A stretch of DNA of 64,000 bases from Allocatelliglobosispora scoriae (GTDB lineage: Bacteria > Actinomycetota > Actinomycetes > Mycobacteriales > Micromonosporaceae): contig NZ_JACHMN010000003.1 of NCBI RefSeq assembly GCF_014204945.1, forward strand, positions 1,922,001-1,986,000, given 5' to 3'. The translations under genes and the position numbers were made by a program. Under the pieces are notes generated by a model that was not told the DNA's origin, made no database searches, and saw only the letters and a list, made by a program, of their open reading frames with translations. Below are positions 1 through 64,000 of the stretch, piece by piece; the first letter of the stretch is position 1, and each line of letters begins with the position of its first letter.

Positions 1-50
1 ACGGATCGCTGTCCCCAGCACAGGTCCGCGTCCTTGGTCGCATTCGACAT
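1..50 (-). CDS. 5' end of an unidentified gene, cut by the window start
   Basis: An ATG at position 50 on the minus strand is preceded by a good ribosome binding site (GGAGG, about 58-62, 7-base spacer) and opens a frame running off the window. Only 16 residues are visible, starting MSNATKDADLCWGQ. They match nothing I recognise. The good start signal is the only support. Confidence 0.45.
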   Translation of the reverse strand, partial: MSNATKDADLCWGQRS

Positions 51-157
51 CGTGAATCCTCCACCCGTATTGAACAGCCCCGATGAATCGTTGCGCGAAC
101 GGCAACGGGGCGACAGCGGGTGGCGGTGGCAGGTTGCGGACGCGGAGGCGGTGTCCG

Positions 158-2467
158 CTACCTGCCAGGCGGAGCGAGGGCGGCGATGCGGGCGCGCAGG
201 GCGTCCGCCTCCCCACGGCCGAGCTGATCGAAGACCTCGACCGCCCGCTGCCAGGCGGCCCGGGCGGCGGTGCGGTCCCCGGCACCCTCGTGCGCGTCGC
301 CGAGGTGCACCAGCACGTCCGCCTCGTTGAAGAGGTCGCCCGCCTCCCGGTAGAGGCGCAGCGACCGCTCCAGGCACGCCACCGCCTCGACGTGGTCGCC
401 GAGGTGATGGTGGGCGAAGCCGATGCTGTCCCAGATCGCCGCCTGCCCGTAGGCGTCGTCGAGCTGCTGGTTGAGCTCCAGCGCCTCCCCGCAGTGGCGC
501 AGCGCGGCCGGGTAGTCGCCGAGCTGCGCGTAGCCCCAGCCGAGCGCGTTGAGGACACGAGCCAGTCCGACCCGGTGGCCCGCTCGCCGATAGAGGTCGG
601 CCGCGCGCAGCCGGTGCTCCTGCGACTCCAGCGGGTTCCCGCGGAGCTCCGACAGCCAGGAGAGGCCGAAGGCGGAGTGCGCCTGCCCGAGCAGGTCGCC
701 GAGGCGGTCATAGCCCTCGATCGCCCGCTGGTAGTGCCGCAGCGCCTCGTCGTACCGGCTGAGCTGGGCATATCCCCGGCCGAGCAGGCGGTCGGCGTAG
801 GCGGCGCCCCGCTCGTCGCCGAGCCGGTCCGCCGCGCGCAGGGCCGCGTGCTCCACGGTGATCCAGTCCCACCAGTGGCCCTGGTGATCCAGGAAGTCGA
901 CCAGGCTCCAGGCGAGCTGCCAGACGTGCCGGTCCAGGCCCGCCGACTCGGCCCGGGCGACGGCGGCGAGCAGCACCGGGTGCTCCGCGGTGAACCACGC
1001 GAACGCCTGGTCGCGGTCGGCGAGCTCCAACGGCACCGCGGTCGGGTCGGCGGTGAGCGGTGTGATCGGATCGCGGTGCGGTTCGATCAGGAGTGCCGCG
1101 GTGCAGGCGATGCCGAGGTAGTGGTCGAGCATGCGGCGGGTCGCGGCGTCCCGGTCCGCCTCCTCCTCCGTCTCGATCAGCAACTCCACGGAGTAGGCGC
1201 GCAGCAGGTCGTGCATGGCGTACCGGCCGGGGGTGTGTTCGGCGAGGAGATGGGCGCGCGTGAGCTCGGCCAGGAGGCGGCGTGCTCGCGTCGGCGGCTC
1301 GCCGGTGAGCGCGCCCACGACCGCCGCGGCGAGGTCCGGCTCGGGGTGCGCGCCGCAGAGGCGGAACAGCCGGGCGGCGCCCGGTGTGAGTGTGCGGTAG
1401 GACCACGACAGCACCGCTCGCACGGCCGGGAACCCCTCAAGCTGGTCGGTGGCGTCGCGCAGCTCGGTCGCGATCGCAGCCAGGGGAAACGCCGGATAGG
1501 TCGCCGCCCGCGCGGTGACCACGGCGAGCGCGAGCGGGAGCCCGGCCGAGAGGGCCACGATCTCGTCGACCGCCTCCGGGTAGGCCGCCGCGCGGTCCGC
1601 ACCGATCCGTCTCGCGATCAGGTCCCGGGCGTCGTCGGCGTCGAGCAGGCTCACCGGGATCGGTTCGGCGCCCTCGATCGCGACGAGGTCCTGCAGCTGA
1701 TCCCGGCTGGTCACCATGACGCGGCAGTCCGGCGCGCCCGGCAGCAGCGGTCGGACGTGGTCCGCGTCGCGGGCGTTGTCGAGGACGATCAGCATCCGCC
1801 GATCCGCGACCAGGCTGCGATAGAGGTCGATCCGGGCCTCGAGGTCGGCCGGGATCCGGTCGCCGGGCACCCCCAGCCCGGTGAGGAAACCGCGCAGCGC
1901 GGTGGCGGGGGACAGGGCGTCGCTGCCGTGGTAACCGTGCAGGTTGACATAGAGCTGCCCGTCCGGGAACGACGCCCGGGCACCGTGCGCCCAGTGCAGG
2001 GCCAGCGCCGTCTTGCCGACCCCCGCCGTGCCGGAGACGGCGCAGATCGCGACGTCGCGGGCGGACGGACCGGGGGAGGGCAGCAGCTGGTCCAGCCGCT
2101 TGAGCTCGATGCCCCGGCCGACGAACCCGGCCACGCTCCCGGGCAGCTGGGCGGGGCGCGCGAGGACCGACTCCGGGCCGGTGCCCGGCGGGCTCACCGG
2201 CCCGGCCGCGGGAACGGTGCCCGCCACCGGGTTCTCCGGTCGGGCGGCGGCGCAGAACCGGTCGCGCTGCTCGCCCTCGAGCTCGAGGGCGTCGGCGAGC
2301 AGGCCCACCGTGGTCAGCCGGGGCAGTGCGATGCGGCCGGCCTCGATGTCGCGGAGCTGCCGGGAGCTGATGCCGGCCCGCTGCGCCAACTGGTCCTGTG
2401 TGGACGCCGATCTGAGTCGGTGAAGCCGCACCAACTGCCCGAACGTCTCTCCCCCGACCACGGACAA
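158..2467 (-). CDS. XRE-HTH / NB-ARC ATPase / TPR transcriptional regulator (769 aa)
   Basis: Large signal-transduction ATPase of a kind common in actinomycetes. Residues about 8-60 form an XRE-type helix-turn-helix (QDQLAQRAGISSRQLRDIE). Residues about 115-400 are an NB-ARC/STAND ATPase with Walker A GTAGVGKT (146-153) and a Walker B-like LIVLDNA. The C-terminal third is a run of TPR repeats (for example ALRHYQRAIEGYDRLGDLLG). It resembles the ATPase and TPR parts of AfsR-type regulators, but the SARP DNA-binding and BTAD domains are replaced by the XRE domain. The start is a TTG without a strong ribosome binding site; an in-frame GTG lies two codons later. It flanks the biosynthetic cluster and could regulate it, but that is inference. 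The ligand is unknown. Confidence 0.85.
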   Translation of the reverse strand: MSVVGGETFGQLVRLHRLRSASTQDQLAQRAGISSRQLRDIEAGRIALPRLTTVGLLADALELEGEQRDRFCAAARPENPVAGTVPAAGPVSPPGTGPESVLARPAQLPGSVAGFVGRGIELKRLDQLLPSPGPSARDVAICAVSGTAGVGKTALALHWAHGARASFPDGQLYVNLHGYHGSDALSPATALRGFLTGLGVPGDRIPADLEARIDLYRSLVADRRMLIVLDNARDADHVRPLLPGAPDCRVMVTSRDQLQDLVAIEGAEPIPVSLLDADDARDLIARRIGADRAAAYPEAVDEIVALSAGLPLALAVVTARAATYPAFPLAAIATELRDATDQLEGFPAVRAVLSWSYRTLTPGAARLFRLCGAHPEPDLAAAVVGALTGEPPTRARRLLAELTRAHLLAEHTPGRYAMHDLLRAYSVELLIETEEEADRDAATRRMLDHYLGIACTAALLIEPHRDPITPLTADPTAVPLELADRDQAFAWFTAEHPVLLAAVARAESAGLDRHVWQLAWSLVDFLDHQGHWWDWITVEHAALRAADRLGDERGAAYADRLLGRGYAQLSRYDEALRHYQRAIEGYDRLGDLLGQAHSAFGLSWLSELRGNPLESQEHRLRAADLYRRAGHRVGLARVLNALGWGYAQLGDYPAALRHCGEALELNQQLDDAYGQAAIWDSIGFAHHHLGDHVEAVACLERSLRLYREAGDLFNEADVLVHLGDAHEGAGDRTAARAAWQRAVEVFDQLGRGEADALRARIAALAPPGR

Positions 2468-2601
2468 AACCTAGCAAGGCGAAAGGTTCCGCTCAATCTC
2501 CGGTAGAACTCCTGTTGCCCTCATCACCGTCCTTCAATGCACAAACGAGAAGCCAAGCCGCACCGTCCGCGAACAGGTGGTGGCGGCTCGGCTGCCTCAT
2601 C

Positions 2602-2853
2602 TCAGCGGGAGTGGCGCAGCAGGATCACCGCCAGCTCCGATCCGTGCGGGCCGAGCTGGCTGAACCGCCGGGCGGTTGCGAGCTCGTGGTCGTGGGCGAA
2701 GCCGGAGCGCCCGCAGGCGACCCGCGCCTGCTGCACCTGCTGGGCGAGTTCGAGCCGCTCCCGGATCAGCCTGATCAGTTGCAGGTCGATGCGGTCCAGG
2801 CGGCCCTGCAGGGAGGTGACGAGCTCGGGCTCGGCCACCGTCTCGGATGCCAT
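2602..2853 (-). CDS. small AroQ-fold (chorismate mutase-like) protein (83 aa)
   Basis: Its ATG overlaps the stop of the upstream PhzE-like gene (TGATG), so the two are translationally coupled. The sequence has the first helix typical of AroQ-family enzymes (RLDRIDLQLIRLIRERLELAQQVQQAR, residues about 18-44), and its 83-residue length fits a minimal AroQ domain. The family includes chorismate mutase, isochorismate-pyruvate lyase (PchB) and 4-amino-4-deoxychorismate mutase (PapB). The usual second-helix motif with Lys and PVxDxxRE is not recognisable; the region reads CGRSGFAHDHELATARR, so the reaction may differ or be lost. Coupling to an ADIC-forming enzyme makes a chorismate-derived substrate likely. 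Which one cannot be told from sequence. Confidence 0.7.
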   Translation of the reverse strand: MASETVAEPELVTSLQGRLDRIDLQLIRLIRERLELAQQVQQARVACGRSGFAHDHELATARRFSQLGPHGSELAVILLRHSR

Positions 2854-4724
2854 CAGGGTGCCAGCAGGGTGCCGACGTGGCGCCCGAGCAGGTGCAGGCC
2901 GTCGGCGGAGAGAATGGATTCCGGATGGAACTGGAAGGATCGGAAGTTCGGGCCGTGCATGGCGAAGACCTCCTTGGTCGCCGGGTCGCGGCTGACCATC
3001 ACGGTCCCCAGGCGGTCGGTGTCGGCCTGGGCGACGAATGTGTTGTAGAAACCGACCGTCGCCGTCTCGTCGAAGATCTCGATCGTGCGCTGGCGGCCTT
3101 GCTGCGTGTGTTCGAGTCGGACCAGTGGCAGGCCCAGGTGGTGGCTGAGGATCTGGTGGCCGAGGCACACGGCCAGCAGCGGCCGCTGCGACGCGTAGAT
3201 CTGCGCGGCCAGCGTCCGCAGCCGGGCGATCTTGGGATCGTCCCCGTCGCGTGGGTCACCGGGCCCGGGACCGAGCACGACCAGGTCCCAGCCGTCGGTC
3301 CGGCTCACCTCGCGATAGGTGCGCACGGTCACGTCGTGGCCGAGGTGGCGCAGCTGGACGGCGAACATGTCGGTGAAGGTGTCCTCGGCGTCGATCACGA
3401 GGGTGCGCCAGGTCGGCGGCTTGCGAGCCGGCCGTCGTCCCAGCCAGAACGGCGCCAGGTCCGCGTTGCGTCCCTCCAACTGGGCCTCGATCGCTGCGTC
3501 GACCGCAGGCACGGCCACGGGGGTACGCGCGGCCGCACGCTCGCCCGAGAGCGCGGCGAGCATGCCCGCCACCTTGGCATGGGTCTCCAGGACCTCGGTG
3601 GCCGGATCCGAGTGGCGGACCAGCGTGGCGCCGACGCTCAGCGTGAGGTCGCCGTCGGCGGTGATGTCGGCCGTGCGGATCACGATCGCCGCGTCGAGCC
3701 GGCGATTCGGCTCGACCAGGGCGATGACGCCGCTGTAGTAGCCGCGGCCGGTGGGCTCGCGGCGGTGGATGACCCGGCAGGCGTTCTCCACGGGGCTGCC
3801 GGTGACGGTGGGTGCGAGCAGCGTCTCGCGCAGGATCGCGGGCAGGGGCTGCTTGCTGGTGCCGCTGATGTGGTATTCGGTGTGCGCCAGCCGGGCCATC
3901 TGCCGCAGCCGGGGCCCGATGACGGTGCCGCCCTCGTCGCAGATGCGCGCCATCATCTTGAGTTCCTCGTCGAGCACCATGTAGAGCTCGTCGGTCTCCT
4001 TGCGGTCGTCGAGGAACGCCTGCAGCCCGGCGGGGTCCGGCTCGCCGGCCGGGTACCGGTAGGTCCCGCTGATCGGGTTCATGGTGACCAGGTCGCCGTC
4101 GACGCGCAGGTGGCTCTCCGGCGAGGCGCCGACGAGGGTCCGCCCGCCGAAGCTGACGAGAAACGTCCAGTAGGTGCCGTGCTCCTGGCGCAGCAACCGT
4201 TGGAAAATAGTCAGCGCCGTCGACGGGGAATAATCCGCTAGACATCCGTGATATGAACGCTTGATAACAAAGTTTGAACCTTCTCCGGCGCCGATTTCCT
4301 GGTCGATGATCTCGCGGACGGATGCGGCGTAGGCGGCGTCGGAAATATCGAACTCACCGTCGGCCAGAGACACCTCGGTGTTGGGCATGGCGGCGATGAA
4401 TGAATCAAGAGGAATCGCGATTCGATCAGTGATTTCGATCGTCACGATAGGTTCGCCGTCGTCGTGGCAGGCGTAGCCGCGCTCGGTGATCTGCCGGTAG
4501 GGAAGCAGCACCAGAGCGGCATCGTCGCTCTTCATCGCGGTTTCGAGGGTGTGGCTCTCGACAGGTGTGCCCAGGATGAGCTCGACCGTGTCCGGATCGG
4601 TCTCCGGTCGGTAGAGCAGTGCGCAGGCCGCCGCATCAGGGCTGTCCAATGCGGATGAATGTAGGTTGCGCAGTTGTGAAATCAGGTTGTGCGTCGACAC
4701 CCGGGCGGGCGGTTTAAGTCGCAT
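2853..4724 (-). CDS. phzE: PhzE-like 2-amino-2-deoxyisochorismate (ADIC) synthase, fused synthase and glutamine amidotransferase (623 aa)
   Basis: Chorismate-utilising domain (about 90-400) followed by a class I glutamine amidotransferase domain (about 430-620). The amidotransferase nucleophile is Cys520 (AVCLGHQ), with His600/Glu602 (FQFHPES) completing the triad. GPGPGDP and the overall order match PhzE rather than TrpE/TrpG pairs. PhzE makes ADIC from chorismate and glutamine. A PhzD-like isochorismatase and an EntA/DhbA-like dehydrogenase in the divergent operon would carry ADIC to 3-hydroxyanthranilate, as in caboxamycin and nataxazole pathways. I chose the ATG at 4724 because GGAGGAG sits 8 bases upstream; an earlier TTG at 4757 lacks a ribosome binding site. 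It heads a two-gene operon with the AroQ-like gene. Confidence 0.9.
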   Translation of the reverse strand: MRLKPPARVSTHNLISQLRNLHSSALDSPDAAACALLYRPETDPDTVELILGTPVESHTLETAMKSDDAALVLLPYRQITERGYACHDDGEPIVTIEITDRIAIPLDSFIAAMPNTEVSLADGEFDISDAAYAASVREIIDQEIGAGEGSNFVIKRSYHGCLADYSPSTALTIFQRLLRQEHGTYWTFLVSFGGRTLVGASPESHLRVDGDLVTMNPISGTYRYPAGEPDPAGLQAFLDDRKETDELYMVLDEELKMMARICDEGGTVIGPRLRQMARLAHTEYHISGTSKQPLPAILRETLLAPTVTGSPVENACRVIHRREPTGRGYYSGVIALVEPNRRLDAAIVIRTADITADGDLTLSVGATLVRHSDPATEVLETHAKVAGMLAALSGERAAARTPVAVPAVDAAIEAQLEGRNADLAPFWLGRRPARKPPTWRTLVIDAEDTFTDMFAVQLRHLGHDVTVRTYREVSRTDGWDLVVLGPGPGDPRDGDDPKIARLRTLAAQIYASQRPLLAVCLGHQILSHHLGLPLVRLEHTQQGRQRTIEIFDETATVGFYNTFVAQADTDRLGTVMVSRDPATKEVFAMHGPNFRSFQFHPESILSADGLHLLGRHVGTLLAP

Positions 4725-4900
4725 TGCGTCTAGCTCCTCCCACGTGAACGCTGGCAACTATGGCACCGGAGAAGTGACATCGGCAACTACTCGTCCAATG
4801 CGGACGGCTACTCAATCGAGTAGTGCTGCGGGTAGGGATTCGCTGCTAGCGTCCGAGACCGAACTCGCCGAAACGGGATTTGCGAAAGCGAGGAATTGTC
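4725..4900. promoter_or_regulatory. divergent promoter region of the two core biosynthetic operons
   Basis: This 176-bp interval separates the PhzE-like operon (minus) from the aspartokinase-led operon (plus). It holds three CTACTC half-sites: direct copies at 4788-4793 and 4808-4813 (20 bp apart, about two helical turns), and an inverted copy at 4818-4823. The last two form the dyad CTACTCAATCGAGTAG (4808-4823). This is a good candidate operator for coordinated control of both operons. The binding protein is unknown. Confidence 0.55.
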
Positions 4901-6139
4901 TTGGGCAACTTGGTGCAGAAGTTCGGCGGATCGTCGCTGGGCGACATCGATCTGGTGAGCCGCGCCGCGCGGATCGTCGAGGCGGCCTACCGCCGGGGCG
5001 ACCGCGTGGTCGTGGTCGTGTCCGCCCGCGGCGACACCACCGACGATCTGCTGGCGCTGGCGGAGCAGACCTCACCCGAGCGGCCGGCTCGCGAGATCGA
5101 CCAGCTGCTCGCCACGGGGGAGACCGCGTCGGCGGCGCTGATGGCGCTCGCCCTGCACGCGATCGGCGTCCCGGCGGTCTCCCTGACCGGTGCGCAGGCC
5201 GGCATCACCGCGGCCGGTCCGCACGGTGCGGGCGTGATCGCCGAGGTGGACCCGGCGCCGCTGACGGCGTTGCTGGACCGCGGCAACGTGGCCGTGGTCG
5301 CCGGATTCCAGGGCGTCGACCCGTTCGGCAACGTGCTCACCCTCGGCCGGGGCGGTTCGGACACGACCGCGGTGGCCCTGGCCGCGGGCCTCGCCGCCCG
5401 CTGCGAGATCTACACCGACGTCGAGGGCATCTTCACCGGCGATCCGCGCCTGGTGCCCGATGCCCGGCTGCTGCCCGTGATCACCGCACCGGTGATGGCC
5501 GAGATGGCGTTCGCGGGCGCTCGGGTCATGCACTCGCGTGCCGTGGAGCTGGCCGCTCTGACCAATGTGGAGCTGCACGTGCGCAGCAGCGCCTCGGACG
5601 CGCCCGGCACGACCGTGGCGAGCGGTCCGCAGGAGCTGATGGAGATCCGCGGTGCGGTCATCGCCATCACCCACGACGCACAGGTCGCCCGGGTGCTCAT
5701 CCAGGCACACGCCGACCTGGCGCGGGAGGTGTTCGACATCCTGGCGTCGCTGGGCGTGCCCGCTGATCTGGTGGCGCGCTCGGGCAGCGGCGAGGCGGAG
5801 TTCCGGATGGGATTCACCATGCCCGCCACGGGCAGCGAGCTGGTCCGCACGGCGCTGGAGCGGGCAGCCGCGGCGCACGGCGGCCGGGTCGAGGTCTCGA
5901 CCGACGTCGGCAAGGTGTCGCTGGTCGGCACCGGCATGCTCAACCGCCCCGAGCTCACCGCCCGCATGCTCGCGGTGCTGGCCGGGGCACAGATTCCGAC
6001 CAGCTGGGTGTCGGCCACCCAGCTGCGCACCTCCGTCACCGTGCCGCACGGACGCCTGTCCGAAGCGGTGGTTCTGCTGCACAAGGAGTTCGAGTTGCAA
6101 CGCGACGACTACGACATCGTGGCACTGGTCGCGCCATGA
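4901..6139 (+). CDS. aspartokinase, pathway-dedicated (412 aa)
   Basis: Amino-acid kinase domain (about 1-245) beginning with the family signature KFGGSS, with FTGDPRLVPDA in the aspartate-binding half. Two C-terminal ACT regions (about 260-410) follow. Aspartokinase phosphorylates aspartate, the first step to aspartate-4-semialdehyde, a substrate of the GriI-type aldolase encoded next. A dedicated copy heading this operon would boost that precursor, as in grixazone-type clusters. No semialdehyde dehydrogenase lies in the window, so that step must come from primary metabolism. I set the start at a TTG (4901) with AGGA 6 bases upstream; an alternative TTG at 4880 lacks such a site. The stop overlaps the next ATG (ATGA). 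Confidence 0.92.
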   Translation: MGNLVQKFGGSSLGDIDLVSRAARIVEAAYRRGDRVVVVVSARGDTTDDLLALAEQTSPERPAREIDQLLATGETASAALMALALHAIGVPAVSLTGAQAGITAAGPHGAGVIAEVDPAPLTALLDRGNVAVVAGFQGVDPFGNVLTLGRGGSDTTAVALAAGLAARCEIYTDVEGIFTGDPRLVPDARLLPVITAPVMAEMAFAGARVMHSRAVELAALTNVELHVRSSASDAPGTTVASGPQELMEIRGAVIAITHDAQVARVLIQAHADLAREVFDILASLGVPADLVARSGSGEAEFRMGFTMPATGSELVRTALERAAAAHGGRVEVSTDVGKVSLVGTGMLNRPELTARMLAVLAGAQIPTSWVSATQLRTSVTVPHGRLSEAVVLLHKEFELQRDDYDIVALVAP

Positions 6140-6909
6140 GCGGCCGCGACCTGCGCCTGCGGAGGCTTTTCCGCAACGGCCCGCGCCTGCTGGTGGTCCC
6201 CCTCGACCACGCGGTCACCGACGGTCCGATCCCGACGAGCGGCGGCATCGGTGCGCTCGTCGCCCAGCTGGCCGACAACGGCGCCGACGCCATCGTCCTG
6301 CACAAGGGCGGTGTGGGGCGTATCGACCCGAGTGCCTTCGGCGAGGCGGCCCTGATCGTGCACCTGAGCGCCAGCACCCGTTTCGCGCCCGACCCGGACG
6401 CGAAATACCTGGTCGCCAGCGTCGAGGAGGCGCTGCGCGTCGGTGCCGACGCGGTCAGCGTGCACGTCAACCTGGGCTCGCACGACGAGCGCCAGCAGAT
6501 CGCCGACTTCGCCGCGACCGCCGAGGCCTGCGACCGGTGGGGCCTGCCGCTGCTGGCCATGATCTACCCGCGCGGTCCGCGGATCGACAATCCGCGGGAT
6601 CCGGAGCTGATCGCGCACGCCGCGACGCTCGCCTCGGATCTCGGCGCGGACATCGTCAAGACGCCCTACACCGGCGACGTGCTGACCATGGCCGATGTCG
6701 TGGCCGGCAGTCCGATTCCGCTCATCGTCGCCGGGGGCTCCCGGCTCTCCGGTACGGGTGACGTGCTGTCGCTGGTCGACGACGTGCTCGCCGCCGGAAC
6801 GGCCGGACTGGCGATGGGCCGCAACATCTTCGAGGCTCCCGATCCCGGCGAGCTCACCCGACTCATCGCCCAACAGGTCCACCGTGTACGAGAGGAAGTA
6901 CTGACATGA
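6136..6909 (+). CDS. griI: GriI-like class I aldolase (DhnA family) for 3,4-AHBA formation (257 aa)
   Basis: DeoC/DhnA-family TIM-barrel aldolase. Lys175 in DIVKTPYTG is the expected Schiff-base lysine, and LDHAVTDGP (about 23-31) matches the family's N-terminal active-site segment. Family members include archaeal AroA' and GriI. GriI joins aspartate-4-semialdehyde with dihydroxyacetone phosphate to give a C7 amino keto-sugar phosphate. The flanking aspartokinase and GriH-like cyclase make the GriI role far more likely than a role in primary shikimate metabolism. Both junctions are ATGA overlaps, implying coupled translation. Confidence 0.9.
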   Translation: MSGRDLRLRRLFRNGPRLLVVPLDHAVTDGPIPTSGGIGALVAQLADNGADAIVLHKGGVGRIDPSAFGEAALIVHLSASTRFAPDPDAKYLVASVEEALRVGADAVSVHVNLGSHDERQQIADFAATAEACDRWGLPLLAMIYPRGPRIDNPRDPELIAHAATLASDLGADIVKTPYTGDVLTMADVVAGSPIPLIVAGGSRLSGTGDVLSLVDDVLAAGTAGLAMGRNIFEAPDPGELTRLIAQQVHRVREEVLT

Positions 6910-8006
6910 AGGTGTGCTGGCTGGATGTCCGCAATCTGCCGGACGGAGTACGCGAGGCCGTCATCGAGGAGGCGATCCATCAGCGGATCGACGCGATCGT
7001 GGCGAGCAACGCGGAGCACCTGACCGCCATCCCGCCGACCGTGCGCCGGGTCCTGTGGCCCCGCGACGGCCGGCTGCCCGAGGAGCTCGGCGGCGTCGAC
7101 GTGGTGCTCGTCGACGCGACGACCGGTGTCCCGGCCACCTACGGCAGCCGGACCGACGTGCAGTACGGCCAGTTCGTCGAGGTGACCGACGCGACGAGCC
7201 TGGAGCGGGCCAACACCGCCGCGCGGACGCAGCCGTGGTCGGTCATCCGGTTCCGGGACCCCACCAAGATCCCGCTGGAGATCGTGCTGGCGGCGGCGTA
7301 CAAGGCCGACGGTGTCATCATCACCGAGGTCGCCGACCTCGAGGAGGCCGAGATCGTCTTCGGTGTGCTCGAGCACGGCTCCGACGGTGTGCTGCTGGCG
7401 CCGAAGGGCGTCGGCGAGGCGACGAAGCTGCGCGCGGTCGCCACCGGCGGCATCGGCGAGCTGGCACTCGTCGAGCTCGAGGTGACCGGCACCGAGCACA
7501 TCGGCATGGGCGAGCGGGCCTGCGTCGACACCTGCTCGCACTTCCGCGAGGACGAGGGCATCCTCGTCGGCTCGCACTCCAAGGGCATGATCCTGTGCTG
7601 CAGCGAGACGCACCCGCTGCCCTACATGCCGACGCGGCCGTTCCGGGTCAACGCCGGTGCGATCCACTCCTACACCATGTCGGCGGAGGGGCGCACGCAC
7701 TACCTCAGCGAGCTCAAGGCCGGCAGCAAGGTGCAGGCCGTGGACGCCAAGGGCCAGACCCGGCTGGTGACGGTCGGCCGGGTGAAGATGGAGACTCGGC
7801 CGCTGCTCTCCATCGACGCCGTCTCCCCGGACGGGCGGCACGTCAACATCATCGTGCAGGACGACTGGCACGTGCGCGTCCTGGGCCCCGGCGGTGTCGT
7901 GCTCAACACGACCGAGCTGCGCCCCGGCGACAAGGTGCTGGGCTATCTGCCGACCGAGGACCGCCACGTCGGCTACCCGATCGACGAGTTCTGCATCGAA
8001 AGCTGA
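6906..8006 (+). CDS. griH: GriH-like 3-amino-4-hydroxybenzoate synthase (DHQ synthase II family) (366 aa)
   Basis: Full-length member of the 3-dehydroquinate synthase II family, recognised by VIRFRDPTKIPLE (about 108-120), ERACVDTCSHFREDEGILVGS (about 200-220) and RPFRVNAGAIHSY (about 242-254). Archaeal members make 3-dehydroquinate. GriH and NspH instead cyclise and aromatise the GriI product to 3-amino-4-hydroxybenzoate. Gene order aspartokinase-GriI-GriH supports the second role. It overlaps the aldolase gene by 4 bases and is followed by the amidohydrolase after only 5 bases. Confidence 0.9.
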   Translation: MKVCWLDVRNLPDGVREAVIEEAIHQRIDAIVASNAEHLTAIPPTVRRVLWPRDGRLPEELGGVDVVLVDATTGVPATYGSRTDVQYGQFVEVTDATSLERANTAARTQPWSVIRFRDPTKIPLEIVLAAAYKADGVIITEVADLEEAEIVFGVLEHGSDGVLLAPKGVGEATKLRAVATGGIGELALVELEVTGTEHIGMGERACVDTCSHFREDEGILVGSHSKGMILCCSETHPLPYMPTRPFRVNAGAIHSYTMSAEGRTHYLSELKAGSKVQAVDAKGQTRLVTVGRVKMETRPLLSIDAVSPDGRHVNIIVQDDWHVRVLGPGGVVLNTTELRPGDKVLGYLPTEDRHVGYPIDEFCIES

Positions 8007-8011
8007 CGAGG

Positions 8012-8770
8012 ATGACCCGGATCATCGATTTCCATGCCCGGCTGGGGGCGGGACCGGCAGCACTGTCCCGCCTCTACGCCGCGATGGACCGCCACGGCAT
8101 CAATGCCGCTGCCGTGGCGGCCGGCGGCATCCTGCCGCCGGAGGTGCTGTCGCGACAACTGATCGACGGCAGCCACGTCACGACGGAGCCGGACAACGAC
8201 GCGGTCCTCGCCGCGGCGGAGGTCTCGGCCGGGCGGCTGATCCCGGTCTACTTCGCCAACCCGCACACGGGTACCGGTGACTACACGGCTCGGGCCGGGC
8301 GGTTCCGCGGCCTGGAGCTGTCGCCGGCCGTGCACGGCGTACCGCTGACCGATCCGATCACCGACGACTTCGTGCAGGTCGCCTGGCGCAACGGGCACTC
8401 GGTCTACATCGTGTGCATCATCCGGCCGGGATGCGGTGTCGCGGACCTGGCCGACCTCGCCAAACGCCATCCGGAGACCAATTTCGTACTCGGACACGGC
8501 GGCGCGAGCGCCATCGACTTCTACGGCGTCAACCTGATCGAACCCCACCCCAACATCCTGTTCGAGACCTCGGGCGGCTACTCCAGCGTGCTCGGCTACG
8601 CGCTGCGCACGCTGGGCCCGGGCCGGATCCTGTTCGGCACCGAGCACCCGCTGCAGGATCCCGGACTGGAACTGGCCAAGTTCGCCGCGCTGGGGCTGGC
8701 CGAGGCGGACTGGCACCAGATCGCCGAGGCCAACGCGGTGCGACTGCTGAAAGAAGGCGACCATGAGTGA
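8012..8770 (+). CDS. amidohydrolase-superfamily enzyme, candidate benzoxazole-forming cyclase (252 aa)
   Basis: Compact amidohydrolase-2-type TIM barrel with an N-terminal metal motif DFH (Asp6, His8), a second histidine in LGHGG (His162) and FGTEHPLQDP near the C-terminus. Where the family often has an Asp (G-S/T-D), this protein has Glu211 followed by His212. In caboxamycin, nataxazole, A33853 and closoxazole biosynthesis an amidohydrolase relative closes the oxazole ring of ortho-aminophenol acids activated by an adenylating ligase. Here the ligase is the next gene and overlaps this one by 8 bases. Benzoxazole formation is therefore the favoured role. Decarboxylation or simple hydrolysis are alternatives. 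Confidence 0.8.
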   Translation: MTRIIDFHARLGAGPAALSRLYAAMDRHGINAAAVAAGGILPPEVLSRQLIDGSHVTTEPDNDAVLAAAEVSAGRLIPVYFANPHTGTGDYTARAGRFRGLELSPAVHGVPLTDPITDDFVQVAWRNGHSVYIVCIIRPGCGVADLADLAKRHPETNFVLGHGGASAIDFYGVNLIEPHPNILFETSGGYSSVLGYALRTLGPGRILFGTEHPLQDPGLELAKFAALGLAEADWHQIAEANAVRLLKEGDHE

Positions 8771-10052
8771 GGCGAAACCGCTCGGCGAGTGGGGCGATGC
8801 CGACGAGATCCGCGCGATCCAGGAGAAACAACTGCCGCAGGTGTTCGCCTGGGCGCAGCGCTCCCCGTTCTACCAGGCCCGGCTGCGCGGTGGCGAGACG
8901 CTGCGGGACCTGGCGCCGACCACGAAACAGGACCTGCGCGACGCGTACCCGTTCGGGCTGCTCGCCGTGGAGAAGTCGCGGCTCGCGACATACCACGAGT
9001 CCAGCGGGACGGCGGGTGCCGCCACGGCCTCCTACTACACGGAGGAGGACTGGGTCGACCTCGCCGAGCGGTACGCCCGCAAGTGGATCCCGATCGGCCC
9101 GGAGGACACGTTCTTCGTCCGGACGCCGTACGCGTTGATGATCACCGGGCACCTGGCGCACCGGGCGGCCCGCTCGCACGGCGCCACCGTGGTGCCCGGC
9201 GACAACCGCTCGCTGGCGATGCCGTACTCCCGGGTGGTGCGCCTGCTGCACGACCTGGAGGTGAGCATCACCTGGTCGCTGCCGACCGAGACCTTGATCT
9301 GGGCGGAGGCGGCCCGGCACGCGGGCTGGCGGCCGGAGCGGGACTTCCCGGCGCTGCGGGCGTTCTACGTCGGCGGCGAGCCGCTGACCGCCGCCCGGCG
9401 GGCCCGCATCAGCGAGGTCTGGGGTGGCGTGCCGGTGGTGGAGGAGTTCGGCTCCACCGAGACCGGGAGCCTGGCCGGCGAGTGCCCGCACGGCCAGATG
9501 CACTTCTGGGCGGACCGGGCCATCCCGGAGGTCCTCGATCCGCAGACCGGCGAGATCAGCGCCGAGGGCGCCGGGCACCTGATCGTCACGCCGCTGTTCC
9601 GCGAGGCGATGCCGCTGCTGCGCTACAACCTGGAGGACAACGTCGAGCTGTCCTATGCACCCTGCGCCTGCGGCTGGTCGCTGCCGACGATCCGGGTCCT
9701 GGGCCGGGCGGCGTTCGGCTACTCGGTCGGCACGGCCCGGATCAACCAGCACGACACCGAGGAGCTCGTCTTCGGCCTCCCCCTCGAGTACGGCGTGGCG
9801 TTCTGGCGGGGCCGCGCGCTGCCGGACCGGCTCCGCATCGAGATCGAGGTCACCGCCGAGCACCGGCAGGCGGCGTGTGCCGCGCTCGCCGAGGCCGTGC
9901 AGGCCCGGTTCGGCGCACCCTGCGAGGTGACCGGCATCGACCCGGGCGGGCTGCTGCCGCACCGGGTCCTCACCGCCAGCCAGGATGTCCTCAAGCCGCG
10001 CAGCCTGTTCGGCCCGGACGAGGACTGGGACAAGGCGATCATCTATGGGTGA
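8763..10052 (+). CDS. PaaK-like AMP-dependent acyl ligase (429 aa)
   Basis: Phenylacetate-CoA-ligase-type ANL enzyme. The P-loop-like motif ESSGTAGAA (about 79-87) and the AMP-binding EEFGSTETG (about 223-231) are intact, and the length is normal for PaaK relatives. It should adenylate an aromatic carboxylate, probably 3,4-AHBA or 3-HAA, and either make the CoA ester or transfer the acyl group directly to the aminophenol of a second monomer. Such ligases (NatL2, BomJ type) work with an amidohydrolase in benzoxazole assembly, and that partner is the immediately upstream overlapping gene. The acceptor cannot be deduced. The stop lies inside the next gene (8-base overlap). Confidence 0.87.
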   Translation: MSEAKPLGEWGDADEIRAIQEKQLPQVFAWAQRSPFYQARLRGGETLRDLAPTTKQDLRDAYPFGLLAVEKSRLATYHESSGTAGAATASYYTEEDWVDLAERYARKWIPIGPEDTFFVRTPYALMITGHLAHRAARSHGATVVPGDNRSLAMPYSRVVRLLHDLEVSITWSLPTETLIWAEAARHAGWRPERDFPALRAFYVGGEPLTAARRARISEVWGGVPVVEEFGSTETGSLAGECPHGQMHFWADRAIPEVLDPQTGEISAEGAGHLIVTPLFREAMPLLRYNLEDNVELSYAPCACGWSLPTIRVLGRAAFGYSVGTARINQHDTEELVFGLPLEYGVAFWRGRALPDRLRIEIEVTAEHRQAACAALAEAVQARFGAPCEVTGIDPGGLLPHRVLTASQDVLKPRSLFGPDEDWDKAIIYG

Positions 10053-11178
10053 GCAGCCGGTCGGCATCGTCGGCGCGGGCATCGCCGGGCTGACCCTCGC
10101 CGTGGCCCTGCAGCGGCGGGGCCTGAGCTATCACGTCTTCGAGCAGGCGCCCCGGTTCGGGGAGGTGGGCGCGGGCATCCAGCTCGCCCCGAACGCGACC
10201 CGGCTGCTCTACCGCCTGGGCCTCGGCGACGCGCTCGACGCGGTCGCCGTCCGGCCGCACGCCATCGAGCTGCGCGACGGGCGCACCGGCACGGTGATGG
10301 CGCGCACCGAACTCGGTGAGCGCTGCGTCGCCGAGTACGGCGCGCCCTACCTCGCCGTGCACCGCGCCGACCTGCATCAGATCCTGGCGGGTGCGGTGGA
10401 TCCGGCCGCCGTCACGCTGGGCGTGCGGTGCACGGGGATCGACCAGGACGGCGAGGTGGTCACGGCGGCGTTCGACAACGGCCGCCGGGACCGGTTCGCC
10501 GTCCTGGCCGGCGCCGACGGCGTGCGGTCGGCGGTGCGGTCCACCTTCCTGCACGACGCGCCCCGCTACAGCGGGCACACGATCTTCCGCGGTCTCATCC
10601 CGGCCGAGCGCCTGCCGCAGCTCGCGGCGGAGCCCCGGATCGTGCTGTGGCTCGGTCCCGGCCAGCACGCCGTGGCCTATCCGGTGGCGGGCGGCAAGCT
10701 GATCAGCTTCGGCGCCACCATGCCCGAGGCCGAGTGGGGCGCCGAGTCGTGGTCCGAGCCGGGCTCGCTGTCCGGGCTGCGCGAGGCCTACGAAGGCTGG
10801 GACGACGGGCTGCGCGACCTGCTGTCCCAGGCCGACGAGGTGAGCCGGTGGGCGCTGCACGATCGCGACCCGATCATCGGCTGGACCCACGGCACCGCCA
10901 CGCTGATCGGCGACGCGGCGCATCCGATGCTGCCGTTCGTCGCGCAGGGCGCCAACCAGGCCGTCGAGGACGCCTATGTCCTCGCGGGCTGCCTGGCGCA
11001 GGCGCCGGTCCCGGAGGCGCTGCGCCGCTACGAGCGGTTGCGCCGCCCGCGTACCGACGAGGTCCAGGAGATCTCCCGGCGCAACGCGACCGCGCTGCAC
11101 GACGGCTCGCGCCCCGATCCCGCCCAGCAGCAGCGCCAGCAACGGTGGCTGTTCGGCTACGACCCAGAGGAAGGCTGA
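10045..11178 (+). CDS. FAD-dependent aromatic hydroxylase, salicylate hydroxylase-like (377 aa)
   Basis: Group A flavoprotein monooxygenase with the Rossmann GxGxxG motif at the N-terminus (GAGIAGLTLA), the mid-protein GADGVRSAVR and the second FAD motif LIGDAAHPMLPFVAQGANQAVED. The pattern and the 377-residue length fit salicylate or 3-hydroxybenzoate hydroxylases. As part of the core operon it may hydroxylate an aminohydroxybenzoate or remove its carboxylate by decarboxylative hydroxylation. Neither can be chosen from sequence. The start is an ATG inside the ligase gene; the next gene begins 5 bases after its stop. Confidence 0.85.
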   Translation: MGEQPVGIVGAGIAGLTLAVALQRRGLSYHVFEQAPRFGEVGAGIQLAPNATRLLYRLGLGDALDAVAVRPHAIELRDGRTGTVMARTELGERCVAEYGAPYLAVHRADLHQILAGAVDPAAVTLGVRCTGIDQDGEVVTAAFDNGRRDRFAVLAGADGVRSAVRSTFLHDAPRYSGHTIFRGLIPAERLPQLAAEPRIVLWLGPGQHAVAYPVAGGKLISFGATMPEAEWGAESWSEPGSLSGLREAYEGWDDGLRDLLSQADEVSRWALHDRDPIIGWTHGTATLIGDAAHPMLPFVAQGANQAVEDAYVLAGCLAQAPVPEALRRYERLRRPRTDEVQEISRRNATALHDGSRPDPAQQQRQQRWLFGYDPEEG

Positions 11179-11183
11179 GCTCC

Positions 11184-11954
11184 ATGCATACACAGATCGC
11201 CCTGGTCACTGGCGCCGCATCCGGCATCGGTGCGGCGGTGGCCGCGGAGTTGGCCCAGCAGGGCGTGGTGGTCGCGGCCGCGGACACCAACGAGTCCGCG
11301 CTGGCCGAGCAGGTCGAAAAGATCACCAGCAACGGGTACGCCGCACGCGCGTACTCGATCGACGTCCGAGATCCGGTCGCCGTCCACGAGGCGATAAACG
11401 CCATCGAACGAGACCTCGGCCCGATCGGCATCCTGGTCAACGTGGCCGGCGTTTTGCGTACCGCGCCGATCCTGGAGCTGACCGACGACGACTGGCAGAC
11501 GGTCTTCTCGGTCAACACCGTCGGCGTCTTCAACATCAGTCAGGCGGTCGCCCGGGGCATGGTCGCCCGCCGTTCCGGCTGCGTGGTGACGGTCGGGTCC
11601 AACTCCGCCGCCGTGCCCCGGATGCACATGGCGGCCTACTGCGCAGCGAAGGCGGCCTCCACCATGTTCACCAAGTGCCTCGGTCTGGAGCTGGCCGAGT
11701 ACGGCATCCGCTGCAACATCGTCGCGCCGGGCTCCACGGACACGCCGATGCTGCGCTCGATGTGGGCCGACGGCTACGGCCGCCAGTCGGTGCTCGACGG
11801 CGCCGCCGACCGCTACCGCATCGGCATCCCGCTGCGCAAGCTGGCCGAGCCCGCCGACGTGGCGCACGCGGTGGCGTTCCTCGCCTCCGACCAGGCCAGC
11901 CACATCACGATGCACGAGCTGTGCGTCGACGGCGGCGCGGCGCTGGGGGCATGA
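11184..11954 (+). CDS. SDR dehydrogenase, EntA/DhbA-like; probable dihydro-3-hydroxyanthranilate dehydrogenase (256 aa)
   Basis: Classical short-chain dehydrogenase: TGxxxGxG cofactor motif at residues 9-16, catalytic Tyr152 and Lys156, and [14 protein letters not shown], which resembles EntA/DhbA (2,3-dihydro-2,3-dihydroxybenzoate dehydrogenase). With the PhzD-like isochorismatase next door it most likely oxidises trans-2,3-dihydro-3-hydroxyanthranilate to 3-hydroxyanthranilate using NAD+. EntA-like oxidation of the hydroxy analogue is the alternative, but no isochorismate synthase is visible. Its stop overlaps the next ATG (ATGA). Confidence 0.88.
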
Positions 11955-12598
11955 CGATGGGAACACTGCCGATCGATGTCTACCCGATGCCGACCGAGAG
12001 CGAGCTGCCCGCCAGCACACCACAGTGGAAGCCGGACCCGCGGCGGGCGGCCCTGCTCGTGCACGACATGCAGCAGTATTTCGTGGACATGTTCCCCGCC
12101 GGGCAGTCACCCGTGACGGAGCTGGTCGCCAACGCGGCCCGGCTGCGTGCTGCGGCGGCGGATCTCGGGCTGCCGGTGTTCTATACCGCGCAGCCCGGCC
12201 GGATGAGCAGGGCCGACCGGGGCCTGCTGCTCGACGTCTGGGGCGAGGGGATGGAGGGCACCCCGCAGCAGCGCCAGATCGTGCCGGAGCTCTCGCCGCG
12301 CGACGGCGATGTGGTGCTCACCAAGTGGCGCTACAGCGCCTACCTGCGGACGGATTTCGCCGAGCGGCTCGCCGCCACCGGTCGTGACCAGCTGATCGTC
12401 TGCGGTGTCTACGGGCATGTCGGCATCCTCATGACGGCCTGCGACGCGTTCTGCCGCGATGTGGAGGTGTTCCTCGCCGCCGACGCGATCGGGGACTTCA
12501 CGGCGGCGCACCATCGCTCGACTTTGGACTACGTCGCCGCTCGCTGCGGCGTGGTCGCCTCCACCCGCCAGTTGCTGGAGGCCATTTCAGCACCGTAG
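11951..12598 (+). CDS. phzD: PhzD-like isochorismatase (215 aa)
   Basis: Isochorismatase-family hydrolase of PhzD length and pattern. Catalytic Asp39 (LLVHDMQQYF), Lys125 (LTKWRYSAY) and the GVYGHVGILMT segment are present. PhzD removes pyruvate from ADIC to give trans-2,3-dihydro-3-hydroxyanthranilic acid. The substrate would come from the PhzE-like enzyme encoded divergently, and the product would pass to the preceding dehydrogenase. No other phenazine genes (PhzF, PhzA/B, PhzG) are seen, so the pathway probably ends at 3-hydroxyanthranilate. This is the last gene of the operon; a strong hairpin follows. Confidence 0.93.
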   Translation: MTMGTLPIDVYPMPTESELPASTPQWKPDPRRAALLVHDMQQYFVDMFPAGQSPVTELVANAARLRAAAADLGLPVFYTAQPGRMSRADRGLLLDVWGEGMEGTPQQRQIVPELSPRDGDVVLTKWRYSAYLRTDFAERLAATGRDQLIVCGVYGHVGILMTACDAFCRDVEVFLAADAIGDFTAAHHRSTLDYVAARCGVVASTRQLLEAISAP

Positions 12599-12621
12599 GC
12601 GGATGGTGGCAGTCGAGAGGG

Positions 12622-12651
12622 ATGCCTGGCCGCCGACCAGCGGCCAGGCAT
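12622..12651. terminator. bidirectional hairpin terminator after the core operon
   Basis: A perfect 12-bp inverted repeat (ATGCCTGGCCGC / GCGGCCAGGCAT) with a 6-base loop lies between the convergent isochorismatase and truncated LuxR genes. Confidence 0.85.
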
Positions 12652-12658
12652 GTCCTTC

Positions 12659-13153
12659 TCAGTCCGTCTCGCCGCGGCGCGATCGTGGCAGCAGGCGGGC
12701 GAGCTCGACCCGCGAGCGTACGTTGAGCTGGCGGAAGATCTGCCGCAGGTGATAGTTGACCGTATGATGAGATAGATAGACCTGTTTAGATACTTGCTGG
12801 TTGGTCATGCCCTGGGCGACGAGTTCGGCGATCTCCTGCTCGATCATGCTCAGCCCGTCCCAGCCGTCAGGCTGCGGTGCCGGGTGCCGGCGGGCGACCC
12901 GGAGGCTGTGCAGGACCGGCTGCGGGATGCCCTCGACGATCTCCCGCCAGATGTCGTCGTCGCAGAAGGCGAAGTCGTTGCCGTGGGCCGTGATGGCACC
13001 CAGCGCCAGTGCCTCGTCCATCACCGGCAGCAGCGCCGCCACAGGTTGATGAAGCAGATCGGCCACGTCGTGCAGAGCGAACGTCCGGCCGATGGCAGCA
13101 GCGACCCGCAGCACGTGATGGCAGTCGGTCGAATACTCGATTTCGGTGCTCAT
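12659..13153 (-). CDS. truncated LAL/LuxR-type regulator (164 aa)
   Basis: The C-terminal 65 residues are a LuxR helix-turn-helix (LSMIEQEIAELVAQGMTNQQVSKQVYLSHHTVNYHLRQI). The first 95 residues resemble the post-ATPase helical segment of LAL regulators (VAAAIGRTFALHDVADLL, compare VLGRPFSLHEAAALL in the 922-aa regulator at 15205). The ATPase core and TPR part are absent. It has its own plausible start and lies 30 bases downstream of the 528-aa monooxygenase gene, so it is probably cotranscribed. It may be a functional mini-regulator, a modulator of the full LAL protein, or a remnant. Confidence 0.75.
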   Translation of the reverse strand: MSTEIEYSTDCHHVLRVAAAIGRTFALHDVADLLHQPVAALLPVMDEALALGAITAHGNDFAFCDDDIWREIVEGIPQPVLHSLRVARRHPAPQPDGWDGLSMIEQEIAELVAQGMTNQQVSKQVYLSHHTVNYHLRQIFRQLNVRSRVELARLLPRSRRGETD

Positions 13154-13183
13154 GAAGCCTCCCCCGATCGTTGTTCATCGTCC

Positions 13184-14770
13184 TCAGGTGACGATGCCGC
13201 AGACTATGTCCAGCAGCGCCTCCTCGGTGACCTCGCCAGGATCGCCGTGCCAGGCCACGTGCTGGTCGGGCCGGATCAGGGTCAGCGGTGCGCCGATCAC
13301 CTTCCGGCAGCCGTCGTCGTCGACGGTCACGTGTCGGATCGGCACGCCGCGCCGTTGCGCGGCCGCCACGAGGGCTGCCCCCGCCGCGTCCGGCGTCTGG
13401 TCCAGCACCGCGAAACCGGCCCCCAGCCGGTCGAACAGGTGCTCACCATCGCCGAGGAACAGGCCGGGCACGCGCATCCCCGGCCAGACCTCCGGCGTGA
13501 CCCTCCGCCAGTCCCACGCCGGCTCCGGCCCGCCGTCCGGCACGACGATCGGCGAGGTGTAGCGGGCGCCGAAGTGGATGCCCAGGTTGTCGATCTGGTA
13601 GGCGTCCTGGTCGAGGAACCCGGCGAGCTGCGCGCGGGTCGCGCCCACGGCCGCCAGCGCGGGGAAGCGCCGCCACACCTCCAGCAGGTTGAAGGAGAGC
13701 TCCCGGTTGATCAGTGCCACCGGCCGCCGCTCCGTCTCGTACGCCGTGAGCAGCCCCGCGCCGCCCCACCCCTGGACCACGCCGGCGAGCTTCCAGGCGA
13801 GGTCGACGGCGTCGGCGAGACCGGTGTTCGCCCCGTGTCCGCCGGTCGGGTAGAACTGGTGGGCCGCGTCCCCGGCGAGGATGACCCGTCCGCTGCGGTA
13901 GGTGGTCGCGACGCCGAGCCGGCCCTCCCAGTGCGCGACCGCCATGACCTCGTCGAACCGGATCGGGGCGCCGAGGCGCTGCTGCACGACGGCGAGCGGG
14001 TCCGTCGGCGGCTCTCCCTCGTAGGGGAAGGTCGCGGTCCAGACGGCCTCCTCGTCGCGGGAGACGAGCATGACCCCGCCCGTGTGGATGCCGAGGAAGT
14101 AGCGCCCGTGTGCCCGCAGGAGCGGGTCGTCACTGCGAAAGTAGACATCGCAGTGCTGCGAGGTGGGTCCGATCAGGTCGACGCCGATGTCGGCCGCGTT
14201 GCGGACCGCACTGCCCGCGCCGTCGCAGCCGATCGCGTACGCCGCGCGCAGCTCGTGCTGCTGTCCGTCCGGATCGGTCAGCCGCGCGATGACAACATTG
14301 TCATCCTGCGCCAGCGACCGGAACGTCCAGCCCTCCCGGAGCTCGATGAGGGGATGGTCGCGGACCGCGTCCCGCAGGATCTCCTCGAGGATCGACCCGG
14401 TGAGCCGCTGGTAGGGCTCCGCGGGCATGGTGCCGTCGTTGACCCGGCGGATCGTGTCGCGCTGCTGGTCGACGGACGGGTAGTTCCACACCGCCAGGGG
14501 CGGTTCGGCGAGGCTCGTATACCAGTGGAAGGTGAAGTCGAAGCGTGGCGGAACGCCCCGCTCGCGGATCGCCGGACCGACTCCGAGCCGGTGCAGCAGC
14601 TCCATGCTGCGGGCGTTGACGAAGTCCATCTTGGGATACGGCGTGGCCGCAACAGCACGATCGACCACCAGCGACGGTACGCCGAACTGTGCGAGCTGCA
14701 GCGCCAGCGTCGCGCCGACCGGTCCGCAGCCGACGATCAGGATCGGCTCGGTGGGAGTCGGGGCGGTCAC
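13184..14770 (-). CDS. FAD-dependent monooxygenase, PheA/TfdB type (528 aa)
   Basis: Group A flavin hydroxylase with GxGxxG at Gly14-Gly19, a central CDGAGSAVR motif and the FAD motif RVILAGDAAHQFYPTGGHGANTGLADAVDLAWKL. A C-terminal thioredoxin-like extension (about 400-528) ends in LIRPDQHVAWHG, as in phenol hydroxylase and polyketide hydroxylase relatives. It is clearly related to the 558-aa monooxygenase at 19133, and an ancestral duplication is likely. The GTG start overlaps the stop of a short upstream reading frame (GTGA). It probably hydroxylates a cluster intermediate or the finished scaffold. Confidence 0.9.
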   Translation of the reverse strand: MTAPTPTEPILIVGCGPVGATLALQLAQFGVPSLVVDRAVAATPYPKMDFVNARSMELLHRLGVGPAIRERGVPPRFDFTFHWYTSLAEPPLAVWNYPSVDQQRDTIRRVNDGTMPAEPYQRLTGSILEEILRDAVRDHPLIELREGWTFRSLAQDDNVVIARLTDPDGQQHELRAAYAIGCDGAGSAVRNAADIGVDLIGPTSQHCDVYFRSDDPLLRAHGRYFLGIHTGGVMLVSRDEEAVWTATFPYEGEPPTDPLAVVQQRLGAPIRFDEVMAVAHWEGRLGVATTYRSGRVILAGDAAHQFYPTGGHGANTGLADAVDLAWKLAGVVQGWGGAGLLTAYETERRPVALINRELSFNLLEVWRRFPALAAVGATRAQLAGFLDQDAYQIDNLGIHFGARYTSPIVVPDGGPEPAWDWRRVTPEVWPGMRVPGLFLGDGEHLFDRLGAGFAVLDQTPDAAGAALVAAAQRRGVPIRHVTVDDDGCRKVIGAPLTLIRPDQHVAWHGDPGEVTEEALLDIVCGIVT

Positions 14771-15112
14771 CTCGGTTCTCCCAGGTCCGTGCCCGAGGTG
14801 GCGGCGATCCCGTCGGCGCCGACGATGGCGTAAGGTGATGATTCACCCATAAAGTTGATAATAATGCGACTTGGTGGATGGAATTCGTCGGGCTCGCGCT
14901 GGCGGATCGAGCCGTCGACGACGTTTTCGCGGACGAGTCCGCCGGGTTCGCCCTCCAGTGCGCTGCAGGGCGTGATCGCCGAGAAATAGCTGGTCGGGTC
15001 GGTTGCCTCGTGTGGCAGTCCGGACCACGACCGGTCGCGGCCCTGGTGTGCGGGCCGCCGACAACTGATCGAAGACATGCTTCATCCACTCCTGTTCGAA
15101 GGTCGTGGACAA
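14767..15112 (-). pseudogene. small unidentified gene, apparently frameshifted
   Basis: Two overlapping frames together look like one short gene. From a TTG at 15112 the frame reads STTFEQEWMKHVFDQL and continues sensibly to about 15030. From there the frame that ends at 14767 becomes the more plausible one (DPTSYFSAITPCSALEGEPG, ending LGEPR) and couples by GTGA to the monooxygenase start. A one-base indel near 15020-15040 would join them into about 114 residues. Alternatively the second frame is an intact 103-aa gene starting at ATG 15078. I do not recognise the product. Confidence 0.45.
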
Positions 15113-15139
15113 AGCCTCGTCTTCATCGATGCGTCATTG

Positions 15140-15153
15140 CATCACGTGTTTCC
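15140..15153 (-). promoter_or_regulatory. shared cluster element, copy 1
   Basis: On the minus strand this reads GGAAACACGTGATG, 28 bases before the TTG at 15112 of the short gene/monooxygenase operon and 52 bases from the divergent LAL regulator start. Similar elements stand in the same orientation before three other cluster transcription units. Confidence 0.55.
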
Positions 15154-15204
15154 GTGAGGTTGAATGGAATACGCGCCAGGGGGACACATGGGGGATGATC
15201 GCAC

Positions 15205-17973
15205 GTGGCTGAGCAGAGCCTTGTCGGCCGTTCGGAGGAGCTCGCGGAGGTTCGCGGGATCGTCCAACAGACCAGGCAAGGGATCGGCGTATGTTTAACC
15301 ATCGATGGCGCTGCCGGCATTGGGAAGAGCCGGCTGTTGCACGAGGGCGCCCGTGAGGCCGCCGACTCCGGAGTCACCGTCGTCTCCGGGAGAGTTACCG
15401 AGCTCGACGCCGCCGCACCACTGTCGCCGCTGCTGTCGGCACTGCGCGGGCACGTCGACCTCGGTGAGTTGGACCCGGTCGCGGGCAACCGCTACTGGTT
15501 GATCAATCGGCTGACCGAGCTGATCGAGGCCGCCGCCCGCATCCGACCCGTGCTGATCGTCCTCGACGACCTGCACTGGGCCGACGAACTGACCGTGCTC
15601 GCCCTGCGGGACATGGTTCCGGCACTGCGCACCAGCCCCGTCGGCTGGCTGCTCGCCCTGCGGCCGCTGCCGCGCCGCTCAGCTGTCCGCGACGCGCTGC
15701 GCTGGATCGCGACCGAGCACGGCCAGCAGATCCATCTCGGTCCGCTGAACCAGCGGGAGATCGCCCAGGTCTGCCAGAACATTCTCGGCGCTCCGGCCAG
15801 CCCGGAGCTGCTGGCGCTGGCCGACCGCAGCGGCGGCAACCCGTTCCTGCTCGAGGAGCTGATCACCGGCCTGCGATCGGGCGACCGGATCCGGTTCACC
15901 GGCGGCGTGGCGACGGTCGAGGACGGCAGCCTGCCGCCGGGATTCGTCGTCGCCGCCCGACGGCGCCTGCTCGAACTGCCGCCTCCGGTGCGCCAGCTGC
16001 TGGACGCGGCAGCGGTGCTCGGACGGCCGTTCTCCCTGCACGAGGCCGCCGCGCTGCTCGGCAAGACCGCCGGTGACATGGTCGATCCGGCGGCCGAGGC
16101 GGTCACCGCGTGCATCCTGGTCGAGGTCGGCGACGAGCTGATGTTCCGGCACGACCTGCTGCGCGACGCGACCTACCGCTCGCTGTCCGCTCCGGTCCGC
16201 CAGGCACTGCACCGCGAGGCGGTCGACGTCGTGCGGATGGAGGGCCGTCCCGCCGTCGAGGCGGCCCAGCACCTCATCCGGGTCGCCCGCAAGGGTGACG
16301 CCCAGGCGGCCGCGGTGCTCCATGAGGCGGCCACCGAGCTGCGGGCCTCGGCACCGAGCGCCGCCGCAGATCTGCTGCTCCACCTGCTGGAACTGCTCGA
16401 GGACGACGACGAGACCCGTCCGGCCCGCATCGCCGAGGCGGTCGACGCGCTGGCCACCGCCGGTCGACTCGCCGAGGCGCGCACGTGGGGGGAGCGGGCC
16501 CTGCGCAGCGGGATCGACCTCGGCACCGAGGGGCAGCTGCTGCTGGGGCTCGCGGAGTCCTACAAGCACGCCGGGCAGAACGCCGTGGTGGTCGAGCTCG
16601 CCGACCGGGCGCTGGCGCTGTCCACGGTCGACGACGCGGTCCGTTCGCAGCTGCACGCGGTGCGGGCGCATGCGCTGCTCGTGGGCGATCTCAGCGGTGC
16701 CGAGTCGGCTGCCGACCAGGCCGTCGTTCTCGGTGCGCAGGAGGGCATGTCCACCGCGGTGGTCTTCGGCAACGCGGCGCGCAGTGTGGCGAGCCGCGCG
16801 CGGGGCCACCTCGACGAGGCGGTGAGGTACGCCAACGACGCGGTCACCGAGGCGGGCCGGGCCGGTGGGGCGACCGCGCACCGCCACCCCGGAGTGTGGC
16901 TGGGCGCCGCTCTGGCTGCTCAGGACCGTTTCGACGAGGCGGAGGAGATCTATACCCACGGGCAGCGAACGGCGGAGCAGCTCGGCACCGCCTGGTCGCT
17001 CCCGCTGTGGCACTTCTACCGCGCGTCGCTGTATTTCGCACAGGGCCGGTTGTCCGATGTGGAGGCGGAGGGCGAGGCCGGCCTCCGGGTCGCCGAGCAG
17101 CTCGGCGCGCTTCAGCTCAGCGTACCCCTGGCGGGGTTGTTGGGCCGGGTGGCGGTGATCCGCGCGCAGATGCCGCTCGCACGCGACTACCTGCGCCGCA
17201 TCCAGCGCACACTCGCCACGGGGATCACGGTGGCGCCGGAGGACGCGGCCTGGACCAACGCGGTCATCCAGGATGCCGGCGGGCAGGCGCACGCTGCCTA
17301 CCAGGCCCTCGCCGACCTCCACTCCCAGCTGCCCGAGCGGGTCCTGGTGTTCTGCCAGGATCCAGGCGCGGTCGCCGCGATGGTGCACATCTCCAAGAAG
17401 GCGGGGCAGTCCGCCCAGGCCGCCGCGATCGCCGCCGTCGCGCTCACGCTCGCCGAGGGAAATCCCGGCAACCGCACCCTCGCCGGGGTCGCCTCCCATG
17501 CCGAGGGCATCGCGCACATGGACGTGAAGCTCCTGGTGGAGAGCGTGGAGCTGCTGGAGAACAGTCGGCGGCCGCTGGTGCGGGCGAGCGCGCTGGAGGA
17601 TGCGGCGACCGCCGAGCATGCCGCCGGCCGACGGGGCCGCGCCATCGAAATGCTCGAGATCGCCTTGGGGATCTATACCGACTGCGGAGCCTGGCAGGGA
17701 CAGGCGCGGGTGGAGAGGCATCTGCGCGCGATCGGCGTGCGGCGCCGGGCGTCGTCACCGGTCACGGCGTCGCCGCTCGCCGGGCTCACGCAGGCGGAGC
17801 TGCGGGTGGTTCGGCTGGTCGTCGAGGGTGCGACGAACCGCGAGGTGGCTCGACAGCTGCTCCTGTCACCGCACACGGTCGACAGCCACCTGCGGCATGT
17901 CTTCGCGAAGCTGGGCATCAGCAGCCGGGTCGAGCTGACCCGGGTCTTCATGGCCAACGCGATCATCCCGTAA
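15205..17973 (+). CDS. LAL-family (LuxR) transcriptional activator (922 aa)
   Basis: Large ATP-binding regulator of the LuxR family. The N-terminal AAA/STAND ATPase has Walker A GAAGIGKS (35-42) and Walker B-like LIVLDDLHWADE. A long helical/TPR-like middle section follows, then a C-terminal LuxR helix-turn-helix (about 860-915, LTQAELRVVRLVVEGATNREVARQLLLSPHTV). LAL proteins are common pathway-specific activators in actinomycete clusters. The GTG start has GGGGGA 9 bases upstream. It lies inside the cluster, is divergent from the 528-aa monooxygenase operon, and is the best candidate to read the GAAyACGTGATG elements. Confidence 0.92.
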   Translation: MAEQSLVGRSEELAEVRGIVQQTRQGIGVCLTIDGAAGIGKSRLLHEGAREAADSGVTVVSGRVTELDAAAPLSPLLSALRGHVDLGELDPVAGNRYWLINRLTELIEAAARIRPVLIVLDDLHWADELTVLALRDMVPALRTSPVGWLLALRPLPRRSAVRDALRWIATEHGQQIHLGPLNQREIAQVCQNILGAPASPELLALADRSGGNPFLLEELITGLRSGDRIRFTGGVATVEDGSLPPGFVVAARRRLLELPPPVRQLLDAAAVLGRPFSLHEAAALLGKTAGDMVDPAAEAVTACILVEVGDELMFRHDLLRDATYRSLSAPVRQALHREAVDVVRMEGRPAVEAAQHLIRVARKGDAQAAAVLHEAATELRASAPSAAADLLLHLLELLEDDDETRPARIAEAVDALATAGRLAEARTWGERALRSGIDLGTEGQLLLGLAESYKHAGQNAVVVELADRALALSTVDDAVRSQLHAVRAHALLVGDLSGAESAADQAVVLGAQEGMSTAVVFGNAARSVASRARGHLDEAVRYANDAVTEAGRAGGATAHRHPGVWLGAALAAQDRFDEAEEIYTHGQRTAEQLGTAWSLPLWHFYRASLYFAQGRLSDVEAEGEAGLRVAEQLGALQLSVPLAGLLGRVAVIRAQMPLARDYLRRIQRTLATGITVAPEDAAWTNAVIQDAGGQAHAAYQALADLHSQLPERVLVFCQDPGAVAAMVHISKKAGQSAQAAAIAAVALTLAEGNPGNRTLAGVASHAEGIAHMDVKLLVESVELLENSRRPLVRASALEDAATAEHAAGRRGRAIEMLEIALGIYTDCGAWQGQARVERHLRAIGVRRRASSPVTASPLAGLTQAELRVVRLVVEGATNREVARQLLLSPHTVDSHLRHVFAKLGISSRVELTRVFMANAIIP

Positions 17974-18000
17974 AGACGTGATGCGCCGCCCGTCGGCGGT

Positions 18001-18056
18001 GTGCATGCAGGTCCGCGACCGAGTAGCTGTAGCTCGGGTCGCGGGCCTGCATGCAC
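18001..18056. terminator. long bidirectional hairpin
   Basis: A near-perfect inverted repeat with arms of about 23 bases (GTGCATGCAGG... / ...CCTGCATGCAC) and a short loop separates the convergent LAL regulator and nitroreductase genes. It is likely a terminator for both. Confidence 0.85.
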
Positions 18057-18068
18057 CGTCCTAGCCTG

Positions 18069-18671
18069 TCAGTGGGTGGTGAAGACCCGCTCGTACTCCA
18101 GGCGCGGCTGGCGGTCGAACCATGCGTCCGGGCCCGGCTTGCCGAGGTTGATGACGAGGAAGGCCTGGTGCCGGGTCGGGTCGAAGAACTCCTCGGTGAT
18201 CTTGTCCGCGTAGAAGCCGGTCATCGGCCCCGCCGCCAGACCGACCGCGCGGGCGCCGAGGATGAAGTAGCCGGCCTGCAGGGTCGCGTTGAGCTGGGCC
18301 GCCTCGATCCGCACGTCCTCCTCGGAGAAGAAGACGTCCTTCGCCGCCGGGAAGATCGGGAACAGCTCGGGCAGCAGCTCGTGGAACCGGACATCCGCGG
18401 CGAGAATGGCGACCAGCGGTGCGGCCGAGGTCTTGCCCTGGTTGCCGTCCCACATCAACGGGATCAGGCGGCTCTTGGCCTCTTCCGACCGGATCAACGC
18501 CACCCGCAGCGGCTGCTGGTTGAACGATGTCGGCGCCCACTTCACGAGGTCATAGAGCGCGGCGATCTGCTCGTCGCTGACTGGCTCGTCGGTGAACGTG
18601 TTCGCCGTACGCGCCTCACGGAACAGCAGGTCCTGTGCCCGCTCGTCGATCAGTACGTGGTTTGACGACAT
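18069..18671 (-). CDS. nitroreductase-family FMN oxidoreductase, RutE/HadB-like (200 aa)
   Basis: Compact nitroreductase-fold protein. Characteristic segments are FREARTANTFTDEPVSDEQI, the flavin-contacting WAPTSFNQQPLRVALIRS and AAGPMTGFYADKITEEFF. It is closest in pattern to RutE-type (malonic semialdehyde reductase/nitroreductase) proteins. In a cluster handling aminophenols it could reduce a quinone-imine or nitro/nitroso intermediate or act on an enone; this is inference. It is transcribed alone from a long upstream region. A ribosome binding site (AAGGAAG) precedes the ATG. Confidence 0.88.
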   Translation of the reverse strand: MSSNHVLIDERAQDLLFREARTANTFTDEPVSDEQIAALYDLVKWAPTSFNQQPLRVALIRSEEAKSRLIPLMWDGNQGKTSAAPLVAILAADVRFHELLPELFPIFPAAKDVFFSEEDVRIEAAQLNATLQAGYFILGARAVGLAAGPMTGFYADKITEEFFDPTRHQAFLVINLGKPGPDAWFDRQPRLEYERVFTTH

Positions 18672-19132
18672 CAGTCATCTTCCTTTCGGAGATCATGCGA
18701 AATGATCAGTGGTGTCTCGGCAATTCGGTGTGTGTGCGCCGATGCGAGAGTGGACCTGACCATGTGGACCCCTGGCGCACACCACAAAGGCGCCCACGCT
18801 CCCGCACCGGGCTACGCTCCGCCTTGCCCGGAGCCAGGCCGACACTTGTCCCATGCTCGATCCCACTCGCATCGGTCCCGGCCGACCGTGATGGGGGCAT
18901 CCGGCCGGCCACCCCATCAGGGGTTCGATACCAGGCTGTCTCACGAGGAGTCCCGGAACATCACGTATTCATGTGACTTTCGAAGGGCCGATCCGATCGC
19001 CGGGACGGCAGGCGGAGTGACCTGCGGCCGCTTCGGTCCACCGATCAGGATCCCAGGAACACGTGATGTGGCGTAGCGGTCGGCCACGGAGACTACGGGT
19101 GTCACTTCGATGAGCTAGAGGTAAGGGAGCGC
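18672..19132. promoter_or_regulatory. 461-bp divergent intergenic region with two shared elements
   Basis: No convincing gene lies here. It holds one element facing the nitroreductase (18959-18970, minus strand GAATACGTGATG) and one facing the 558-aa monooxygenase (19056-19068, GGAACACGTGATG). The second lies inside a 69-bp block (19043-19111) that is repeated upstream of the cupin gene. The remainder shows nothing I can assign. Confidence 0.6.
19043..19111 (+). repeat. 69-bp promoter repeat, copy A
   Basis: Matches 26209-26277 (minus strand) at about 60 of 69 positions without gaps, from GATCAGGATCCCAGG to GTCACTTCGAT. It ends 21 bases before the monooxygenase ATG, so it probably contains the promoter and operator. 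Confidence 0.85.
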
Positions 19133-20809
19133 ATGGACAACGTCCCCGTAGTGGTGGTCGGCGCTGGCCCGGTCGGAATGATGGCGGCGCTGGAGCTGGC
19201 CCACCATGGGGTGGAGTGCGTGCTCGCCGAGCAGAACGCCGGACCCACCCTGCATCCGAAGATGGAGTTCACCAACCCCAGGACCATGGAGCACCACGCC
19301 AGGCTGGGACTCGCGGATGACATCCGCAAGGCGGGCGTGCCCGCGGGCTACCCCTTCGACGTCCTCTGGTCGACCGGCCTGGACCAGGACGGCGAGCGGC
19401 TCGCAGTGTGGCATCAGCCCTCGGTCGAGCAGAAGTGGCAGGAGATCAGGGAGCGCAACGACGGCAGCCAGCCCAGCCAGCCCTACCAGCGGATCTCTCA
19501 AGCCGACCTCGAGCCGGTGCTGCTCGACCACTGCCGTCGCCATCCACTGATCGATGTCCGCCACCACTGGCGGTTCGACTCGCTGCAGCAGGACGCCGAC
19601 GGCGTCACCAGCACGTTCCAGGATCTGACGAACGGCACTCCCCGGACGGTGCGCTCCCAGTACATCGTCGGCTGTGACGGCGCCGGCAGCGCGGTGCGCC
19701 AGGCCGTCGGGATCCCGCTGAGCGGCGGCGGCATCGCCGACGGCGAGGGCGGCGGCATCCGCGACCTGCCGGTCGTCTTCTCCGTGACCTTCCGCACCAC
19801 CGACACCGAGCGCCTGTTCCGGCACGGCTACTTCTGGCACCACTTCACCAACCGCTACGTGCTGATCTCGCTCGACGAGGCCGGGACCTGGTCCTTCCAC
19901 GCCCTGCACCAGTCCGACTTCGACCCGCCGCCGGCCGACCCCGCGGCGTGGATCCGCTCCCTGCTCAACGTCGACCTGGATATCGAGAAGATCCTCGTGA
20001 CGTCGCGCTGGAAACCGCAGTACCTGATCGCCGACAGCTTCCGGTCCGGCCGGGTGCTGCTCGCCGGTGACTCCGCGCACCAGATGTTCCCCGCGGGCAG
20101 TCATGGCATGAACACCGGCGCGGGCGACGCGGTGGACCTGGGCTGGAAGCTGGCGGCGCTGGTCAACGGTTACGGCGGGCCGACGCTGCTCGACAGCTAT
20201 GAGATCGAGCGACGGCCGGTCGGGCTGCGCAACATGGCGATGTCGCGACAGCACCTCGACGTGCACTTCGAGCACATGCGGCTGCGGGGTGAAGGGGGAC
20301 CGTTGGCCCCGCTGGGCGAGTTCCTCTCCGCACAGCCCGGCGAGAACACCTACGAGGGCATCTACCTCGACTACCGGTACGCGGGGTCTCCGATCGTCTG
20401 TGCCGACGGGACCAGCGAGCCGGAGTCCGACCAGCTGCGGTATGTCCCGAGCACCTGGCCGGGTTCACGCCCGCCGAGCGTGCTGCTGGCGGACGGCAGC
20501 CAGCTCTTCGATCACTTCGGACCCGAGTTCACGCTGCTGGATCTGGCGGGTGACGGCAGGGCCGACGCTCTGCTGACCGCTGCGGCCGACCGGGGCCTGC
20601 CGGTCCGCCACGTCGTGATCCGGGAGGACCGGGTGCGCGAGCTATGGGAGTGCGACCTGGCGCTGTTGCGCCCGGACCAGCATGTTGCCTGGCGGGGGGA
20701 GCGCGTCCCCGCCGACCCGGTCGAGATCGTCGACCGGGTCCGAGGCGCGGCGAATGAGAACACGACGCCGCTAGCGGCCGAGGAAAGGTCGAGCCAAGGG
20801 CACCGTTAG
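19133..20809 (+). CDS. FAD-dependent monooxygenase, PheA/TfdB type (558 aa)
   Basis: Group A flavin hydroxylase: GxGxxG at Gly10-Gly15, the central CDGAGSAVR motif, the FAD motif RVLLAGDSAHQMFPAGSHGMNTGAGDAVDLGWKL, and a C-terminal thioredoxin-like domain ending LLRPDQHVAWRGE. It is paralogous to the 528-aa enzyme at 13184. It probably hydroxylates an aromatic intermediate of the cluster. It is followed after 59 bases by the exporter gene, so the two likely form an operon. Its promoter block and residues 35-51 have a second, degenerate copy upstream of the cupin gene. Confidence 0.92.
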   Translation: MDNVPVVVVGAGPVGMMAALELAHHGVECVLAEQNAGPTLHPKMEFTNPRTMEHHARLGLADDIRKAGVPAGYPFDVLWSTGLDQDGERLAVWHQPSVEQKWQEIRERNDGSQPSQPYQRISQADLEPVLLDHCRRHPLIDVRHHWRFDSLQQDADGVTSTFQDLTNGTPRTVRSQYIVGCDGAGSAVRQAVGIPLSGGGIADGEGGGIRDLPVVFSVTFRTTDTERLFRHGYFWHHFTNRYVLISLDEAGTWSFHALHQSDFDPPPADPAAWIRSLLNVDLDIEKILVTSRWKPQYLIADSFRSGRVLLAGDSAHQMFPAGSHGMNTGAGDAVDLGWKLAALVNGYGGPTLLDSYEIERRPVGLRNMAMSRQHLDVHFEHMRLRGEGGPLAPLGEFLSAQPGENTYEGIYLDYRYAGSPIVCADGTSEPESDQLRYVPSTWPGSRPPSVLLADGSQLFDHFGPEFTLLDLAGDGRADALLTAAADRGLPVRHVVIREDRVRELWECDLALLRPDQHVAWRGERVPADPVEIVDRVRGAANENTTPLAAEERSSQGHR

Positions 20810-20868
20810 AACATGCAGCACTTCGTAATAAGCATCGCAGATTCACATTCAGCATTCAGGAGGCCCTA

Positions 20869-22329
20869 GTGGCGACCGAACCATCTAATCTGGTGGCGAC
20901 CGCACCATCGAACATAACCAGTGGCGACGCGGGAGCTAAGAGCAAACCTACCTGGATGATCCTGGCGTTGGCCTGTGCCTGCCAGTTCATGGTGATCCTG
21001 GACTCGTCCATCGTCAACGTCGCTCTGCCCTCGATCCAGCAGGATCTCAGCTTCACCGCCACCAGCCTCGCCTGGGTGGTCAACGGCTACCTGCTCACCT
21101 TCGCCGGCTTCATGCTCCTGGGCGGTCGAGCCTCGGACCTGTTCGGCCATCGGCGGATGCTGATCGCGGGCCTGTTCGTCTTCTCGGCGGCGAGTCTCGT
21201 CGCCGGTCTGGCGAATGCGTCAGAGGTGCTGGTCGGAGCCCGGATCGTGCAGGGCATGGGAGCCGCGATGTTGGCCCCGGCGACACTCGCCGTGATCAAC
21301 ACGTACTTCACCGAGCAGCCCGCACGTTCCAAGGCGTTCGGCGCATGGTCCGCCTCGGGCGGTATCGGCGGCATGGCCGGCGCGATCGCGGGCGGCGCAC
21401 TCACCACCGGTCTGTCGTGGCGGTGGATCTTCCTCATCAACGTGCCGATCGGCGCGGTGCTGATCGCGGTGGCCGTGGTCTCCCTCGTGCGTGCGCAAGC
21501 CCGCCAGCGGGAGTCGCTCGACATCGTCGGTGCCATCACCGGCACGGCGGGTCTCGGCGCGCTGGTCTACGGCGTCATGCACGTCGCCGACTACGGCTGG
21601 ACGTCCACGCGGGTCGTCGTGCCCGCGCTGGTGGGCGTGGTCCTGCTCATCGTCTTCGTCGTGGTGGAAGCGCGATTCGCGGTCAACCCGATGATGCCCC
21701 TGCGGTTGTTCAAGATCCGGGGTGTGGCCGTCGGCGGAGGAGCGCTGCTGCTGTTCGGTGGAATCGCCATCGGCATGTGGTTCTTCACGTCGCTGTTCAT
21801 GCAGAACGTTCTCGGCTACAGCGCTTTCGAGACCGGGCTCGGGCAGACCCCCGCGGCGGTCATGTTCGTGGTGATCGCACGCTTCGCCTCCGGCCTGCTG
21901 CCGAAGACCGGCGTACGCCCACTGGTGCTGGCGGGCGCCGCCTGCTTCCTGGTCGGCTTCACCTGGCTCGCCCAGGCAGACTCCACCAGCAGCTACGTGG
22001 CCAGCCTGCTCGGGCCGACACTGCTCATCGCGGTCGGCATCGGCCTGACCTTCCCCACCCTCATGGCCGCGTCGACCGCCGACGCTCCCGAGGGCGACGC
22101 GGGGATCGTCGGCGGCATGGCCGTCACCGCCAGCCAGGTCGGTGGCTCGATTGCCCTGGCCGTGCTCGCGACGGTCGCCGGGACGGGCATCGCGTCGGCG
22201 CTCAGCGGCGGAAGCACTCCGGCCGAGGCCTTCGCCTCCGGCTACGAGACGGTCTTCTACATCGCGGCCGGGGTCGGCGTGGCGATCGCGGCGGTCAGCC
22301 TCCTGCTGCCGCGGCTCAAGACCGACTGA
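20869..22329 (+). CDS. MFS drug exporter, DHA2 (EmrB/QacA) type (486 aa)
   Basis: Multi-spanning major facilitator protein (about 14 hydrophobic segments) with DHA2 signatures: LDSSIVNVALPSIQ in helix 1, WVVNGYLLTFAGFMLLGGRASDLFGHRR, and the motif C-like segment GIGGMAGAIAGG. These proteins export lipophilic drugs by proton antiport, so it is the likely product exporter and self-protection gene of the cluster. It starts at a GTG with CAGGAGG just upstream. The first 25 residues are hydrophilic with a small internal repeat (ATEPSN, ATAPSN). Confidence 0.93.
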   Translation: MATEPSNLVATAPSNITSGDAGAKSKPTWMILALACACQFMVILDSSIVNVALPSIQQDLSFTATSLAWVVNGYLLTFAGFMLLGGRASDLFGHRRMLIAGLFVFSAASLVAGLANASEVLVGARIVQGMGAAMLAPATLAVINTYFTEQPARSKAFGAWSASGGIGGMAGAIAGGALTTGLSWRWIFLINVPIGAVLIAVAVVSLVRAQARQRESLDIVGAITGTAGLGALVYGVMHVADYGWTSTRVVVPALVGVVLLIVFVVVEARFAVNPMMPLRLFKIRGVAVGGGALLLFGGIAIGMWFFTSLFMQNVLGYSAFETGLGQTPAAVMFVVIARFASGLLPKTGVRPLVLAGAACFLVGFTWLAQADSTSSYVASLLGPTLLIAVGIGLTFPTLMAASTADAPEGDAGIVGGMAVTASQVGGSIALAVLATVAGTGIASALSGGSTPAEAFASGYETVFYIAAGVGVAIAAVSLLLPRLKTD

Positions 22330-22385
22330 CCCTGCGACAGGTCCTGACGTAGGGTCCTACTGACGTCAGACCGGGACGCAGGACC

Positions 22386-22422
22386 AGCGCCGCAGCATGT
22401 TCACGCATGCTGCGGCGCTTTT
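22386..22422 (+). terminator. intrinsic terminator after the exporter gene
   Basis: A perfect 14-bp inverted repeat (AGCGCCGCAGCATG / CATGCTGCGGCGCT) with a 6-base loop is followed directly by T residues. This is a textbook Rho-independent terminator. Confidence 0.93.
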
Positions 22423-22477
22423 ACGTCCGGCACCGGCTCTGCGCCTGCCGCCGCGATAGGACACAGCGCTCCACGCG

Positions 22478-23158
22478 TCAGCTGGAGATGCGGGCCGCGA
22501 TGCCGTCGAGGAGGAAGTCGAGGCCGGTGCGGAAGGTCTGGTCGGCGTCCAGATGGGTGCCGTCGCGAATGGCCGAGGCGAGCGCGGGGAATCGGCCGGT
22601 GGCGAAGGTCCGCTCCAGATAGGGCCCGTGGGCGGCCTGCCACTGTCGCTTGTCCATGCCGGTCGCCCGCTCGGCGCGCAGCTCGGCGATCTCCCGCCGC
22701 ACCGCGCCGACGACGTACGCATCGACCGCGGCGATCGCCGGGACGGCGGTGTCCACGTCGACGCCGCCGAGCGCGGCCACCGCGGCCTCCATCCTGGCCA
22801 GCGCGTGCGGCCCGAGCTGCGGCCGCCCGCCGATCAGGTCGGCGAACCATTCGTGCCGGTGGGCGGCGTGCCGGGTGGCCTCGGCGAGCGAGCGCAACGC
22901 CTCCCGCCAGCCGTCCCCGGCCGGGCGGATCTCGGCGTGGACGGCGTCGACCACCAGGTCGAGCAGTTCGTCCTTGGTGGCGATGTAGCCGTAGAGCCGC
23001 ATCGGCCCGACGCCCAGCACGGCGGCGACCTTGCGCAGCGACACCGCTTCCAGCCCGTCCGCGTCGGCCAGCAGGATCGCCGCGCTGACGATCCGGTCCC
23101 GGCTCAGGGGGGCCGGCACCGGTCGATCCGGCGGCTCCGGTCGCTCCCACACCAACAT
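22478..23158 (-). CDS. TetR-family repressor (226 aa)
   Basis: The N-terminal helix-turn-helix (RDRIVSAAILLADADGLEAVSLRKVAAVLGVGPMRLYGYIATKDELLD, about 20-67) is typical of TetR proteins with a TetR_C ligand domain. It is divergent from a TetX-like monooxygenase gene, a very common pairing in which the repressor controls the flavoprotein. Candidate operator half-sites lie between them. Whether the pair belongs to the biosynthetic pathway or is a neighbouring detoxification unit is unclear. Confidence 0.9.
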   Translation of the reverse strand: MLVWERPEPPDRPVPAPLSRDRIVSAAILLADADGLEAVSLRKVAAVLGVGPMRLYGYIATKDELLDLVVDAVHAEIRPAGDGWREALRSLAEATRHAAHRHEWFADLIGGRPQLGPHALARMEAAVAALGGVDVDTAVPAIAAVDAYVVGAVRREIAELRAERATGMDKRQWQAAHGPYLERTFATGRFPALASAIRDGTHLDADQTFRTGLDFLLDGIAARISS

Positions 23159-23167
23159 GCCGCTGAC

Positions 23168-23206
23168 GATACATCCCCTAGCGCGATACAGTGTATCAAT
23201 CGATAC
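23168..23206. promoter_or_regulatory. candidate TetR operator region
   Basis: Three GATAC half-sites lie between the divergent TetR and monooxygenase genes: GATACA at 23168, the near-palindrome GATACAGTGTATC at 23185-23197, and GATAC at 23202. The arrangement fits autoregulation and control of the flavoprotein gene. Confidence 0.6.
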
Positions 23207-23225
23207 GGTGATTTGGAGGAAAGCC

Positions 23226-24341
23226 ATGACCATCGCCATCGTCGGGGGCGGCCTCGGCGGCCTGGCTCTCGCCCGCGTGCTGCATCTGAACGGGATCGAA
23301 GCCGTCGTCCATGAACGCGAAGCGTCGCGTGACACGCGGGTGCAGGGCGGCATGCTGGACCTGCATGCGAAGACCGGACAGCGGGCGTTGCGCCTGGCCG
23401 GCCTGATCGACCAGTTCCACGCGATAGCCCGGTCCGAGGGCCAGGACCTGCAGCTTCTCGAACCGGACGGCACAGTGCTGCTGCGGCAGGACACGCCCGA
23501 CGGCGCCCCCCTCGACCGCCCCGAGGTCGACCGTGCCGATCTGCGCAACCTGCTGCTGGACTCTCTCCCGGAGCACGCGGTGCGCTGGGGGCATGGTGTC
23601 GAACGCGCCGACGGCGGCCTGCTGCGCTTCGCCGACGGCAGCAGCGCGCCATATGACCTGCTGGTCGGCGCCGATGGCGCGAACTCCCGGGTCCGCCCGC
23701 TGCTCACCGACGCCCGCCCGGTGCACACCGGCCAGAACGCCGTCGAGCTGTGCATTCCTGATATCGATCGCACCCACCCCGACCTCGCGGCGATGGTGGG
23801 GCGCGGCAACTACTGGGTGCTCGGCGACGGACAGTCCCTGTCGGCGCAGCGCAATGGCGACGGTCGCGTCCGCGTCTACCTGAGTTTCTATCGCACCGCC
23901 GAGGACTGGTTCGCCACCAGCGGGATCCCGTTCGACGATCCGGCTGTCGCCCGGGCACGGCTGATCGAGCTCTTCAACGGCTGGGACCCGCGGTTCATCG
24001 CGCTGATCGCCGCCTGCGAGGACATGATCGTGCCCCGGTCGATCACCACTCTGCCGGTCGGCCTGACCTGGCCGTCCACACCGGGCGTCACGCTGCTGGG
24101 GGATGCCGCGCACCTGATGCCGCCGGTGGGACAGGGCGCCAACATGGCGCTGCTCGACGGCGTCCTGCTCGGCCTGGCACTGGCCGAGCACCCGGACGAT
24201 TTTCCGGCCGCCGTCCGCGAGTACGAACAGGAGATGTTCGAGCGCACCAGCGCCGCGGGCCGGATGTCCGTGCGGATCCAGGAGATGCTGACGGCGCCGG
24301 ACGCCAGTCGTCAGATGCTCGCGTTCTTCCGACCCCGCTGA
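23226..24341 (+). CDS. FAD-dependent monooxygenase, TetX-like (371 aa)
   Basis: Flavoprotein with GGGLGGLALA at the N-terminus, RVQGGMLDLH, a central GADGANSRVR and the FAD motif VTLLGDAAHLMPPVGQGANMAL. The length and motifs fit the TetX-type subgroup, which hydroxylates small aromatic or polycyclic compounds, sometimes as resistance enzymes. The ATG has GGAGGA 6 bases upstream. It is probably repressed by the adjacent TetR protein. It may tailor the cluster product or inactivate a foreign compound. Confidence 0.88.
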   Translation: MTIAIVGGGLGGLALARVLHLNGIEAVVHEREASRDTRVQGGMLDLHAKTGQRALRLAGLIDQFHAIARSEGQDLQLLEPDGTVLLRQDTPDGAPLDRPEVDRADLRNLLLDSLPEHAVRWGHGVERADGGLLRFADGSSAPYDLLVGADGANSRVRPLLTDARPVHTGQNAVELCIPDIDRTHPDLAAMVGRGNYWVLGDGQSLSAQRNGDGRVRVYLSFYRTAEDWFATSGIPFDDPAVARARLIELFNGWDPRFIALIAACEDMIVPRSITTLPVGLTWPSTPGVTLLGDAAHLMPPVGQGANMALLDGVLLGLALAEHPDDFPAAVREYEQEMFERTSAAGRMSVRIQEMLTAPDASRQMLAFFRPR

Positions 24342-24356
24342 ACGGTGCCGATGAGT

Positions 24357-24386
24357 GGCTCCTGGCCTGCCCGTTGGCCAGGAGCC
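24357..24386. terminator. hairpin 1 between convergent genes
   Basis: A perfect 11-bp inverted repeat, GGCTCCTGGCC / GGCCAGGAGCC, with an 8-base loop, follows the TetX-like gene. Confidence 0.8.
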
Positions 24387-24388
24387 GT

Positions 24389-24429
24389 CGGGGAGCCTGC
24401 CGGACGGGGGACCCCCGGCAGACTCCCCG
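24389..24429. terminator. hairpin 2 between convergent genes
   Basis: Arms CGGGGAGCCTGCCGG and CCGGCAGACTCCCCG pair with one mismatch, just before the 3' end of the methyltransferase gene. Together with hairpin 1 this isolates the two convergent units. Confidence 0.75.
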
Positions 24430-24434
24430 AGCTG

Positions 24435-25487
24435 TCACCGCCGGACGCCCGTGATCACCACGTCGCCGAGGCCGCCGACATACAGGCGGCCGGTCGGGTC
24501 GAAGCCGGCCTCGCCGAACCACTCCTCGTACTCGGCGCAGGTGTAGACCATGCCCTCGCCGCTCGCGACCGTCAGGAAGTACGCCGACAGTGCCGCCGCG
24601 AGGTCCGGGCCGGTGCCGTCGTCGTCCGCGCCCGGCGTGACGACGAAGATCCCGGCTCCCGGCTCGACCGCGCGAGCCGCCTTGGCCAGCAGCTCCTTGT
24701 TGCGCTCGATCGACCAGATCTCCAGGAAGTGGCCGAACAGCACGGCGTCACAGCCCTTGGGGAACTCGTCGTTGAAGGCGTCGAGACCGATCGCGCGGAC
24801 CCGGTCGCTGAGGTCGAGGGTGGCGATCTTCTCGTTGGCCGCCTCGGCGACGGTCGGCAGGTCGACGATGGTGACCTGCAGGTGCGGCCACCGGCGGGCC
24901 AGGTGGGTGGCGTTGATCGCCGTCCCGCCGCCGATGTCCAGCAGGTGCGTGTAACCCGAGAGGTCGAGGTGCTGCATGAGCTCCTCGGCGACGAGCCGGC
25001 TGACCGACCCCATCATGTTGTGGAACGTCTTCTCCAGCTTGGGGTCCTGCGCGAGCCGCCCGTAGAGCGTCGGCGAGTCGCCCGGGATCGCCTTCTGGAG
25101 GCCGACGTTGGTGTACTCCTTGATGGACTCGTAGAACCAGGCCATCGGGCGGTAGTTGACGTGCTGCTCCCACGGCACGAACGCGGCCGGGACGTCGTCG
25201 AGCTTGCCGGCGAGCGGCTCGGAGACCGCCGTGTTGTAGTACTTGTCGCCGTCCTTGCGCAGCAGCCCGGCCGAGGTGGCGCCGAGCAGCAGGATGCGGG
25301 CGGGCTGGTTCTGGATCTCCAGTCGGCTCGCGATCTCCTCGCGGGTGAGCCCCGGCTCGCGACCGAGCAGCTCGAAGAGCCCGAACTCGCAGGCGGCGGC
25401 GAGGTACTGGAATCGGTAGTGCGCGTAGAAGAGCTCACGAAGCGGGTCGATCTGGTTCGTCCGTGAGTCGTTGGGTACCGTAGTCAA
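24435..25487 (-). CDS. SAM-dependent O-methyltransferase (350 aa)
   Basis: Two-domain small-molecule methyltransferase: an N-terminal winged-helix dimerisation domain (about 15-100, FELLGREPGLTREEIASRLEI) and a Rossmann domain with SAM motif I LLDIGGGTAIN (about 185-195). This fits the antibiotic O-methyltransferase family (methyltransferase 2 type). It is likely to methylate a phenol introduced by the cluster's hydroxylases. It starts at a TTG with AAGGAG 7 bases upstream. It lies 88 bases downstream of the cupin gene and is probably cotranscribed with it. Confidence 0.9.
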   Translation of the reverse strand: MTTVPNDSRTNQIDPLRELFYAHYRFQYLAAACEFGLFELLGREPGLTREEIASRLEIQNQPARILLLGATSAGLLRKDGDKYYNTAVSEPLAGKLDDVPAAFVPWEQHVNYRPMAWFYESIKEYTNVGLQKAIPGDSPTLYGRLAQDPKLEKTFHNMMGSVSRLVAEELMQHLDLSGYTHLLDIGGGTAINATHLARRWPHLQVTIVDLPTVAEAANEKIATLDLSDRVRAIGLDAFNDEFPKGCDAVLFGHFLEIWSIERNKELLAKAARAVEPGAGIFVVTPGADDDGTGPDLAAALSAYFLTVASGEGMVYTCAEYEEWFGEAGFDPTGRLYVGGLGDVVITGVRR

Positions 25488-25575
25488 CGTTCAACTCCTT
25501 TGTGGACAGTGTGAAGGGTGTTCGACGCGAAGGCCGGCCCGGCGACGACAGTCACCGATCGCTACCGCAACCTGG

Positions 25576-26121
25576 TCAGAGGTCCTCGGGGGAGCGGATC
25601 ACCGGCGTCAGCTGCTCGGTGTGGTGCCGCCGCCGGATCTCGGCGACCGCTTCGCTCAGCGCCGCCTCGTCGGACGGCGGTGCGGCGAGCAGGTCCGCGA
25701 TGTCCTGCTGGTAGACCTCGTGGCCGGCCGGTGACGCCATGAAGAGCATCCGCATCGGGCCGGGTCCCGGGTTCCGGAAGCCGTGGGGGGTCTTGGCCGG
25801 CACGTACATCACGCTGCCGACGGGTGCACGAGCCACCCGGGCACCGCTGGCCGACTCCCAGTCCCGCCAGGATCCGGGTCCGGTCGTGCGCACCACCGGC
25901 TCGAAGGCGAAGAGCTCCAGCTCGCCCTCGAGCACGTAGAAGATCTCCTCGTGATGGGCATGGATGTGTGCCCCGACGTCGAATCCGGGTCCGAACCGGC
26001 ACTCGACCGCCAGCAGGTTCGGAGTGTGGATCTCGCCGACCTTCAGGCTCAGCTGGTGGCCGATCGGCTTGCCTTCGCCCGGTCCGAGCACGAATCCATC
26101 GTGTCCTTCATTCACGCTCAT
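25576..26121 (-). CDS. cupin-domain protein (181 aa)
   Basis: Single conserved cupin domain. Motif 1 HIHAHHEEIFYVLEGELELF supplies the His-x-His...Glu metal ligands, and motif 2 PVGSVMYVPAKTPHGFRN supplies the last His. An extended C-terminus is rich in acidic and basic residues. Cupins of this kind can be dioxygenases, isomerases, cyclases or simple binding proteins. With aminophenol precursors here an oxygenative role is conceivable, but the sequence is not obviously 3-hydroxyanthranilate dioxygenase. It is first in an operon with the O-methyltransferase, driven by a copy of the monooxygenase promoter. Confidence 0.85.
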   Translation of the reverse strand: MSVNEGHDGFVLGPGEGKPIGHQLSLKVGEIHTPNLLAVECRFGPGFDVGAHIHAHHEEIFYVLEGELELFAFEPVVRTTGPGSWRDWESASGARVARAPVGSVMYVPAKTPHGFRNPGPGPMRMLFMASPAGHEVYQQDIADLLAAPPSDEAALSEAVAEIRRRHHTEQLTPVIRSPEDL

Positions 26122-26133
26122 ATCTGCTCCCCT

Positions 26134-26185
26134 TCGTACTGGGGTTGGTGAATTCGATCTCCGGATGCAGGTCGGCCCGTGTGTT
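26134..26185 (-). pseudogene. relic of a PheA/TfdB-type monooxygenase gene
   Basis: On the minus strand this segment aligns with 19236-19285 of the 558-aa monooxygenase gene (codons 35-51). The shared core includes CCTGCATCCG and TTCACCAACCCCAG. Together with the 69-bp promoter copy just upstream, it indicates that a second monooxygenase gene once stood here. Most of it was lost, bringing its promoter next to the cupin gene. Confidence 0.75.
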
Positions 26186-26208
26186 CCCTGAGCTCCGCCG
26201 CCTCCGTT

Positions 26209-26277
26209 ATCGAAGTGACACAGGTAGTCTCTGCGGCCGACCGCAGCCCTACATCACGTGTTCCTGGGATCTTGATC
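26209..26277 (-). repeat. 69-bp promoter repeat, copy B
   Basis: About 87% identical and gap-free to 19043-19111. It is oriented towards the cupin/methyltransferase operon, with its shared element at 26252-26264. Confidence 0.85.
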
Positions 26278-26484
26278 GTTGATCATGAATGCGGACGGGT
26301 GCCGGCGGGCGGCCGGGGGGCGTTCGGCTCGCGTACCGATGGCCGAGTTGCGCCAGGGCGCGGCGCCGCTGCGCGGCGAAGATCATTTCATCGACAGGTG
26401 CAGATTAGGGGGCTTGTCCTGATCGGTGTGCCACTCGATGATCGACATCGATATCCGATGATGTTCCTCGAGAGGATCTGCATC

Positions 26485-29382
26485 ATGACACCCCTCCCCA
26501 AACGTCGGGGCGGTCTGCGGCGGACGCTGCTCGCCGTCACTGCGGCACTACTGCTCAGTCCGCCGGTCGTGACCATGGCGGCCCAGCCCGCGGCGGCCCT
26601 GCCGCCTGGCTACAAGGGCATCCAGGCCGGTGCCGTGCTCAACGACGACTGCTCGCTGTCGGTGTCCGGGCAGAAGATCTCCGGCCCCGGTGCCGACACG
26701 GCCGTCCTGAACGCCACCAAGTGGCTGCGGATCGACTTCCGCATCGCCCGGACCTGCCGCGACGCCTACGTCAACCTGCTCGCGGGGCTGCCGTCGCACA
26801 TCTCGATCATCGGTCTGCTGGACTCCGAGTTCTCCAACGCCGAACCGGTCGACTTCGCCCAGCACGCCGTGGAGATCGCCTGCGACGGCGGCTACGGCCG
26901 GGTCACCGTCTGGGAGATCCGCAACGAACCCAATCACAACGACACGTGGCTGGAGCCGGCGCGGTTCGGCGAGTTCGTGGCCCGGTCGGCCTACCGGATC
27001 CACTCCGAGTGCCATGACGAGGTCATCAGCGGCGGCCTGGTCGGCGACTCGGGGCGCGGTCCGGTCTGGACCTACATCACCGACACGAGCGCGGCCATCG
27101 CGGCCCATCCCGAGTGGAGCAACAGCGCCTACACCTCGCTCAACGCGGCGGTCGACGGTGTCGGCATCCACCCCTACTCCTACGCCCGGCGGATGCACAT
27201 CACCGAAGAGCCGCACCAGCCGCTGGCGGACTTCCTCTGGCACATGACGGGCGAGCGGGGCAACCCGGTCAGCGGTGAGCGGATCTACGTGACCGAGTTC
27301 GGCTACCGGATGCAGGACAACAACATCGACGAGCTGAAGCCCGAGGAGATGGCCGACGAGGGCGAGCAGTGCGACAACCTCGTCGAGGGGTTCCAGCAGA
27401 TCGCGGCCAGCGGCATCTACGCCGCGACCTGGTTCACCCTGATGGACTGGGACGACGAGCACCGCCGGTTCGGCCTCTACAACATCAACAACGGCCCCGA
27501 GCGGCTCGCCCGCTACGGCTACGTCGACGGCAACTGCGCCGGTCCGACGGCCGGCGTCTTCAACGAGGAGGCCGACCAGCTCCAGTGGACCAGCACCGCG
27601 CTCGCCGGGACGGCCGGCCGGGCGTCGCTCGCCGCGACCAGCTATGAGATCGCCGTCGCCCCGCCGGGCTCGTCGGCCTTCTCCATCATCAAGACCTCGA
27701 GCCAACCCTTCCTGCCGATGTACGCCTTCAATCCGCCGCTCGCGGTGGGCGTGCACCGGTGGAAGGTCACCCGGATCACCGACGGCAGGCGTTACCCGTC
27801 GCCGGGCCAGTGGACCTTCAACTACCTCGGCCGACCGTCCCCGCCGACCGGTGCCTACGCCGCCGGCGGCTCGACCGGCACCTTCTACACGATCAATTGG
27901 ACCGACAACGCGATCAGCGAGACCGGTTACGAGATCTCCAACAGCTTCGAGACCAGGATCGCCCCGGCCAACGCCACCAGCCTCACCTGGACCGGCGCGA
28001 CCCCGGGCGTGAAGGACTGCTTCCGGGTCCGCTCCTACAACGCCTTCGGCCCGTCCTACTGGGCGCTGGAGACCTGCGCCACGACACCGTCGCTGCCCAC
28101 GGCGCCGTCGAACGTCACGGCGACGGTGCTCAGCGGGACCAGCGTACGCGTCAACTGGGCCGACCTGGCCGGCAACGAGACCGGCTACCAGGTCTCCGAC
28201 GGCACGACCACCGTGTCGCTGGCGGCGAACTCGACCACATACACCTGGAGCGGCCTGACGATGGGCACGACCAAGTGCTTCACCGTCCGCTCCTACAACA
28301 CGGTCGGCTACTCGCCGTGGTCGGGCAGTGTCTGCGCGACGCTGCCGACGATCCCGATCGCACCCGCCGGGCAGACCGCGACCGTCGCCAGCGGCACCAG
28401 CATCACGCTGACCTGGCAGGACAAGTCGACCAACGAGTGGGGCTTCGAGATCTCCAACGGCACCACCACCAACGTGGTCGGCGCCAACAGCACCAGCTAC
28501 ACGTGGGGTGGCCTCGCCAACGGCACCTACCTGTGCCTGATGGTGCGGTCCTACAACAACGCCGGGTACTCGGCCTGGACGCCGTATGCCTGCGCCACCA
28601 CCCCGACGATCCCGGTGGCGCCCAACGCGCAGACCGCGACCGTGGTGAGCGGCACCAGCATCCGGATCAACTGGGCCGACCGCTCCGCCAACGAGTGGGG
28701 TTTCGAGATCTCCAACGGCACCACGTCCACCGTGGTCGGCGCCAACAGCACCAGCTACACCTGGGGCGGGCTCGCCAACGGCACCTACATGTGCTTCATG
28801 GTGCGCGCCTACAACCAGGCCGGCTACTCGCCGTGGACGCCGTACGCCTGCGCGACGACGCCGACGATCCCGATCGCCCCGGCGGGGCAGACCGCGACCC
28901 CGATCAGCGGTACGCAGATCACCGTGACCTGGCAGGACCGGTCGAACAACGAGACCAGCTTCCAGCTCTACAACGGCGTCAGCTACCTCACCCTGCCCGC
29001 CAACACGACCAGCTACACGTGGGGCGGGCTCGCCAACGGCACCTACATGTGCTTCTCGATCAAGGCGGTGAACCTGGCCGGGCAGTCGGCGTCGACGCCG
29101 TACGCCTGTGCGACGACGCCGACGGTTCCGGCCGTGCCGACCAACCAGACGGCGACACCGATCAGCACCTCGCAGATCCGCGTCAACTGGGTCGACCGGT
29201 CCACCAACGAGATCGGTTTCCAGGTCTTCGACGGGGTGACCTACTGGACGGTCCCGGCGAACACGACCGTCTTCACGCGTACCGGCCTGGCCTCGAAGAA
29301 GTACATGTGCTTCGCGATCAGGTCCTACAACTCCGTCGGCTACTCGGCCTTCACGCCGTACGCCTGCGCGACGACCTTCTAG
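26485..29382 (+). CDS. secreted glycoside hydrolase (clan GH-A) with fibronectin-III repeats (965 aa)
   Basis: An N-terminal signal peptide (RRTLLAVTAALLLSPPVVTMAAQPAAA) is followed by a TIM-barrel glycosidase domain (about 45-350). Its probable acid/base is Glu148 (EIRNEPNHND) and its nucleophile Glu271 (YVTEFGYR). After a linker and one divergent beta-sandwich come six fibronectin-III-like repeats of about 85 residues, each ending near CAT(T/L)P. Repeats 3-5 are nearly identical (SNGTTT-VVGANSTSYTWGGLANGTY), pointing to recent expansion. Its role is probably extracellular polysaccharide degradation; the substrate family is unknown. The ATG at 26485 has GAGAGGA upstream. It is outside the biosynthetic cluster. 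Confidence 0.85.
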   Translation: MTPLPKRRGGLRRTLLAVTAALLLSPPVVTMAAQPAAALPPGYKGIQAGAVLNDDCSLSVSGQKISGPGADTAVLNATKWLRIDFRIARTCRDAYVNLLAGLPSHISIIGLLDSEFSNAEPVDFAQHAVEIACDGGYGRVTVWEIRNEPNHNDTWLEPARFGEFVARSAYRIHSECHDEVISGGLVGDSGRGPVWTYITDTSAAIAAHPEWSNSAYTSLNAAVDGVGIHPYSYARRMHITEEPHQPLADFLWHMTGERGNPVSGERIYVTEFGYRMQDNNIDELKPEEMADEGEQCDNLVEGFQQIAASGIYAATWFTLMDWDDEHRRFGLYNINNGPERLARYGYVDGNCAGPTAGVFNEEADQLQWTSTALAGTAGRASLAATSYEIAVAPPGSSAFSIIKTSSQPFLPMYAFNPPLAVGVHRWKVTRITDGRRYPSPGQWTFNYLGRPSPPTGAYAAGGSTGTFYTINWTDNAISETGYEISNSFETRIAPANATSLTWTGATPGVKDCFRVRSYNAFGPSYWALETCATTPSLPTAPSNVTATVLSGTSVRVNWADLAGNETGYQVSDGTTTVSLAANSTTYTWSGLTMGTTKCFTVRSYNTVGYSPWSGSVCATLPTIPIAPAGQTATVASGTSITLTWQDKSTNEWGFEISNGTTTNVVGANSTSYTWGGLANGTYLCLMVRSYNNAGYSAWTPYACATTPTIPVAPNAQTATVVSGTSIRINWADRSANEWGFEISNGTTSTVVGANSTSYTWGGLANGTYMCFMVRAYNQAGYSPWTPYACATTPTIPIAPAGQTATPISGTQITVTWQDRSNNETSFQLYNGVSYLTLPANTTSYTWGGLANGTYMCFSIKAVNLAGQSASTPYACATTPTVPAVPTNQTATPISTSQIRVNWVDRSTNEIGFQVFDGVTYWTVPANTTVFTRTGLASKKYMCFAIRSYNSVGYSAFTPYACATTF

Positions 29383-29393
29383 AGGACGGGGGA

Positions 29394-29424
29394 GGGCCGG
29401 GCGGGTGCGTCACCCGCCCGGCCC
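29394..29424. terminator. bidirectional hairpin terminator
   Basis: A perfect 14-bp inverted repeat (GGGCCGGGCGGGTG / CACCCGCCCGGCCC) with a 3-base loop lies between the convergent glycosidase and protease-inhibitor genes. Confidence 0.9.
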
Positions 29425-29431
29425 TGGGGGT

Positions 29432-29902
29432 TCAGCAGCCGGTGGTGCTGAACGAGTGCGAGGAACCGGAGTTGTCCCAGCCGATGTCGCGCAGGTCGGG
29501 GAATCCCCAGCCGGGGGAGAGGCAGACGTTGCCCGGGTGCGCGCTGGTGCTGGTGTAGTTGTAGCCGGCGTACATGCGCACCCGCATGTTCTGCGAGCTG
29601 TTGTTGAGGATCGCCGACGGCGAGTCGTTGAGGCTCACGCCGTCGCTCCAGTAGTTGTTGCGGTAGTCGCCGTCGGAGCCGTACCACTCGTAGCGGTTCA
29701 CGTCCGAGCCCGGGTTGGTGTAACGCCAGACGCAGAAGTAGCCCGACGGGCAGCTCGGGCCGGCGAGCAGGCCGGCGCCCGCGGTGACGGTGACGCCCAT
29801 CTCCGCGGCGGTCACCCCGCCTGCGGCCGAGTGGGCCGAGGTCGGGACGGCCATCGCCGCGGCGAACGCCATCACGCCGACCGCGATGCGTAGAGCACGC
29901 AT
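29432..29902 (-). CDS. secreted peptidase inhibitor family I36-like protein (156 aa)
   Basis: A signal peptide (MRALRIAVGVMAFAAAMAVPTSAHSA) precedes a small domain with CPSGYFCVWRYTNPGSDVNRYEW and later cysteines. This is the pattern of the I36 family of secreted streptomycete metalloprotease inhibitors. It is presumably extracellular. It lies 53 bases downstream of the 289-aa gene and may be cotranscribed. Inhibitory activity is inferred from family resemblance only. Confidence 0.8.
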   Translation of the reverse strand: MRALRIAVGVMAFAAAMAVPTSAHSAAGGVTAAEMGVTVTAGAGLLAGPSCPSGYFCVWRYTNPGSDVNRYEWYGSDGDYRNNYWSDGVSLNDSPSAILNNSSQNMRVRMYAGYNYTSTSAHPGNVCLSPGWGFPDLRDIGWDNSGSSHSFSTTGC

Positions 29903-29955
29903 GTGTGTGCCTCCTTGTGGGTGGTTGAGCCCGCGGCTACATGCCGCGGACGGCT

Positions 29956-30825
29956 TCAGCGGGCAGCGGTGATCTCGCGGGCCCGGGGGAGCGCAGCACG
30001 CTGCATGCTCCGGTGGTGCCGGACGGCGTCCCGGTTGTCGCGGCCGACCTCGAGGGTGTATTTCTCGTCGAGCTCGCGGGCGACCCTGCCGAACCCGGAC
30101 GCCACCGCGCAGTCGGCGGCGGCGGTCGCGTCGGCCAGCTCGACCCGCCTGGCCTCGGCGGGGCCGCCGGTGGCGGCGCCCGCGGCGACCCGCAGCTCGT
30201 CGGGGGTGGCGGCGGTGATGCCCCGCTCCCGCAGGCAGGTGCTCCAGGCCGTCTGAGCTGCCTGGTACGCGGGGTCGGCCAGCACGCGGGGGATCACCAG
30301 CGGGCTGAGGTTGGTGGCGATGGCGGAGACCCCGAACCACGTCGGGTGGTCGCCGTAGAGCCGCCCTCGGGCGGTGGCGATGCAGGAGCGGGTGTCGGCG
30401 GTCAGGGTCTGCCCGGTCGGCAGCGTGACCGAGAGCACCTCCTGCTGGGTGCCGATCAGCGCGGTCTGGAACGCGGGGCTGTCGTCACGGTTGCCGGGTT
30501 CGCGGGCCAGCGCGTCTAGACTGTCCTGGATGTCGCTGCCGTAGCCGTGCAGGCGTGCCCAGGCGGGATCGTCGATCACATAGCGGAAGTCGCGCTCGTC
30601 GGGCAGGGTGGCCGGGTCCCGGGCCGTGTAGCGGAAGCCGTGCTCGCTCATGCACCGGCCGACGAGGATGTCCTCGGCGTAGTTGAGCAGCCGCTCCTCG
30701 TCCCGGCTGAGGGCCGGACCGATCGCGGGACTCGGCTGCGGGTCGCCGGCGGCCATCGCGTTGACCGCGACGGCGGTGCCGACGCCGAGCGCGATGACCA
30801 ACAGCACGCCGCCCAGGTATCTCAT
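29956..30825 (-). CDS. membrane-anchored or secreted hypothetical protein (289 aa)
   Basis: One hydrophobic N-terminal segment (YLGGVLLVIALGVGTAVAVNAMA) suggests a signal anchor. The rest is a soluble, Ala-rich domain with conserved-looking cysteines (VGRCMSEHGFRY, RSCIATARGRLYGDH, WSTCLRERG, ADCAVASGFG). The paired Cys-containing motifs are reminiscent of other actinomycete secreted proteins of unknown role. I cannot assign a function. It precedes the protease inhibitor gene. Confidence 0.75.
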   Translation of the reverse strand: MRYLGGVLLVIALGVGTAVAVNAMAAGDPQPSPAIGPALSRDEERLLNYAEDILVGRCMSEHGFRYTARDPATLPDERDFRYVIDDPAWARLHGYGSDIQDSLDALAREPGNRDDSPAFQTALIGTQQEVLSVTLPTGQTLTADTRSCIATARGRLYGDHPTWFGVSAIATNLSPLVIPRVLADPAYQAAQTAWSTCLRERGITAATPDELRVAAGAATGGPAEARRVELADATAAADCAVASGFGRVARELDEKYTLEVGRDNRDAVRHHRSMQRAALPRAREITAAR

Positions 30826-30916
30826 GGACGTCGACCCTAGGCATCGTTATATCGATAGAAATCCCGCTGCGGGTTGAGATGTCCGTGCGACTTCCGTGGT
30901 AGTCCGGCCGCGGCGT

Positions 30917-31960
30917 CTACCGCACCGGCTGGATGCCCGGCCGCCAGCCGAGTGCCGGTCCGAGCCGGCCGGCGATGTCGGTGAGGATCTGCACGTAGTC
31001 GTCATGGTCGAAGGTGAACGGCAGCGCGAACGCCACCTCGTCGATCTCCCGGAAGGCCGCGTGCGCGTAGAGCCGCTCGGCGATCTGCTCCGAGGTCCCG
31101 ACGAGGTCGAGGGCGAACATCATCCGGGCCGGGCCCTGCGGCACGGCGGTCCGCGGGGTGCGCTTCTCGGCGTAGGCGGTGTATCTGGCCCGCTGCTCCG
31201 GTGTGGCGCTGTCGGTGGGGATGACGACGAGGCCCTGCGAGACACGGGCGGCGGCACCGGCGGGATGCGCGGCGCGGAAGGCCCGCACGTGCGACAGCTG
31301 GATCTCGGCGAAATCCTCCGACTCCTCGGCCTTCACGACACTGCTGGTCAGGAAGTTCATCCCGTTCTCGCCGGCCCACTGCGCCGAGCGCAGGCTCGCA
31401 CCGCCGTACCACATACGCGCGCTCAGGCCCGGCGAGTGGGGCTGGACCCGGTCGGAGAAGACCTCGAAGCCCTCGACCCCGCGGAAGGCGGTGACCGGCT
31501 CGCCGCGGACGCCGTCGAGCAGGCGGCGCACCCGCTGATAGCTGAAGTCCTCCGCCTCGGCGGTGTCGGGGTAGAGCGCGTCCTTGACCTGGTCGAAGTG
31601 CATCGGCGGGCCGACGCTCACCCCCGGATTGAGCCGGCCGCCGGACAGGATGTCGACGGTCGCCAGGTCCTCGGCGAGACGCAGCGGGTTCTCCCAGCCC
31701 AGCGGGGTGACCGCCGTGCCGAGCTCGATGCGCTGCGTGCGCTGCGACGCCGCCGCGAGCAGTGCCACCGGCGAGGACACACCGAACTGCAGGTGCCGGT
31801 GCCGGACCCAGGCGCTGTCGAACCCCAGCTGCTCGCCCAGCTCGATGATCTCCAGCGTCGACCGGTGCCCCCGGCCCGGATCGGCCTCGTCGAACAGCCC
31901 GATGGTCAGGAAGCCCAGCTTGCGCAGCGGTCGTTCGGGCAGCGGCACGGGATCCTCCAT
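30917..31960 (-). CDS. LLM-class flavin-dependent oxidoreductase (347 aa)
   Basis: Luciferase-like monooxygenase fold: LGFLTIGLFDEADPGRGHRSTLEIIELGEQLGFDSAWVRHRHLQFG at the N-terminus, PLGWENPLRLAEDLATVDILSGGRLNPGVS in the middle and GTSEQIAERL near the end. It probably uses FMN or F420 to oxidise a small substrate, which is not identifiable. The start is uncertain between ATG 31960 and ATG 31978, since neither has a strong ribosome binding site. It is transcribed in the same direction as the DUF1810 gene 38 bases upstream. Confidence 0.87.
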   Translation of the reverse strand: MEDPVPLPERPLRKLGFLTIGLFDEADPGRGHRSTLEIIELGEQLGFDSAWVRHRHLQFGVSSPVALLAAASQRTQRIELGTAVTPLGWENPLRLAEDLATVDILSGGRLNPGVSVGPPMHFDQVKDALYPDTAEAEDFSYQRVRRLLDGVRGEPVTAFRGVEGFEVFSDRVQPHSPGLSARMWYGGASLRSAQWAGENGMNFLTSSVVKAEESEDFAEIQLSHVRAFRAAHPAGAAARVSQGLVVIPTDSATPEQRARYTAYAEKRTPRTAVPQGPARMMFALDLVGTSEQIAERLYAHAAFREIDEVAFALPFTFDHDDYVQILTDIAGRLGPALGWRPGIQPVR

Positions 31961-31998
31961 CGTCCGGGTAGCGACCATCGTGCCAGGCCGCGGCGGCG

Positions 31999-32424
31999 TC
32001 AGAGCAGCCGGTCGGTCGCCTGGTCCGCGTCGCCGCCGAAGAACACGTCCAGCACCTGCTGGAAGATCCGCTCCTGCGGGTCTGCGCGCAGGAACAGCGT
32101 CATCGACGACCGCAGCTTCACCGCGTCGATCCCGCCGAAGATCTCCTCGGCGGACCGCCCGGAAGTGCCGGCCACCACCGACGCGCACTCCCGCAGCCGG
32201 GCGCCGAGCACCTCGTGCCGCAGGTAGGCGCGTGCCTCGGCGAGCGAACCGATGGCGTAGCGCTGCGACATGGAGCTCATGCCCAGGCCCGCCACCTGCG
32301 GGAACACGAACCACATCCAGTGTCCGGTCTTGAAGCCCCGCCGCAGCTCCGCCAGCGCCCCGGCATAGGTGCCGAAGTCGTCCTGGGCGGCGACGAAGCG
32401 GCCGAGATCGTAAGCGTCCTCCAT
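31999..32424 (-). CDS. DUF1810 family protein (141 aa)
   Basis: Small all-helical protein with the family signature DLGRFVAAQDDFGTYAGALAELRRGFKTGHWMWFVFPQVAGLGMSSMSQRYAIGS. DUF1810 proteins are widespread, about 140 residues long, and of unknown function. The length and N-terminus agree with the ATG at 32424. It lies just upstream of the LLM oxidoreductase gene. Confidence 0.88.
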   Translation of the reverse strand: MEDAYDLGRFVAAQDDFGTYAGALAELRRGFKTGHWMWFVFPQVAGLGMSSMSQRYAIGSLAEARAYLRHEVLGARLRECASVVAGTSGRSAEEIFGGIDAVKLRSSMTLFLRADPQERIFQQVLDVFFGGDADQATDRLL

Positions 32425-32507
32425 GCCGAACACTCTAGGAACCAGGTCCGACAACCGGTACGCCGGACGACGCCGTCTAGGATCGCGGGCATGGGAGCAC
32501 TGAAGCA

Positions 32508-32615
32508 CTGAAGCCTTGGCACCTGGTCATCGGCGGCGGTTTCTGCTGCGTGTTCGTGGTCACGATCATCGTCGCGGTGGTCCTGCTCGTGGTGCGGTCC
32601 GGCAGGAAGGGCTGA
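32508..32615 (+). CDS. 35-residue single-pass membrane microprotein with a CTG start
   Basis: From CTG at 32508 the frame reads MKPWHLVIGGGFCC, then a hydrophobic stretch (VFVVTIIVAVVLLVV), and ends RSGRKG. GGGAG lies 10 bases upstream. No ATG, GTG or TTG is available in frame. The short lipophilic design with a positively charged tail suggests a genuine membrane peptide, but the non-standard start keeps confidence low. Confidence 0.4.
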   Translation: MKPWHLVIGGGFCCVFVVTIIVAVVLLVVRSGRKG

Positions 32616-32686
32616 GCGGCCCTGGTGCCGGTGAGCCCGGGCCGGTGTCAGCGACCTCCTTGAATCGACCGTCTACATTTCGTCCT

Positions 32687-32965
32687 GTGTTCGCCTATGT
32701 GTATGTCGGAGCGCTCTTCCTCGGCATGATCCTCATGCTGTGGCTGGCCGCGACGAGCTTTCTGCCGTCCACGGGTCTGCGCCTGTTCTACGCGCTGCTC
32801 GGAGTGCTCTCCGGTGTCTACGGCGGCTATCTGGTGAAGACCGCCTTCATCGACGGCGGGCCGTTGCAGGTCGGGTTCCTCGTGCTGCCGTTCCTCCTGC
32901 CGTCCTATGCCGGATATGAGCTGTTCAAGGGCTACCGGGCCGCGAAATCCGAACAGCGCGGCTGA
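32687..32965 (+). CDS. small membrane protein (92 aa)
   Basis: About three hydrophobic helices (VYVGALFLGMILMLWLA, LRLFYALLGVLSGVYGGYLV, VGFLVLPFLLPSYAGYELF) with a basic tail. I chose the GTG at 32687 because the peptide then starts at the first helix; longer in-frame starts would add an arginine-rich extension unlike a real protein. Function unknown. Confidence 0.6.
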   Translation: MFAYVYVGALFLGMILMLWLAATSFLPSTGLRLFYALLGVLSGVYGGYLVKTAFIDGGPLQVGFLVLPFLLPSYAGYELFKGYRAAKSEQRG

Positions 32966-33102
32966 CGCCTGGTCCGGGGTCGGGCTCGCAGCCCCGCGCA
33001 GCAGGCAGGGAGGGCCGCCAAGGCCCGACCGGTGCCCGCGGGAGCAACGGTCCGGACCGGCGGCGGCCCGGGAGATCCTGGTTTTGATCCGTTCCGTGGC
33101 GG

Positions 33103-34062
33103 TCAGGCGGGCAGCGCCAGTCGTTCGGACACCCAGGTGATCGCATTGTTGAGGGTGGCACCGTCCTCGCCGGGGTCGTCGTCGGCGTCGGCGAAGTAGT
33201 TGGCGCCGCTGTGCAGGCCGACCAGCGCGATCGAGCGGCGCAGCGGGATCGGGGGCTGTCCGGGAACGGCGGCCGACTGCAACGGACCGGCGACCGCGGG
33301 ACTGACCGCGAAGACGGGGCCGCCTGAGTCGCCGCTGGCACCGGTGTTGGTGTCGTCGGTGGTGAAGGTGAAGACCTGCTCCCAGCCCTCGTGCGTCTGG
33401 TCGACGAACAGGGTTCCGGCCAGGCCGGTGACGGGCAGGACGCGGTGCTCGAAGCCGAACAGGTCGCCCTGGTGCTTGCCGTAGCCCATCTGGACGAGCT
33501 CGAACTCGGCGAAGTCGGCCATCTCCATGCCGTTGTAGGGGTGGCCGTTGGTGAGGACGGACCGGGCCTGCAGCTCGCTGGTCGGCCGGATGATCCAGCC
33601 CTCGGTCGCGTAGGCGGCCGACCGGAACGCGTGGCCGGGCCCGGCCGCGGCGACCAGGCCCTCGACGCGTCGGCGGAATGCCGGGTCGGTGACGCGTACG
33701 ACGACCGCGTCGTAGCCGCCGTCGGCGACGTCGGCATGGGGCAGGAGGTGGACGGAGGCGATGGGCGAGTCGACCAGATTGGCGTTGACGTCGTAGAGGC
33801 GGGCCCGGACCCTGGCCCTGAAGTGGGCGACCGGGTCCGGTGCGTCTCCTGCGGCCATGGTCAGGTTGTGCTTGGCGGTGACGATGTCGACGCCGCTGGC
33901 GGTGACGCGGACCACGACGCCGCTCGCGGTGAAGTTGGCCGCCCGCCGACCGGCGGTCTGACCGAAGAACTCGACGGTGATGCCGCGCAGGAACGCGAAC
34001 ATCTGCTCGTTGGCGGCTCGCCACTCGGCGGCCGATGCGCGGACCGGCTGGGAAAGTCTCAT
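33103..34062 (-). CDS. trypsin-like serine protease (319 aa)
   Basis: The chymotrypsin-fold triad is visible: His65 (VTAKHNL), Asp118 (GGYDAVVVRV) and Ser246 (GASGDSGGPVF). There is no signal peptide or membrane segment, so it appears cytoplasmic or exported by an unusual route; most relatives are secreted. The gene begins 81 bases after an XRE/TPR regulator gene on the same strand and may be cotranscribed. Substrate unknown. Confidence 0.82.
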   Translation of the reverse strand: MRLSQPVRASAAEWRAANEQMFAFLRGITVEFFGQTAGRRAANFTASGVVVRVTASGVDIVTAKHNLTMAAGDAPDPVAHFRARVRARLYDVNANLVDSPIASVHLLPHADVADGGYDAVVVRVTDPAFRRRVEGLVAAAGPGHAFRSAAYATEGWIIRPTSELQARSVLTNGHPYNGMEMADFAEFELVQMGYGKHQGDLFGFEHRVLPVTGLAGTLFVDQTHEGWEQVFTFTTDDTNTGASGDSGGPVFAVSPAVAGPLQSAAVPGQPPIPLRRSIALVGLHSGANYFADADDDPGEDGATLNNAITWVSERLALPA

Positions 34063-34143
34063 GATCGCCCTCTCTGCTGGGTTGATGTCAGACAGAGCCG
34101 TCGGGCGGCCGGACTGATACGTCGGTGACCGGACAGGCGTCGC

Positions 34144-35394
34144 TCAGGGACCGGCGGCGGGTGCGAAGGCGTGGATCTCGTCGACCAGGTCGGCGGCGCC
34201 GGGGGAGCTCGCGAATCCGCCGCTGTGGAGCATCGCGGCGAAGCGGGACAGGCGCTTGCCTATCCAGGAGATCTGGCGTTCGGCCGGCAGGTCGAGGACC
34301 GGCCGGATCGCGGCGGCTGCGGCATCCAGGTCGCGGAGCTGGAGAAGGGCGGTGGCCTCGTAGAGGTGGGCGAGCGCCTCATCGTCGAGCGACCGCGCTT
34401 CCGGCGGCTCCATCTCCCAGATCGCGATGGCCGCTCGTGCCTCCCTGGCGGCGCGCTCGGCATCCGTGCCACCATCGAGCCAGATCAGGCTGCTGCCGCC
34501 GTAGTAGAGCTGCTTGGCCTGGCTGAACTCGAAAATCCCCGCCATGGAATCCGTCGTGGACAGGTGCTCACGCCCCTCCGCTGCCTGATCCAACGCACGG
34601 ATGGTCGCCGTCGAGTCTGCGAAATGCGAGCGGCACTGCGCGTAGCCACAGAGCAGCCGCAGGGCGCCCGTCCCCGGGCCGTGGAACGCCGAGACGCTGA
34701 GAATGTGAGCCTCGGCCTGGGGATAGTCGCCCTGGAAGCGGGCGATGAGGCTCTGCGTGCCGCGCACCCACGCGCCCAGTTCGGCGTCACCGGCGCGTTC
34801 GCTGCAGGCCAGAGCGGCTCTCGCGTGTGTCATCGCGCTCTCGGCATCTCCGAGATCCAAGGCGGAGTAGGCGAGGATGCCTTGCAGCCGTCCAATGGTG
34901 AGATAGAGGTCGGCCAGTTCGTGGGGGCGGTACTGGTGCTGCTGAAGGCGTCGTAGCGCCTCACCGCGCAACTCGACCGCCGCCACCAGGATCGGCCCCG
35001 GCGGGCTGCCGAGATAGGCGACGGCTAGGCGGCGCACCTGCCGATCGAGATCACCGTTCTCGATCAGCTGCTCGGCGGCGCTGATCAGCCGAAGCGAATC
35101 ACGGGTCGAGGCGGCGAGCAGCCTTCCGGTCCGTGCGGCCTCCTCGCGGCGGTCGGCGTCACCGCGCCATGTCCCGATCAAGGCCCCGTGTGCGTCCAGG
35201 GCGCGATCGGCAAGCTCTGCGAACTGTCGATCGGGGAACTTGTGTCCTTGCTCGACGCGGCCGATATAGCCGTGATGGAAGCGGATCCGTGAGGACAGCT
35301 CTCTGAGCGACCATCCATGTTGAACGCGCAGGGTGCGCAGCGAGGCACCGAACTCCAGAGGCTCCACGCTCTCAGACTCGGCGAACGCGCTCAT
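34144..35394 (-). CDS. XRE-family regulator with TPR-like C-terminus (416 aa)
   Basis: The N-terminal helix-turn-helix (LRTLRVQHGWSLRELSSRIRFHHGYIGRVEQGHKFP, about 18-53) is followed by a long alpha-helical region with TPR-like pairs (AESAMTHARAALACSERAGDAELG). This architecture is common in streptomycete regulators that sense a peptide or small ligand. I chose the ATG at 35394, which has GGGAAGG about 9 bases upstream; an ATG at 35421 has none. It is divergent from a 97-aa gene and upstream of the protease gene. Confidence 0.87.
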   Translation of the reverse strand: MSAFAESESVEPLEFGASLRTLRVQHGWSLRELSSRIRFHHGYIGRVEQGHKFPDRQFAELADRALDAHGALIGTWRGDADRREEAARTGRLLAASTRDSLRLISAAEQLIENGDLDRQVRRLAVAYLGSPPGPILVAAVELRGEALRRLQQHQYRPHELADLYLTIGRLQGILAYSALDLGDAESAMTHARAALACSERAGDAELGAWVRGTQSLIARFQGDYPQAEAHILSVSAFHGPGTGALRLLCGYAQCRSHFADSTATIRALDQAAEGREHLSTTDSMAGIFEFSQAKQLYYGGSSLIWLDGGTDAERAAREARAAIAIWEMEPPEARSLDDEALAHLYEATALLQLRDLDAAAAAIRPVLDLPAERQISWIGKRLSRFAAMLHSGGFASSPGAADLVDEIHAFAPAAGP

Positions 35395-35560
35395 GTTGTC
35401 TGCCTTCCCGCTGTCGCCCATCGTCCGCGTTCCACGGTAGACGACACCGGATCACCGCATCGAGGTCGTGATCCAGGTCAATATTTGCCGAGCCGATGTC
35501 GCAGATTCGATGCGATTTCCGTATCGGCGTCACAATGACCGATCGATCGTGAGGGAAGAC

Positions 35561-35854
35561 ATGGCAGACCTGAGCCGTTCGAGTACCGGGATCTCGTCCT
35601 TCGACCTCGCCGACCCTCCCGAGGATCCGCCGGCGGAGTGCACGGACCTGGTGATGTGGGCGACCGCGCGGGAGCTGCTCGCCGACCATGAACCGGTCGA
35701 CGGTTCGTGCGAGGTCTGCGACACGAAAGACCTGCCGTGTGCGGGGCGCGGCCTCGCCATTCAGGGCCTTCAAACCGCGTGCGGTGTCGACGTGCCGACG
35801 GCGGACTTCTGGGTGCATCTGATGCGGGTCAGGGCGGAGAAGGGATCCCGATGA
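35561..35854 (+). CDS. small hypothetical protein with a Cys pair (97 aa)
   Basis: Hydrophilic protein with GSCEVCDTKDLPCAGRGLA (about 48-66), possibly a metal or disulfide site, and a helical C-terminus. It is divergent from the XRE regulator, a common arrangement in actinomycetes where the regulator controls a small partner, so it could be a regulator-associated protein. GAGGGA lies just before the ATG. A strong hairpin follows. Function unknown. Confidence 0.65.
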   Translation: MADLSRSSTGISSFDLADPPEDPPAECTDLVMWATARELLADHEPVDGSCEVCDTKDLPCAGRGLAIQGLQTACGVDVPTADFWVHLMRVRAEKGSR

Positions 35855-35878
35855 GCTAGCGGGCGCCGCATGCCGTGC

Positions 35879-35904
35879 GGGGCGGAGCCGTCGAGCTCCG
35901 CCCC
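35879..35904 (+). terminator. hairpin terminator
   Basis: A perfect 10-bp inverted repeat GGGGCGGAGC / GCTCCGCCCC with a 6-base loop, 24 bases after the 97-aa gene. Confidence 0.85.
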
Positions 35905-36027
35905 GCCCGTGTCATCCTGGAGGTGGCGGCATCCGTCAGAAGCACAGGCGGCGTCCAGGTGGATCTCAGAGTTCGGCGTCATGCTGGCGTCGTTCAATAG
36001 TGCACCCGGAGACGGAAGGACCAGGTC

Positions 36028-36318
36028 ATGGCCGCTGTCGACTACGACGCCCCCCGCACAGCCCCCACCGAGCCCGAGACCGAGAGCCTGGACCTGCTCC
36101 AGGAACGCCGGGAACGCAAGACCGACGATCTCGCCGACACCGACTTCGCCGACGACTACATACTGCCCGGCTTCGATGTCCTCGACGAGGAGCTGTCGAC
36201 GACCGTCGTGCCCGTGCAGCCCGACGAGTTCCGCTGCGGCGGCTGCTTCCTCGTCCTGCACCGAGGGCTGCACGCGGGCGTACACCGGGGGCAGGACATC
36301 TGCCGCGACTGCGCCTGA
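36028..36318 (+). CDS. DUF4193 family protein (96 aa)
   Basis: Actinobacterial DUF4193 protein, recognised by the acidic N-terminal half (LDLLQERRERKTDDLADTDFADDY) and the C-terminal zinc-ribbon-like pattern FRCGGCFLVLHRG...DICRDCA with two Cys pairs. The family is near-universal in actinobacteria and of unknown function, possibly tied to RNA polymerase or ribosome functions. A hairpin follows the stop. Confidence 0.9.
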   Translation: MAAVDYDAPRTAPTEPETESLDLLQERRERKTDDLADTDFADDYILPGFDVLDEELSTTVVPVQPDEFRCGGCFLVLHRGLHAGVHRGQDICRDCA

Positions 36319-36322
36319 CGCG

Positions 36323-36351
36323 CGCGGGCGTCGGGACCTCCGACGCCCGCG
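36323..36351 (+). terminator. hairpin terminator
   Basis: A perfect 12-bp inverted repeat CGCGGGCGTCGG / CCGACGCCCGCG with a 5-base loop immediately follows the DUF4193 gene. Confidence 0.85.
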
Positions 36352-36406
36352 TTCGTCCAGGGCGGATCCCGGTCCGACCTCGACCGCGCCCAGGTAGCGT
36401 GGGGGC

Positions 36407-36769
36407 ATGTGGTGGGGCGTGGCGATCGAGGCGCCGGATCCGGGCGCGCTGGCTCGGTTCTACGCGGAGCTGCTCGGCTGGCCGGTCGTGCACGAGGAGC
36501 CGGGCACGGCCGTCGTCGGCGCGCCGCCGGCGGGATCCAGCTTCCTGGTGTTCCAGCTCGCCGAGGGCTACGAGCCGCCGGTGTGGCCGCCGGTCGACGG
36601 ACGGCAGCGCCCCATGGCACACCTGGATTTCCAGGTCGCCGACCTCGACGGGTCAGCCGCGCGGGCGGTCGCGCTCGGCGCCCGCGAATCGGAGTTCCAG
36701 TCGCGGCCGCAGGTCCGGGTCATGCTCGACCCGGCCGGACACCCGTTCTGCCTGTGCCTCGACGACTAG
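36407..36769 (+). CDS. VOC (glyoxalase/bleomycin resistance) superfamily protein (120 aa)
   Basis: The beta-alpha-beta-beta-beta pattern of the vicinal oxygen chelate fold: AIEAPDPGALARFYAELLGWPVVHEEPGTAVV at the N-terminus and HLDFQVADLDGSAARAVALGARESEFQ...VMLDPAGHPFCLCL at the C-terminus. Members bind metals or sequester drugs; this short type (glyoxalase-like, often annotated VOC) has no assigned reaction. It stands alone. Confidence 0.85.
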   Translation: MWWGVAIEAPDPGALARFYAELLGWPVVHEEPGTAVVGAPPAGSSFLVFQLAEGYEPPVWPPVDGRQRPMAHLDFQVADLDGSAARAVALGARESEFQSRPQVRVMLDPAGHPFCLCLDD

Positions 36770-36964
36770 CCTGCTTCAACTTCGGGGCCCGCCGGCCGAG
36801 ATCATCCCGTGCGGGCCGCACCAGAACAGGCAACGATGCCAGCCTATGCCGTCGCCCGGTGAAGGCCGCGTGTATCGGCCGCTCGTACCCTGGTCCGCAC
36901 CGCCCGCGCGGGTGCAATGCACGATCAAGAGCCGATGTGGGTACGCCCGGCGAGGAGCGCTGAC

Positions 36965-37441
36965 ATGCCGTGGATCGTGATCGTGGTGATCGGCACCGGA
37001 ATCGTCACAGCACTGTGGACCCTGCGTCGGCGGGCCCTGCTCGTGACGGTCGACGGGCTGAGCATGGAACCGACACTGCTGCACGGTCAGCGGGTGCTCG
37101 TGTGGCGTACCCGGCGGAGGTTGGTGCGCGTGGGGCGGTTGGCCGTGCTGGCACCGCCGGAGAGTGCGGCGCGACGGCGGCCGCTGCTGGTGAAGCGGCT
37201 GGTGGCGCTGCCGGGCGAGCCGGTGCCCGACGAGTTCGCCGCAGCGCCCGGGCTGCTCGACGGGCGCGTGCCCGCCGACGGGCTCTTCGTCGTCGGGGAC
37301 AACCGGGCCGGCAGTTCCGACTCCCGCGATCTGGGGCCGTTCCCGCTGGCCGGGCTGGTCGGGGTGGTGTGGTTCCGGGTGGGGGTCGATCCGGCGATCG
37401 CACCGGTGCAGCGGCGGGACGCGGACCGCCACGCCGGGTGA
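36965..37441 (+). CDS. S26 family signal peptidase-like protein (158 aa)
   Basis: Type I signal peptidase fold with one N-terminal membrane anchor (WIVIVVIGTGIVTALWTL). Catalytic Ser33 (VDGLSMEPTL), Lys77 (LLVKRLVALPGE) and the GDNRAGSSDSRDLGP box are present. It is shorter than housekeeping LepB, so it is probably a specialised protease (compare enzymes used for specific peptides). AGGAG lies 7 bases before the ATG. It is convergent with a gene for a 70-residue Cys-rich peptide whose leader ends in an Ala-x-Ala motif, a plausible but unproven substrate. Confidence 0.88.
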   Translation: MPWIVIVVIGTGIVTALWTLRRRALLVTVDGLSMEPTLLHGQRVLVWRTRRRLVRVGRLAVLAPPESAARRRPLLVKRLVALPGEPVPDEFAAAPGLLDGRVPADGLFVVGDNRAGSSDSRDLGPFPLAGLVGVVWFRVGVDPAIAPVQRRDADRHAG

Positions 37442-37474
37442 GGCGGCCGAGAGCTGACCGCCCCACCGTGACGG

Positions 37475-37687
37475 TCAGCTGTAGCGTCGTCCGCAGCCGC
37501 CCGCCCGCAGGATGTTCCCGTTGCGGCAGTCGTAGTAGAAGCACTTGCCGCCGGCCTCGCAGGACGTGCCGGTCCACTGGATGGTCCAGCCGTTGCAGTT
37601 CGGCCACGGGCACGCCGCGCTCGCCTTGGCCTTGGGCACGATGGCGCCGAGCATCCGCTCGCCCAGGTCTGTCACCAACTTGATCAT
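37475..37687 (-). CDS. 70-residue Cys-rich peptide with a leader-like N-terminus
   Basis: Starts MIKLVTDLGERMLGAIVPKAKASA, an amphipathic leader-like segment ending in Ala-Ser-Ala. A 46-residue core with six cysteines follows (ACPWPNCNGWTIQW ... CEAGGKCFYYDCRNGN ... GGCGRRYS). A strong ribosome binding site (GGGAGG) precedes the ATG. Family unknown to me. The pattern suggests a processed, disulfide-rich or modified secreted peptide. It lies 61 bases downstream of the DUF4062-ATPase gene on the same strand. Confidence 0.75.
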   Translation of the reverse strand: MIKLVTDLGERMLGAIVPKAKASAACPWPNCNGWTIQWTGTSCEAGGKCFYYDCRNGNILRAGGCGRRYS

Positions 37688-37748
37688 AGAAGTCACCTCC
37701 CTCGATCGATCCTGGGCCGAGAGTATGAGCGCGGGGTCCAGCGCCGGT

Positions 37749-40697
37749 TCACTGTGCATTCACACGGCTACGCAGCTCGGTGGCGCTCGTCAGGAGGTCG
37801 GCCCAGGCGTCGCGGTGCGGATCGAAGTGCACCAGGATCCGGGTGATGCGGATCGACTCGTCGAGGTGCTGTCCGGCCCGGTCGTTGTCGCCCCTGGCGA
37901 GCAGGGCCTGGCCGAGCTGCAGGTGGCTGATCGTGAGGTTCTCCAGGTGGAACGGCTCGTCGGCGTTGCGGCGGGCGATGTGCTCGCGCAACGCCAACGC
38001 CTCCTCGTGCAGTGCCACCGCCTCGTCGGCCTGGCCCTCGGCGAGCCGCAGGTTGCCGACCCCGGTCAGCGAGGTGGCGAGGTCCGACTGCCAGGTGAGG
38101 TCCCCCGGGTCCAGCTCCACCGCGGCGCGGGACGCGGCGAGTGCTTGATCGAAGTAGGCCATGGCGTCCGCGTGCTCGCCGATGGCGAGGTTGATGCGGC
38201 CGAGCTCCGAGCAGATGGCGGCGATGCCGCTGCGGTGCATCGGACCGGCCGGATCCAGCCGCACGACGCGGTGCATGACCGCCAGGGCGTTGCCGTAGGC
38301 CTCCAGGCACCGCTCGATGCCGTCGAGCCGCATCGATCCCCGGTTGAAGTGGGCCTGACCCTGCTGGTAATAGGTCTGGGCGAGGTTGCTGAGCCCGCGG
38401 ATGTCGTCGGGGCGGTCGTCGACGACGCGGCGGGTGTGTTCGAGCATGGCCGCCAGCTGGTCCTGCGCATCGTCCGGATTGCCCTGCTCCCGCAGCACCG
38501 TGGCGAGACGGTGCCGGATGGCGGCCAGCCGCTCGGCGAAGCCGTCGAAGTCGCCGAAGACCTGCCCTTCGCCGGTGAAATACTCCAGGCAGGCCTCCAG
38601 GAGCCGCTGCCGGGCCGCGAGCGGCAGCCGCTCCTCGACCGCGCGATCGACATCGGTGCCCATGCGCAGCACGAAGAAGAGCGCATCGAACAGCTCGGCC
38701 GGTGCGGCGGCGAGGTGGCGCAGGATCGCCACGACGGCGTCGCCCGGGTGCTCCGCGGAGTGCTCGGCGCCGACGACCCAATCGGCCGTGATCGCGACCG
38801 CCGCGACGAGTTCGGCGTCGGAGAGGTCGCCGGCCAGGTGCTCGGCGATCTCGGCCGCGGCGCGGACGCTGATCAGGTGGAACAGCAGCTCCGAGATCCG
38901 CAGCGAGTCCTCGGCGGGCAGCGACCTCAGGTGGCGTACGGCAGCGTGATGCAGGTCCATCGCGGTGTCGTCGTCCTGGCGGTAGCGTGCCGTCACCGCG
39001 GTCGCCATGAGCTCGTGGGCGAAGGTCCACGTGCCCTCGCCGCGGCGCAGTGTCAGCTGGGACCGGAACGCGCGGCGCAGCCGGGCCACGTCCAGGGCGG
39101 TCCACGACTGCCGGCCCAGCTCCGTCAGGATGCCGAGCAGGTCCTGCTCCCGCCAGCCCTGGCGGGCCAGCAGGACGGTCAGGGCGAACTCGGCCACCCG
39201 CTCGGCGCCGTGCACGGCCTCCAGGTGCTGGAGGAACGACGTGGCGATCTCGGCCGGGCCGGCCGGGAAGCCCGCGGCCATCCGGTTCAGCTGCTGCCGC
39301 ACGGTCACCTGCGGATCGACACCCGCCATCGACTCGGCCAGGAACAGGTCCGCGCCCGCCAGGTTCATCAGCTCGGCGGCCATCTGGCACCAGAACGGAT
39401 TGCCGTGCGAGGCGAGCCCGTCGCCGTCGGCGCTGTCCAGCAGGATCTGGAGCGTCTGCTCCTCGACGGTGCGGTGGTACCGGGCGCAGACACCTCTGAT
39501 CAGGTCGGCGGCCGCCTGCCGGGTCAGCGGTTGCAGGACGTGGGTGGGGTTGCCCGTACGGGATTCGATGATCTCGACGGGAGTGCTCGGGCGGCCGAAG
39601 GCGAGCATCAACGTCCGCGGTCCCAGGCTCGACGGCAGCCAGGCGAGGTAGTCGCCGCGCGGGCCGCCCTCGAAGCCGTCCACGCCGTCGATCAGCAGCA
39701 CCACCTGCTGCCGCGCCGACACCTCCTGCAGGAGGGAGCCGAACGCGGCGTCGAGCGCATCCGCGGTGACGAGCGCGTCGACGTCCACGCTGCGCCCGGC
39801 CACGGTGGCCAGCCGGCGGGTGAACCGGCGCACCATCGTGCTCACGCTGCTCGCGTCCGCGCCCATGCCGGACGAGTGCGCGAGGACCAGCCGGTCCGCG
39901 GTGTCCGGCAGGGTCGCCACCAGCTGCGCGAAGAGCGCGCTCTTGCCGGAACCGGGCGGTCCGGTGATCGCGATGGCGCCGTGCTGCCCGGTATCCGCGA
40001 GCTCATGGCAGCTGGCGAGCAGGCCTTCCCGCCCGACGAACCCCAGGCTCTGCTGCTCGACGAACGCGTCGAGATCGGCCGCACCCTCCTCGCCGTCCCC
40101 GGCGGCCGCCGCCAGGCCGGAGGTCTCGGCATCGATGTGCCGCCACAGCTGCTCGACGGCGTCCGCCGCGAAGCGGTCGAGGTCGTGCCGGGTGTAGGCG
40201 AACGTGCTGTCCGGCAGCGCGGCACGGAGATCTCGGCGCAGGCGGCCCGCCTCGCCACCCTCCTCATCGGAGGATCGCAGCAGGAAGACCACCGGGCGGC
40301 ACCGCCCCCGCGCGGGGTCGAGCGCGGCGGTGATCTCCAGCTCGGTGACGCTCAGCGGCCGGTCCGGCAGCACCAGGCCGTGCTCGCGGGCGACATCCGC
40401 CACCAGCTCCCGCGGCGGCGTCCAGCCGTAGCGGTCGCCGATCAGGGCCAGGAAGAACGGCCGGCACCGCTCCACCTCTTCGAGGCAGACCGACAGCACC
40501 TGCGTCTGCCGCTCGGACTGCTCGGCCTCCTCGGAGGTCCAGATGCCCCACCGCAGATCGACGATCTCCAGGTGGTGTCGGCGGGCCCGGAGGCGCTCCT
40601 CGATCACCGGGAAGACGTGCTCGCGCAGCACGTCCCGCTCGCGGTGCATGTCCTGGAACGTCGAGGAGACGAACACGGAGATCGTCGGCCAGGCCAT
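37749..40697 (-). CDS. DUF4062 - ATPase (STAND/NACHT-like) - TPR protein (982 aa)
   Basis: Residues about 5-100 form a DUF4062/TIR-like domain (ISVFVSSTFQDMHRERDVLREHVFP, then FFLALIGDRYGW). An AAA/STAND ATPase follows with Walker A GPPGSGKS (246-253) and Walker B-like VVLLIDGVDGFEG. The C-terminal 350 residues are TPR repeats (LGRINLAIGEHADAMAYFDQALAASRAAVELDP). This effector-ATPase-sensor layout is shared with NLR-like signalling and with some anti-phage systems, so defence is possible. The trigger is unknown. The ATG has AAGGAGG upstream. No partner other than the Cys-rich peptide gene lies close by. Confidence 0.85.
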   Translation of the reverse strand: MAWPTISVFVSSTFQDMHRERDVLREHVFPVIEERLRARRHHLEIVDLRWGIWTSEEAEQSERQTQVLSVCLEEVERCRPFFLALIGDRYGWTPPRELVADVAREHGLVLPDRPLSVTELEITAALDPARGRCRPVVFLLRSSDEEGGEAGRLRRDLRAALPDSTFAYTRHDLDRFAADAVEQLWRHIDAETSGLAAAAGDGEEGAADLDAFVEQQSLGFVGREGLLASCHELADTGQHGAIAITGPPGSGKSALFAQLVATLPDTADRLVLAHSSGMGADASSVSTMVRRFTRRLATVAGRSVDVDALVTADALDAAFGSLLQEVSARQQVVLLIDGVDGFEGGPRGDYLAWLPSSLGPRTLMLAFGRPSTPVEIIESRTGNPTHVLQPLTRQAAADLIRGVCARYHRTVEEQTLQILLDSADGDGLASHGNPFWCQMAAELMNLAGADLFLAESMAGVDPQVTVRQQLNRMAAGFPAGPAEIATSFLQHLEAVHGAERVAEFALTVLLARQGWREQDLLGILTELGRQSWTALDVARLRRAFRSQLTLRRGEGTWTFAHELMATAVTARYRQDDDTAMDLHHAAVRHLRSLPAEDSLRISELLFHLISVRAAAEIAEHLAGDLSDAELVAAVAITADWVVGAEHSAEHPGDAVVAILRHLAAAPAELFDALFFVLRMGTDVDRAVEERLPLAARQRLLEACLEYFTGEGQVFGDFDGFAERLAAIRHRLATVLREQGNPDDAQDQLAAMLEHTRRVVDDRPDDIRGLSNLAQTYYQQGQAHFNRGSMRLDGIERCLEAYGNALAVMHRVVRLDPAGPMHRSGIAAICSELGRINLAIGEHADAMAYFDQALAASRAAVELDPGDLTWQSDLATSLTGVGNLRLAEGQADEAVALHEEALALREHIARRNADEPFHLENLTISHLQLGQALLARGDNDRAGQHLDESIRITRILVHFDPHRDAWADLLTSATELRSRVNAQ

Positions 40698-40928
40698 CAA
40701 CTGCCTCCTTGGCGTACGGGCACGGTCGGAACGCTTCTCGCTGTGCTTCCTCGGGTCACTGTCGGACACCCGTCGTGGCGGTCCGCCCGACTGATCAATG
40801 ACGACCACTGCCCGCGCGGCCGTTGAGGGCACCGATTCACCCTTTTGCATCGGCGATCGGCAGTCAAGTCCGAGGCCGTCGCCGGGCACGGGTGCGACCG
40901 CCCACCGGCGGCGTGGCAGGCTGTGGGG

Positions 40929-41351
40929 ATGCGTGCACTGGTCCAGACCGTCAGCCATGCCTCGGTGACCGTCGACGACGAGGTCGTCGGCGAGATCAGC
41001 GACGGCCTGCTGGTCCTGCTCGGCGTGACCCACACCGACACACCGCAGGTCGCGCAGACGATGGCCCGCAAGGTCCACGAGCTGCGCATCCTCGACGAGG
41101 AGCGGTCCGCCGCCGACACCGGTGCGCCGCTGCTGGTGGTCAGCCAGTTCACCCTCTACGGCGACGCCCGCAAGGGCCGCCGGCCGACCTGGACGGCTGC
41201 GGCACCCGCCGAGGTGGCCGAGCCGCTCGTGACGGCGTTCGTGGCGGCCCTGCGGGAGCGCGGCGCCGTCGTCGAGACGGGCAGGTTCCGCACTCACATG
41301 ATCGTGGAGAGCACGAACGTCGGCCCCCGCACCGTCCTCATCGACCTGTGA
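40929..41351 (+). CDS. dtd: D-aminoacyl-tRNA deacylase (140 aa)
   Basis: Full-length DTD: N-terminal [38 protein letters not shown], and the conserved Gly-Pro site NVGPRT near the C-terminus. It hydrolyses D-amino acids (and glycine) mischarged on tRNAs and protects translation fidelity. It is convergent with the esterase gene, 3 bases away. Confidence 0.96.
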
Positions 41352-41354
41352 GGC

Positions 41355-42539
41355 TCAGAGTTCCCTGACGAAGACGACGGCGTCGATCCGGTCGATCGTG
41401 GCGGGGTCGAGGGCGGCGTAGGTGTAGTCGGCCGGTACGCGAGGCGTCAGCCGCCGGTCGAGGGCCGCGGTGAAGCGGGCGGGATCGATGACGGCGCGGT
41501 CGTGGGGGAGCGCCGACAGGACCCCTTCGAGGGTCTCCGGTCCGGGGGTGTCGGTGCCTCGGGTGCCGAAGGTGGTGGCGGCGAAGGCGTACCCGTCGCC
41601 GAGGCGAGCGCCCATGACGGCGCCCGCGCTCCACCACCGCAGCGGTTGCCCGCCGAAGTGCATCCCGCTCTGGTCGCGCTGCAGGTGGCTGTTGTGGGCG
41701 AAGGCGAGGGTGGGACCGCGATCGGCCTCGCGGCGGACGATGGCGTCGAGGTTGTCGGCCATCATCGCTTCGCGCAGGAACATGATCGCGTTGAGGCGGG
41801 TGGGCGAGGTGTCGGCGAGACCGGCGTGGTAGCGCAGCAGCCCGGCGGCGGTGCGGGCGTGCAGGTCGGCGCGCCACCGGTCGTCGGCGGAGGTCTCGGC
41901 CGCCAGCCGGGGCGCGTGCATGGTCAGCTGCGCGCGCAGGTCGTCGGCGACGAGGCGCAGCTCCCGGGCCTCGGGGGTGCGGCCGACGGACCGCGCGGGG
42001 TCCCGCAAGGCCTCCGGGTCGGTCCAGAGCTCGTCGGGGCCGAGCAGGTCGTCGAGGGCCTCGCGGCTCCAGGCCGGGTCGACGTGGGCGGCGAGGTGGT
42101 CGTGGAGTGCGGTCAGTGCGGCGCGCGGGCTAGCGGCTCCGGTCATCTCCAGCGGGCCGTCGAAGCCGTCACAGCGGAGCCGATCCTCCGGCGGGCGCTG
42201 CTCGTTGACGGCGCGCATCCACCGCAGCAGCTCGCGGTTGGCGGGTGAGGCCGCCAGGCCGTGGCTGAAGCCGCCGCTCATCGCCTCGTCGAGGGTCCCG
42301 GTGCCGCCGGCGACGAAGTCATCGGCGACCAGCGCGGCCAGGCAGTCGCTCTCCATGGTGATCGAGCGGTAGCCCTCGTGCTCGACGAGGTGGCGGAAGA
42401 GCTCGTTGCGCAGCTCGGGAAAGGCCTCGACGCCGTGGGTGGGCTCGCCGAGGCCGAGCAGGCGGGTGGCGGGGGACAGGAGCGCGGCCAGGGCGCCGCC
42501 GGTGAAGGGGCGGGCCGAGTTCTGGATCAGGTCTGTCAT
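41355..42539 (-). CDS. erythromycin esterase family protein (394 aa)
   Basis: Erythromycin-esterase fold with GLGEPTHGVEAF (Glu32, His35, Glu38) and FAHNSHLQRD. Known Ere enzymes hydrolyse the macrolide lactone ring; many relatives act on unidentified esters. It is divergent from a tandem-MerR regulator, which suggests inducible expression. I chose the ATG at 42539; an upstream ATG at 42590 would add a poorly conserved arginine-rich extension. Macrolide inactivation is plausible but unproven. Confidence 0.85.
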   Translation of the reverse strand: MTDLIQNSARPFTGGALAALLSPATRLLGLGEPTHGVEAFPELRNELFRHLVEHEGYRSITMESDCLAALVADDFVAGGTGTLDEAMSGGFSHGLAASPANRELLRWMRAVNEQRPPEDRLRCDGFDGPLEMTGAASPRAALTALHDHLAAHVDPAWSREALDDLLGPDELWTDPEALRDPARSVGRTPEARELRLVADDLRAQLTMHAPRLAAETSADDRWRADLHARTAAGLLRYHAGLADTSPTRLNAIMFLREAMMADNLDAIVRREADRGPTLAFAHNSHLQRDQSGMHFGGQPLRWWSAGAVMGARLGDGYAFAATTFGTRGTDTPGPETLEGVLSALPHDRAVIDPARFTAALDRRLTPRVPADYTYAALDPATIDRIDAVVFVREL

Positions 42540-42616
42540 TCCGTCAACCCTATCGTTGAACTCCCGGTGTAAACTTCGGCGACGAATCAAGCTGTCGGTG
42601 AGGACAAACCTTCAAC
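42540..42616. promoter_or_regulatory. divergent promoter of esterase and MerR regulator genes
   Basis: This 77-bp interval contains GTTGAACTCCCGGTGTAAAC (about 42555-42574), an imperfect dyad of the kind seen at MerR-family operators. It is short enough for one site to control both genes. Confidence 0.4.
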
Positions 42617-43297
42617 ATGCGGCCCATCGATCTGGCGCGCGGGCACGGCCTGTCCACGCAGGCGGTGCGCAACTACGAGGAGGCGGGCATCCTGCCGCCG
42701 GCCGAGCGCTCGCCGCACGGCTACCGCGCCTACGGCCCGCGCCACGCGGCAGCGCTGCGGACGTTCCTGGCGCTGATCCCCGGGCACGGCCACGCCGCCG
42801 CGAGCGCGATCATGCGGTCGGTCAACGCCGGTGCGCTCGCGGTGGCGCTGCGGCTGATCGATGAGAGCCACGGGCAGCTCGCCGAGGACCGGCACACGCT
42901 GGACGAGGTGGAACGGGCGCTGCGCGACCTGGTGCCGCCGCGCGAGCCGGGGCCGGGTGCGACCTTCATCGGGCCGCTCGCCCGTCGGCTCGGCCTCCGA
43001 CCGGCGACGCTGCGCACCTGGCAGCGGGCCGGGCTCGTCGTGCCCCGGCGCGATCCGCGCACCGGCTACCGCGTCTACACCGCCGCCGACGTGCGCGACG
43101 TGCTGCTCGCCCACCAGCTGCGCCGCGGCGGGCACGGGCTGGCGCAGATCGCCCGGGTGCTGGAGCGGGTGCGGGCCGCAGGCGGACCGGAACCCCTGGA
43201 GGCGACCCTGTCGGAGTGGCGGGAGCGGCTCACGGCGCGAGGCCGCGCACTGCTGGCGGGCGCGTCCGCACTCCACACCTATCTGGGTACGCCGTAA
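42617..43297 (+). CDS. MerR-family regulator with two MerR-type HTH domains (TioE-like) (226 aa)
   Basis: Two winged-helix MerR regions occur in tandem: residues 1-75 (DLARGHGLSTQAVRNYEEAGILPPAERSPHGYRAYGP) and about 118-170 (RRLGLRPATLRTWQRAGLVVPRRDPRTGYRVYTAADV). They are separated by a helical segment. This matches TioE-type regulators linked to drug self-resistance. It probably senses an antibiotic and controls the divergent erythromycin-esterase-family gene. Confidence 0.87.
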   Translation: MRPIDLARGHGLSTQAVRNYEEAGILPPAERSPHGYRAYGPRHAAALRTFLALIPGHGHAAASAIMRSVNAGALAVALRLIDESHGQLAEDRHTLDEVERALRDLVPPREPGPGATFIGPLARRLGLRPATLRTWQRAGLVVPRRDPRTGYRVYTAADVRDVLLAHQLRRGGHGLAQIARVLERVRAAGGPEPLEATLSEWRERLTARGRALLAGASALHTYLGTP

Positions 43298-43340
43298 GAC
43301 GCCACCCGATCTCTCTCCCTCTTCAACGTATACCGCACCG

Positions 43341-43361
43341 GGGGCCTTGCCGCAAGACCCC
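43341..43361. promoter_or_regulatory. rifamycin-associated-element (RAE)-like palindrome
   Basis: An imperfect inverted repeat whose minus strand reads GGGGTCTTGCGGCAAGGCCCC closely resembles, from memory, the 19-bp RAE found before rifamycin-inducible resistance genes. It lies 23 bases before the HelR gene start, where such an element is expected. Confidence 0.75.
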
Positions 43362-43384
43362 GGTCGTCCAGCAGAATCGTCTGC

Positions 43385-45526
43385 GTGAACCACCTGACGA
43401 CCAGCGTTTTCGACCTTCCCGACCGCCTCTCCGCCAAGGCCGACCCGGCCCTGATCGCCGCCGACGAGCAGCACTTCGCCGCCATCGCGGAGAACCTCGC
43501 CCAGCTGACCGCGGAGCTGACCGACCGCCTCGCCGTCGAACGCAGGGCGCCGGGCGGCACCGGCCAGCAGGCACTCGACCGGGATCAGGAGATCCAGCGG
43601 TTGAGCGCCCGGCTGCGTACCCTCCGGCGGTTCGGGGTTGATCTGTGCCTGGGCCGGATGGTCGGCGCGGACGGCGCCGAGCCGGTCTATGTCGGACGGC
43701 TCGGACTCACCGACGACGCGGGACGGCGGCTGCTGCTCGACTGGCGCTCGCCCGCCGCCGAGCCGTTCTTCGGATCGACCCACGCCAACCCGATGGGTCT
43801 GGCGAGCCGCCGCCGATACCGCTGGACCCGCGGCCGGATCACCGACTACTGGGACGAGGTCTTCGCCGCGGACGGGTTCGAGGGGCACGCCGCCCTCGAC
43901 GACCAGTCGGCCTTCATCGCCAGCCTGGGCGGCAACCGGTCGGCCCGGATGCGCGACGTGCTCGGCACCATCCAGGCCGACCAGGACGCGATCATCCGGG
44001 CCGGGTCCGGCGGCGCCCTCGTCGTCGACGGCGGCCCGGGGACGGGGAAGACGGTCGTCGCCCTGCACCGCACCGCCTACCTGCTCTACTCCGACCCGCG
44101 CTTCGCCCACCGCCGGGGCGGCGTGCTGTTCGTCGGTCCGCACCAGCCCTACCTGGCCTACGTCGCCGACGTGCTGCCGAGCCTCGGCGAGGAGGGCGTG
44201 CAGACCTGCACCGTGCGCGACCTCGTCGCCGAGGGAGCCGCGGCGGTGGTCGAGGCCGACCCGGAGGTGGCCCGGCTGAAGTCGTCGGCGCGGCTGGTGA
44301 CGGCGGTGGAGGCTGCGGTCCGGTTCTACGAGGAGCCGCCCACCGAGCCGATGACGGTGACGATCGAGGGCGTCGACATCCGGCTCGGCGCCGACGACTG
44401 GGCCGAGGCGTTCGAGGCGGCGGAGGCCGGCATCCCGCACAACGAGGCACGCGACCTGATCTGGGAGGAGCTGCTCACGATCCTGCTGGACCGCTATGAC
44501 GGCGACGACTCGCCCGCCCTGGTCCGCCGGGCGCTGCTGCGCAACCGGGCGCTGCTCACGGCCTTCAACGGCGCGTGGCCGCTGCTCGAAGCGGCCGACA
44601 TCGTCGGTGACCTCTGGTCGGTCCCCGCCTATCTGCGCCGGTGCGCGCCCTGGCTGAGCGCCGACGAGCGCGGGCGGCTGCGGCGCACGGATGCCACGGC
44701 GTGGACCGTCTCCGACCTGCCGCTGCTCGACGCGGCCCGGCAGCGGCTGGGCGATCCGGAGGCGTCCGAGCGGCAGCGGCGGCAGCGGGCCGTCGTCGCC
44801 GCCGAGCGCGAGCAGATGAACAAGGTCGTCGACGACATGCTCGCGGCCGAGGACAGCCGGGAGCCGATGGTGAACCTCCGGCGCGACATCCAGGCCGCGA
44901 TGGTCGACGAGAGCGTGCTGCCCGGCACCGACCCGGACCTGCTCGCCGGGCCGTTCGCGCACATCGTCGTCGACGAGGCCCAGGAGCTGACCGACGCGGA
45001 GTGGCAGATGCTGCTGTTGCGCTGCCCGTCGCGGAGCTTCACCATCGTCGGCGACCGTGCCCAGGCCAGGCACGGGTTCACCGAGTCCTGGCAGGAACGG
45101 CTGGAGCGGATCGGGCTCGACCGGATCAGTCTCGCCTCGCTGAGCGTCAACTACCGTACGCCGTCGGAGATCATGGCGGCGGCCGAGCCGGTCATCCGGG
45201 CCGTGCTCCCGGACGCCAACGTGCCGACCTCGATCCGCAGCAGCGGCGTACCCGTCGGGCACGGCGCCGTCTCGGAGCTCGGCTCCATTCTGGACGGCTG
45301 GCTCGCCGCGAACGCCGACGGGATCGCCTGCGTCATCGGCGATCCCGCGTTCCCGGCGACGCCGAGGGTCCGGTCGCTGACGCCGGAACTGTCGAAGGGA
45401 CTCGAGTTCGACCTGGTCGTCCTCATCGACCCGGAGTCGTTCGGCGAGGGCGTCGAGGGCGCGGTGGACCGCTATGTCGCGATGACCCGGGCGACCCGGC
45501 AGCTCGTCATCCTTACCGGAAGGTAA
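43385..45526 (+). CDS. helR: HelR-type RNA polymerase recycling ATPase (713 aa)
   Basis: Superfamily 1 helicase-like ATPase of the HelD/HelR group. The N-terminal coiled-coil segment (about 20-85) would enter RNA polymerase, Walker A is GGPGTGKT (216-223), Walker B-like DEAQELTDAEW is near 535, and the terminal motif is RYVAMTRATRQLVIL. Actinobacterial HelR displaces rifamycins from RNA polymerase and confers resistance; HelD recycles stalled polymerase. The adjacent RAE-like palindrome favours the HelR role. The start is a GTG. Confidence 0.92.
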   Translation: MNHLTTSVFDLPDRLSAKADPALIAADEQHFAAIAENLAQLTAELTDRLAVERRAPGGTGQQALDRDQEIQRLSARLRTLRRFGVDLCLGRMVGADGAEPVYVGRLGLTDDAGRRLLLDWRSPAAEPFFGSTHANPMGLASRRRYRWTRGRITDYWDEVFAADGFEGHAALDDQSAFIASLGGNRSARMRDVLGTIQADQDAIIRAGSGGALVVDGGPGTGKTVVALHRTAYLLYSDPRFAHRRGGVLFVGPHQPYLAYVADVLPSLGEEGVQTCTVRDLVAEGAAAVVEADPEVARLKSSARLVTAVEAAVRFYEEPPTEPMTVTIEGVDIRLGADDWAEAFEAAEAGIPHNEARDLIWEELLTILLDRYDGDDSPALVRRALLRNRALLTAFNGAWPLLEAADIVGDLWSVPAYLRRCAPWLSADERGRLRRTDATAWTVSDLPLLDAARQRLGDPEASERQRRQRAVVAAEREQMNKVVDDMLAAEDSREPMVNLRRDIQAAMVDESVLPGTDPDLLAGPFAHIVVDEAQELTDAEWQMLLLRCPSRSFTIVGDRAQARHGFTESWQERLERIGLDRISLASLSVNYRTPSEIMAAAEPVIRAVLPDANVPTSIRSSGVPVGHGAVSELGSILDGWLAANADGIACVIGDPAFPATPRVRSLTPELSKGLEFDLVVLIDPESFGEGVEGAVDRYVAMTRATRQLVILTGR

Positions 45527-45650
45527 GGCCGGCCTTCCCCGCCGGCCCGGAAACGTCACCTCGCGGCCATGGCCCCGGCCATCGACCAGGCACCATATTG
45601 GTCTCGGCGGCCGGTGTCCCGGCTCGATGACGGACGATGAGGGCGAGACG

Positions 45651-46568
45651 ATGAGCGCGATGAGGAAGGTGCGGTTCCTGGCCGCCACGGCGGCGATCGG
45701 GCTGGTCCTGACGGGCTGTGCGCTGCGGTCCGGCGGCGGCGGGGCGGGGGATTCCACCCCGTCCGCCGCCCCCGGCGGCTCGGCGCCGGTCGCGGTGACC
45801 GAGTTGAAGATCAACAAATCCTACTGGTACGCCGGTTTCAAGGTCACCCTCGGCACGGCGCGGATCGTCGCGTCCTCCGTCAGCGGGAAGGAGGCGGTGA
45901 CGATCGAGGGGGTGTTCCAGAACCTCAGCCCCGAGCACTCCCGGATGCCGACGACGACCGCCCTGCTCGTCGTGGGCGACCGCACCTACTCCGAAGTGGA
46001 CCATCCGCTGTCGGAGCTGCCGGAGGTCCCGGCGCAGCGCAGCCAGCCCGGCAGCTACGCCTTCGAGGTCGACGAGCACTTCGTCCTCGCCGACGCGGTG
46101 CTCGTCGTCGGCAAGCCCTCCGACCGGCAGGCGACGATCCCCTTCACCGGCCCGGCCGGGCTCGTCGCGCTGGAGCCGAGGCCGGTGCCGGTCACCGGCA
46201 AGGTCCTGCGGGAGAAGACGGGCAGCGTCTTCATGACCGTCTCGGCGGTGGAGGTGCGCTCCGACGAACCGCTCCTGCACGGCGAGGCGCCGACCGGCCA
46301 GGAGTTCCTGCGGCTGGCCTTCTCCGCGACCAACAACACCGACGCCGGGTTCGCCTGGGTCTTCGACCGCGACCTGCACCTGATCCTGCCCGACGGCACC
46401 TCGATCGGCACCGCCGACAACTGCAGCCGGGCCCAGATCTATCCCGCACCGCACGCCACGGCCACCGGCGGGCTCGCCTGCTTCCTCGTACCCGCCCCGG
46501 CGAACGGCGTCTACCAGCTCACCTGGAACCTGTTCCAGAAGGGAGCGCTGCGCGTCCCGGTGGAGTGA
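45651..46568 (+). CDS. lipoprotein of unknown function (305 aa)
   Basis: An N-terminal signal with lipobox LVLTGC (FLAATAAIGLVLTGC) predicts a lipid-anchored, cell-surface protein. The mature part is two similar immunoglobulin-like halves (KSYWYAGFKVTLGTARIV and GKVLREKTGSVFMTVSAVEVR start comparable strands). It precedes a membrane Ser/Thr kinase gene by 10 bases, and an operon is likely. It may be a ligand-binding partner of the kinase; this is inference. Confidence 0.83.
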   Translation: MSAMRKVRFLAATAAIGLVLTGCALRSGGGGAGDSTPSAAPGGSAPVAVTELKINKSYWYAGFKVTLGTARIVASSVSGKEAVTIEGVFQNLSPEHSRMPTTTALLVVGDRTYSEVDHPLSELPEVPAQRSQPGSYAFEVDEHFVLADAVLVVGKPSDRQATIPFTGPAGLVALEPRPVPVTGKVLREKTGSVFMTVSAVEVRSDEPLLHGEAPTGQEFLRLAFSATNNTDAGFAWVFDRDLHLILPDGTSIGTADNCSRAQIYPAPHATATGGLACFLVPAPANGVYQLTWNLFQKGALRVPVE

Positions 46569-46578
46569 CGAAAGTAGA

Positions 46579-48189
46579 ATGCCCCCGATGACGCTGGACG
46601 CCGGTGACGGAACGCAGGGGACCGGTGCTCCGGCGCCGGTCCTGCACCCCGGCGACCCCCGGCGGGTGGGCGGGGTGCGGCTGCTCGGGCGGCTCGGCGA
46701 GGGCGGCATGGGCGTCGTGTTCCTCGGCCGGGCGGAGAGCGGACGCCTGGTGGCCGTCAAGGTCATCCGGGCGGACTACGCGCGCGACAGCCGCTTCCGG
46801 GCCCGTTTCGCCGCCGAGGCCGCCGCCGCCCGGCGGGTCGCGCGCTTCTGCACGGCGCAGGTCCTCGACGCCGGGCAGGACGGCGACCTCGCCTACCTCG
46901 TCACCGAGTTCATCGAGGGTCCGACGCTCACCGCCGCACTGAGCCAGGACGGCCCGATGCGCGGCTCCACACTGGAGAGTCTCGCCATCGGCATCGCCGC
47001 CGCGCTCAACGGCATCCATGCTGCGGGCGTCGTCCACCGCGACCTCAAGCCGAGCAACGTCCTGCTGTCGCGGGTCGGCCCCAAGGTCATCGACTTCGGC
47101 ATCGCCCGCGCGCTGGACGCGCTGGAGGGGCTCACCGAGTCCGGCGACATCGTCGGCACACCGGCGTACATGGCGCCCGAGCAGTTCCGCGGCACGGCCA
47201 CGACCGCCACCGACATCTTCAGCTGGGGCGCGGTCATCACCTTCGCCGCGACCGGCCGCCCGCCGTTCCGGACCGGTACGCCCTACGAGCTGATGAACCG
47301 CGTCCTGTCCGAACCACCGGACCTCGGCGGCCTGGAGGGCCCGCTGCGCGGCCTCGTCGCCGGCGCCCTCGACAAGGACCCCGACCGGCGCCCGACCGCG
47401 CGAGCGCTGCTCCTCGCGCTGGTCGGCGACACCGCGGACCCGATCGACGCGACATCGCGGATCCTCTCGACACAGTGGACACCGCCACCCGTGGCCGCCA
47501 CCCGGCTCGATGTCGCGCCGACGCGACTCGACGACGGCGCCGCGGCCGGACCGCTCCGCGGCCAGGGTCGGTCCGGAGCGCGCATGACACCAACTCTTCA
47601 AGAGTTGCGGCGGTCGTGGCAGCGGCGCCGCCCGGACGTGGCGGACCGGGCACCGGCGCGGCGATCGTGGCAGCGGGTCCTGGTGCCGGCGGTCGCGGTG
47701 GTGCTGGCCGTCGCGGCGGTGGTGCTCTGGGGATCGCTGCGCGACCGCACCGACGACCGGGGCACCCCCGGCGGCGACGCGTCGGCTTCCGCCTCGGCCG
47801 GACCGGGCGCTTCGGCACCGGGCGGCCCGTCGGCCTCCGGACCGGTCGGATCGGTGCCGCCGTCGACGGGATCGGGCACGGTCGGCGCCGCCGCGCCGAT
47901 CGCGATCGGGGTACGCGTTCCGCAGCGGGGCGCCATCTCCCTCGGCGTCGGCGAGGTACGCCGCTACCGCCTGCACCTCGATGCCGAGCGCAAGGTCTAC
48001 GTGACCGGCGATGTCTGCTCCGACCTCGTGCCGTGGCGGCTGTCCTACCCGGACGGCCGGCCGATCGGCTCCAACACCCTCGGCTGCCGCCAGTCCGGCC
48101 CCTACGCCCTGCCCGCCGGCGACTACGACCTGTTCGTCGGCGGCCCCGGCGTCGACGGCAAGTACGCCCTGACGATCGTGGACCGGTGA
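46579..48189 (+). CDS. membrane Ser/Thr protein kinase (536 aa)
   Basis: The bacterial Hanks-type kinase domain (about 32-285) has a Gly-rich loop (LGEGGMGVVF), Lys61, catalytic Asp155 (HRDLKPSN) and Asp172 (DFG), so it should be active. A linker, one transmembrane helix (about 366-385) and a short extracellular domain (about 430-536, with three cysteines) follow; there are no PASTA repeats. It is flanked by a lipoprotein gene and an FHA-domain gene. The FHA protein probably binds phosphorylated sites. Confidence 0.92.
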   Translation: MPPMTLDAGDGTQGTGAPAPVLHPGDPRRVGGVRLLGRLGEGGMGVVFLGRAESGRLVAVKVIRADYARDSRFRARFAAEAAAARRVARFCTAQVLDAGQDGDLAYLVTEFIEGPTLTAALSQDGPMRGSTLESLAIGIAAALNGIHAAGVVHRDLKPSNVLLSRVGPKVIDFGIARALDALEGLTESGDIVGTPAYMAPEQFRGTATTATDIFSWGAVITFAATGRPPFRTGTPYELMNRVLSEPPDLGGLEGPLRGLVAGALDKDPDRRPTARALLLALVGDTADPIDATSRILSTQWTPPPVAATRLDVAPTRLDDGAAAGPLRGQGRSGARMTPTLQELRRSWQRRRPDVADRAPARRSWQRVLVPAVAVVLAVAAVVLWGSLRDRTDDRGTPGGDASASASAGPGASAPGGPSASGPVGSVPPSTGSGTVGAAAPIAIGVRVPQRGAISLGVGEVRRYRLHLDAERKVYVTGDVCSDLVPWRLSYPDGRPIGSNTLGCRQSGPYALPAGDYDLFVGGPGVDGKYALTIVDR

Positions 48190-48194
48190 GCGGC

Positions 48195-48782
48195 ATGGCA
48201 GCCTACCTGGAGATGTGGGGAACCACCGGCGCGTCGATGATCCCGCTCGACGGCGACCGGTTCACCCTCGGCAGCGCCGACTCCAACGACCTCGCCGTCC
48301 CCGCCGACCGCCGCCTGTCGCGGCTGCACGCGGTGCTGGAGCGCTACCCGGCCGGCTGGTGCGTCCGCGACCTGGGCTCCCGCAACGGGACCTTCGTCAA
48401 CGGCCAGCGCATCTGGCGGGAGCACGTCCTCGCCGACGGTGACGAGATCCGCGCCGGACAGTCCCGGTTCGTGCTGCGGTCCGGCCGCGTGCCCGCCGGG
48501 CAGGTCACCGAGGCCGGTGCACCGGCGCCGGAGCTCACCGGCCGGGAACGCGACGTTCTCGTCCAGCTCTGCCGGCCGCTGCTGGCGGGCGCCATCTTCA
48601 CCGAACCCGCGTCCAGCCGGGAGATCGCCGCCGCCCTCGTCGTCACCGAGGCGGCGGTCAAGCAGCACCTGCTGCGGCTCTACGAGAAGTTCGGGATCGG
48701 CGACGACGGCGAGAAGCGACGTGTCCGCCTCGCCAACGAGGCGATGGCCCGCAACGCCATCACCCGCGCCGACCTCGCCTAG
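48195..48782 (+). CDS. FHA-domain protein with C-terminal LuxR-like HTH (195 aa)
   Basis: FHA phosphothreonine-binding domain at about 20-95 (LGSADSNDLAVPADRRLSRLHAVLERY...RDLGSRNGTFVNGQRI) followed by a helix-turn-helix-like region (LTGRERDVLVQLC...SREIAAALVVTEAAVKQHLLRLYEKFGI). It appears to link phosphorylation by the upstream kinase to transcription. A GTG at 48186 overlapping the kinase stop is an alternative start. Confidence 0.87.
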   Translation: MAAYLEMWGTTGASMIPLDGDRFTLGSADSNDLAVPADRRLSRLHAVLERYPAGWCVRDLGSRNGTFVNGQRIWREHVLADGDEIRAGQSRFVLRSGRVPAGQVTEAGAPAPELTGRERDVLVQLCRPLLAGAIFTEPASSREIAAALVVTEAAVKQHLLRLYEKFGIGDDGEKRRVRLANEAMARNAITRADLA

Positions 48783-48801
48783 TCGACGGGCCGGTCCCGG
48801 C

Positions 48802-49458
48802 CTAGGCGCCCTCGACGAGGCGGTTCTCCCAGGCCCAGGCGGCGATCTCCACCCGGTTGCGCAGCCCGAGCTTGGCCTGGATGCCCGCGACGTGGCTCTT
48901 GACCGTACTCAGGGAGATGAACAGCTCCGCACCGATCTCCTGGTTGGTGCGGCCCCTGGCGATGGCCCGGACGACCTCGAGCTCCCGGTTGGTCAGGGGC
49001 TGCACGAGCTTGCCGCTCGGCGGCGCGCCCGTCGCCGTCAGCAGCCGCAGCAACCGGGTGGTGACCGAGGGGGAGACCAGCGCGTCTCCGCTGTGCGCGG
49101 CGCGGACCGCCTCCACCAGCAGCGCCGGTCCGGCGTCCTTCAGGATGAAACCCACCGCGCCGCCGCGCAGCGCGCCGTAGACATACTCGTCCAGGTCGAA
49201 CGTGGTGACGACGATGACCCGCAGCGGGGTGGGCACGCCCGGTCCGGCGAGCGCGCGGGTGACCTCGATGCCGTCCAGGCGCGGCATCCGGATGTCGACG
49301 AGGCAGACGTCCGGGCGCAGCCGCCGGGCCTCGGCGATCGCCTCGACACCGTCGGACGCCTCGGCGACCACGGTGATGTCGGGCTGGTCCTCCAGGATGA
49401 GCTTGAGCCCGCCGCGAACCATCGCCTGGTCGTCGGCGAGCAGCACTCGGATGGTCAT
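48802..49458 (-). CDS. NarL/FixJ-family response regulator (218 aa)
   Basis: A receiver domain with phospho-acceptor Asp55 (VCLVDIRMPR) and the ILKDAG switch lysine is followed by a LuxR HTH (LTNRELEVVRAIARGRTNQEIGAELFISLSTVKSHVAGI). Its ATG overlaps the stop of the histidine kinase gene (ATGA). It forms a two-component system with that kinase and likely controls the nearby ABC exporter. Confidence 0.95.
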   Translation of the reverse strand: MTIRVLLADDQAMVRGGLKLILEDQPDITVVAEASDGVEAIAEARRLRPDVCLVDIRMPRLDGIEVTRALAGPGVPTPLRVIVVTTFDLDEYVYGALRGGAVGFILKDAGPALLVEAVRAAHSGDALVSPSVTTRLLRLLTATGAPPSGKLVQPLTNRELEVVRAIARGRTNQEIGAELFISLSTVKSHVAGIQAKLGLRNRVEIAAWAWENRLVEGA

Positions 49459-50609
49459 CGCGGGCTCCGATCGGCGGCGGGCAGGGTGGCGACCACGGAC
49501 CAGCCCGCGCCGGGCCGGGGGCCGACCGTCAGCGTGCCGCCGAGCGCCTGGACCCGTTCCCGCATCCCGGCGAGGCCGTATCCACTGCGGAGTGCGGGCC
49601 GGCCCCGGGTCGGCGGGGCGTCGTCGGAGACCTCGACGGTGAGCACGGCCGGATCCTGGTCGACCGCGACGGTCACCGAGCGGGCGCCGGGCGCGTGCTG
49701 GGAGATGTTGGTCAGGGCCTCCTGGACGATCCGGTAGACCGTGCTCGCCACCTCCGGCGGCCACCACCCGGTGTCGTCGGGCAGCCGCAGGCGGGCCGTC
49801 GGGCCGTGCTCGTTGAAGCGCTGGACCAGCGTGCTGAGCTGCTCGGCTCCGTGGGAGGGCTCGCGGGAGGCCGGTGCCGCGTCCTCGGAGTCGCGGAGCA
49901 GGCCGACGACCCGGCGCATCGCGGCGAGCGCGTCGGCACCGGCCTGCTCGATCCCGGCGAGGGGTTCGGCGAGCCGGCCCGGGTCCTTCCGGGCGAGCAG
50001 TCGGGCGGCCTGCGCCTGGAGCACGATGCCGGTGATGTGGTGGGCGACGACGTCGTGCAGCTCCCGGGCCAGCTCCAGGCGCTCGTCGCGGCGTATCTGC
50101 TCGGCGGTGCTCCGGCGGCGCCCGTCGAGCAGGCGCAGGGCCGCACCGCCCGCGCAGGCGGCGAGCCACGCCATCGCGTTCAGCACCGTGACGGTGCTGG
50201 GCGCGGGGGAGAACGGCTGGTCGGCGAGCCAGCAGCCGAGCACCACCGCGAACCCGCCGGCCGTGACTGCCGCCGCCGACCGCACCGGCAGCGTCCGGAT
50301 CGCCGAGCCGACGAGCACCGCCAGGGCCAGGGCGGTGACCGGGCCGGGCTCCTGCGGGAACCCGGCCCGGGCGGAGACCGCGATGGCGACCGCGGCGACG
50401 GCGAGCCCGGTCACCGCCGTGGCGGCCCGGTGCCGCCGACGGCACAGCGCCAGCGCGGACACCACGGCGCCCGCGGCGCAGTCGAGCTGCCAGTAGCCGC
50501 CGCCCCAGGTCGCCCTGATCGCGCCCGCGGTGACGACGAGCCCGGCGACGAAAACCACGGCGAGCCCGACGTCGATCGCGAGCGCTGCCTGCCGATCCCG
50601 GATGTTCAC
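49455..50609 (-). CDS. histidine kinase, NarL-partner type (384 aa)
   Basis: An N-terminal membrane sensor with about five hydrophobic helices (1-160) is followed by the HisKA_3 dimerisation helix with His185 (ARELHDVVAHH) and an HATPase domain ending GLAGMRERVQALGGTLTVGP. The GTG start is 10 bases downstream of a gene for a stand-alone paralogue of its own sensor domain. Signal unknown. Confidence 0.93.
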   Translation of the reverse strand: MNIRDRQAALAIDVGLAVVFVAGLVVTAGAIRATWGGGYWQLDCAAGAVVSALALCRRRHRAATAVTGLAVAAVAIAVSARAGFPQEPGPVTALALAVLVGSAIRTLPVRSAAAVTAGGFAVVLGCWLADQPFSPAPSTVTVLNAMAWLAACAGGAALRLLDGRRRSTAEQIRRDERLELARELHDVVAHHITGIVLQAQAARLLARKDPGRLAEPLAGIEQAGADALAAMRRVVGLLRDSEDAAPASREPSHGAEQLSTLVQRFNEHGPTARLRLPDDTGWWPPEVASTVYRIVQEALTNISQHAPGARSVTVAVDQDPAVLTVEVSDDAPPTRGRPALRSGYGLAGMRERVQALGGTLTVGPRPGAGWSVVATLPAADRSPR

Positions 50610-50619
50610 AGCGTTCAGG

Positions 50620-51126
50620 CTACGAGTGCGGCGCGGTGGCGGCGGGCCCGGCGGCGTCGAGCGTCCGCAGCACCGCCCCGAGCGGCACGGCGCCGAGCCA
50701 GGCCGCGGTGCTGAGCGCGGCCATGGGCGAGAACCCGCCGGTGATCCAGCAGCCGACGACGACCGCGAGACCGCCCGCCGCGACGGACGCAGCCTGCGGC
50801 AGCGGCAGGCGCCGGACCGCCGCACCCACCAGGACCGCCAGCGCCAGGGCCGTGACCGGTCCCGGCTCCTGCGGCAGGTCGAAGAGTTCGGCGACGGTGA
50901 TGCCCGCCACCGCGCCGAGGACGCCCGCCCACGCCGGCCACCACGGGTGGAACCCGCGAGCCAGGGCGAGCAGCGAGACGGCCAGCCCCAGGGCGAGGTC
51001 GAACACCCAGTACCCGCCGCCCCAGCTGTCACCCAGCCGGCATGCCGTGAACGCCAGTCCCGCGGCGCACACCACCGCCAGCGCCACGTTGAACACGTTT
51101 CCCACCAGCCGATCCGTATGTGTCAT
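50620..51126 (-). CDS. stand-alone membrane protein homologous to the sensor domain of the adjacent histidine kinase (168 aa)
   Basis: Residues 8-160 match the kinase's residues 8-163 segment by segment: WGGGYWVFDLA versus WGGGYWQLDCA, the shared PQEPGPVTALALAVLVG, and GGLAVVVGCWITGGFSP versus GGFAVVLGCWLADQPFSP. No kinase part is present. It clearly arose by duplication of the sensor domain and is first in the operon. It may act as an accessory sensor. Confidence 0.85.
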   Translation of the reverse strand: MTHTDRLVGNVFNVALAVVCAAGLAFTACRLGDSWGGGYWVFDLALGLAVSLLALARGFHPWWPAWAGVLGAVAGITVAELFDLPQEPGPVTALALAVLVGAAVRRLPLPQAASVAAGGLAVVVGCWITGGFSPMAALSTAAWLGAVPLGAVLRTLDAAGPAATAPHS

Positions 51127-51245
51127 GCCGCCCAGGCTAGGAAAGGCGGCCGCGCGGCGTACCGGCCGAAAGTAGGGGTCGCCGACCGTGGCCGCCGTTC
51201 CTTGGACCGATGTCCACGGGCACGCCGCGTTCGCAGGATGTGGCC

Positions 51246-52133
51246 ATGCCTCAGACAACGGACCATCCGGTGCTGCACGCCGAGGGTCTCACCAAGCGAT
51301 ACGGCCGCCGCGCCGCACTGACCGACTGCGATCTGCACATCCCGCAGGGCCGGGTGATCGGGCTCGTCGGCCCGAACGGCGCGGGCAAGTCGACCCTGCT
51401 CCAGCTCGCCACCGGGCTGATCGAGCCGACCTCGGGCACGCTGCGCGTACTCGGATCCAGCCCGGCGGCGAACGCGGCGCACCTGGCCAGAGTGGGTTTC
51501 GTCGCGCAGGACACCCCGGTCTACGCGTCGTTCTCGGTCGCCGACCACCTGCGGATGGGGGCCAGGCTCAACCCGTCCTGGGATCCGGCCCTGGCCCAGC
51601 GGCGCATCCGGCAGGTCGGGCTGGACCCCCGCCAGCAGGCCGGGCGGCTCTCCGGCGGTCAGCGCGCGCAGCTGGCGCTGACCATCGCCGCCGCCAAACG
51701 CCCCGAACTGCTGATCTTCGACGAGCCCGCGGCGGCCCTCGACCCGCTGGCCCGCGACGGCTTCCTGCAGAGCCTGCTGGAGTTCGTCACCGAGCTCGGC
51801 GCCAGCGCGCTGCTCTCCTCGCACCTGCTCGGCGACGTCGAACGGGTCTGCGACCACCTCATCGTGCTCGCCGACTCCCGCGTCGAGCTCGCGGGCGAGG
51901 TCAGCGAGCTGCTCGCCGCCCACCGCCGGGTGATCGCCCCGCGCGGCGACCTCGACCGGCGCCCGGCCGGCATCGACGTGATCGCGGTGGAGCACACCCA
52001 CACCCAGAGCCGAGCGGTGGTACGCCTCGACCGCCCGCACCCGGACCTGCCCTGGACCGTCGAGCCGATCGGCCTCGAGGAGCTGGTCCTCGGCTACCTG
52101 ACCCGCGCGGCAGCGGGGGAGGGGTCGCGATGA
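51246..52133 (+). CDS. ABC transporter ATP-binding protein (295 aa)
   Basis: Complete ATPase domain: Walker A GPNGAGKST (42-50), signature LSGGQRAQ and Walker B LLIFDEPAAALDP. It is closest in layout to drug/antibiotic exporter ATPases (CcmA-like). A C-terminal extension of about 75 residues ends with a regulatory-like segment. It is coupled to the permease gene by an ATGA overlap and is divergent from the sensor-paralogue/kinase/regulator operon. Confidence 0.93.
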   Translation: MPQTTDHPVLHAEGLTKRYGRRAALTDCDLHIPQGRVIGLVGPNGAGKSTLLQLATGLIEPTSGTLRVLGSSPAANAAHLARVGFVAQDTPVYASFSVADHLRMGARLNPSWDPALAQRRIRQVGLDPRQQAGRLSGGQRAQLALTIAAAKRPELLIFDEPAAALDPLARDGFLQSLLEFVTELGASALLSSHLLGDVERVCDHLIVLADSRVELAGEVSELLAAHRRVIAPRGDLDRRPAGIDVIAVEHTHTQSRAVVRLDRPHPDLPWTVEPIGLEELVLGYLTRAAAGEGSR

Positions 52134-53146
52134 TCTGGATCAGCTGGCGGCAGTTCCGCGCCCAGGCCCTCGTCGGGGTCATCGCCCTGGCCCTGCTCGC
52201 CGCCTACCTCGTCGCCACCGGCCTGGAGATCCGCGACTCCCACGACGCATACCTCGCCCGGTGCCACGGCAGCGGCGACTGCGCCGACGCGATGAGCCGG
52301 TTCCTCGACGACTACCGCACCAGGTTGCTGTTCCTCGCCGCCCTGCTCGCTCTCGTCCCGGCCCTGCTCGGCATGTTCTGGGGAGCGCCGCTCGTCGCGC
52401 GGGAGTTCGAGTCCGGCACCCACCGGCTGGTCTGGAACCAGAGCGTCACCCGCACCCGCTGGCTCGCCGTGAAGCTGCTGTTCGTCGGCCTCGCCGCGAT
52501 GGCGGTGTCCGGCCTCGCCAGCGCCGCGCTGACCTGGGCGGCGAGCCCGTTCGACGAGGTGGCGGGCGATCGCTTCGGCACCGTCGTCTTCGGCGCCCGC
52601 AACATCACCCCCATCGCGTACGCCGCCGCGGCGCTCGCGCTCGGAGCCGTCGTCGGGCAGCTCGTCCGGCGTACCGTCGTGGCGATGGCGGTGACGATGC
52701 TCGCCTTCGTCATCCTCCAGTTCGCGGTGCCGAACCTGGTCCGCCCGCACCTGATGGCGCCCGGGCACACCGCGCTGCCGATGACCGCCGAGGCGTTCAA
52801 CCAGGCGCAGGGCCTCGGCAGCCTGGGCAACGCGCCGGTCGTGAGAGGACTGTCCATTCCGGACTCCTGGATCACGGAGACGAGCGAGCTGCTCACGTCG
52901 GACGGCCGACCGCTCGACGCCGAGGTGTTCGACGACTGCCTGATGCGTGCGCCGAAGACCGGGGCGACCGGCCGGTACGGCGACACCGCACCCTGCCTCG
53001 CCGCCCACGACCTGCACGTCGACATCGCCTACCAGCCCAACGACCGCTACTGGGCCTTCCAGTGGATCGAGACGGCGATCTACGCCGGGTTGAGCGGGCT
53101 GCTCGCGGGATTCGCCCTCTGGCGTATCCGCCGCCAGGTGTCCTGA
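52130..53146 (+). CDS. ABC transporter permease (338 aa)
   Basis: ABC-2-like membrane protein with about six helices: one at residues 13-30, then LLFLAALLALVPALLGMFWG, LLFVGLAAMAVSGLASAALTW, AYAAAALALGAVVG, VVAMAVTMLAFVILQFAVP, and AIYAGLSGLLAGFALW at the end. A large extracellular loop (about 205-310) contains two cysteines (FDDCLMRAP, APCLAAHD). With the upstream ATPase it would form an exporter, possibly induced by the neighbouring two-component system. Confidence 0.9.
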   Translation: MIWISWRQFRAQALVGVIALALLAAYLVATGLEIRDSHDAYLARCHGSGDCADAMSRFLDDYRTRLLFLAALLALVPALLGMFWGAPLVAREFESGTHRLVWNQSVTRTRWLAVKLLFVGLAAMAVSGLASAALTWAASPFDEVAGDRFGTVVFGARNITPIAYAAAALALGAVVGQLVRRTVVAMAVTMLAFVILQFAVPNLVRPHLMAPGHTALPMTAEAFNQAQGLGSLGNAPVVRGLSIPDSWITETSELLTSDGRPLDAEVFDDCLMRAPKTGATGRYGDTAPCLAAHDLHVDIAYQPNDRYWAFQWIETAIYAGLSGLLAGFALWRIRRQVS

Positions 53147-53172
53147 CCTGGCGCGGCCCGGCCTTCTCGCAG

Positions 53173-53210
53173 GCGACCGCGGCCCGGGACCGCCTGGGGG
53201 CCGCGGTCGC
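53173..53210. terminator. bidirectional hairpin terminator
   Basis: A perfect 13-bp inverted repeat GCGACCGCGGCCC / GGGCCGCGGTCGC with a 12-base loop separates the permease gene from the convergent XRE regulator gene. Confidence 0.85.
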
Positions 53211-53227
53211 GACGGTCGGGAGCGCGG

Positions 53228-54091
53228 CTAGTGCGCCTGGTCCGGGAGCCGGTCGGTGCCGGGCTCGGCGGCCTCGGACGTGGCGGCGAGCGATCCCAGC
53301 AGGGCCAGGGACCGAGCGCTCTCCGATCCCGCCTCGGCGTGGTAGACGACGAGGAGCTGGCCGCCCGAGTCGCCGATGGTCAGCTTCTCGCGGCGCAGCT
53401 CCAGCGGCCCGACCTGGGGGTGCCGCATCCGGACCGGTGCGCCGGCGAGGGCCTTGACGTCGTGGCGGGCCCACAGCTGCCGGAACGGCTCGCTCGCCAG
53501 CGACAGCTCGCCGACGAGCTTCGCGATCCGCGGGTCGTCGACACCGGCGCCGATCGAGGTGCGGAACGCGGCGACCATCCCGCCGACCGCCTGCTCCCAG
53601 TCGGGGTAGAGGTCCTGCTCGTCGGGGTCGAGGAACACCGACCGCAGGCGGTTGCGTCCCGGCCGGATGCCGGGGGAGAGCGCGGTCGCGAGGCGGTTCG
53701 CGGCGAGGACGTCGAACATCCGGCTCTCCACGAACGCCGGCAGGCCGAGCGCGTCGAGCAGCTGCCGGATGCCCGTCGGCACGACCTCGCGGCGGGGCCG
53801 TTTCGGCGGGGCCGGGCCGCCCGCGGAGAGGCTCATCAGGTAGTCCCGGGCGGTGGCGTCGAGCCCGAACACCCGGGCCAGGGCGTCGAGGACCTGCGGC
53901 GACGGGTTGCGGTCGCGGCCCTGCTCCAGACGCAGGTAGTAGTCGACGCTCACGCCCGCGAGCGTGGCGACCTCCTCGCGGCGCAGGCCCGGAGTCCGGC
54001 GTACGCCGGTGACGCGCAGCCCGGCGTCGGCGGGAGTCACGAGCCCGCGCCGCGCCCGCAGGTAGTCGCCCAGCACGTTCGACCCGGTCAC
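53228..54091 (-). CDS. XRE-family regulator with MmyB-like ligand domain (287 aa)
   Basis: The N-terminal helix-turn-helix (RRTPGLRREEVATLAGVSVDYYLRLEQGRDRNPSPQVLDALARVFGLD, about 31-77) is typical of this subgroup. The C-terminal PAS-like MmyB domain (about 105-275, including WEQAVGGMVAAFRTSIG) probably binds a fatty-acid-like or aromatic ligand. It is divergent from an aldo/keto reductase gene, the usual arrangement, and presumably controls that gene. Confidence 0.92.
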   Translation of the reverse strand: MTGSNVLGDYLRARRGLVTPADAGLRVTGVRRTPGLRREEVATLAGVSVDYYLRLEQGRDRNPSPQVLDALARVFGLDATARDYLMSLSAGGPAPPKRPRREVVPTGIRQLLDALGLPAFVESRMFDVLAANRLATALSPGIRPGRNRLRSVFLDPDEQDLYPDWEQAVGGMVAAFRTSIGAGVDDPRIAKLVGELSLASEPFRQLWARHDVKALAGAPVRMRHPQVGPLELRREKLTIGDSGGQLLVVYHAEAGSESARSLALLGSLAATSEAAEPGTDRLPDQAH

Positions 54092-54230
54092 CGCCTTATC
54101 CTAGGCAGGCGCAGGCCCCCGGATCATGGTCCTGCCACTCCCAGGATGTGCGGGGTCCTGCCTGCCGGGCACGGTCGGGGGCATCGTGGAACGTGCTCGG
54201 GGCACCTCGCCCGCGAGCAGGAAGGACACC

Positions 54231-55106
54231 ATGTCATCCCAGGAGCTCCCCGGCGGCGTCTACCGTGTCGCCGACCTCGCCCTCACCCGGGTGGGCTACG
54301 GCGCCATGCAGCTCGCCGGGCCCGGGGTCTTCGGACCGCCGAAGGACCCCGACGCCGCGGCGGCCGTCCTGCGGGCGGTCGTGGAGCGCGGGATCCGGCA
54401 CATCGACACCGCCGACTTCTACGGCCCGCGCGTGACGAACGAGCTCATCCGCGACACGCTCGCGCCCTACGCCGACGGGCTGCACATCGTCACCAAGGTG
54501 GGCGCCCGCCGCGACGAGACCGGCGCCTGGCTGCACTCGCGGGAGCCGGACGCCCTGCGCGCCCAGGTCCACGACAACCTGCGCAGCCTCGGCGTCGACA
54601 CCCTCGACGTGGTCAACCTCCGCGTCGGCGGCGGCAGCGACGGCCACTCGGCGGTGCCGGGGTCGATCGCGCCGCAGTTCGAGGCCCTCGCCGAGCTGCG
54701 GCAGCAGGGGCTCATCCGGCACCTCGGGCTCAGCACCGTCGACGCCGACCAGCTCGCCGAGGCTCAGACGATCGCGCCGGTGGTCTGTGTGCAGAACTTC
54801 TACAACATCGCCCACCGGGAGGACGACGCGCTGGTGGACCTGACCGCCCGGCAGGGCATCGCCTACGTGCCCTACTTCCCGCTCGGCGGGTTCACGCCGC
54901 TGCAGTCCGGCGCCCTGCGCTCGGTCGCACTGCGCCTCGACGCGACCCCGATGGCGGTGGCCCTCGCCTGGCTGCTGCGGCGCTCGCCCAACATCCTGCT
55001 GATCCCCGGCACGTCCTCCGTGGACCACCTGGAGCAGAACATCGCCGGTGCCGGGCTCGACCTCCCGGCCGACGCGGCGGCGGAACTCGACGCCATCGGC
55101 GGCTGA
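54231..55106 (+). CDS. aldo/keto reductase (291 aa)
   Basis: TIM-barrel reductase with catalytic Asp and Tyr in the segment GIRHIDTADFYGP, the catalytic Lys in HIVTKVG, and a NADPH-binding C-terminal SPNILLIPGTSSVDHLEQNIAGAGL. It belongs to the YdbC/oxidoreductase subgroup of the AKR family. The GAAGGA ribosome binding site precedes the ATG. It is probably regulated by the divergent XRE repressor. Substrate unknown. Confidence 0.93.
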   Translation: MSSQELPGGVYRVADLALTRVGYGAMQLAGPGVFGPPKDPDAAAAVLRAVVERGIRHIDTADFYGPRVTNELIRDTLAPYADGLHIVTKVGARRDETGAWLHSREPDALRAQVHDNLRSLGVDTLDVVNLRVGGGSDGHSAVPGSIAPQFEALAELRQQGLIRHLGLSTVDADQLAEAQTIAPVVCVQNFYNIAHREDDALVDLTARQGIAYVPYFPLGGFTPLQSGALRSVALRLDATPMAVALAWLLRRSPNILLIPGTSSVDHLEQNIAGAGLDLPADAAAELDAIGG

Positions 55107-55124
55107 CACGCCGACGCGGCGGGC

Positions 55125-55823
55125 TCAGCCGCCCTCGCCGATGCGCCACCAGTCCCGCAGCTCGGTCGTCTCCTCGGACCAGAACTCCAGCAGGTCGCCC
55201 GGTGCGAGCCCGAGAGCGCGTTCGATCTCGCCCGGGGTGAGGCTGCGCAGCGAGTCCGAGAGCGACCGGGTCAGGTCGAGCCAGTAGCCGCGCAGCGTGG
55301 ACTCGCTCACGTAGAGCTGCTGGGCGATCCGGGCGTAGCTCAGGCCGCGGGCCCGGCCGTGCAGGATCTGGCGCTGCCGCTCGCTGAGCAGGGTGATGCA
55401 GTCGCGCCGGACCAGCACCTCGAGGATCCCCACGACCGATTGCGGCACCGCCGTGCCCCCGGCGGCGACCTCGAGGAAGATCTGCTCGGCCCGGCTCGAC
55501 GGCAGCGCCTTGGAGACGATGCCGCTGGCACCCGCCGCGATGCAGGCCGCCAGGACGAAGCGGCGCTCCTCCTGGGTGTAGACGCAGACCCGGTAGCCGC
55601 AGCCGGTCAGCGCGCGGATCGCGGCGATGCCCTGGCGTACGTCGGGCTGCAGTTCGAGGTTGGCCAGGTGCAGGTCGAGCAGGACGACGTCGACCACGGG
55701 ACGTCGGCTGACGAGCTCCTCCACCGTCGCGACCGCGGCGACGACCTCGAGGCCCGGCATGAGCAGGCCGATCGACTCGCGGATCAGCGAGGCGTCGTCG
55801 ACGACCGCCACCGTGGCGGTCAC
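55125..55823 (-). CDS. NarL-like response regulator (232 aa)
   Basis: Receiver domain with Asp50 as the likely phospho-acceptor (VVLLDLHLANL), then a LuxR-type HTH (LLSERQRQILHGRARGLSYARIAQQLYVSESTLRGYWLDL). An unusual C-terminal tail of about 40 residues ends WSEETTELRDWWRIGEGG. The GTG start overlaps the stop of the partner kinase gene. Confidence 0.9.
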   Translation of the reverse strand: MTATVAVVDDASLIRESIGLLMPGLEVVAAVATVEELVSRRPVVDVVLLDLHLANLELQPDVRQGIAAIRALTGCGYRVCVYTQEERRFVLAACIAAGASGIVSKALPSSRAEQIFLEVAAGGTAVPQSVVGILEVLVRRDCITLLSERQRQILHGRARGLSYARIAQQLYVSESTLRGYWLDLTRSLSDSLRSLTPGEIERALGLAPGDLLEFWSEETTELRDWWRIGEGG

Positions 55824-57061
55824 GGCGCGTCCAGGTAGGCGCTCCGGGTCCGGCGACCGGCCCCCGATCCGGGTTCCGACCGGATCGTCACCGTCGTCCC
55901 CTCACCCACGGCGGACTCGATCTCGATGTCGAGCCCGCTCATCCGCAGCTCGCCGATGACGACCTCGCGCAGCCCGACCCCGGCGGTCATCGTCGCCGGG
56001 TCGAACCCGACCCCGTCGTCGCGCACGGTGAGGGTCCAGCCGTCGCCACCGTCGAGGTGCACGACGACCCCGCTCGCCCGGGCGTGCACGCGTACGTTGA
56101 GCAGCAGGCTCTCCAGCGCGCGTTCGAGAGCCTCGGCCTGCTCGGCGGGGATGCTCAGGCCGGTGCCGAGGTCGAGCAGCGCGTCGATGTTCAGGTCGGC
56201 GAACCGGTCGCACACGCGCTGGATCATCACGGCGAGCTCCGCCGGCGGCTCGGCGCCGGTCGCTCCACCCACGAGCGTCCCGTCCCCGGCCAGGGTCCGT
56301 CCGCGCAGATAGGAGCGCATCCGCTGCAGCTCCACCTCGGCCTGGCCGATGAGCCGGGACCGGGAGACCTCGGTCCCGGGCTCGGTGAGCAGGCGCATGA
56401 CGGCGACGCCGTTGTGCATCATCACCTGGGCGCGCCGCTCCTCCTCCCGCCGGGCCAGCTCCGCGACGCGGGCCCGCGAGATGTCGGCGTCGTGCGCGAT
56501 GCGGCGGGTGTAGCCGAAGAACATGCGCCCGACCAGCGCGTAGACGATGTAGGTCATGATGTTGCCGACGGCGGTCGAGGTCATGTTCTCGCCGACCTCG
56601 CCGTGGATGTAGACGAGGTAGCCGGCGATGATGCCGAGCAGGCCGCCCGCCCACAGGGTGAGGCTGCGGATGCCGCTCGCGGTGATGATGATCGACAGGG
56701 CATAGCCCGGCTGGTACGCCATCCAGGTGCCGAACCGTTCCCCCGACGCGAGGACCAGGGGGCCCAGGGCCAGCAGTGCGGAGGCGAGGGCGAAGTCCGC
56801 CGCTGCCGCGACCGCGCCGAGCGGGCGGCGGCGTACCAGCGTCGTGATGCTCACCGCGGTGGCCGCGGCTGCCGCGGCGAGCCAGCTCGCGAGGTAGGCG
56901 CCCGGACGCGGTGACGTCGCGACCCCGGCGGTGACGGCGGGGACCATCTGCGCGATCGTGCCCAGGCGGACCCCGGCGGTGAAGTAGGAGAACGCCCGCT
57001 CGACACCGGCCCTGGTCGTCGGCAGATCCGCGACACGCCACAGCCCGTTCCGACCGCTCAT
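55820..57061 (-). CDS. membrane histidine kinase (413 aa)
   Basis: About five to six N-terminal helices (25-185), a coiled linker (ARVAELARREEERRAQ), then the candidate phospho-acceptor His in MMHNGVAVMRLL. This is a variant of the usual H-D box, with Asn after His. The HATPase domain (about 310-400) contains DDGVGFDPATMTAGVGLREVV. Pairs with the downstream response regulator. The His-Asn variant may affect its phosphatase activity. Confidence 0.88.
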   Translation of the reverse strand: MSGRNGLWRVADLPTTRAGVERAFSYFTAGVRLGTIAQMVPAVTAGVATSPRPGAYLASWLAAAAAATAVSITTLVRRRPLGAVAAAADFALASALLALGPLVLASGERFGTWMAYQPGYALSIIITASGIRSLTLWAGGLLGIIAGYLVYIHGEVGENMTSTAVGNIMTYIVYALVGRMFFGYTRRIAHDADISRARVAELARREEERRAQVMMHNGVAVMRLLTEPGTEVSRSRLIGQAEVELQRMRSYLRGRTLAGDGTLVGGATGAEPPAELAVMIQRVCDRFADLNIDALLDLGTGLSIPAEQAEALERALESLLLNVRVHARASGVVVHLDGGDGWTLTVRDDGVGFDPATMTAGVGLREVVIGELRMSGLDIEIESAVGEGTTVTIRSEPGSGAGRRTRSAYLDAP

Positions 57062-57196
57062 GGTCCTCCTCGGGTGGCCGACGGCGAAGTCCGCGGATTC
57101 GTTGGGTCACAGCGGATCAGCGACACGCAACGATGAAGGTACTTCAGCGGGGTCGGCGTAGATAGGGCGTTTCGTCAACGGATCCAAGGAGGACAA

Positions 57197-57730
57197 GTGC
57201 CTGAATCGATCGATGGCGGTACGCGGATGGTGCCCCGCCGCGTCATCCTCAGGGGCACCGGTGCGCTGGTGCCGGCGGTGATCCTGGCGTCGGCGACCGG
57301 TGGTGCGGCCGCCGCCGCGAGCCCATCGGCAGCGGACCGGACCAGCGGCGACCGGACCGTCCGAGGAGCGTTCTCCGCGGGCGGCTACGGGTGGCCGGCA
57401 GCCGAGCCCCGCGCCCGGGCGGCCGCCGGGGTGACGTTCACGCTCACGGCGGGCGGCCTGCCGCTGGCCGATCGCCGGGTGCGGTTCTCGCTCAGCGAGT
57501 TCCACGCGGCCGGTCGCAGCCTGTGGTTCGAGGCGGCGCCGGGACCGAAGCCGGCCCGCCGGCTCGGATACCTGGACCTCGACACCGATGCGTCGGGCAC
57601 CGTGCTGCTGGACCGGTGGCTGCGTCTCGGCGCCGTGCCGACCGCCGCGATCGGGGCGCATCCGCTGCTGCGGGCACAGCTGGTGGGCTCGGAGACGCTG
57701 CTCGCCTCCGCCCGCCTGTCAGTCCTCTGA
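57197..57730 (+). CDS. exported hypothetical protein (177 aa)
   Basis: The N-terminus carries a twin-arginine-like signal (PRRVILRGTGALVPAVILASATGGAAAAA). The mature part resembles a beta-sandwich (GVTFTLTAGGLPLADRRVRFSLSE ... LGYLDLDTDASGTVLLDRWLRLG), like bacterial Ig-like domains. It starts at a GTG with a strong AAGGAGG site. It precedes two cell-wall hydrolase genes on the same strand and may serve the cell wall. Function otherwise unknown. Confidence 0.75.
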   Translation: MPESIDGGTRMVPRRVILRGTGALVPAVILASATGGAAAAASPSAADRTSGDRTVRGAFSAGGYGWPAAEPRARAAAGVTFTLTAGGLPLADRRVRFSLSEFHAAGRSLWFEAAPGPKPARRLGYLDLDTDASGTVLLDRWLRLGAVPTAAIGAHPLLRAQLVGSETLLASARLSVL

Positions 57731-57796
57731 TTCCGATCTTCCTCGCAGCGGTGATCCCGTCGACGGTGTCGCCGCGCCCCCTTCAAGGAGCATGAG

Positions 57797-60412
57797 TTGA
57801 CGAGAACCGTCGCCGGAGCCGAGCAGTGGGCCCGCCAGAACGTCACGACCGCCGGTGGTGGCGGCTTCTACAACGGCTACAACTGGAGCGGAATGTGCCA
57901 GGCCCTGATGTTCCGGGCCTGCGGTCTGAGCGATTCGGCGGACACCGCCTATCAGGCCTACCGAGCGTCCGGTGCCCGCAACACCGACTACTCCGCCGCG
58001 CCGCGCGGTGCCTTCCACTGGTGGGCCGACCACGGCGATCCCGACCCCGGCCACGTCGCCCTCGACCTCGACGGCGGCGGCACCCGCTGCCTGATGGCGT
58101 CGTCGCAGCTCTCGGGCGGGCAGGACTTCGCCCCCGGCGGATACTGCATCGGCACCCAGGCCGTGCCGACCTACAACTCGCTGTCCGGACTGATCTATCT
58201 GGGCTGGACCCTGGACAACGTCGGCTCCCGGATGTCCGATGTGGGCACTCCCGGTCCGGGCAACAACCCGGGCCCGGCGCCCTACGCCCTCACCGTCGCC
58301 GATCAGAAGGTGCTGCAGACGCTGGCCCAGCGCGGCGGCTACACCGGCCCGGTCGACGGTGCGATGGGCGTCAACAGCTGGAAGGGCGTGCAGACCGCGG
58401 TCAAGGGCTACGGCTACACCGGTCCGATCGACGGGGTGCCCGGGACCAACACCTACCGGGCGATCCAGTCGCTGGCGCAGGACGGCGGCTACACCGGGCC
58501 CGTCGACGGCGTCCTCGGCCCGAACACCATCCGCGGCGTGTCCGCCTGGCTCGTCTCGCACCCGCCGTCCACGCCGCCCGGCCCGGGACCGGCACCGAAC
58601 CCGCCCGCGGGCAGCGCGATCTACGGGCTCGACGTCGGCACCAGCCAGGCGAACCTCGACTTCCTCGCCGCGCGCAGCGCCGGGTACCGGTTCTGCGTCG
58701 TCAAGTCCGGCGGCTCCAACGACGGCACCCACCAGCCCTACACCTCGCCGTACTACGTCCGGCAGGTCGACGCGGCCCGTGCCGCCGGGCTCCTCGTCGG
58801 CCACTACTGGATGAGCGGATGGGGCACCGCCGCCGGTGACGCCGCCTACTACCTGGCGCACCTGCACGACTACCGGGCCGGTGATCCGCTGATGATCGAT
58901 GTCGAGGGGATCGACGGCAGTCCGGTCTGGACCGACGCCCAGACGGCGGCGTTCATCACCGCGGTCAAGTCCGCGCTGGGCGCGACGCCGTTCCTCTACA
59001 CCTACTCCTCGCTGCTCCGGTCGAAGACCTGGACGCAGACCCAGGCGACCGGTGCGAAGCTCTGGATCGCCCACTACGACGTGGCGCCGGGCAGCCCCGA
59101 GATCGGCACCGCCTATCCGACCTGGGCGATCCACCAGTTCAGCAGCTCCGGATCGATCCGGGGCGTCACGGTCGACGTGAACTACGCCAAGCCTGACGCC
59201 TTCGGATCCGCGACGCTCCCGCCGCCCGGGCCGAACCCGGTCCCCGATCCGGTGCCGGACATCCCGCTCGCCGACGGCGTCACCGTGCAGCGCGTGGCAC
59301 AGCTCGGCGGCTATGTCGGCCCGATCGACGGTGTCCTCGGCGTCAACAGCTGGAAGGGCGTGCAGACCCTGCTCAAGCAGCTCGGCCTCTACACCGGGGT
59401 GATCGACGGGATCCCCGGTGCCAATACCTACAGAGGACTCCAGCAGCTCGCGCAGCGCGGCGGCTACACCGGGCCGATCGACGGCGTACCCGGCCCGAAC
59501 ACCTATGCCGGACTGCGCGGCTACCTCGCGCAGACCGGCGGGGCCGTCACCATCTCGACGGCGGACGCCAAGACCCTGCAGCAGCTCGGCCAGCGCGGCG
59601 GCTACACCGGCCCGGTCGACGGTGTCCTCGGCGTCAACAGCTGGCGGGGCGTGCAGACCGTCCTGTCGCAGGGCTACTACACCGGCCCCCTCGACGGGGT
59701 GCCCGGTCCGAACACCTACACCGGGCTGCAGCGCCTCGCGGCCGACTACGGCTACACCGGGCCGATCGACGGCTCCCCCGGCCCGAACACCTTCGCCGGG
59801 ATCCGGAGCTACCTGAGCGTGACGTCCGGCGGCCCCGGTCCGATCTCGACGGCGGACGGCACGGTGCTGCAGAAGATCGGCAAGGCCGGGGGATACACCG
59901 GCCCGATCGACGGTGTGATGGGTGTCAACAGCTGGAAGGGCGTCCAGACCGTGGTCCGCGGCTACGGGTACGCCGGTCCGCTCGACGGCGCGCCGGGCGC
60001 CAACACCTATCGGGCGCTGCAGACGCTGGCGACCGCCGGGGGATACACCGGCCCGATCGACGGTGTGATGGGTGTCAACAGCTGGAAGGGCGTCCAGACC
60101 GTGCTGCGCCGCTTCGGCTACACCGGTCCGATCGACGGCGTCCCGGGCACGGCCACCTACGCCGCGATGCAGCGGATGGCGAAGCTCGGCGGCTACACCG
60201 GACCGGCCGACGGGGTCCTCGGGTCCTTCAGCTGGCGCGGCCTGCAGGCCTGCTTCCGGGGCTGGGACTACGCCGGCCTGATCGACGGGGTGCCGGGGGC
60301 GGGCACCTACACGGCGGTGCAGCGGCTCGCCCAGACCAGCGGCTACACCGGGCCGATCGACGGCGTACCCGGCCCGAACACCTACCGCGCGCTGGCCAAT
60401 CTGGTCGCGTGA
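57797..60412 (+). CDS. GH25 muramidase with sixteen 25-residue wall-binding-like repeats (871 aa)
   Basis: An N-terminal domain of about 140 residues (CHAP/NlpC-like: WSGMCQALMFRACG..., FHWWADHGDPDPGHVALD) is followed by three repeats. A GH25 lysozyme domain (about 275-470) has Asp279 and Asp368/Glu370 (MIDVEGID), then thirteen more repeats. Each repeat is about 25 residues with the pattern GGYTGPIDGV(P/L/M)G-NT/SW-x-x-LQ, resembling a short form of the peptidoglycan-binding domain. It should cleave peptidoglycan. No signal peptide is visible. The start is a TTG, because the nearby ATG is followed at once by a stop; AAGGAG lies 6 bases upstream. Confidence 0.87.
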   Translation: MTRTVAGAEQWARQNVTTAGGGGFYNGYNWSGMCQALMFRACGLSDSADTAYQAYRASGARNTDYSAAPRGAFHWWADHGDPDPGHVALDLDGGGTRCLMASSQLSGGQDFAPGGYCIGTQAVPTYNSLSGLIYLGWTLDNVGSRMSDVGTPGPGNNPGPAPYALTVADQKVLQTLAQRGGYTGPVDGAMGVNSWKGVQTAVKGYGYTGPIDGVPGTNTYRAIQSLAQDGGYTGPVDGVLGPNTIRGVSAWLVSHPPSTPPGPGPAPNPPAGSAIYGLDVGTSQANLDFLAARSAGYRFCVVKSGGSNDGTHQPYTSPYYVRQVDAARAAGLLVGHYWMSGWGTAAGDAAYYLAHLHDYRAGDPLMIDVEGIDGSPVWTDAQTAAFITAVKSALGATPFLYTYSSLLRSKTWTQTQATGAKLWIAHYDVAPGSPEIGTAYPTWAIHQFSSSGSIRGVTVDVNYAKPDAFGSATLPPPGPNPVPDPVPDIPLADGVTVQRVAQLGGYVGPIDGVLGVNSWKGVQTLLKQLGLYTGVIDGIPGANTYRGLQQLAQRGGYTGPIDGVPGPNTYAGLRGYLAQTGGAVTISTADAKTLQQLGQRGGYTGPVDGVLGVNSWRGVQTVLSQGYYTGPLDGVPGPNTYTGLQRLAADYGYTGPIDGSPGPNTFAGIRSYLSVTSGGPGPISTADGTVLQKIGKAGGYTGPIDGVMGVNSWKGVQTVVRGYGYAGPLDGAPGANTYRALQTLATAGGYTGPIDGVMGVNSWKGVQTVLRRFGYTGPIDGVPGTATYAAMQRMAKLGGYTGPADGVLGSFSWRGLQACFRGWDYAGLIDGVPGAGTYTAVQRLAQTSGYTGPIDGVPGPNTYRALANLVA
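59885..59953 (+). repeat. 69-bp perfect direct repeat, unit 1
   Basis: Identical to 60035-60103, one 150-bp repeat period away, inside the GH25 gene. Perfect identity within otherwise diverged repeats points to very recent duplication or gene conversion. Confidence 0.9.
60035..60103 (+). repeat. 69-bp perfect direct repeat, unit 2
   Basis: Second copy of the identical 69-bp segment at 59885-59953. Confidence 0.9.
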
Positions 60413-60449
60413 CCTCTTTCGACATCTCACCCTGGGAGGAACGTTGACG

Positions 60450-61589
60450 ATGCAAGACGAAGCGCGCCCGTGCTGCGGCGACGCTCAGGACGACGGCCAC
60501 GGCACCACCGCGATCAGCCGTCGCGCGCTGCTGTGGCAGGGTGCGGCGGTCGGCGGCGGGCTCGTGGCGGGCGGGCTCGTGCTGCCCGGCCTCGCCTACG
60601 CCGCCCCGGCGATCTACAACCCGTTCAGCGCCTACCCCATCACCGGCACGTGGCAGGACCACCTCAACGCCGGCTCGCTGGGCGGCATCGACTTCGGCAT
60701 GGGCGTCGGCACGTCCCTGCCGGCCTGCGGTGCCGGCACCATCCAGAACATCCCCTACAACGGCACCGGCGGCCACACCGTCACGATCTACCATGCCGAC
60801 GGGTACCGCAGCCAGTACATGCACCTGTCGCAGTTCCTGCTCGCCAACGGTACGAGCGTCGCCGCGGGCTCTGTCGTCGGGCGGTCCGGCGGTGCCCGCG
60901 GTGCGGACGGCTCGGGCAGCTCCACCGGCCCGCACCTGCACTGGCACATGATCAACCCGAGCGGCGTGCGGATCAACCCGCTCACCTACGTGTCGGGCCC
61001 CGGCGTACCTCCGCCCGGCCCCGGTACGTCGTCGCAGGGCGTGATCCTGCAGGAGATCGGCCAGGCGGGCGGCTACACGGGTCCGGTGGACGGCGTGCCC
61101 GGCACGTATACGTGGCTCGGCGTCCAGCAGGTGGTCCGGGGCTACGGGTACACCGGCCCGATCGACGGCGTACCCGGCGGCAACACCTACGCCGCGATGC
61201 AGCGGCTGGCGCAGAAGGGCGGCTACGCGGGCCCGGTCGACGGGGCGCTGGGCGTCAACTCCTGGAAAGGGCTGCAGACGGTGCTGCGCGGGTTCGGCTA
61301 CGGCGGCCCGATCGACGGCGTACCCGGCCCGAACACCTACGCGGCGCTGCAGCGGCTCGCCAAGCTCGGCGGGTACACCGGCCCGATCGACGGCGCGCTG
61401 GGCGTCAACTCGTGGAAGGGCGTGCAGAAGGTGCTCGCGGGCTTCGGCTACGGCGGCCCGATCGACGGGGCGCCCGGCGTGAACACCTACGCGGCGCTGC
61501 AGCGGATGGCCCAGCTCGGTGGGTACACCGGCCCGGTGGACGGGATCCCCGGCCCCAACACCTGGGCGGCGCTCGGCCGGCTCATCTAG
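60450..61589 (+). CDS. exported M23 peptidase with seven 25-residue repeats (379 aa)
   Basis: A twin-arginine signal (SRRALLWQGAAVGGGLVAGGLVLPGLAYA) precedes a LytM/M23 metallopeptidase domain (about 50-185), with GGIDFGMGVG and the metal-binding GPHLHWHM. Seven GY-TGP-DG repeats of the same kind as in the GH25 gene follow. The enzyme should cut peptide cross-links in peptidoglycan and complement the muramidase. I chose ATG 60450 (GGGAGGA 9 bases upstream). It lies 37 bases downstream of the GH25 gene and is likely cotranscribed. Confidence 0.88.
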   Translation: MQDEARPCCGDAQDDGHGTTAISRRALLWQGAAVGGGLVAGGLVLPGLAYAAPAIYNPFSAYPITGTWQDHLNAGSLGGIDFGMGVGTSLPACGAGTIQNIPYNGTGGHTVTIYHADGYRSQYMHLSQFLLANGTSVAAGSVVGRSGGARGADGSGSSTGPHLHWHMINPSGVRINPLTYVSGPGVPPPGPGTSSQGVILQEIGQAGGYTGPVDGVPGTYTWLGVQQVVRGYGYTGPIDGVPGGNTYAAMQRLAQKGGYAGPVDGALGVNSWKGLQTVLRGFGYGGPIDGVPGPNTYAALQRLAKLGGYTGPIDGALGVNSWKGVQKVLAGFGYGGPIDGAPGVNTYAALQRMAQLGGYTGPVDGIPGPNTWAALGRLI

Positions 61590-61615
61590 CCGACGCATCC
61601 GGAGCCGGGACGCGC

Positions 61616-62149
61616 TCAGGGCTGCTGGTCGATCGGGAAGATGATCGGACTCAGCAGGTAGAGCCGGCGTCCCGGCTCCGGTGCGTTGTCCATATGGGGC
61701 AGGAGCATCGCGCGGAGCTGCTCGGCCATCGCCGTGATCTCCGCCGCGCTCAGCCACAGCGGGATCTGCACGTAACCGACCATGTCCGCGGTGGGGTCGG
61801 CGTCCGGCCGGTCGAGGTAGGCGCTGAAGTCGGCGAGCAGGGCGCCCATGGCGGCGGCGAAGCCGTCGCGGTGGTCGTCGATCGTCATCGCCGCGGCCTC
61901 CTGCGGGCTGATGCGCGTGCGCGCCCGGTCGAGCCGGTAGGTCCGCTCCACCGCCCCGTGCACCCGCTGCTCCCCGACGACCTCCAGCAGCCCGGCGGTG
62001 GCGAGTATCCCGACCTGGCGATACAGGGTGGTCTTGGGCACGTCGGGGAGGTGCTCCCCGAGCTCGGCGGTGGTGAGGCTGCGTCCGCCGGCGAAGGCGT
62101 GCACGATGCGGATCCGCACCGGGTGCAGGAGGAGGTCGACCATGTCCAC
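61616..62149 (-). CDS. ArsR-like winged-helix regulator (177 aa)
   Basis: A winged-helix domain (LLHPVRIRIVHAFAGGRSLTTAELGEHLPDVPKTTLYRQVGILATAGLLEVVGE, about 6-60) is followed by a helical domain of unknown ligand preference. This is typical of helix-turn-helix regulators paired with a divergent enzyme gene, here an alpha/beta hydrolase. It starts at a GTG with GGAGAG upstream. The palindrome in the intergenic region is probably its operator. Confidence 0.86.
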   Translation of the reverse strand: MDMVDLLLHPVRIRIVHAFAGGRSLTTAELGEHLPDVPKTTLYRQVGILATAGLLEVVGEQRVHGAVERTYRLDRARTRISPQEAAAMTIDDHRDGFAAAMGALLADFSAYLDRPDADPTADMVGYVQIPLWLSAAEITAMAEQLRAMLLPHMDNAPEPGRRLYLLSPIIFPIDQQP

Positions 62150-62161
62150 CCGGCTACTCTC

Positions 62162-62189
62162 CCATATCTGGTACCATTCCCAAATATGG
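62162..62189. promoter_or_regulatory. operator-like palindrome overlapping the hydrolase start
   Basis: Arms CCATATCTGG and CCAAATATGG are inverted repeats matching at 9 of 10 positions around an 8-base spacer. The right arm contains the hydrolase start codon. Binding of the divergent ArsR-like regulator here would block both genes. Confidence 0.65.
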
Positions 62190-63097
62190 AAACGCTAACC
62201 TCACCCCTCGCCGTACCCCGCGACGGCCGCCCGGCGGTCGTCTTCCTGCCCGGCGCCGGCACGATCGGCCGCGACTACTGGAATGTGCACCGCCGGGCCG
62301 CCGAGCTGACCACCAGCGTGATCTACGACCGGGCCGGGACGGGCGACGGCGCCGCCGCAGACCTGCCGCGCACCCTGACCGAGGCGACCGACGAGCTGCG
62401 GTCGCTGCTCCACGCCACCGTCGAGGGCCCCTACGTGCTGGTCGGGCACTCGCTCGGCGGTCTCTACGCGCGCTTCTACGCGACCCGGTTCCCCGGCGAG
62501 GTGGCGGCTCTGCTGCTGCTCGATCCGGCTCACGAGGACTACAACGCGGCGATGCCCGCACCGCTGCGCGAGATCTGGGAGGGCTTCGACGCGGGCGAGG
62601 TCGCGGCGTCCTTCGACGAGCTGCCCGCCGAGGTGCTGCAGTTCTACCGGAGCCTGTTCGCGCAGGAGCTGGCGAGCTGGCCCGCCGAGGTCCGCGAGCC
62701 GCTCATCGACTACCACGCCAGCCCGCGCGGGCTCCGGATCGGCCTCCAGGAGGCGAGCAACCTCGACCGGATCTACGCCGAGATGCGCGCCGCCGGTCCG
62801 CTGCCCGACGTCCCGCTGCTGATCCTCTCCTCGGCCGAGGTCGACCCCTTCAAGACCGCCGTCTCCGCGGGCATCCCCGCATCGCTGCTCCAGGGGGAGA
62901 TCGACGCCAAGCTCCGGCTCTACACCGACTTCGCGGCGTCGGTGCCGAGGGGCGAGGTCCGCCCGGTCGCGGCCGGCCACGTCACGATCCACCTGCGGGG
63001 CGAGGAGGCTGTCGCACAGGCCGTCGCCGACCTCGTCACCGGCCGCCGCGCCGGTGGGATGGGGGAGGAGGGCACCCCGCCTGCCCCGGTGCGGTGA
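62186..63097 (+). CDS. alpha/beta hydrolase (303 aa)
   Basis: Canonical alpha/beta hydrolase: oxyanion region FLPGAGTIG, nucleophile Ser89 (GHSLGG), acid Asp in LLLLDPAHED or later, and His in AAGHVTIH near the C-terminus. No ribosome binding site precedes the ATG, so translation may be leaderless. The pair with an ArsR-like repressor suggests substrate-induced expression. The substrate is not identifiable. Confidence 0.88.
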   Translation: METLTSPLAVPRDGRPAVVFLPGAGTIGRDYWNVHRRAAELTTSVIYDRAGTGDGAAADLPRTLTEATDELRSLLHATVEGPYVLVGHSLGGLYARFYATRFPGEVAALLLLDPAHEDYNAAMPAPLREIWEGFDAGEVAASFDELPAEVLQFYRSLFAQELASWPAEVREPLIDYHASPRGLRIGLQEASNLDRIYAEMRAAGPLPDVPLLILSSAEVDPFKTAVSAGIPASLLQGEIDAKLRLYTDFAASVPRGEVRPVAAGHVTIHLRGEEAVAQAVADLVTGRRAGGMGEEGTPPAPVR

Positions 63098-63192
63098 AGC
63101 TGCTTCCCGTGGTCCGCTGAACGGGAACGGTAGTCTCCGGCGGGATGCCGGATCATTCGCGATGCCGCGTCCCGTGACGAAGGAGAAGCGTG

Positions 63193-64000
63193 GTGACTGA
63201 CCGGCAGCAGGCGGCCGATCCGGGCGACCCGGCGGGTGGGCCGCAGCCGGCTCATCGTCCGGGCGCACGCGATGTGGTGAGGCTCGGTGTGGTGGTGGCC
63301 GCGCTGGGTGTCGTCTTCGGCGACATCGGCACCAGCCCGATCTACACGATGCAGACCGTGTTCAGCCCGGCGGATCCGCACCCCGTGCCGGTCAGCACCG
63401 ACAACGTCTTCGGGGTCGTGTCACTGATCTTCTGGTCCGTCATGATCATCGTGACGCTCACCTACGTGCTGCTGGCGATGCGCGCCGACAACGACGGCGA
63501 GGGCGGCATCATGGCGCTGATCACGCTGCTGCGGCGGCAGGGCGCTCCCGGCGGCAGGCGGGCGACGGCGTTCCTGGCGGCGCTGGGCATCTTCGGCGCC
63601 GCCCTCTTCTTCGGCGACAGCATGATCACCCCGGCGATCTCGGTCCTGTCCGCCGTGGAGGGTCTCAAGGTCGTCAACCCCTCCCTCGAGCGGTTGATCA
63701 TCCCGATCACCGCCGTCATCATCGTCGTGCTGTTCATGGTGCAGCGCCGGGGCACGGCCGCGGTCGGCCGGGTGTTCGGGCCCATCATGATCGCCTGGTT
63801 CCTGGTGATCGCCGCCTGCGGCATCGGCGGGATCGCGCACCACCCCGACATCCTCCGGGCACTGTCACCGCTCTACGGGCTGAAGTTCCTCGCCGGCCAC
63901 TTCCACATCGCGTTCTTCTCGCTCGCCGCGATCGTGCTGGCGGTGACCGGTGCCGAGGCGCTCTACGCCGACATGGGGCACTTCGGCCGCCGCGCCATCA
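63193..64000 (+). CDS. kup: Kup-type potassium uptake protein, truncated by the window end
   Basis: Begins with GVVFGDIGTSPIYT, the Kup/HAK/KT signature, and continues through FFGDSMITPAISVLSAVEGLKV and further membrane segments, leaving the window after about 269 residues. Kup imports potassium with proton coupling. AAGGAG lies 7 bases before the GTG at 63193; an adjacent in-frame GTG at 63190 is an alternative. Confidence 0.95.
   Translation, partial: MTDRQQAADPGDPAGGPQPAHRPGARDVVRLGVVVAALGVVFGDIGTSPIYTMQTVFSPADPHPVPVSTDNVFGVVSLIFWSVMIIVTLTYVLLAMRADNDGEGGIMALITLLRRQGAPGGRRATAFLAALGIFGAALFFGDSMITPAISVLSAVEGLKVVNPSLERLIIPITAVIIVVLFMVQRRGTAAVGRVFGPIMIAWFLVIAACGIGGIAHHPDILRALSPLYGLKFLAGHFHIAFFSLAAIVLAVTGAEALYADMGHFGRRAI

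Follow-up and report, generated by a model that had tools for sequence, protein, structure and literature searches.

Which product is assembled by an amidohydrolase (AMH) and a PaaK-like ligase (LIG) that are encoded as an overlapping pair among supply genes for two different aminophenol acids? This question is raised by a locus of Allocatelliglobosispora scoriae within the 64,000-nucleotide stretch of DNA analysed here, referred to as the window. The answer favoured, at somewhat better than even confidence, is that LIG and AMH form a benzoxazole from unlike monomers, with 3-HAA as the donor and 3,4-AHBA, or the product of the flavin hydroxylase FMO1, as the acceptor.

AMH extends from an ATG at 8012 to a stop codon at 8768-8770 and LIG from an ATG at 8763 to a stop codon at 10050-10052, which bears out the 8-base overlap (8763-8770) given in a preliminary description of the locus; likewise, the FMO1 start (ATG 10045) overlaps the end of LIG by 8 bases. 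The aspartate kinase, the GriI- and GriH-like enzymes, AMH, LIG, FMO1, the SDR and the isochorismatase are encoded in one tight forward block with the PhzE-like gene divergently upstream (Table 1). The earlier placement of the pair between the 3,4-AHBA and 3-HAA genes holds, with the refinement that FMO1 intervenes between LIG and the 3-HAA genes for SDR and isochorismatase.

Table 1. Features of the locus with their positions in the window and the basis of their assignment.
Feature	Position	Strand	Basis
PhzE-like 2-amino-2-deoxyisochorismate synthase, 3-HAA supply	2853..4757	-	PDB 3r74, 556 bits (phmmer)
Aspartate kinase	4880..6139	+	ORF, named from its translation
DhnA-type aldolase, GriI/BagB-like, first step to 3,4-AHBA	6136..6909	+	NCBIfam PRK07226, 308 bits (cut-off 241)
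3,4-AHBA synthase, GriH/BagC-like, DHQ synthase II family	6906..8006	+	NCBIfam PRK02290.1-3, 565 bits (cut-off 375)
AMH: Amidohydro_2-type amidohydrolase, predicted benzoxazole cyclase, R10/E102/V134 subclass	8012..8770	+	252 aa; Pfam PF04909, 56 bits
Codons for FGTEHP (F208-P213), Glu211 in the beta8 metal-ligand position	8633..8650	+	Sequence, alignments
LIG: NatL2/AjiA1/BagE-type PaaK-like ligase, predicted aryl ester-forming	8763..10052	+	429 aa
FMO1: flavin hydroxylase related to decarboxylative hydroxylases	10045..11178	+	phmmer
SDR: 2,3-dihydro-dihydroxybenzoate/DHHA-type dehydrogenase, 3-HAA supply	11190..11954	+	NCBIfam TIGR04316, 362 bits (cut-off 300)
Isochorismatase, PhzD-like, 3-HAA supply	11957..12598	+	Best PDB match PhzD 1nf9, 237 bits (phmmer); Pfam PF00857

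Regarding the 3,4-AHBA supply, the aldolase and the synthase scored 364 bits (cut-off 500) and 572 bits (cut-off 750) against the more specific NCBIfam models BagB/FevI and BagC/FevH, thus staying under both cut-offs. The aspartate kinase, a homologue of which is kept in 28 of 34 related loci, probably supplies aspartate semialdehyde for 3,4-AHBA. The PhzE-like protein of the 3-HAA supply features Chorismate_bind and GATase domains (Pfam), and the PDB yielded a single match for it at E<1e-30, namely 3r74, a PhzE entered by its depositors under a generic name; an anthranilate synthase was thereby ruled out. Directly downstream of the PhzE-like gene, an 82-aa chorismate mutase-like ORF is located on the minus strand (2605-2850; Pfam CM_2 at the cut-off), whose product would compete for chorismate. 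Besides, the genome has another PhzE-like gene (G000:C2:1529733-1531487) with 49% identity to the first, which suggests a further ADIC-derived pathway, e.g., for a phenazine. At 13184-14770, 18069-18671, 19133-20809, 23031-24341, 24435-25487 and 25576-26121, the window also encodes additional flavin hydroxylases together with a nitroreductase, an O-methyltransferase and a cupin. The O-methyltransferase, an MFS transporter and FMO3 share 69-81% identity with their counterparts in S. globisporus and a further genome (G689), so that a tailoring set travels with the core.

LIG had been predicted to act in benzoxazole assembly, and its NatL2 family membership was established with 555 bits to NatL2 (6siw, residues 2-428) next to 546 bits to AjiA1 (6wuq, residues 7-428; both phmmer). 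The NatL2 zinc ligands C248, H254, C308 and C310 are kept, E235 and R156 are retained together with K418 of the exchanged C-terminal extension, and judged by its sequence LIG clearly belongs to the NatL2-type ester-forming ligases. The score and these features rule out a plain PaaK CoA ligase, and a bagremycin synthetase in the strict sense is ruled out by the 590 bits to the BagE/FevW model (NCBIfam NF041217), which miss the curated cut-off of 800. The bagremycin and ferroverdin systems (BagE/FevW) share the ligase family and the 3,4-AHBA genes with the locus, but in the two bagremycin-type loci surveyed only 3,4-AHBA genes were present, with neither an amidohydrolase nor 3-HAA genes found. 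Among the ligases surveyed in Streptomyces and relatives, two (L098, L099) are partnered by a NatAM homologue and feature the GG211-212 pocket of AMH-type ligases, which suggests that the cyclase partner was swapped within the ligase family. Two further loci (L106, L107) encode NatL2-family ligases with no NatAM, AMH or precursor genes found nearby.

Aryl esters are formed by NatL2, ClxA and PfxC (PMC7204872, PMC12519233, PMC12118335). By the same route, LIG would adenylate one aminophenol acid and transfer the acyl group to the phenol of a second one, resulting in an unstable aryl ester. In the AMH step, the neighbouring amine would attack the ester carbonyl and the benzoxazole ring would be closed under elimination of water. 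NatL2/NatAM were shown to take such an ester route (PMC7204872), and the same was inferred for PfxC/PfxB (PMC12118335). The likeliest inputs would be 3-HAA as the acyl donor and 3,4-AHBA, or the FMO1 product, as the aminophenol acceptor; with 3,4-AHBA itself, 2-(2-amino-3-hydroxyphenyl)benzoxazole-5-carboxylate would result, a compound that combines the logic of A33853/nataxazole with that of closoxazole. For the present pair, we infer the ester step, the ring closure and the monomer roles, next to family assignments, conserved linkage and residue replacements that were computed.

The predicted cyclase does not group with NatAM and BomN. At E<=1, phmmer gave no match of AMH to NatAM (6sj0), and a NatAM homologue was found neither in the source genome nor at any AMH locus, so that this relationship is ruled out; the NatAM homologue of L098 scored 610 bits against the same structure. 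The nataxazole, A33853 and microechmycin systems (NatL2-NatAM, BomJ-BomN, MichE-MichA) resemble the locus in ligase family and 3-HAA route, but their cyclases are of the ~500-aa NatAM type and AMH is an Amidohydro_2 protein of ~250 aa; moreover, the AMH block adds 3,4-AHBA genes and its LIG pocket differs (N155, GG211-212, S243). NCBIfam yielded no match for AMH, and among plasmids only distant relatives of AMH, LIG and the L108 AMH were found. In the phylogenetic tree, AMH forms a group with the amidohydrolases of two closoxazole-like Streptomyces loci (L108, L109; 37% identity) and the one of L114, separate from the other Amidohydro_2 proteins (support 98/91). L108 (5028-12508) and L109 combine 3,4-AHBA genes and an HxH-type AMH with three PaaK-like ligases, the main one being closer to NatL2/AjiA1 than to ClxA, and L114 comprises 3,4-AHBA genes, an AMH and one ligase. 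Through the gene content of L108 and L109, we infer a kinship of AMH to ClxD and PfxB.

The AF2 model of AMH (pLDDT 93.6) features an amidohydrolase barrel, whose best fold matches in the PDB (Foldseek) included decarboxylases, hydrolases and hydratases at ~15% identity, among them gamma-resorcylate, 5-carboxyvanillate and 2,3-dihydroxybenzoate decarboxylases. In Amidohydro_2 decarboxylases, the metal is bound by (E/H)xH, a beta5 His and a beta8 Asp. AMH resembles the COG2159/Amidohydro_2 aromatic decarboxylases, e.g., 2,6-dihydroxybenzoate decarboxylase, in its model fold (TM 0.67-0.74 by query length), but this ligand set is lost, with the second His replaced by Arg, the beta5 His by Val and the Asp by Glu. 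As for a clustering with decarboxylases, which the preliminary description held to speak against a cyclase, decarboxylases are among the best fold matches but AMH does not keep their metal ligands, and the tree comprises no characterised decarboxylase. With regard to these fold neighbours, and to bagremycin-type ligase loci that work without an amidohydrolase, AMH could act as a decarboxylase or ester hydrolase or be catalytically dead, with LIG releasing a bagremycin-like ester or amide. This is quite improbable, as AMH lacks the second beta1 His and the beta5 His, yet its residues are strongly conserved, and the strict pairing with an ester-forming ligase as well as the kinship to closoxazole-like amidohydrolases better fits a cyclase.

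The loss extends to the canonical amidohydrolase site (HxH on beta1, Lys on beta4, His on beta5, His on beta6, Asp on beta8), at whose positions AMH has H8-x-R10, E102, V134, H162 and E211. Residues were surveyed in 61 aligned AMHs at positions 8, 10, 102, 104, 106, 134, 162 and 211, which in the AF2 model lie on or just past beta1, beta4, beta5, beta6 and beta8. The set H, R, E, S, A, V, H, E was found in 56 of them, to which L121 (partial) and L128 (Ala134) are added as R10-type members, and the set H, H, K, A, G, H, H, E in L108, L109 and L114, the H10 side of the contrast thus consisting of three sequences only. In the R10 type, three canonical positions are replaced, i.e., HxH by HxR, the beta4 Lys by Glu and the beta5 His by Val. 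The Glu of FGTEHP had been proposed to mark the cyclase subgroup; Glu211 is indeed invariant (61/61), but it is common to the R10 and H10 sets and so marks a wider group, position 211 being Asp in nine, Asn in one and Glu in one of 11 distant Amidohydro_2 proteins used as the outgroup. It is R10/E102/V134, rather than Glu211, that marks the subgroup of AMH, and what sets this enzyme apart most is the remodelling of its metal site, not the Glu alone. In the tree, the R10 sequences form a clade (support 96/92; 98/89 when L114 is included) that leaves the H10 sequences outside. This topology, together with HxH, Lys and His in several outgroup proteins, marks the R10 set as derived. The loss of a single ligand is also seen in other Amidohydro_2 proteins. 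Genomes of one genus (g46; L004, L006, L009 and other loci) feature several Amidohydro_2 copies, with up to 6 matches per genome, and some of these have altered metal-site residues with Arg at the beta6 His position. As H8, H162 and E211 are kept but R10, E102 and V134 replace His, Lys and His, the metal site of AMH is predicted to be either rebuilt, e.g., from H8/E102/H162/E211, or absent. It is conceivable, though rather doubtful, that a widespread benzoxazole cyclase without the canonical metal centre arose here from a closoxazole-type cyclase as identical monomers gave way to unlike ones.

R10-type AMHs occur in at least 58 actinomycete genomes (57 relatives beyond the AMH of the window), and the homologues of AMH and LIG keep their gene order across many actinomycete genera, which argues against a chance pairing. 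Scanning the AMH alignment against ~85,000 species genomes yielded 23 orthologous loci and one distant locus (L061), all from actinomycetes, and LIG adjoins or is near AMH in all 23 orthologous loci of this AMH-only scan. The neighbourhood survey covered 34 R10-type loci besides the source locus: LIG was present in 34, GriI and GriH in 33, FMO1 in 33 and NatAM in none, and within the fetched stretch SDR was present in 30, isochorismatase in 24 and PhzE in 23, the gaps in these counts being partly due to contig ends and flank limits. Accordingly, 3-HAA genes were found in 30 of the 34 within the fetched flanks and were absent there in four; in two of the four loci without SDR, PhzE is located ~16 kb away, and this distance in two members weakens the L044 group as a counter-example lacking 3-HAA genes. 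NatAM-type loci comprise a NatAM homologue (6/6) and only 3-HAA genes, and no AMH.

The setting of ClxD/PfxB, i.e., 3,4-AHBA genes and a PaaK-like ligase beside the amidohydrolase, recurs in 33 of the 34 R10-type loci. The closoxazole systems (ClxA/ClxD; PfxC/PfxB) further resemble the AMH block in an ester-forming ligase and a cyclase of low similarity to NatAM. Nevertheless, the AMH block differs by its single NatL2-type ligase, the extra 3-HAA genes and FMO1, and by HxR, Glu and Val at the HxH, Lys and His positions. Two units of 3,4-AHBA could instead be joined into a benzoxazole, as for closoxazole, with 3-HAA used elsewhere, e.g., as a third unit or for a separate product; the grouping of AMH with amidohydrolases of clusters with 3,4-AHBA genes only would agree with this. 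The alternative is nonetheless improbable: linked 3-HAA genes track the R10 site, being found in most R10-type loci and in none of the three H10-type loci, the LIG donor pocket (E235, S243) is closer to NatL2 than to ClxA (Y218, N226), and a second ligase was not seen among the cluster genes examined, leaving no obvious attachment of 3-HAA. The dual precursor supply thus tracks the R10-type AMH. Likewise, position 155 of the ligase tracks the cyclase type, being Asn in 58/58 aligned AMH-paired ligases, Ala or Ser in NatAM-paired ligases and Cys in the bagremycin type. Both patterns support the hybrid benzoxazole from 3,4-AHBA and 3-HAA that was proposed at the outset, a proposal partly supported by the presence of both monomer pathways beside the pair in nearly every related locus.

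Donor and acceptor roles are assigned tentatively from a few pocket residues. Position 155 aligns with K140 of ClxA, for which a modelled contact to the acceptor carboxylate was described (PMC12519233); PDB 9s3l was taken as ClxA because K140, Y218, T222 and N226 printed there fall at matching positions. The pattern at position 155 and the kinship of AMH to 3,4-AHBA-only clusters weakly indicate 3,4-AHBA as the acceptor, contrary to a reverse hybrid, 2-(3-amino-4-hydroxyphenyl)benzoxazole-4-carboxylate, for which 3,4-AHBA would serve as the donor and 3-HAA as the acceptor. This reversal is unlikely, even though the bagremycin-type members of this ligase family have been proposed to take 3,4-AHBA as the acid (PMC6692506) and R10 could hold a carboxylate near the reacting amine.

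With 3-HAA as the favoured donor, the acceptor may be altered ahead of coupling by FMO1, whose best PDB matches (phmmer) included tropone 2-monooxygenase (273 bits), 6-hydroxynicotinate 3-monooxygenase (225 bits) and vanillate 1-hydroxylase (213 bits). As a sub-case of the main model, FMO1 would first turn 3,4-AHBA into 2-aminohydroquinone by decarboxylative hydroxylation, LIG would esterify the latter with 3-HAA, and AMH would close a 5-hydroxybenzoxazole without the acceptor carboxylate. This sequence of steps is possible but not the expected one. Several of the top FMO1 matches hydroxylate para-OH acids, 3,4-AHBA has a para-OH that is no longer free once the ring is closed, and FMO1 is nearly as conserved as AMH and LIG. 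On the other hand, the substrate of FMO1 is not fixed by sequence alone, and LIG keeps R156, the acceptor-carboxylate grip in NatL2, although bagremycin-type ligases have R156 too.

In the literature covered, outside which lie subscription papers including the original closoxazole paper, no description of the gene pair or its product was found, and the papers on crexazone, mycemycin and nocarbenzoxazole contain no matching gene pair. The R10-type AMH group is widespread and apparently uncharacterised. Within the family of the source organism, AMH is present in 46 of 301 genomes, and in the loci read LIG is located beside AMH, in nearly all together with 3,4-AHBA genes; the size of this orphan family makes the product worth finding. 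If the favoured reading is true, many actinomycetes would use one compact block to combine two different aminophenol acids into a benzoxazole scaffold that has apparently not been reported before. This would also broaden enzymatic access to benzoxazoles, which serve as a drug scaffold. Moreover, one mechanistic question would become open to experiment, namely the means by which a cyclase of the amidohydrolase fold achieves ring closure although three of the five canonical metal-site positions, unchanged in its nearest relatives, are replaced.
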